Program-made: the position numbers and the translations under genes
Shown: positions 1-24,013 of the stretch, piece by piece
Position numbering within the stretch: the first letter of the stretch is position 1
Layout of the letters: the number at the start of each line of letters is the position of its first letter
The notes under the pieces: generated by a model
Databases searched by the model: none
Seen by the model: only the letters and a program-made list of their open reading frames with translations
Told to the model about the DNA's origin: nothing
From: a virus
Reading direction: 5' to 3' (one strand)
Virus record (IMG/VR): IMGVR_UViG_3300029448_000438
Span: 1 to 24,013 of that record
DNA length: 24,013 nt

Positions 1-3000
1 TACCATCCACTGATGACGGAGTAACTAATATTCCGGTTCCAAAATCTTATCAAATAGATGTTAATATAAAATCTTCTTCTGTTACTATTTCAGCAAATTC
101 TGCAGGAAAGTTTTCTGGAAAAGTTGGTATTAATAGTTATAGTATAATTGAGTTTAGTGATACACTTCCTTTTTCCAGTGGTGATAAGATATATTATTCG
201 CCGGAAAATAGTCCCATTGTTGGATTAGAAACTGGTGTTTACTTTGCTGAGATAATAAATGAATCTAATTTAAGATTATATTCTTCAGTATCATTTATAA
301 AATCTCAATCTAATTTTAAGACATTTAAAGCACCAACAGAATCTGGAAGTCATAATTTTACTTTGAATTCTCAGAGAGAATCTGTGATAGGAGCTCAAAA
401 AATTCTGAGAAAGTTTCCGTCAAATATTAATATTTCTGATAGTGAAAAGGCAAAGACCATTCCAGGACCAACTGGAATGTTAATTAATGGTGTAGAAATA
501 TTTAATTATAAATCTAAAGATAAAGTATATTTCGGACCATTAAAATCTGTAAATGTTGTTAATGGTGGAGAAGGATATGATGTAGTTAATCCACCTGTTG
601 TTTCAGTTTCTGCTGCAGGGACAGTTAATGCACTTGTTCAACCAGTATTATCAGGTAAAGTTACCAAAATACATGTAGATACTCAAGAATTTGATATTGA
701 TAAAATTATTGCGATAGGGGTTACTGGTGGCAATGGCAGTGGGTTGGTAGTTGATCCTATTTTAACCAAAAGGGTGAGAGAGGTATTTTTTAATGCAGAA
801 ACAACAAATAATTTGGGAGGTATTAATACTGTAGGGGAAACAATAACATTTCAGACCAATCATAATTTTACTGATGGAGAAGAGATTATTTACAATTCCA
901 ATGGCAATCTTCCCATTGGAATTAATACTTCTGGAGAATTAGAACTTCCCATATCAACACTATCTAATAATCAACGATATTTTGCAAAAGTTTTAAATAA
1001 CACATCAATTCAATTATATAAAAAGCAATCTGATTATTCATCCGGTATCAATACCGTAGGATTTAGTACAATAAACACTCAGGGAATACATAAATTTACT
1101 ACAGCATCATTTAAAAATACATTATCCGAAATTAAAATAGTTGATGGTGGTAATTATTTTAACAGAAAATTAATTGTAAATCCATCTGGGATATCTACTC
1201 ACTTTGACAATGTTTACTTTGAAAATCATAATTTTAATAATGGAGATTTGGTAGAATATTCATTCGAAACTTCTGGTATAACTGGACTTTCTACGAATAA
1301 TAGGTACTATATTTTGAAGCAAGACGATAATTCATTTAGGTTATCTGATGCTGGTATCGGTGGTACAATAACATCTAATTTTGAAAATAAAACATATGTG
1401 GATTTTACATCTACAGGTAGTGGGTATCAGTATTTTAAATATCCAGACATTAGTGCTTTTTTAATTTACAACCCAGTTGGATTTGGCACTACAAGTCAAG
1501 AAGGACAATTAGTAACTTTAACACCAGAAGTTAGAGGAGAAATAATTGACTCATACTTGTATGAAGGAGGAACAGGTTATGGATCTTCTGTTGTAAATTT
1601 TGAAAGTAAACCAGTAATATCGATCAAGAATGGAAAGGAGGGGAGAGTAAGACCAATAGTTATTAATGGATTGATTGATTCTATACAGTTAGAATATGGG
1701 GGATTAGAATACAATTCAGTACCGGATGTCATAATTACCGATTCCTCTGGAATGGGTAGTGGTGCAGAAGCCAGAGCAATAATATCCAATGGAAAAGTTA
1801 CTGAAGTAAAAGTAATAAATCCCGGTATTGGTTATTCCAACACTTCCACTTCAATTTCATTAAAATCTGCAGGTATAGGAGGTAAATTTGATTCCAGTGT
1901 AAGAGATTTGACACTAAATTTGAAAAATAAACTTGGTAAAGAAGTTTTGATCGAATCTGAAAACAAATTGCAATATGCGGTATGCGGATATTCTACAAGT
2001 TATTTTGATGTATCTGGTCACTCTCCAATTATTGGATGGGCTTATGATGGCAATCCAATATATGGACCATACGGACATACAGATCCCAATAATTCACAAT
2101 CACTTATTGTAACATTAAGTAGTGGTTATTCAGATGAAAGTATTGATAATGTGATTGATAGACCTTCTTCAGATGATTTTGTTGCCGGAACTTTTGTGGA
2201 AGATTATAAATTTAATAACTCAGGAGATCTTGATGAATATAATGGAAGATTCTCTAAGACTCCAGAATTTCCAAACGGCGTATATGCTTATCATGCTACT
2301 GTTGATACTATTTCAGGCGAACCAGTATTTCCATACTTTATTGGTAATTTATTTAAATCAAATGTTATTTTGGAAAATTTTGATCTAAATCAATCATTTG
2401 ACTTTATCAACTCAGATTTAATTCGTAATACATTTCCATATAGATTATCAGATAATAATACAAGTTATGATTTTGTATTTGGATCTGATGATGTTAGGGA
2501 TCAAAAAGTAAAAGTAGACTCTGTTTCTGAGGGATCAATAAATGACTTTAAAATTATTGATTCGGGAGAATCTTATAAAGTAAATGATAGTCTTAACTTT
2601 GACTCTTCCGAAACGGAAGGGTCCGGTCTAATTGCAAAAGTTTCTGAATTGGAAGGAAAAGAAATAATTGATATAAGAAATATCTCTACAGAAGAATATG
2701 AAAATGCTGTTGTAACAAGATTAAGTGATAATCAAGTAAAAGTAAATATAATACCCAGTCATGATTTATTGGATGGAGATTATGTAACTCTTTCTGGATT
2801 CACTACTGTAACACAATTAAACAATCTTTTTGAAATAGGAATAACAACATATAAATCAATTCTTATTGATACGGTAACTACTTCTTCTGGAATAGGATCG
2901 ACTGAAATTTCAGTTTCATTTATACCGCCAGAGGTATCTGTGGGTAGTAGTGTGAAAATTAAAACAGATACTCTACAAGTTTTAAATATTTCTAGGAATT

Positions 3001-6000
3001 CTAATTTACTAAGAGTTCAAGGAAGTAGAGTTGGATATTCTACTGGTGATATTGTTGAATACGTTCCAGATTCATTTACTATTTCCGTAAATACACCAAT
3101 TTTTGATTCAAAAATAAACGACAGAGTTTATTTTAACCCAACAGAATCGGTTGGAGTAGGAACTACGGCAGGAATATCTACAGCAGTTTCTGTTTATTAT
3201 GGTGGAATTACAGAAATACGTCAAATTCCAACTCAGAGTATTTTTATAGAGGGGCACTCTTTTAAAAATAATCAAAAACTTACTTTTACAATTCCTTCCT
3301 CTGGAGGAGCAATTTCGATTTCTACTAATGGTAGTGGCGAGTTTGATATGCCTTCAACTGTATATGCAACAAATAGGGGAAGAAATTTAATTGGAATTAA
3401 GACAGGTATTACTAGTGCATTTAGTGAAGTATTCTTTCACACTAATGGATCCGATAAAGATGATTATCTATTAGAAAGTGATTATGGACAATTTACGGGA
3501 AAAGTCAGTAAGATAACTTCAGTTATTGCAGTATCAACTGCACATGGATTATCCAATGGTGATTCAGTCAATCTAACAGTCCAACCAAATCTTAATGTTG
3601 GTATAGGAACTTCTGCCAAAGTTGATATAATTAGAAATTCTAGTGGCACAATAGGTATAAACACTTTAGTCAATCCACAAATAGAAGTTATTAGAGGAAA
3701 TAATTTAGTATTTGATACTTCCGACTCTTCTTTATCTGGATATAACTTAAAAATATTTACAGACAAGGAATTTGAAAATGAGTTTGTAGCTACAGGATCT
3801 ACAACTAATTTCAATGTTGTTTCCTCTGCAACAACTACAACAATTAATTATAGTGAAAATATTCCAACAAAACTTTATTATAATTTAGAAAGAAGTGGAA
3901 GTATTAGCACTACTGATACTGATGTTAAAAATTATAATGAAATTTTATATGTAGATAGTGTGTATCAAAATCAATATACTGTCACTGGTGTTGGGGAAAC
4001 TACATTTACTATTAATTTGATTGAAAATCCGGAAAAAGTTTCTTATGCAAAAACTGAATGCAGTATTCTAAAATATACTACAACATCTAAAACAGCATCT
4101 GGAGGAATTTCTGACATAAAAATTCTTTCAGGTGGATCTGGATATAAGAAAATCCCAATTGTTTCTAGTATAACAACTGTTTCTGGTAAAAATTGTTATA
4201 TTATCCCAACATCAAAAACAATTGGAAATATTAAGCAGACAAGAATTATAAATGAAAATTTTGAATATCCCTCCGATAAAACGTTACGTCCCAAAGCTCT
4301 CATTTCTACATTGATTGAAAAGAAAAATTCTAATACTGTTGGAATAATTTCTGTAACTAATGGTGGTAGCAACTATACAGAGGCACCATCAATAATACTT
4401 GTTGATTCTGTAAGTAAAAACAGAATTAATAAGGGATCTTTCAAAGTTAATATTTTAGGATCTTCTATAGATTCTGTTGATATAGTTGTAGAACCAAAAG
4501 GTCTTCCCGATCATGAAATAGAAGCTTATACTACAAATAATACAAATGGAATCAGTATTACAAAAGTAGATTCTAGTTCTAGCACTACTTTCACCTGTCA
4601 TATTACTACACCATCATCTGGATTTACAGTATTTCCATTCGAAGTAAATGATGAGGTATTCATTGAGGGAATTGAAAAAATTAGTAATGATGGATCAGGA
4701 TTCAATTCCGAAGATTATAATTTTCAATTTTTAAAAATCAGTGCCATTGATGAAACTGCAGTCCCAAATAATACAGTTACAATTGATGTAAGTGGTATAT
4801 CAACAAATACTGGAATTGCAAAAACAATAACAAACTCTTTACCAATAATAACAAATAGTAATATATATCCATCATTCAGTGTTTTGAAGAAAGTATCAAA
4901 ATTTTTAGTTGGTGAGAAAATAATTGTTGATAATATAGAAAGAGATTTAATTGTCATAGAATCTAATTCCAATTACATAAAAGTCAGAGGTTTGTATGAA
5001 TTGAATGTAGATGATATTTTAACTGGTAAAGAATCCGGTAATGTTGCCACTGTTAATTCAATAGATACAACTTCAAATGATGGTGAATTTTCAATTAATT
5101 ACTCTATTGAGAAAAATGATGGTTGGTCTAATAATATTGGTAAGTTGAATGAAAATGATCAAGTAACAGCAGATAATGATTATTATCAAAACTTATCATA
5201 TACTGTAAAAAGTCCTATAACATATCAAGAATTAATTACTCCAGTTAATAATATGCTCCACACCAGTGGATTGAAAAATTTTGCTGATGTTGGTATTACT
5301 TCTGTTACAAAGAATGTGGGAATAGAAACTAACGGATCTGAGATGATTGTAACTCAACTTTATGATATTCAAGATGAGCAGAAAGTTGATACAATTCGTC
5401 AATTTGATTATGTCAGAGATTATGAAATTTTATCAGACTCTTCTAAGTTTATTGAATTTAAAAATAGAATTCTTACAGACTATGTAAGAATTAATAGTGA
5501 CTTAGTAAAAACCATTGACGATATCAGTGGAGAATTTAATAGTTTAGGTGATAATCCAGATGAATTTTTGAATATTCTAAACGTAGATGATTATGATACA
5601 TATACAAATTTACTTTTTAGAATAGAAAGTGGTGATGATTCAGAGTTACAATTAACGGAATTAACATTACTACGTTCTGGAAGCACTAATGTTTTAGTGC
5701 AGAGAGGAGGAATCGTAAATGACGAAAGTGATATGTCATTAGATTATGGAAGTTTTTCAATAGAAACTGACATTACCAATGAATCATATCTTCGTTTTAC
5801 TCCAAATGATCCTTATAATACTGATTATGATATAAGATTGTTAGGAAATAAATTTACTTCAAATTCTGTTGGTGTTGCAACAACATCTGTTGGATTTGTT
5901 GATTTAATTAATTCTACAAAATCAATAACTTCAAATCAGACCACAGATTTAGTTTCTGTTGATGTGGACGATATTAAGTCACTATATGCAAATATTCAAG

Positions 6001-9000
6001 TCATTAATGTAGCAACAAATGACATGAATTTTGTTGAATTGTATTTGACTCATGATGATACAAATACATTTATGGCAGAATCTTTCTTTGATGCAGATGG
6101 ATCTTCGATAACAAAACAATCGATAGGAAGTTTTGATTCAAATATCAATAGTGGAATATGCTCTATTACTTATACTAATGACACATCTTCAAGTGTTAGA
6201 CTTCGTTCCAAGATTATCGGAATAGGTACTACATCCGTGGGTGTAGGAACTTATAGATTTAATGCAATTGGACAACCAGACGATTCTGTTAGAAGTGCAA
6301 TTTATCAATCGAATTATTCTGTGGGAATTGGAACAACGAATGTAGTCGGATTAGATTCTTCATTATTTAATGCAGTTAAGTCTATAGTTCAAGTATCTTG
6401 TGGATCAACCAAAGCTTTACATCAAGTATTAACTTTACATGATGGCAATTATGTTTATGCTCAACAATCTGCATTTATTTCGGTAGATAGTAATTTACCA
6501 AATCCAGATTATGAAGAATATGATAATACTTCAGGTATAGGAACATTCGGTGTTGAATATTCTGGAGATCAATTTGTATTAGAATTTCATCCAGATACTG
6601 AATTTGTAAATGCAGAAGTAAAGGTATTATCATTTAATCAATGCTTCTATTCTGGTATTGATAATAATATTCCTATTGGACTGCAAAATGGCAATTCATT
6701 AGATTATATGGACGCCAAATATTATAATGCTCATAATGGAGATAGGGTTAATTTAACATCATTTGAATTGACTAGTAATGGAAATCCAATATTTGCAAAA
6801 ACTTTCAACCCAAATGATAGTGATATTTTAAATACTTCTACTGGAAAATTTACCATACAAGATCATTTCTTAAGAAATGATGAAGAATTGATTTATACTC
6901 CTGGATCTAGTTTTGTTGGTGTTGGGTCAACACCTATGCAATATTATAATGCGACGGCAGGTATTACAAGCACACTCCCATCGCGTGTATTTGCTGTTGT
7001 CGAATCAAATGATGTATTTCAGATTTCTACTACCAGATCTGGAACTCCAGTTACCTTTGTTGGAGTCGGCACTGGTAATTTGCATCAATTTGAAATGCTT
7101 AAGAAAATTGAAAAAACTGTTATTTCTATTGATAATTTAATTCAATATCCTTTAATGTTTACTCCAATAAAACATAATTTGAGTGAAAATATTGATAATG
7201 GAAATATTGGAATAAGCACAACCAGAACAGTATTCTCTTTGTCCGGAATATCATCAATCGCTGCAAAAGATATTTTAAGAGTGGATGATGAATATATGAA
7301 AGTTATTAATGTTGGTTTTGGAACAACAACTATTGGACCAATAACAGGAATAGGAACAACTGCTCTTATAGAAGTTTCTAGAGGTTACGTGGGAAGTTCT
7401 GCAACATCTCATCTTAATATAACTGGAGTTGCAACTGTTTATAAAGGTGCATATAATATTGTAAATAATAAAATATTCTTCACAGATCCTCCTAGAGGAA
7501 AGATTGGTGAAGAAAAAGATTTTAGTAATTTGGATTTTCCAACATCCGACTTTAATGGCAGAGTTTATTTAAGAAGCGATTATTCAAGCAATGAAATTTT
7601 TGATGATGTCTCACATGAATTTAGTGGTATAGGGAGAACATTTACAATATCTGTAGGAGGAGCAAACACTGCTGGAATAGGCACAACAGAATCTCAAAGA
7701 TCTGGATTACTTTTGATTAATGGTATATTCCAATCACCTACAACTCTCAATAATCCAAATGGTAATTTTGATATTATTTCAAATAATGCTGGTATATCAA
7801 GTGTTGTATTTACTGGAATTAGATCTGCTACTGATTCATCTTTCATTGTAGAATCAGATTATGATGTTAATTTAAATGAAATACCAAGGGGCGGAATAAT
7901 TATTTCTCTTGGATCAACAGGTGGTGTTGGATATGCTCCTCTTGCTGGAGCTTCTGTTACTGCCGTAATGGATGATGGTGGCAATATTCTTTCGGTTGGT
8001 ATAGGTACTACCGATAATGTTGGTTCTGGATATTATGGAGATCCTTCTGGAATAGGAGTAAGTATATTTGATCCAACTGGAAATGGAAGTGGGGGGGAAG
8101 TGAGTGTATCTAGTATTGGTGTCGGAGGAACATTATCTTTTAATGTAGATTCTGAGGGCAACAATTATTCCGCAGACACACAAATATTTGTATCCCCTCC
8201 GTCTTATGAAAATTTAGATGTTGTAGGAATTTCTAGATTGGGTATTGGGTCTACGACTGATACTGGAATAGGTTTACAAATGTCGGTGGAAGTTGGAGGA
8301 GCATCAACAACTGTTGGTATTGGATCAACTTATGCGAAGATACAAACATTTAAAATCACAAGACCTGGGTATTCCTTTAAGAAGGGAGATAAATTTACTC
8401 TTGTTGGATTAGTAACTGATTCTAGATTATCCTCCCCGATAGAAGAATTTACACTGGAAGTTTTAGACACTTATCAGGATTCATTTGCTTTCTGGAGATT
8501 TGGCGATTTGGATTATGTCGATGATATTGCAGAATATCAAGATGGTGTAAGAACAAGATTCCCATTAACTTACAGAGATGGAGTTTCAATTAGTTTTGAG
8601 TCAAATAAATTATTAAATACAGAGATTAATTTTGCCAATCTATTATTAGTATTCGTGAATGGTATCCTCCAAGTTCCTGGAGATGCATATGAATTTAATG
8701 GGGGAACTTCTTTTAAATTTAAAGCAGCTCCCAGACCAGATGATAAAGTTGATATATTTTTCTATAAAGGAACTGACGGATCAGATACTCAATCTATCAC
8801 TAATGAAAAACCAATTTTAGAAAGAGGTGATGAATTACAAATTACTGGATCTACTGTCAATTTAGAAACGCAAAAAGAAAGATTGGTATTTGATATCACA
8901 AATTCTGATAGGGTTGAAACTAATCTTTATACTGGTCAAGGATTGGATGATACTAATTATAGACCAGTTAATATTATTAAGCAGAAAACTGATAAAATTA

Positions 9001-9992
9001 TTTCGGGTGAAAAAGTTTATAAAACAAGAGATTCTTTAGAGGCATATATTTATCCCACTGCTAAAATAATTGGTGATTTAAGCTCTTCAGAAACCAATTC
9101 TATTTTTGTAGATAATGCTAAATTTTTTGATACAAATGTTGCCGCCGCAGGAACGTTTGATGCAATGATAGTTGGTGGATTGCCAAATCCAATAACAGCA
9201 TCAGCAACTGCATCAATTAACTCCGATGGTGAGGTAACAGGATTTACTATTTCTGGAGGTGATGGATATGTTAGTATTCCTACGGTATCCATATCAGCAC
9301 CTCCAGAAATTGCTGTTGGTGTTGGAACAACTGCCACTGCTACAGCAACAATTTCAAATGGATCTGTCAATGCAATTTCAATTACTAATCCAGGACTTGG
9401 ATATACCATTGCTCCAAAAGTATTGATTTCATCACCAAATATAATTTTAGATAACATTACTGATTTAAAAGGTGATGAAACAAGAGGATATTCTGGTTTA
9501 GTGACTAGTATAACTCCCATAACAGTCGGTGGAGATCCTGCAATTCAATTGTCACTTCTTAAAACTTCTCCGGGGTCATTAAACGAGTTGCAAACTGATA
9601 CACCGATTTATGTTTTCAATACTCGTATTGGATCTGGCGTAACTGCTATGGACACTCTGGGTATTCATACTGTAGGCATAGGAACTACATTTGCGGATAA
9701 CATTTATCATATTGTAAATGCAAATACTAGCGATTTTCCTGATTTAGCAATTGTGAAGTGTAAGGTACAAGTCAATACTGGATTAACATCTATTGGTGAT
9801 AATAATAATCCTGTAGGAGAATTCTCATGGGGTGAATTGAGAAATGCTGGTGGATTTGGTAGATCTTCTTCAATTTCTATAGGTGTTACTGGATTAACAA
9901 TTGATGCTGGTTTGACAACATTTCCAGTTATTCAAAGAAGAGGATCCATTTATGGAATTAGAGATACAGGAGCTCTTAAAAAACAATTATAA
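1..9992 (+). CDS. Giant virion structural protein, 5'-truncated (GGxGY/GIGTT repeats, YHYH-like domain); position of T4 gp7
   Basis: The frame is open from the first complete codon at position 3 to the TAA at 9990-9992, giving 3,329 visible residues; the start lies upstream of the window. A TTG at 363 is only an internal codon, because 120 in-frame sense codons precede it. The protein is Ser/Thr/Asn/Gly-rich, has no visible membrane segment and looks like a long chain of small beta modules. Early copies of a GGxGY repeat lie at 541-1863. A YHYH-like domain at about 1975-2350 shows AYDGNPIYGPYG, YAYHATVD and FPYFIG. A non-repeat block lies at about 5218-5690. About fifteen GIGTT-type motifs fall between 3150 and 9690. 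Two more GGxGY units lie at 9241-9430, close to the C-terminus. It lies directly upstream of gp8, where T4 has the wedge protein gp7 (about 1,030 residues), but I see no clear similarity to gp7. A baseplate or host-facing virion role is inferred from context and from similar large proteins in marine T4-like phages. Confidence 0.85.
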   Translation, partial: PSTDDGVTNIPVPKSYQIDVNIKSSSVTISANSAGKFSGKVGINSYSIIEFSDTLPFSSGDKIYYSPENSPIVGLETGVYFAEIINESNLRLYSSVSFIKSQSNFKTFKAPTESGSHNFTLNSQRESVIGAQKILRKFPSNINISDSEKAKTIPGPTGMLINGVEIFNYKSKDKVYFGPLKSVNVVNGGEGYDVVNPPVVSVSAAGTVNALVQPVLSGKVTKIHVDTQEFDIDKIIAIGVTGGNGSGLVVDPILTKRVREVFFNAETTNNLGGINTVGETITFQTNHNFTDGEEIIYNSNGNLPIGINTSGELELPISTLSNNQRYFAKVLNNTSIQLYKKQSDYSSGINTVGFSTINTQGIHKFTTASFKNTLSEIKIVDGGNYFNRKLIVNPSGISTHFDNVYFENHNFNNGDLVEYSFETSGITGLSTNNRYYILKQDDNSFRLSDAGIGGTITSNFENKTYVDFTSTGSGYQYFKYPDISAFLIYNPVGFGTTSQEGQLVTLTPEVRGEIIDSYLYEGGTGYGSSVVNFESKPVISIKNGKEGRVRPIVINGLIDSIQLEYGGLEYNSVPDVIITDSSGMGSGAEARAIISNGKVTEVKVINPGIGYSNTSTSISLKSAGIGGKFDSSVRDLTLNLKNKLGKEVLIESENKLQYAVCGYSTSYFDVSGHSPIIGWAYDGNPIYGPYGHTDPNNSQSLIVTLSSGYSDESIDNVIDRPSSDDFVAGTFVEDYKFNNSGDLDEYNGRFSKTPEFPNGVYAYHATVDTISGEPVFPYFIGNLFKSNVILENFDLNQSFDFINSDLIRNTFPYRLSDNNTSYDFVFGSDDVRDQKVKVDSVSEGSINDFKIIDSGESYKVNDSLNFDSSETEGSGLIAKVSELEGKEIIDIRNISTEEYENAVVTRLSDNQVKVNIIPSHDLLDGDYVTLSGFTTVTQLNNLFEIGITTYKSILIDTVTTSSGIGSTEISVSFIPPEVSVGSSVKIKTDTLQVLNISRNSNLLRVQGSRVGYSTGDIVEYVPDSFTISVNTPIFDSKINDRVYFNPTESVGVGTTAGISTAVSVYYGGITEIRQIPTQSIFIEGHSFKNNQKLTFTIPSSGGAISISTNGSGEFDMPSTVYATNRGRNLIGIKTGITSAFSEVFFHTNGSDKDDYLLESDYGQFTGKVSKITSVIAVSTAHGLSNGDSVNLTVQPNLNVGIGTSAKVDIIRNSSGTIGINTLVNPQIEVIRGNNLVFDTSDSSLSGYNLKIFTDKEFENEFVATGSTTNFNVVSSATTTTINYSENIPTKLYYNLERSGSISTTDTDVKNYNEILYVDSVYQNQYTVTGVGETTFTINLIENPEKVSYAKTECSILKYTTTSKTASGGISDIKILSGGSGYKKIPIVSSITTVSGKNCYIIPTSKTIGNIKQTRIINENFEYPSDKTLRPKALISTLIEKKNSNTVGIISVTNGGSNYTEAPSIILVDSVSKNRINKGSFKVNILGSSIDSVDIVVEPKGLPDHEIEAYTTNNTNGISITKVDSSSSTTFTCHITTPSSGFTVFPFEVNDEVFIEGIEKISNDGSGFNSEDYNFQFLKISAIDETAVPNNTVTIDVSGISTNTGIAKTITNSLPIITNSNIYPSFSVLKKVSKFLVGEKIIVDNIERDLIVIESNSNYIKVRGLYELNVDDILTGKESGNVATVNSIDTTSNDGEFSINYSIEKNDGWSNNIGKLNENDQVTADNDYYQNLSYTVKSPITYQELITPVNNMLHTSGLKNFADVGITSVTKNVGIETNGSEMIVTQLYDIQDEQKVDTIRQFDYVRDYEILSDSSKFIEFKNRILTDYVRINSDLVKTIDDISGEFNSLGDNPDEFLNILNVDDYDTYTNLLFRIESGDDSELQLTELTLLRSGSTNVLVQRGGIVNDESDMSLDYGSFSIETDITNESYLRFTPNDPYNTDYDIRLLGNKFTSNSVGVATTSVGFVDLINSTKSITSNQTTDLVSVDVDDIKSLYANIQVINVATNDMNFVELYLTHDDTNTFMAESFFDADGSSITKQSIGSFDSNINSGICSITYTNDTSSSVRLRSKIIGIGTTSVGVGTYRFNAIGQPDDSVRSAIYQSNYSVGIGTTNVVGLDSSLFNAVKSIVQVSCGSTKALHQVLTLHDGNYVYAQQSAFISVDSNLPNPDYEEYDNTSGIGTFGVEYSGDQFVLEFHPDTEFVNAEVKVLSFNQCFYSGIDNNIPIGLQNGNSLDYMDAKYYNAHNGDRVNLTSFELTSNGNPIFAKTFNPNDSDILNTSTGKFTIQDHFLRNDEELIYTPGSSFVGVGSTPMQYYNATAGITSTLPSRVFAVVESNDVFQISTTRSGTPVTFVGVGTGNLHQFEMLKKIEKTVISIDNLIQYPLMFTPIKHNLSENIDNGNIGISTTRTVFSLSGISSIAAKDILRVDDEYMKVINVGFGTTTIGPITGIGTTALIEVSRGYVGSSATSHLNITGVATVYKGAYNIVNNKIFFTDPPRGKIGEEKDFSNLDFPTSDFNGRVYLRSDYSSNEIFDDVSHEFSGIGRTFTISVGGANTAGIGTTESQRSGLLLINGIFQSPTTLNNPNGNFDIISNNAGISSVVFTGIRSATDSSFIVESDYDVNLNEIPRGGIIISLGSTGGVGYAPLAGASVTAVMDDGGNILSVGIGTTDNVGSGYYGDPSGIGVSIFDPTGNGSGGEVSVSSIGVGGTLSFNVDSEGNNYSADTQIFVSPPSYENLDVVGISRLGIGSTTDTGIGLQMSVEVGGASTTVGIGSTYAKIQTFKITRPGYSFKKGDKFTLVGLVTDSRLSSPIEEFTLEVLDTYQDSFAFWRFGDLDYVDDIAEYQDGVRTRFPLTYRDGVSISFESNKLLNTEINFANLLLVFVNGILQVPGDAYEFNGGTSFKFKAAPRPDDKVDIFFYKGTDGSDTQSITNEKPILERGDELQITGSTVNLETQKERLVFDITNSDRVETNLYTGQGLDDTNYRPVNIIKQKTDKIISGEKVYKTRDSLEAYIYPTAKIIGDLSSSETNSIFVDNAKFFDTNVAAAGTFDAMIVGGLPNPITASATASINSDGEVTGFTISGGDGYVSIPTVSISAPPEIAVGVGTTATATATISNGSVNAISITNPGLGYTIAPKVLISSPNIILDNITDLKGDETRGYSGLVTSITPITVGGDPAIQLSLLKTSPGSLNELQTDTPIYVFNTRIGSGVTAMDTLGIHTVGIGTTFADNIYHIVNANTSDFPDLAIVKCKVQVNTGLTSIGDNNNPVGEFSWGELRNAGGFGRSSSISIGVTGLTIDAGLTTFPVIQRRGSIYGIRDTGALKKQL
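541..1863 (+). repeat. Dispersed GGxGY-type protein repeats, N-terminal set
   Basis: Degenerate copies of a hydrophobic-strand, then G-x-G-Y, then P-x-V strand unit are encoded near 541-615 (NGGEGYDVVNPPVVSV), 1141-1165 (VDGGNYF), 1554-1590 (YEGGTGYGSS), 1681-1741 (YGGLEYNSVPDVIIT) and 1806-1863 (INPGIGYSN). They are diverged at the DNA level, so they are old protein repeats and not recent tandem duplications. Confidence 0.6.
3150..9690 (+). repeat. Interspersed GIGTT-type heptad-like motifs
   Basis: About fifteen copies of [SAT]-V-G-[IVF]-G-[TS]-T are scattered through the giant ORF, for example near 3150, 3600, 6220, 6320, 6913, 7313, 7348, 7672, 7996, 8237, 8313, 9315 and 9673. They are encoded by similar but non-identical stretches of the form ggtataggaactac. 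Spacing is irregular, which suggests a recurring beta-turn at the edge of small strand modules and not a continuous fibrous repeat. Confidence 0.55.
9241..9430 (+). repeat. Two tandem GGxGY beta-repeats near the C-terminus of the giant ORF
   Basis: Two adjacent units are clear here: ISGGDGYVSIPTVSIS and ITNPGLGYTIAPKVLIS. They closely resemble the four units inserted into gp14 at 21049-21530, including the spacing from Gly-Tyr to the Pro-x-Val strand. Confidence 0.65.
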
Positions 9993-9995
9993 ATA
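9988..9995 (+). promoter_or_regulatory. T4-type late promoter box TATAAATA upstream of gp8
   Basis: There is an exact TATAAATA at 9988-9995, the late promoter element recognised in T4-like phages by the gp55 sigma-like factor with the sliding clamp. It overlaps the TAA stop (9990-9992) of the giant ORF and lies 17 bases before the gp8 start codon. Transcription would be expected 6-7 bases after the box, leaving a leader of only about 11 bases. Position and exact match support the call; activity is inferred. Confidence 0.7.
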
Positions 9996-10012
9996 TCTAA
10001 AAAACGAGTAAT

Positions 10013-11584
10013 ATGGCGGCAATAGTAACGGACCAATTTAGAATATTAAATGCTAATAATTTTATTGACTCCGTAACGAGTAGCAATAATTCTTATTACA
10101 CATTTTTGGGATTAGTCGATTCTTCCCCATCTTCACCTGGATTTGGAAGAACATCTAATTGGGATACAAATACACCATCACCTATTGATAATTTTCAATA
10201 TTCTTGCCATTATAGAGAAACTTCATTGTTTGGTAAAAAGATATCACCTTCAGATGTGCGTCGAGTCGTAAGAAGAGTTAATTGGACTATTGATACCAAA
10301 TACGATATGTATCGTCATGATTATAGTATTGATAATCCAACACCCAATGGAGGAACGTCTAGATTATATGATTCAAATTTTTATGTAATGAATAGTGAAT
10401 TCAAAGTTTATATTTGTTTAGACAATAATGGATCAAAAACAGGAGAGGATGCCAAAGGACAAGGATCTCAATATGAACCAACTTTTACTGATTTAGAACC
10501 CTCATCTGCTGGTGTTGGTGATGATGGATATATTTGGAAATACTTATTTACTGTTTCTCCTAATGACATTATAAAATTTGATTCTACAGAATATATTATT
10601 CTTCCGAATGATTGGTCAACTTCTACAGATACTCAAATACAAAGTGTTAGAGAATCTGGTAATTCTGACGTAAATAAAAATCAGATTAGAAAAGTCTATA
10701 TTAAAAATGCGGGAGATGATTATGAATTTGGAACTCATACTGGATTGAATATTCTTGGAGATGGTAGTGGAGGTAAAGTTACAGTTACGGTTGCTAATAC
10801 TGGAGAAATTACTGATGTTGTAGTTACTGCTGGTGGAAGTGGATATACATATGGAATTATAGATTTATCCACAATTAGAAGCGAAAATTGGGGTGCTACA
10901 AGCGACAGAGCTTTACTAATTCCAATTATTCCTCCATCAAAGGGTCATGGATATGATCTTTATAAGGAATTAGGAGCAGATAAAATTATAGTTTATACTA
11001 GATTTGATGACTCTACAAAGGATTTTCCAACAGATACAAACTTTTCTCAAGTTGGAATTATTAAAAATCCCGAACAATATTCCTCATCTGGATCTATTTT
11101 TAGCGATAATACTTTTTCAAATTTATATTCAATGATGTTAAGTGAAGATACAACAATAACTCCTACAGTAGGAGAATACATGTATCAAAGTATTTCCGGT
11201 GTTGGCACTGCACAGGGATATGTTGCATCATATGATAAAAATACCAAAGTATTGAAATATACTAGAGATAGATCTTTATATTTTGGAAATCGATATGATC
11301 AAACCGATGATCCAAGTGTTAGAAGCAAATCAACATTTGCAGAATTTAGTCAGAGTGCTGGAAATGTTACCATTGGTAGTGATACGGTTTCTATACAATC
11401 ATTTACAGGAATTGCAAAAACAGTTGCTAACCAAGAAATAAATTTAGGTGTTTCTTTTAATGATGGTCTCGCAAATCCAGAGATAAATAGAAAGACGGGA
11501 GATATTATTTACATAGATAACAGACCCGAAGTTGTAAGAGACATTAGACAAAAAGAAGACGTTAAAATTATTCTGGAATTCTAA
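10013..11584 (+). CDS. gp8: Baseplate wedge subunit gp8, enlarged
   Basis: The 523-residue product matches remembered T4 gp8 (334 residues) at its beginning, middle and end. The N-terminus AIVTDQFRILNANNFIDS corresponds to T4 AIVTSKFRTEKMLNFYNS. RRVNWTIDTKYD, VYICLD, DDGYIWKYLFTVSP (about residue 168) and TEYIILPNDW (about 192) follow in the T4 order. GIIKNPEQY lies near 350, and the C-terminus IYIDNRPEVV to IILEF matches T4 IYMENRPPII to ILFTF. gp8 is a wedge component of the baseplate, joining the gp10/gp7/gp6/gp53 assembly in T4. The extra length lies mainly in two places: a GGxGY repeat segment at about residues 225-285 and a loop at about 365-490. The start ATG at 10013 follows a weak GAG-like site. 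The next gene begins five bases after the stop, so the two are probably cotranscribed from the late promoter at 9988. Confidence 0.92.
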   Translation: MAAIVTDQFRILNANNFIDSVTSSNNSYYTFLGLVDSSPSSPGFGRTSNWDTNTPSPIDNFQYSCHYRETSLFGKKISPSDVRRVVRRVNWTIDTKYDMYRHDYSIDNPTPNGGTSRLYDSNFYVMNSEFKVYICLDNNGSKTGEDAKGQGSQYEPTFTDLEPSSAGVGDDGYIWKYLFTVSPNDIIKFDSTEYIILPNDWSTSTDTQIQSVRESGNSDVNKNQIRKVYIKNAGDDYEFGTHTGLNILGDGSGGKVTVTVANTGEITDVVVTAGGSGYTYGIIDLSTIRSENWGATSDRALLIPIIPPSKGHGYDLYKELGADKIIVYTRFDDSTKDFPTDTNFSQVGIIKNPEQYSSSGSIFSDNTFSNLYSMMLSEDTTITPTVGEYMYQSISGVGTAQGYVASYDKNTKVLKYTRDRSLYFGNRYDQTDDPSVRSKSTFAEFSQSAGNVTIGSDTVSIQSFTGIAKTVANQEINLGVSFNDGLANPEINRKTGDIIYIDNRPEVVRDIRQKEDVKIILEF

Positions 11585-11589
11585 AACAA

Positions 11590-14500
11590 ATGGCACAAAA
11601 AAGAAATTTAAACGTTAATCCATATTACGACGATTTCGATAATAATAAAAATTTTTATAAAGTCCTATTTAAACCAGGATTTCCAGTACAAGCTAGAGAA
11701 TTAACTACTTTACAATCAATATTACAGAATCAAGTCGAATCTTTTGGTAAAAATATTTTTAAAGAGGGATCCATGGTTATTCCTGGTGGAATAACTTATG
11801 ATCCTAGTTTTTATGCTGTAAAATTAAATGCTATAAATTCTGGAGTTGAAGTTTCAACATACATTAGTAATTTTATTGGAGTAAAGATAACGGGTCAAGT
11901 ATCCGGAATAACAGCAACTATAAAATATGTTGCATTTCCTGGTGATCCTAACATTGATGACTTAACAGTTTATGTAAAATATGATAGTTCTGGATCAGAT
12001 TTTGTTTTTACTGCTTTTGAAAATGGAGAATCTTTAATTGCTGATAAAAATATCACATATGGAAATACTACAATAAATGCTGGGACTCCATTTGCTTCAT
12101 TATTGTCTTCAAATGCAACTTCAACGGGATCTGCAGTTTCTATTTCGGATGGTGTTTATTTTATTAGAGGGTATTTTGTTAATGTTTCTAGTGAAACTAT
12201 TTTATTAGATGAATACTCCAATACTCCTTCCTACAGAGTTGGTCTAAAAGTTGACGAATTACTTATTGACGCCAAAGATGATAATTCATTATATGATAAT
12301 GCAAAAGGATTTTCAAATTTTGCTGCTCCAGGAGCTGATAGACTAAAGATAGGTCTTTCTTTAACCAAAAAATCATTAGAAGATTTAGATGATAAAAGTT
12401 TTGTCGAACTTTTAAGAGTAGACAATGGTAAGATAAAAAAAATACAAGAGAAAACTCAATATAATATTATAAGAGATTATCTTGCAGAAAGAACATTTGA
12501 GGAGTCTGGTAATTATGCAGTAGTTCCTTTTTTACCAACCCTACAAAATTCTCTAAATGATAAATTGGGAAATGATGGTCTTTATGATAAGAATCAAAAA
12601 ACAGAGCAATTTAATGAACCATCGGATGATTTATTGTGTGTAAAAGTTTCTCCGGGAAAAGCATATGTAAGAGGATATGATGTAAAAACTGATTCTACAA
12701 TAGTATTGGATGTAAATAAACCAAGAGAAACAAAATCCAATAATACTACTGTTCCATTTTCAATGGGAAACGTATTAAGAGTTAATAATGTTTCTGGACA
12801 TCCAACTCAATCTGGAATTATTAATTTTCATAATAGACATAACAGTGAAGGCATAGGTATTGGTAGTGCTAGAAATTATACATTTAATGTTACAGATGCT
12901 GCTTATAGTGGTTCTTCCACTAAATGGGACTTATATCTTTATGATATTCAGACATATACAAAATTATTTTTAAATACATCTTTTAGTGATTCTCAATTAC
13001 CAGCATCCTCCTTCGTAAAAGGAAAAAATAGTGGTGCAAATGGATATTCTGTGTCTGGTGGTGGAGATAGTGACTTAATTACTTTAAGTCAGGTTTCTGG
13101 AAAATTTGCAATTGGAGAACAAATTTTAGTTAATGGTGTTGAAGTTTCAAATTCAATTAAAAATGTTGTGAGTTATGGAACTCAAGACATTAAATCGGTT
13201 AGTCAAAACACTGATGAATTTAAAGCAGATGTCGTATTGGAAAGTTTTCCATTGCCCAATAATATTTCCGAAATTGTTATTGATGGACCAAATGCAACAG
13301 CAACAAGCCCTGGTGGTAATTTTACAGGAATAAAAACTGATAGTGTTATTAGGTATAAAAGAAATACTGCGGGAGAGACAGCAGAAACATTCAATAGAGT
13401 AGTTGAAGTCTCTTCGGATGGTCTTACGTTATCATTAACAGGAATTGGTACAGTAACTGGAATATTTGACGGTGGGTATAATAATACAGGAAGTTTTAAT
13501 GCAAAAATAGGATCCCCTATTATAAGAGGAGAAGAAGATGCAAGACTATATGAAAAACTTCCTGATAACAATATTTCTTCTTTAGATCTTTCTTCATCCA
13601 ATCTAAAAATTCGACTGCAGTCGAATCAAACGCAAACTTCTAATTCTGTTGGCATAGTAACTATGTCAATCAGTGATTTTGATACGACAGGAATATCGAC
13701 AGTTTCTTTTAGTGCTTTTGATGCTGAAAGATATTCCTTATATAATAATAGTGCTCCAAGATACATTGGAACGATAACTTCCGATTCATTTAAAATTGAT
13801 ACTGCGAATAATACAGTCTCTTTCTCTGGACTTTCTGCAGACAGGGCATATAACTTAGATGCTACATTAACTAAAACAGGTATAAAAAGTAAGAAGAAAA
13901 CATATACTAGAAGTAAAGAACTTTCAGTAAATTTATCAAGATTAGATGGGTCTGGTACAAATAGTAATAGTTCAACAAATGATGGATTAACTTATAATAA
14001 TTATTATGGTCTTAGAGTGCAAGATGAAGAGATATCATTAAATTATCCAGATGTTGCAAAAGTTATTGCTATATATGAATCTTTAAATTCTTCCAATCCA
14101 ACATTGGATAAGATTACTTGCTTAAGTACATCAAATATTACTAATGCGGCTATTATTGGTGAAAATATCATTAGTAACTCTGGAAATGCAGTTGCTAGAT
14201 TCGTTAAAAGTACTACTGATAATGTTGCTGATATTGTATATTTAAATTCTAGTAGATTTAGACAGGGTGATGAAATTGTTTTTGAAGAATCAAATATAAC
14301 AACAACAATAACAAATATTTCACTAGGAAATTATTCAAATATAACTGATAATTTTGTTCTTGATAAAGGTCAAAGGGATCAATATTATGATTATTCTAGA
14401 ATTGTAAGAAAATTAGATTCTACCATACCATCAAAAAGATTATTGATCATATTTGATCATTATGAGGTAGATTCTTCTGACAATGGAGATTTATTCACTG

Positions 14501-17500
14501 TAGAAAGTTATGATAATGGAAGATATGGACAAGATATACCCGAAATTGGTGTAGATGGAGTAAGAGCAACAGACACACTTGATTTTAGACCAAGAGTTTC
14601 CCCCTTTACAGGATCATCAAAATCTCCATTTGATTTTAATTCAAGGACATTTGAGGGTACAAATAGAATAGTTGCTCCTGATGAAGATTCTTCGGTTGGA
14701 TATAATTATTATATTGGTAGAATTGATAAACTGTATATTGATAAATTGGGTGTATTGAGTATTAAGGAAGGACAGTCTGGCATAAATCCAAAACCTCCGA
14801 TTGTTAGTGATGAGTCCATGGAAATAGCCACTATATCTCTTCCACCTTATCTTTTTAGTCCTCAAGATGCAGAAATATCACTAGTTGATAATAGAAGATA
14901 TACGATGAGAGATATTGGATTTATTGAGGATAGAGTTGAAAATCTTGAGGAGGTTACGTCTCTTTCGTTACTTGAGATTAACACACAAACATTGCAGATA
15001 AAGGACGCCGATAATAGAGATAGATTTAAAAGTGGTTTCTTTGTAGATGATTTTAGAAATAATTCTCTTATTAACTTAGACTTTTCAACCATAGAAATTG
15101 ATGAAGAAAATAATGAAATGAGACCTTTCCTTTCTAGAAAGTCTTTAAAAGGAGCAATAGCAATATCTGGTAATAATAGAAGTCCAGAAACTATTGACTA
15201 TGAAGATCCTTCACTAGAATTATTGGATAATAATGTTAGGAAAAAAGGCAGATCTATTACTTTAGACTATGAAGAGGTTGTTTGGATCAGTCAAAATGTT
15301 GCAACAAAGTTTGTAAATGTTAATGAATATCATGTTGTCGCATATAGGGGAGATGTAACTTTATCACCACAGAATGATATTTGGACTATTGTCCAATCCT
15401 CTACAAATGTAATAAACAGAACGAATGTTTTTGGTCGTCGTGGTGGTGGAGGAGTGTTTAGAAATACTGGTTCTACTACCTCTGTTTCTAGATCTGAGAT
15501 TAGATTTGCCAGATCGAGAAATACTCAATTTTCAGCTACAGGTTTAAAACCAAATACAAGATATTATCAGTTTTTAGGTTCTGAAGGTAATTTAGATTTT
15601 GTACCAAAATTATTAGAAATTGAGGATGTAAGTGGATCTTTTACAGTTGGAGAAGAAATTGTAGGATATCAAGTTGATGGTGATAGTAATTCGGTTGCAA
15701 GAATAAGATTTAGATTATCTAAACCAAATCATAAAACTGGCATTTTTAATTCTCCAGATACAATATATGAGTTTAACCCTTACGAATATCCACAGTCAAC
15801 CAGATTACCAGATTTTTATACTGAGTCATCTACGGTTTTAAACGTTGACACCGCATCTTTGGCACAAAGTGCTCAAGGAAGATATAGCGGATATGTTGAA
15901 AAAGGATTTATACTTGAGGGACAAAGCAGTGGGGCAACTGCCTCTGTGAAAGATTTGAGATTAATAACCGATGCTTTTGGAGATCTTATAGGAACTTTCT
16001 TCATTAGAAATCCAAATAATACTGGAAATATAAGAATAGAAAATTCTACTCATACATATAAGTTAACCAATAGTTCAACAAATAGAGAAGCACTTATCAG
16101 TGAAGAATTAGATACTTTACTTTCTTTTGCAAGAACCCAATACATTACAAGAGGAATTTTAGAGAGAAGATTCACAACAATTACCAATACTACAACTGTA
16201 ATTATTGGTTATGGTGATCCATTAGCACAATCATTTACTGTAGGTGGAAACATTGATGCACCTTCGGCAATCGGGAGAAATGATGACGAAAATGGAATTT
16301 TCTTGACTTCTGTCAATTTATATTTTGCAACTATTGACGAGCAAAATAAACCACTAAGGGTTGAAATTAGAAGCATGGAGTTGGGAACACCAACCACACA
16401 AAGAATAGGTGAAGCAGCTCATTTAACTCCTAAAAAGTTTATTGATGATGGAAATGGAAATATTTCCGAACAAGTTGTAATTAAAACTTCTACTACGGGA
16501 CAAGAAGCAACCAGAGTTACATTCCCAGAACCAATATACTTAGCTCCAGGAAGAGAATATGCATTAGTTATTGTATCAGAATATAGCGATCAATATCAGG
16601 TTTGGTCGGCAGAAATGGGTAAGAAGAGTGTGTTGGATCAAGACCTTCCAGATGCAGATGCTGGTGTATACTCTCGCCAATATGCATTTGGCAGTTTATT
16701 CATGTCTCAAAACGGTTCTATTTGGACCGAAGATCAAAATCAAGATCTTAAGTTTGATCTTTTTAAAGCTAAATTTACTTCAAATGCAGGTACTGCTTTC
16801 TTCTACAATTCTCCATTGGATACTAGTAATGGATATAAGAGATTGTTAGATAATAATTCGATAAGAACTTTACCAAAAACTGCAACTATTAGAATTACAC
16901 CAGTTTCAAAAGATGCTAGTGATTTTAATGATATGGAAACTACATTAAGTCCTGGTAGAAAACTTGCAGGAGATGATAACTATCCTGGTAGTATAGCATA
17001 CATCACTGGAGTTGGTTGTAGTGTTTTTAATGATGGGAGTGATGTTGGAATTATCACTGGTGGAACAAACTATGGCATCAATGCTTCAACAAACGTAAGC
17101 ACATTCAATATTGTTGGTAGTGGCGAAGGTTTAACTTTGGATATTCCTGCAACTACAAATGGAACTCTTCAATCTGCTAATTTATTAGTTAATAATGGTG
17201 GTAGTGGATACAAAGTTGGTGATGTTGTTGGTATTGTCACAGCAGATACTACCGATAGAACTGGTAGAGATGCTCAGATAAGTATAAGCGAGATTGGGGG
17301 AATTGATACTCTTTTCGTATCTGGTATGCAAGGTGATACTGGATCCGGCAAAGCATTCAATGTTGGTATGGGTGTAAGTTATTATGATGATAATGGTGTT
17401 GTTGTTTCAATGGCAGATACTACAATAACCGAAATTGTTGATGGTCCCACTTTAAACTCTGGAAATTATATAAGAGTTAATCATTTTAACCATGGAATGT

Positions 17501-18828
17501 ATAGTGGAACTAATAAAGTTTTATTAGATGATTTGAAATCTAGTGAAACACCGACTACATTAGAATCTGAATTGCTGTCATCTGATGTAAACAAAATAAG
17601 TGTTGGTAGCACCACTGATTTTGATACTTTTGAAGGAGTTGTTGTTAGCGCTGCAAATACAGGATATGTGAAAATTGGAAGAGAAATTATAGGATATGAA
17701 GAAGTTGCCACTGGAAATGAATTAAGATCGATAACAAGAGGTGTTGATAATACAAAAATAATTAATCATAAACTTTCTGATGCTGCGGGAAATCCATTAA
17801 CGATACCTGTGTACAAATATCAGTTGAATGGAGTTTCTTTGAGGAGAATAAATGGTGTCAATCTTGATGTATCTTCCGAAGGAATGGATATTAATGGATA
17901 TTATATTAGTATAAGTAGATCTGGAAATGGATCTGGAAGAAACACTGATACTTCCGATTATGCACAATTATCATTTAAAAATGAGTTACAAACTGGAGGC
18001 AGAGATATAACTTCTTCTGAAAATATAGTATTCACTGAAGTTATTCCTAGTTTCCCACTTCTCATTCCAAATGATTCAACATCAGTTTCTGGATCAATAA
18101 GAACTATTAGTGGAACAAGTGTTGATGGTAGTGAATCTTCTTTCGTTGATAATGGTTACGAACCAATAGAACTTAATGAGGTTAATAAACTTTCATCTAT
18201 ACGAATGGTTGCTTCTGAAATTAATGAAGATGAGTATTTAGATACAATGCCATCCAATAAATCTTTAACTACAGCAATAAGACTATCGACAACAGATGAA
18301 AATCTTTCACCACAAATTTTCTATACTGAAGAGGCTGGAACTATTCTTCAAAATCCATTGATTAATAATCCAGTTTCTGATTATGCTACTGATAATAGAG
18401 TTAACTCTCTGCAGTATGATCCACATTCTGCAATTTACGTTTCTAACACAGTCAATTTAAAAAATCCTGCAACAGCACTTAAAGTTTTAGTTGCAGCATA
18501 TAGACATCAAACTGCTGACTTTAGGGTGCTTTATAAATTAAATAGAGCAGATTCTAGTGAAGTGGAGCAAGAATTTGAATTGTTTCCTGGTTATGATAAT
18601 CTTACATTTGAAGATGATGCTCTATTAACTGTTAGGGATCAATCTAAAAATAGTGGAAGATCAGATGTATTTGTTAGAGCAAGTTTAGAGGATGAGTTTT
18701 TGGATTATGAATTTACAGCAAATAATCTGGATTTATTCACCGGATATACAATTAAAATTGTGATGTCTGGAACAAATGCAGCATATTATCCAAGATTCAA
18801 AGATTTAAGAACTATTGCAATACGATGA
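11590..18828 (+). CDS. Giant DUF4815-family tail/fibre-like virion protein
   Basis: The 2,412-residue product opens with the signature of the DUF4815 family of myophage tail proteins: NPYYDDFDNNKNFYKVLFK, then PVQARELTTLQSILQNQ and VIPGG in the first 75 residues. Later family-type blocks are VSPGKAYVRGYDV (about 351-364), TLDFRPRV (about 996), RRYTMRDIGFIEDRV (about 1102) and DRFKSGFFVDDF (about 1143). A module starting GDPLAQSFTVGG (about 1540) runs through FLTSVNLYFATID to EYALVIVSEYSDQYQVW. The C-terminus IKIVMSGTNAAYYPRFKDLR is also typical. Insertions relative to shorter family members include a Gly-rich linker RRGGGG near residue 1284, SGA-type modules, and a GGSGY repeat at about 1870. 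No membrane segment is seen. Its place after gp8 and before gp13 is that of T4 genes 9-12 and wac, so a fibre or fibre-attachment role is likely but inferred. Its stop overlaps the next gene as ATGA. Confidence 0.85.
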   Translation: MAQKRNLNVNPYYDDFDNNKNFYKVLFKPGFPVQARELTTLQSILQNQVESFGKNIFKEGSMVIPGGITYDPSFYAVKLNAINSGVEVSTYISNFIGVKITGQVSGITATIKYVAFPGDPNIDDLTVYVKYDSSGSDFVFTAFENGESLIADKNITYGNTTINAGTPFASLLSSNATSTGSAVSISDGVYFIRGYFVNVSSETILLDEYSNTPSYRVGLKVDELLIDAKDDNSLYDNAKGFSNFAAPGADRLKIGLSLTKKSLEDLDDKSFVELLRVDNGKIKKIQEKTQYNIIRDYLAERTFEESGNYAVVPFLPTLQNSLNDKLGNDGLYDKNQKTEQFNEPSDDLLCVKVSPGKAYVRGYDVKTDSTIVLDVNKPRETKSNNTTVPFSMGNVLRVNNVSGHPTQSGIINFHNRHNSEGIGIGSARNYTFNVTDAAYSGSSTKWDLYLYDIQTYTKLFLNTSFSDSQLPASSFVKGKNSGANGYSVSGGGDSDLITLSQVSGKFAIGEQILVNGVEVSNSIKNVVSYGTQDIKSVSQNTDEFKADVVLESFPLPNNISEIVIDGPNATATSPGGNFTGIKTDSVIRYKRNTAGETAETFNRVVEVSSDGLTLSLTGIGTVTGIFDGGYNNTGSFNAKIGSPIIRGEEDARLYEKLPDNNISSLDLSSSNLKIRLQSNQTQTSNSVGIVTMSISDFDTTGISTVSFSAFDAERYSLYNNSAPRYIGTITSDSFKIDTANNTVSFSGLSADRAYNLDATLTKTGIKSKKKTYTRSKELSVNLSRLDGSGTNSNSSTNDGLTYNNYYGLRVQDEEISLNYPDVAKVIAIYESLNSSNPTLDKITCLSTSNITNAAIIGENIISNSGNAVARFVKSTTDNVADIVYLNSSRFRQGDEIVFEESNITTTITNISLGNYSNITDNFVLDKGQRDQYYDYSRIVRKLDSTIPSKRLLIIFDHYEVDSSDNGDLFTVESYDNGRYGQDIPEIGVDGVRATDTLDFRPRVSPFTGSSKSPFDFNSRTFEGTNRIVAPDEDSSVGYNYYIGRIDKLYIDKLGVLSIKEGQSGINPKPPIVSDESMEIATISLPPYLFSPQDAEISLVDNRRYTMRDIGFIEDRVENLEEVTSLSLLEINTQTLQIKDADNRDRFKSGFFVDDFRNNSLINLDFSTIEIDEENNEMRPFLSRKSLKGAIAISGNNRSPETIDYEDPSLELLDNNVRKKGRSITLDYEEVVWISQNVATKFVNVNEYHVVAYRGDVTLSPQNDIWTIVQSSTNVINRTNVFGRRGGGGVFRNTGSTTSVSRSEIRFARSRNTQFSATGLKPNTRYYQFLGSEGNLDFVPKLLEIEDVSGSFTVGEEIVGYQVDGDSNSVARIRFRLSKPNHKTGIFNSPDTIYEFNPYEYPQSTRLPDFYTESSTVLNVDTASLAQSAQGRYSGYVEKGFILEGQSSGATASVKDLRLITDAFGDLIGTFFIRNPNNTGNIRIENSTHTYKLTNSSTNREALISEELDTLLSFARTQYITRGILERRFTTITNTTTVIIGYGDPLAQSFTVGGNIDAPSAIGRNDDENGIFLTSVNLYFATIDEQNKPLRVEIRSMELGTPTTQRIGEAAHLTPKKFIDDGNGNISEQVVIKTSTTGQEATRVTFPEPIYLAPGREYALVIVSEYSDQYQVWSAEMGKKSVLDQDLPDADAGVYSRQYAFGSLFMSQNGSIWTEDQNQDLKFDLFKAKFTSNAGTAFFYNSPLDTSNGYKRLLDNNSIRTLPKTATIRITPVSKDASDFNDMETTLSPGRKLAGDDNYPGSIAYITGVGCSVFNDGSDVGIITGGTNYGINASTNVSTFNIVGSGEGLTLDIPATTNGTLQSANLLVNNGGSGYKVGDVVGIVTADTTDRTGRDAQISISEIGGIDTLFVSGMQGDTGSGKAFNVGMGVSYYDDNGVVVSMADTTITEIVDGPTLNSGNYIRVNHFNHGMYSGTNKVLLDDLKSSETPTTLESELLSSDVNKISVGSTTDFDTFEGVVVSAANTGYVKIGREIIGYEEVATGNELRSITRGVDNTKIINHKLSDAAGNPLTIPVYKYQLNGVSLRRINGVNLDVSSEGMDINGYYISISRSGNGSGRNTDTSDYAQLSFKNELQTGGRDITSSENIVFTEVIPSFPLLIPNDSTSVSGSIRTISGTSVDGSESSFVDNGYEPIELNEVNKLSSIRMVASEINEDEYLDTMPSNKSLTTAIRLSTTDENLSPQIFYTEEAGTILQNPLINNPVSDYATDNRVNSLQYDPHSAIYVSNTVNLKNPATALKVLVAAYRHQTADFRVLYKLNRADSSEVEQEFELFPGYDNLTFEDDALLTVRDQSKNSGRSDVFVRASLEDEFLDYEFTANNLDLFTGYTIKIVMSGTNAAYYPRFKDLRTIAIR
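13609..13626. repeat. 18-base perfect palindrome inside the DUF4815 gene
   Basis: The bases ATTCGACTG are followed immediately by their exact reverse complement CAGTCGAAT, with no spacer. It is read through as part of the DUF4815 coding sequence. It is a symmetric duplex site and cannot form a normal hairpin loop without opening the centre. No function is known. Confidence 0.6.
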
Positions 18829-19025
18829 TTAGAGTAGAAGGGTATCAAAATTTATATCGTGATGAAAAGAGTGGTGCTATCATAAATCATGATAGCAATG
18901 CCTATAATCAATATGTCAATTCTTTATCTTATCGAGAATCTCAAAAAAGAGAATTAAATAAAATGAGAAAAGATATTGATGAAATCAAATCACTATTAAA
19001 GGAGTTGGTAAATGGATCCAGATAA
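18825..19025 (+). CDS. Small conserved-type phage protein with C-terminal coiled coil
   Basis: The 66-residue product begins in a four-base ATGA overlap with the stop of the DUF4815 gene, indicating translational coupling. The N-terminal half has the look of a short beta segment (VEGYQNLYRDEKSGAII). Residues about 38-62 form a strongly charged amphipathic helix, KRELNKMRKDIDEIKSLLKEL, with hydrophobic residues in heptad-like spacing, so a short coiled coil is likely. Small proteins of this kind are familiar at this place in T4-like cyanophages, but I know of no assigned function. Coupling to the fibre-like gene makes an assembly or chaperone role possible; that is conjecture. Its last 14 bases overlap the following gene. 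Confidence 0.7.
   Translation: MIRVEGYQNLYRDEKSGAIINHDSNAYNQYVNSLSYRESQKRELNKMRKDIDEIKSLLKELVNGSR
18875..18897 (+). other. Perfect 9-bp stem-loop just downstream of the giant DUF4815 gene
   Basis: TGCTATCAT and ATGATAGCA are perfect reverse complements separated by a five-base loop (AAATC). The structure lies 46 bases after the DUF4815 stop, inside the 66-residue gene. No T-run follows, so it is not a standard intrinsic terminator. It could be an RNA-processing or 3'-end-protecting hairpin, or chance. Confidence 0.45.
18998..19004 (+). promoter_or_regulatory. Strong Shine-Dalgarno site for the 58-residue ORF
   Basis: AAAGGAG lies seven bases upstream of the ATG at 19012. It is the best ribosome binding site in the window and decides that the short overlapping ORF at 19012-19188 is a real gene. 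Confidence 0.7.
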
Positions 19026-19188
19026 AATTGAGCTAACAAGTATAGGTAAAATGTTTGAATATGAAAAACAAGCAAGAATAATTGATGAATTGGATGCAAG
19101 ACAATTGAGAGAAGTTGCAAAATCATACTGTAAATTGTATTTTAAGCAGCAGGAAGTTGTCTCCAATCTTGGATTAAGAGGCATATAA
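19012..19188 (+). CDS. 58-residue two-helix protein, NblA-like in shape
   Basis: This short gene starts at ATG 19012 and ends with TAA at 19186-19188. It overlaps the end of the preceding gene by 14 bases in another frame and is supported by the strong AAAGGAG site at 18998. The product reads as a short N-terminal segment, then two helices: about residues 13-24 (MFEYEKQARIID) and 27-50 (ARQLREVAKSYCKLYFKQQEVV). Length, the early Phe in helix one and the R-x-L turn into a long second helix resemble NblA, the about 60-residue adaptor that sends phycobilisomes to Clp protease and is known in some cyanophages. The likeness is one of pattern only and may be generic for small helical-hairpin proteins. 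Its place among late structural genes argues for caution. The stop codon lies inside the next late promoter. Confidence 0.7.
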   Translation: MDPDKIELTSIGKMFEYEKQARIIDELDARQLREVAKSYCKLYFKQQEVVSNLGLRGI

Positions 19189-19191
19189 ATA
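19184..19191 (+). promoter_or_regulatory. T4-type late promoter box TATAAATA upstream of the neck gene cluster
   Basis: There is an exact TATAAATA at 19184-19191, overlapping the TAA stop (19186-19188) of the 58-residue ORF. It lies 27 bases before the ATG at 19219. A start about six bases downstream gives a leader of about 21 bases. It probably drives the 112-residue gene and then gp13-gp16, which follow without another exact box. Confidence 0.7.
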
Positions 19192-19218
19192 ACAAGTAGT
19201 GATTGTTATACTAGATAG

Positions 19219-19557
19219 ATGGCTACATATTCCAGTAATCTCGTTATAAACACTAATGAGGATTACACTCAAACTTTTGATTTAGCATCTGCTTCAGATA
19301 ATAGTGCATTAAATTTGACAGATTATACAGTATCTTCTCAAATGAGGAAATATGCTGGAAGTGCTAATGCAACTGATTTCACGGCAACAATAGTTTCTCC
19401 GGCAACATCTGGAAAAGTTAGTATAGCTTTAACTAGTGGTGCTACTTCAAGTTTGAAAGAAGGTAGATATGTCTATGATGTTGTGATTGAAAAAGATTCT
19501 GTGAAAACAAAAGTTGTTGAGGGAATGGTTATTGTTGTACAAGGAGTCACTAGATAA
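19219..19557 (+). CDS. Small beta-rich virion-associated protein
   Basis: The 112-residue product is Ser/Thr/Ala-rich and appears all-beta. It has an N-terminal strand (SNLVINTNEDYTQTFDL), a central LTDYTVSSQMRK block, then KVSIALTSGATSSLKEGRYVYDVVIE and a final VEGMVIVVQGVTR strand. Similar small proteins with the pattern of a polarised strand, an S-L-K-x-G-R-Y-V-Y-D-V segment and a closing V-x-E-G-x-V strand occur in many tailed phages and recall the N-terminal beta-sandwich of baseplate proteins. I cannot assign a precise function. T4 has wac (fibritin) just before gene 13, but this protein lacks fibritin's long coiled coil. The start codon has no clear Shine-Dalgarno site. It is the first gene after the late promoter at 19184, eleven bases before gp13. 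Confidence 0.75.
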   Translation: MATYSSNLVINTNEDYTQTFDLASASDNSALNLTDYTVSSQMRKYAGSANATDFTATIVSPATSGKVSIALTSGATSSLKEGRYVYDVVIEKDSVKTKVVEGMVIVVQGVTR

Positions 19558-19568
19558 AGGTAATTTTA

Positions 19569-20408
19569 ATGGCAAAACCAACAACACGACAACAACTCAT
19601 TGATTATTGTTTAAGAAAACTTGGTGCTCCTGTACTTGAAATTAATGTGGATGATGATCAAATTGACGATTTAGTTGATGATGCAATTCAACTATTTAAT
19701 GAGCGTCATTTTGATGGTGTTGAGAGAATGTATTTAAAATATAAAATTACGCAAGATGATATTAATAGAGGAAAGGCAGGTGGAACTGATGGGGTTGGTA
19801 TTGTAACCACCACTGGCACATCCACAATTGTTGGTACTGCAACTACATTTAATTTTTATGAAAATTCTAATTATATTCAAGTACCAGATTCTGTAGTTGG
19901 AGTAGAAAAAATATTTAAATTTGATACTAGCTCAATATCTGGTGGAATGTTTAGTATTAAATATCAATTATTTTTAAATGATTTATATTATTTCAATTCG
20001 GTTGAATTATTACAATATTCTATGACAAAATCATATCTAGAGGATATTGATTTTTTACTTACAACAGATAAGCAGATAAGATTTAACAAGCGTCAGGATA
20101 GACTCTATCTCGATATAGATTGGTCATCTCAAGAAGCAGATAATTTTTTAGTAATTGATTGTTATAGAGCATTAGATCCTTCTTCATTTAGTCAAGTTTT
20201 CAATGATAGTTTTTTAAAATTATATTTGACATCTTTAATTAAAAGGCAGTGGGGACAAAATCTAATCAAGTTTAAAGGAGTTAAATTACCTGGTGGAATT
20301 GAATTGAATGGTAGGGAAATATATGAAGATGCTGAGAGGGAATTGGAGTCAATCAGACAAAAAATGACATCGGAGTATGAATTACCTCCCCTCGATTTCA
20401 TAGGATAA
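19569..20408 (+). CDS. gp13: Neck protein gp13
   Basis: The 279-residue product matches T4 gp13 (309 residues) at both ends. The N-terminus LIDYCLRKLGAPVLEIN (about residues 10-26), then DDQIDDLVDDAIQL and ERHFDG, corresponds to T4 ILRRLGAPIINVE, DQIYDCIQRALEL and EYHFDG. The C-terminus KLPGGIELNG (about 239-248) to the final PPLDFIG corresponds to T4 MLPGGVTIDG to the final PFGILVG. gp13 joins gp14 to form the neck that seals the DNA-filled head and receives the tail. The middle differs and holds a Thr/Gly-rich stretch at about residues 70-95. The start ATG at 19569 follows an AAGG-type site. Its last base is the first base of gp14 (TAATG), so the two are translationally linked. Confidence 0.93.
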   Translation: MAKPTTRQQLIDYCLRKLGAPVLEINVDDDQIDDLVDDAIQLFNERHFDGVERMYLKYKITQDDINRGKAGGTDGVGIVTTTGTSTIVGTATTFNFYENSNYIQVPDSVVGVEKIFKFDTSSISGGMFSIKYQLFLNDLYYFNSVELLQYSMTKSYLEDIDFLLTTDKQIRFNKRQDRLYLDIDWSSQEADNFLVIDCYRALDPSSFSQVFNDSFLKLYLTSLIKRQWGQNLIKFKGVKLPGGIELNGREIYEDAERELESIRQKMTSEYELPPLDFIG

Positions 20409-21838
20409 TGGCATTAAATTCTTTCTTTTTACAAGGATCTTCTGCAGAACAAAGATTGATTCAATCTTTGATAAATGAGCAATTAAAAATTTATGGTGTA
20501 GAAGTAACTTACTTACCAAGAAAACTTGTAAAGGAAGATACGTTATTTACAGAATTACAGTCTTCTGTATTTAATGATAATTTTTCAATAGAGGCATATG
20601 TTAATACATATGAAGGATATGGAGGTGCGGGAGATATTCTCACAAAATTTGATATTGCACTAAAAGATGAATTGGTTATTACTATTTCTAAAGAGAGATT
20701 TGAAGATTTTATTGCTCCTTTTTTAGAATCACTTCCAGACGATGAAATAATTATTTCGAATAGACCTAGAGAAGGTGACTTAATATATTTCCCTCTCGGT
20801 AAAAGAATATTTGAGGTTAAATTTGTTGAGCACGAAAAACCATTTTATCAGTTAGGTAAAAATTATATTTATGAATTGAGATGTGAGCTCTTTGAATACG
20901 AAGATGAAATGGGTGGATGGGATACTCAAACTCAAATTACAGATGAAATTGATTCTGTATTGGAAACACAAGGATTTATCACTACGTTGAAATTGATTTC
21001 AATTGGGTCTACAGCAAGTGTTGGTGTAACTACTGCAACTGGATATATTAGAAAAATATCATTAACTGATGATGGATCTGGATATACTAAAGTCCCAACG
21101 GTGGCAATATCAACTGCTCCTCCGGGAGGAACCGATGCTACTGCAGTAGCAATTACATCAGCAATTAATAATGTATTTTCTATCAATGAAATTCTATTAA
21201 CAAATCCTGGTGCCGGATATACAGTTGCGCCCACAGTCAGTATAGTTAGTGCAGGTCAAACTATAACTGGTGTTGGGTATACGACTTATGGTGTTGGAGC
21301 AGCAGCAACAGCAATATTAGTAACTTCATCTGCTGGTATTAGTGGAGTTACAATCACTTCTGGCGGAAGTGGATATCCATCTCCACCCACAATTACTTTT
21401 GCCACACCAATTTCTGGAATTGGTACAGCAGTTGGTAGACTTTCAGTTACAACTGACAATATCGTTGATAAGGTCTTTATTTCTGATGCTGGTATTGGAT
21501 ATACTTCTGCAACTGCTTCTGCAATAATTTCTGATCCACCTATCATAACTGGAATAGGTACGTATCAATATAATGAAGAAGTTATTGGATCCATTTCTGG
21601 TGCAAAAGCAAGAGTTAAAACATGGGATGTTACAACAAATACTCTCAAAGTGGGTACTACAGACGGTACTTTCTTGGCATCGGATATAATTGTAGGATCC
21701 TCTTCTTCTGCCAGATATAGTGTTGACTTCATCGAGACAGCAGAATTTAATGATAAATATGACAAGAGTGATGAGATACAAGATGAGGCAGATCTCATTA
21801 TAGATTTTTCAGAATCAAATCCATTCGGTAACTACTAA
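20408..21838 (+). CDS. gp14: Neck protein gp14 with a large internal repeat insertion
   Basis: The 476-residue product is nearly twice the length of T4 gp14 (256 residues). Residues 1-165 carry the gp14 core: YGVEVTYLPRKLVKED, AYVNTYEGYGGA, then PREGDLIYFPLGKRIFEV (from about 119) and KPFYQLGKNYIYEL. These match T4 GVECYYVPREYV, AYLNSFEGYEGA, PKEGDLIYFPMDNSLFEI and DPFYQLGQN in order. The T4-like tail returns only at the end, where FSESNPFGNY parallels T4 SFESSPFDN. Between them, about residues 190-445 hold four GGxGY beta-repeats (DGSGYTKVPTV, PGAGYTVAPTV, GGSGYPSPPTI, DAGIGYTSATA) and one SGA-type module near 380-441. gp14 partners gp13 in the neck, so the insertion would add an exposed domain around the head-tail junction. 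It overlaps gp13 and gp15 by one base each. Confidence 0.93.
   Translation: MALNSFFLQGSSAEQRLIQSLINEQLKIYGVEVTYLPRKLVKEDTLFTELQSSVFNDNFSIEAYVNTYEGYGGAGDILTKFDIALKDELVITISKERFEDFIAPFLESLPDDEIIISNRPREGDLIYFPLGKRIFEVKFVEHEKPFYQLGKNYIYELRCELFEYEDEMGGWDTQTQITDEIDSVLETQGFITTLKLISIGSTASVGVTTATGYIRKISLTDDGSGYTKVPTVAISTAPPGGTDATAVAITSAINNVFSINEILLTNPGAGYTVAPTVSIVSAGQTITGVGYTTYGVGAAATAILVTSSAGISGVTITSGGSGYPSPPTITFATPISGIGTAVGRLSVTTDNIVDKVFISDAGIGYTSATASAIISDPPIITGIGTYQYNEEVIGSISGAKARVKTWDVTTNTLKVGTTDGTFLASDIIVGSSSSARYSVDFIETAEFNDKYDKSDEIQDEADLIIDFSESNPFGNY
21049..21530 (+). repeat. Four GGxGY beta-repeats inserted in gp14
   Basis: Four units, each with strand, G-x-G-Y turn and P-x-V/I strand, lie at about 21049-21113, 21184-21247, 21346-21402 and 21466-21530. 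The fourth has lost the Pro. The unit-to-unit interval varies from about 120 to 162 bases. They match units in the giant ORF more closely than anything in T4 gp14. Confidence 0.7.
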
Positions 21839-22632
21839 TGCTGGGAACTTATTACTATCACGAAATTATTAGAAAAACAATTGTTAGTTTCGGAACTTTA
21901 TTTAATAATATAAGTATAAAACATAAAGATTCCGCTGGAGATGTTGTAAGTGAATTAAAAGTGCCTTTAGCTTATGCTCCTGTGCAAAAGTTTTTGGCAA
22001 GATTAGAACAAGAGGATTTAAATAAACCAGTAGCAATTACATTGCCAAGGTTGGCTTTTGAAATGACTGATATTAGTTATGATCCCTCAAGAAAATCTGG
22101 AGTAACTCAAACTTTTAAAGCATCTGATGGCACAAATTTAAAAAAAGTTTTTATGCCAGTTCCATATAATATTGGATTTGAATTAAATCTTTTGACAAAG
22201 TTAAATGATGATGCTTTACAAATAGTAGAGCAAATTTTACCATATTTTCAACCAGCATTTACTTTAACAGTTGATCTAATTAGTTCGATAGGTGAAAAAA
22301 GAGATATACCGATAGTATTGGATAATATATCTTTTCAGGATGATTATGAAGGAGACTTTTCTACAAGAAGAGCATTAATTTATACTCTCAAATTTACTGC
22401 AAAAACATATCTCTTTGGTCCTATTTCTGATACAACTGATGGGCTTATCAAGAAAGTTCAAGTTGATATTTCCTCTTCAAATGATATTTCATCTGCAAAG
22501 CGTGAAATGAGATACACTGCTACACCAGATCCCATTGATGCTGGTCCTGATGATAATTTTGGATTTGATGAGGGATGGGAATTTTTGACCGATTCTCTTT
22601 CTTACAGTCCTACACAACAAAAAGATATTTGA
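21838..22632 (+). CDS. gp15: Tail completion / sheath-stabilising protein gp15
   Basis: The 264-residue product is close in length to T4 gp15 (272 residues). It begins MLGTYYYHEIIRKTIVSFG, then LFNNISIKHK, against T4 MFGYFYNSSFRRYATLMG, then LFSNIQIKRQ. The segment LQIVEQILPYFQPAF (about residues 127-141) is nearly identical to T4 FQIVEQILPYFQPHF. TLPRLAFEMTDISYD, the RRALIYTLKFTAK strand and the GLIKKVQVD segment also follow the T4 order. gp15 forms a hexameric cap on the upper end of the tail tube and sheath and provides the attachment surface for the neck. The start ATG overlaps the gp14 stop by one base (TAATG), which suggests stoichiometric, coupled translation. gp16 begins twelve bases downstream. 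Confidence 0.94.
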   Translation: MLGTYYYHEIIRKTIVSFGTLFNNISIKHKDSAGDVVSELKVPLAYAPVQKFLARLEQEDLNKPVAITLPRLAFEMTDISYDPSRKSGVTQTFKASDGTNLKKVFMPVPYNIGFELNLLTKLNDDALQIVEQILPYFQPAFTLTVDLISSIGEKRDIPIVLDNISFQDDYEGDFSTRRALIYTLKFTAKTYLFGPISDTTDGLIKKVQVDISSSNDISSAKREMRYTATPDPIDAGPDDNFGFDEGWEFLTDSLSYSPTQQKDI

Positions 22633-22644
22633 TAGGTTAGTTGT

Positions 22645-23070
22645 ATGAGTAATAAATATAATGATCTTGATGAGGATCTTAATACGGAAAGTAGTATTGT
22701 AGAAACAACTGCCGAAAAAGTACAGATTTCCAAATCAAAGGATAATGATATTGAGAAGGATTATGAATATACCAGGGCAAATTTATATTCTTTGATCGAA
22801 AAAGGTCAAGAAGCAATTAATGGAATCATGGAACTTGCTGGTGAAGGAGCAAGCCCAAGAGCATATGAAGTTGCTGGACAATTGATTAAAAGTGTTGCAG
22901 ATACAACTGATAAGTTGATTGATCTTCAAAAGAAAGTCAAAGAAGTTGAGGAGGATACTGTTAAGACAACTAATAATGTAACTAATAATGCCGTGTTTGT
23001 CGGTTCCACTTCAGAACTTCAGAAAATGTTAAAGCAAGGTTTTCTAAATAATAATAAGGATAATAATTAA
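22645..23070 (+). CDS. gp16: Terminase small subunit gp16
   Basis: The 141-residue product sits directly after gp15, as in T4 (T4 gp16 is 164 residues). It is acidic, mostly helical and hydrophilic. The conserved core is YTRANLYSLIEKGQEAING (about residues 47-65), then ASPRAYEVAGQLIKSVADT (about 69-87) and DKLIDLQKKVKEVEED, a helical hairpin likely to form the oligomerising coiled coil of small terminases. Its role is to recognise packaging substrate and stimulate the large terminase gp17. The C-terminal 35 residues are Asn/Lys-rich and probably disordered. The start follows a weak AGG site. The next gene starts five bases after the stop, but it does not look like gp17. Confidence 0.9.
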   Translation: MSNKYNDLDEDLNTESSIVETTAEKVQISKSKDNDIEKDYEYTRANLYSLIEKGQEAINGIMELAGEGASPRAYEVAGQLIKSVADTTDKLIDLQKKVKEVEEDTVKTTNNVTNNAVFVGSTSELQKMLKQGFLNNNKDNN

Positions 23071-23074
23071 AAAG

Positions 23075-24013
23075 ATGTCTGGATCGCTTCATCATTGGTT
23101 TAAGGGATCAAAATCAAAAGATGGAAAGCCTGGTTGGGTTCAATCTGATGGATCTCCATGTGCAAATGAACCTGGAGAAACCAAAACACCAAAATGCTAT
23201 AGTAGTGCAAGACTTGCTGCCTTAAAGAGAAAAGGTAAAAAAGGTGAAAATCTTATAAAATCTGCTGATAGACGTAAAAGAGAAAAAGATCCAGGTCAAC
23301 AATCAAAATCTGGTGCAGCAAAACCAACTAATGTAAAAACTTTTGCGAAAGGCAGAAAAAATAAAAATTACGTAAAACCAGAACCAGGATTAAAAGAAAC
23401 TATGGAAATTATAGAAGGTCAAAAAGATGTAAAAGGAAAAGGAAGTGGTAAGAAAGATGCCTGCTATCATAAGGTCAAGTCTCGCTATTCTGTATGGCCA
23501 TCTGCATATGCTTCAGGAGCACTTGTAAAATGCCGTAAAGTTGGTGCTGCTAACTGGGGCAATAAGTCAGAATCTGTGACTATTGAAACTGCAGATGGAA
23601 AGACATTTGCGGAATTTATTGATATTATAGGACCAAATGAAGTGAGAGAAGCAGCAAAGAAATGTTGGCCTGGATATGAAAAAAAAGGAACCAAAAAGAT
23701 GTTTGGTAAGACCTATAATAACTGTGTGAAAAAAGAAGAAAATGAAATTGATGAAATGATTTCTACATCTGGTGTTAGAATGCCAGATCAAAAAGAAGTT
23801 GAGGCAAGACAAGCACGTAAAAAATCTCCCGAAAAGAAAAAACTTCCTAAGGGATTTGTGAAGTTTTACGATAAGCACGGAAAAGGTCGCATTATTGACG
23901 GTAAAAAGGTTTATGAGGATTTTGAAAAAGAAGTGCCATCAGGAGATATCAAAAAACTTTCTAAAAAAGCAGTAAAAAGAATTGACACTAATGTAAGTGG
24001 TCATGTTGATAAA
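23075..24013 (+). CDS. Lys/Cys-rich composite protein after gp16, 3'-truncated
   Basis: An uninterrupted frame runs from ATG 23075 to the window edge, 313 codons with no stop. Three blocks can be seen. Residues 1-110 contain KDGKPGWVQSDGSPCANEPG, a Cys at 29 and 41, then a very basic tract (AALKRKGKKG, SADRRKREKDPGQQSKSG). Residues 128-160 read ACYHKVKSRYSVWPSAYASG and LVKCRKVGAANWG, which I recall as the pattern of the DUF5872 family; this was not checked. Residues about 190-225 read CWPGYEKKGTKKMFGKTYNN followed by CVKKEENEIDEM, a Cys-bounded module I associate with several marine T4-like phage proteins. The function is unknown. The basic, Cys-containing composition would suit nucleic-acid binding or structural packing, and its place at the terminase genes invites a packaging link, but nothing seen proves either. 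I see no Walker A motif, so this part is not gp17. Confidence 0.8.
   Translation, partial: MSGSLHHWFKGSKSKDGKPGWVQSDGSPCANEPGETKTPKCYSSARLAALKRKGKKGENLIKSADRRKREKDPGQQSKSGAAKPTNVKTFAKGRKNKNYVKPEPGLKETMEIIEGQKDVKGKGSGKKDACYHKVKSRYSVWPSAYASGALVKCRKVGAANWGNKSESVTIETADGKTFAEFIDIIGPNEVREAAKKCWPGYEKKGTKKMFGKTYNNCVKKEENEIDEMISTSGVRMPDQKEVEARQARKKSPEKKKLPKGFVKFYDKHGKGRIIDGKKVYEDFEKEVPSGDIKKLSKKAVKRIDTNVSGHVDK

Follow-up and report, generated by a model that had tools for sequence, protein, structure and literature searches.

A basic mosaic protein encoded after the small terminase gene of a T4-like cyanophage is a candidate internal-head polyprotein

In T4, gp17 overlaps gp16 (96194-96688 and 96672-98504), so that a gene standing between the small terminase gene and gp17 is a real difference from that phage. 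Such an intervening gene was observed in the DNA studied here, and the question is what its product does next to the packaging genes. A preliminary description had proposed that it could bind DNA, enter the head with the genome or join the packaging machine. The window analysed, 24,013 bases long, is an entire IMG/VR record and shares its end. Judged by gp15, the virus belongs with the cyanophages among the T4-like myoviruses, and its closest isolate is Synechococcus phage S-SRM01. In the record of that isolate two labels are swapped (L106 10569-12290 and 12353-14447; QPX48175 and QPX48176): the protein called "tail sheath protein" is in fact the large terminase, with 75% identity to S-SM2 gp17, and the sheath goes under the name "terminase large subunit". 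Upstream of its neck genes, the window further contains two very long frames of structural type, at 3-9992 (3329 aa, 5' end open) and 11590-18828 (2412 aa).

The gene after gp16 and its modules

As listed in Table 1, the gene is composed of several blocks. It begins with an ATG 4 bases past gp16 and is stop-free to the record end. Its product contains 60 Lys among 313 residues, with a net charge of +34 and a pI of 9.8, and exactly six Cys, which fall into three pairs (29/41, 130/153 and 197/217), one per block. All six were invariant across 26 aligned relatives. These properties, together with the profile matches of gp16, bore out the earlier picture of a basic, composite, Cys-paired protein right after the small terminase, and the CANEPG/CYSS, WPSAYASG and CWPGYEKKG..NNCVKK blocks named there are all present. 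Comparison with four relatives gave dN/dS values of 0.09-0.23; the frame is therefore translated and under purifying selection. Profile family searches with the window protein revealed no terminase domain, no solved structure matched it by sequence, and the last 30 bases of the record had no match in any other IMG/VR contig.

Table 1. The gene after gp16, its neighbours and the parts of its product (arrows mark the putative cut)
Feature	Window position	Residues	Strand	Evidence or comparison
gp15, tail sheath stabiliser	21838..22632		+	PF16724 E 2.4e-86; closest isolate S-SRM01, 75.8%
gp16, small terminase	22645..23070		+	PF11053 E 4.6e-8; phrog_445 E 6.5e-55
Mosaic basic ORF, T4-GC 119 / phrog_727 family, 313 aa, open at record end	23075..24013		+	
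Module B, HHWFKGSKSKDGKPGW..C..PGETKTPKC..KPTNV, Cys pair C29/C41	23081..23347	3-91	+	
Putative prohead-protease site IIE↓G	23408..23416	112-114	+	linker pLDDT < 50 at 103-125
Module C, GKKDACYHKVKSRYSVWPSAYASGALVKCRKVGAANWGNK, Cys pair C130/C153	23420..23575	116-167	+	alignment; lone ORF in L103
Short module O, VTIETADGKTFAEFIDIIGPN	23576..23638	168-188	+	compare VSIEDANGNHYAEFIDIIKPEPLKP in L014, L019, L024
Putative prohead-protease site VRE↓A	23642..23650	190-192	+	pLDDT < 50 at 164-191
Module D, KKCWPGYEKKGTKKMFGKTYNNCVKKE, Cys pair C197/C217, predicted beta hairpin	23657..23737	195-221	+	
Putative prohead-protease site IDE↓M	23747..23755	225-227	+	junction statistics
Next basic stretch (FVKFYDKHGKGRIIDGKKVYE; SGDIKKLSKKAVKRIDTNVSGHVDK), incomplete	23756..24013		+	similar pieces in L094, L031, L037

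In module B, alignment of the relatives showed W8, F9, G20, W21, C29 and C41 to be invariant. Module C is the block that had been called DUF5872-like. The WPSAYASG block stood, but the label did not: with E 0.032 and 15.3 bits, against a curated cut-off of 27.5, membership in DUF5872 (PF19197) was rejected, and the weak likeness over profile positions 12-42 is a lead only. A fold search with the model of module C matched no solved structure, the model itself (pLDDT 66) being too weak to weigh. KTFAEFIDII in module O was considered as a capsid-targeting sequence and rejected, since it is a recurring module (IEDANGNHYAEFIDIIKPEP) and has no E at position 10. Behind pieces similar to the last basic stretch, L094, L031 and L037 continue with further modules and DUF6321-type ends. 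An AlphaFold model of the whole window protein was of low confidence (mean pLDDT 58, pTM 0.22) and was used only for the disordered linkers; it put IIE↓G and VRE↓A in or beside unstructured linkers. To judge by sequence, each Cys pair could form a disulphide or supply half of a metal site, and the charge makes DNA binding by the window protein plausible.

A family of shuffled modules

The window protein matched phrog_727 (E 4e-62) over two stretches. This family was named T4-GC 119 by Sullivan et al., and phrog_3477, 12753 and 38880 stand alongside phrog_727. A tblastn search returned 366 phage records with it, almost all of them from Synechococcus or Prochlorococcus phages, with members in S-SM1, S-SM2 and many Kyanoviridae; in S-B43 the match is annotated "structural protein, cyanophage only T4-like GC0119". 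This spread and the dN/dS values speak against a gene absent from relatives and untranslated, which the preliminary description had kept in mind, and no enzyme is joined to the frame, as had also been considered. Among 80 IMG/VR loci, gp16 lay upstream of the family gene in 65, usually at 145 bp or less. A downstream gp17 was found for 44 loci, of which 18 had it within 44 bp and the others at 0.3-3.9 kb. The window gene fits this usual place, with gp16 directly upstream; gp17 would fall past the window end. The gap between gp16 and gp17 has been described as a hot spot where the gene content varies (PMC3037559), and many unrelated genes, including plastocyanin, gnd and zwf, occupy it. P-SSM5 has its family gene one interval earlier, with gp15 before it and gp16 behind it; in S-CREM2, gp160, which carries B, C and D modules, lies downstream of the large terminase gene (TerL) at a distance of about 17 kb. 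A 707-aa basic protein adjoining gp16, S-SZBM1_194 (L087 3253-5376, minus strand), is laid out in the same way, with a TYREFIAE↓G inside the chain; BLAST gave no match between it and the window protein.

Complete relatives are longer than the window protein (median 562 aa, pI 9.3-10.0), carry more modules and usually end in a C-terminal DUF6321, in line with the earlier remark that the gene may extend beyond the window. Fifty nonredundant full-length relatives displayed 34 distinct module orders. The interchangeable modules B (GKPGW..PKC), C (WPSAYASG) and D (CWPGYEKKG) are shared with the window, and further ones in the relatives include C..NPKGFSQ.AHC, a YCPKC block, the helical-looking HEYSM..AWVQSKITKAADY, DUF5661 and DUF192. 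Module C alone makes up a complete 52-aa ORF in the metagenome-assembled contig L103 (5986-6171). Given this lone ORF and the many module orders, the modules are self-contained units. The contig with the lone module C was binned as Myxococcales and is probably viral. In two loci (L029 3176-5245 and L030 2381-4471) module C is interrupted by an intein-like Hint insert, which falls between WPSAYA and SGALVKC; in L030 the insert matched PF01079 with E 7.8e-4, under the curated cut-off. A motif [FY]SNWR(E/D)(E/D)(L/F), often just before a junction site, was present in 22 of the 50 family proteins (e.g. L014, L016 and L031) and is possibly a second targeting signal.

Protease-like sites, targeting tags and virion proteins

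The T4 prohead protease gp21 cuts after L/I-X-E (PMC9026906), and the aligned cleavage place of the MCP reads FLTE↓A in T4, LLTE↓A in S-CREM2, ILTE↓T in S-SM1 and MIAE↓Q in S-SM2. In the family, [ILVMF]xE ends 6 residues or less upstream of 207 of 261 module starts (79%), compared with 6.1% for the remaining positions of these proteins, shuffled sequences giving 19.4 ± 4.0 of 261 starts; as the module starts were set by our own patterns and counts from related proteins are not independent, these numbers are descriptive, with a large contrast. The enrichment was present in 34 of 42 upstream/downstream module contexts. Strict [LI]xE was found at 37% of junctions against a background of 2.9%, a 13-fold difference, and just these junctions obey the L/I rule of T4, from which the specificity of the cyanophage gp21 is borrowed. 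In the window protein, IIE↓G and IDE↓M follow the strict [L/I]xE rule and VRE↓A only the relaxed one; at the place of IIE↓G, most relatives show xxE[A/G/V]. The fragments predicted after cleavage have a median of 69 aa, and 86% of them are positive. By the placement of these motifs, the window protein resembles a gp21-type prohead protease substrate, for which it is a candidate.

In the capsid-targeting sequence of T4, residues 4 and 7 serve for targeting and residues 8 and 10 for processing (PMC9026906); in the T4 record, the N-terminus of ipII/ipIII reads MKTYQEFIAE↓A. A family member, L050, starts with MKTFNQFIDE↓A and continues directly with module D, and in 28 loci the family ORF is followed by a gene whose product has an N-terminus of the type MKSFQQFLSE↓S. 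S-SZBM1_192, which lies in the gp16-gp17 gap, starts with MKTFKQYITE↓A and carries DUF6321. Full tag motifs were found in family proteins 7 times, against 0.46 expected by shuffling; the six besides L050 hold the tag inside the chain. The window ORF, which starts MSGSLHHWFKG with module B first, has no N-terminal tag of the form M..[FY]..F[IL].E and is not classed with the T4-type internal head proteins.

Another protein in the gp16-gp17 gap, S-SM2_108 (L002 3868-4293), reads MKTLKQFLKE↓TPTNSVGNGGYTSAGGQTVAGYD, and its part behind the tag closely copies the arm of the mature capsid protein (QPTNAVGNGGYTSSGGQTVAGFDP in S-SM2 gp23). The same arrangement of tag and arm copy was seen in L057 1737-2168, and residues 17-70 of S-CREM2 gp160 (L088 25343-26236) matched the major-head-protein family phrog_696 (E 4.8e-10). 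Copies of the MCP N-terminal arm thus occur in unrelated small proteins (S-SM2_108, L057, S-CREM2 gp160 and S-SZBM1_134), in two of them directly behind a tag, and from this likeness they may be anchors of cargo to the shell.

The published virion proteome of S-CREM2 comprises 52 proteins (PMC10665884). A scan of 218 of the 219 numbered ORFs of this phage, the long tail fibre gp85 being left out, with the pattern ^M.{0,5}[FYL]..F[ILMFV].E returned exactly five matches, all in T4 register: the SAM hydrolase gp6, gp13, the kinase gp14, gp136 and the cytidylyltransferase gp154. All five are published virion proteins (5/51 vs 0/167, Fisher 6e-4; 0.04 expected with shuffled N-termini), a result that varies with the pattern, the residue classes of which were fixed when some of the sequences were already known. 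With a looser pattern the figures were 5/51 vs 5/167 (p 0.056). The tag test was not significant in S-SZBM1 (1/28 vs 1/177), a phage with only 30 detected proteins. The Cas9-like gp12 of S-CREM2 (OR473000) has a tag at residues 19-25. Tags may be the reason why the SAM hydrolase, the kinase, the cytidylyltransferase, gp13 and gp12 are in S-CREM2 particles (OR473000; L091, L088).

Module-bearing proteins themselves were also found in virions. In S-CREM2, gp160 was detected with 7 unique peptides and 13.1% coverage and gp137 (DUF6321) with 4 unique peptides and 4.1% coverage, a low coverage for both (PMC10665884). S-SZBM1_139, with a D-like module, is among the proteins detected in virions by published mass spectrometry; S-SZBM1_192 and S-SZBM1_194 are absent from the proteins detected in S-SZBM1 virions. 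S-SZBM1_190 had been a candidate for a family member found by mass spectrometry and was rejected as unrelated, with no match to the window protein.

Explanations and known systems

Taken together, these findings point to a window gene that encodes an internal-head polyprotein, which gp21 would cut into small basic proteins that are packaged together with the DNA; we give this reading a probability of about two in three. In this scheme, linkers with gp21-type sites would join the modules, which are small and basic and mostly hold a single conserved Cys pair. The precursor would enter the core during prohead assembly, as suggested by the T4-type tag in some members and neighbouring genes, and gp21, by cutting after [I/L/V/M]xE, would release basic proteins of about 30-110 aa. 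The freed proteins would remain with the DNA inside the head and, like the T4 internal proteins, could leave together with it on ejection. We infer the cleavage at the junctions, the targeting route of the untagged window protein and its retention with the DNA; ejection and a host-directed role of the freed modules would follow by analogy. Entry into the head with the genome, one of the roles proposed at the outset, is thus supported by the module-bearing relatives in virions, the T4-type tags and the protease-like sites. A bolder version, which we regard as tentative and rather unlikely in full, is a combinatorial payload locus of cyanophages: numerous small Cys-paired proteins would be made as one polyprotein, released by the protease in the head and injected along with the DNA, the host being their target, with the modules swapped like cassettes between phages and the MCP arm copies serving as a second tag.

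Of the rival explanations, a disposable scaffold survives best, and we consider it improbable. The protein would help to build the prohead core, be chopped and be mostly expelled on maturation, like T4 gp67, gp68 and gp22, its modules being idle after packaging. The dense junction-type sites of the T4-GC 119 family would suit such a role, as gp21 cuts gp22, gp67 and gp68 into several pieces. However, relatives are found in mature virions, and the strict conservation of the modules (invariant Cys and Trp, whole domains such as DUF192) would be odd for disposable material; furthermore, the window protein carries +34, whereas T4 gp22 (-28) and gp67 (-25) are acidic, gp68 being basic (+9). Next in rank, and a little less probable again, is a virion protein that stays uncut, flexible and built of many modules, with a structural or DNA-condensing role; its xxE stretches would be nothing but acidic linkers. 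The S-B43 annotation as a structural protein agrees with it, cleavage being so far inferred, but the specific [ILVM]xE[A/G/..] pattern recurs across many module contexts, 13-fold over background in its strict [LI]xE form, and the tag-plus-site layout of the T4 internal proteins also occurs in the cyanophage system. An accessory part of the DNA-packaging motor, acting with gp16 and gp17, is very improbable: the usual place between the two genes is in its favour, but that place is not fixed, as shown by S-CREM2, P-SSM5 and the loci with 0.3-4 kb to gp17, unrelated genes share the interval, and the profile searches revealed no terminase domain, so that the earlier suggestion of a part in the packaging machine was not upheld.

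If the internal-head reading is true, what is now an orphan gene family in abundant marine viruses would turn into something that can be tested, a string of head cargo cut by a protease, and the T4 capsid-targeting system would be at work in cyanophages. It would also explain the cytidylyltransferase, SAM hydrolase and kinase in purified S-CREM2 particles, and provide a simple sequence rule to predict head-entering genes among those without a known role.

Capsid-targeting sequences, prohead proteases and the T4-GC 119 family are all already known. By sequence and place the window protein belongs to T4-GC 119 / phrog_727, and that family is known only as hypothetical or structural; in the openly available papers searched, we found no description of its processing, targeting or mechanism, and no account of capsid targeting in cyanophages or of a shuffled head polyprotein. 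With T4 gp22, gp67 and gp68 the family shares the presumed multiple gp21 cuts per chain. In contrast to these, of which gp22 and gp67 are acidic scaffold and gp68 is basic, it consists of basic mosaic modules with relatives in virions. In the giant phages SPN3US and phiKZ, head ejection proteins are likewise substrates of a prohead protease, which cuts at xxE-type motifs (PMC5694885), but there long N-terminal propeptides are removed from large proteins, whereas the cyanophage family forms shuffled strings of tiny modules. Profile searches with the family revealed no homology of its mature parts to the T4 internal proteins. The resemblance to IPI, IPII, IPIII and Alt lies in the kind of protein, small basic head cargo, and in the same type of 10-residue tag with an xxE cut in the cyanophage family and its neighbours. 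The T4 internal proteins have one gene each with its own tag, whereas the cyanophage family places many modules in one frame and most of its members are untagged.
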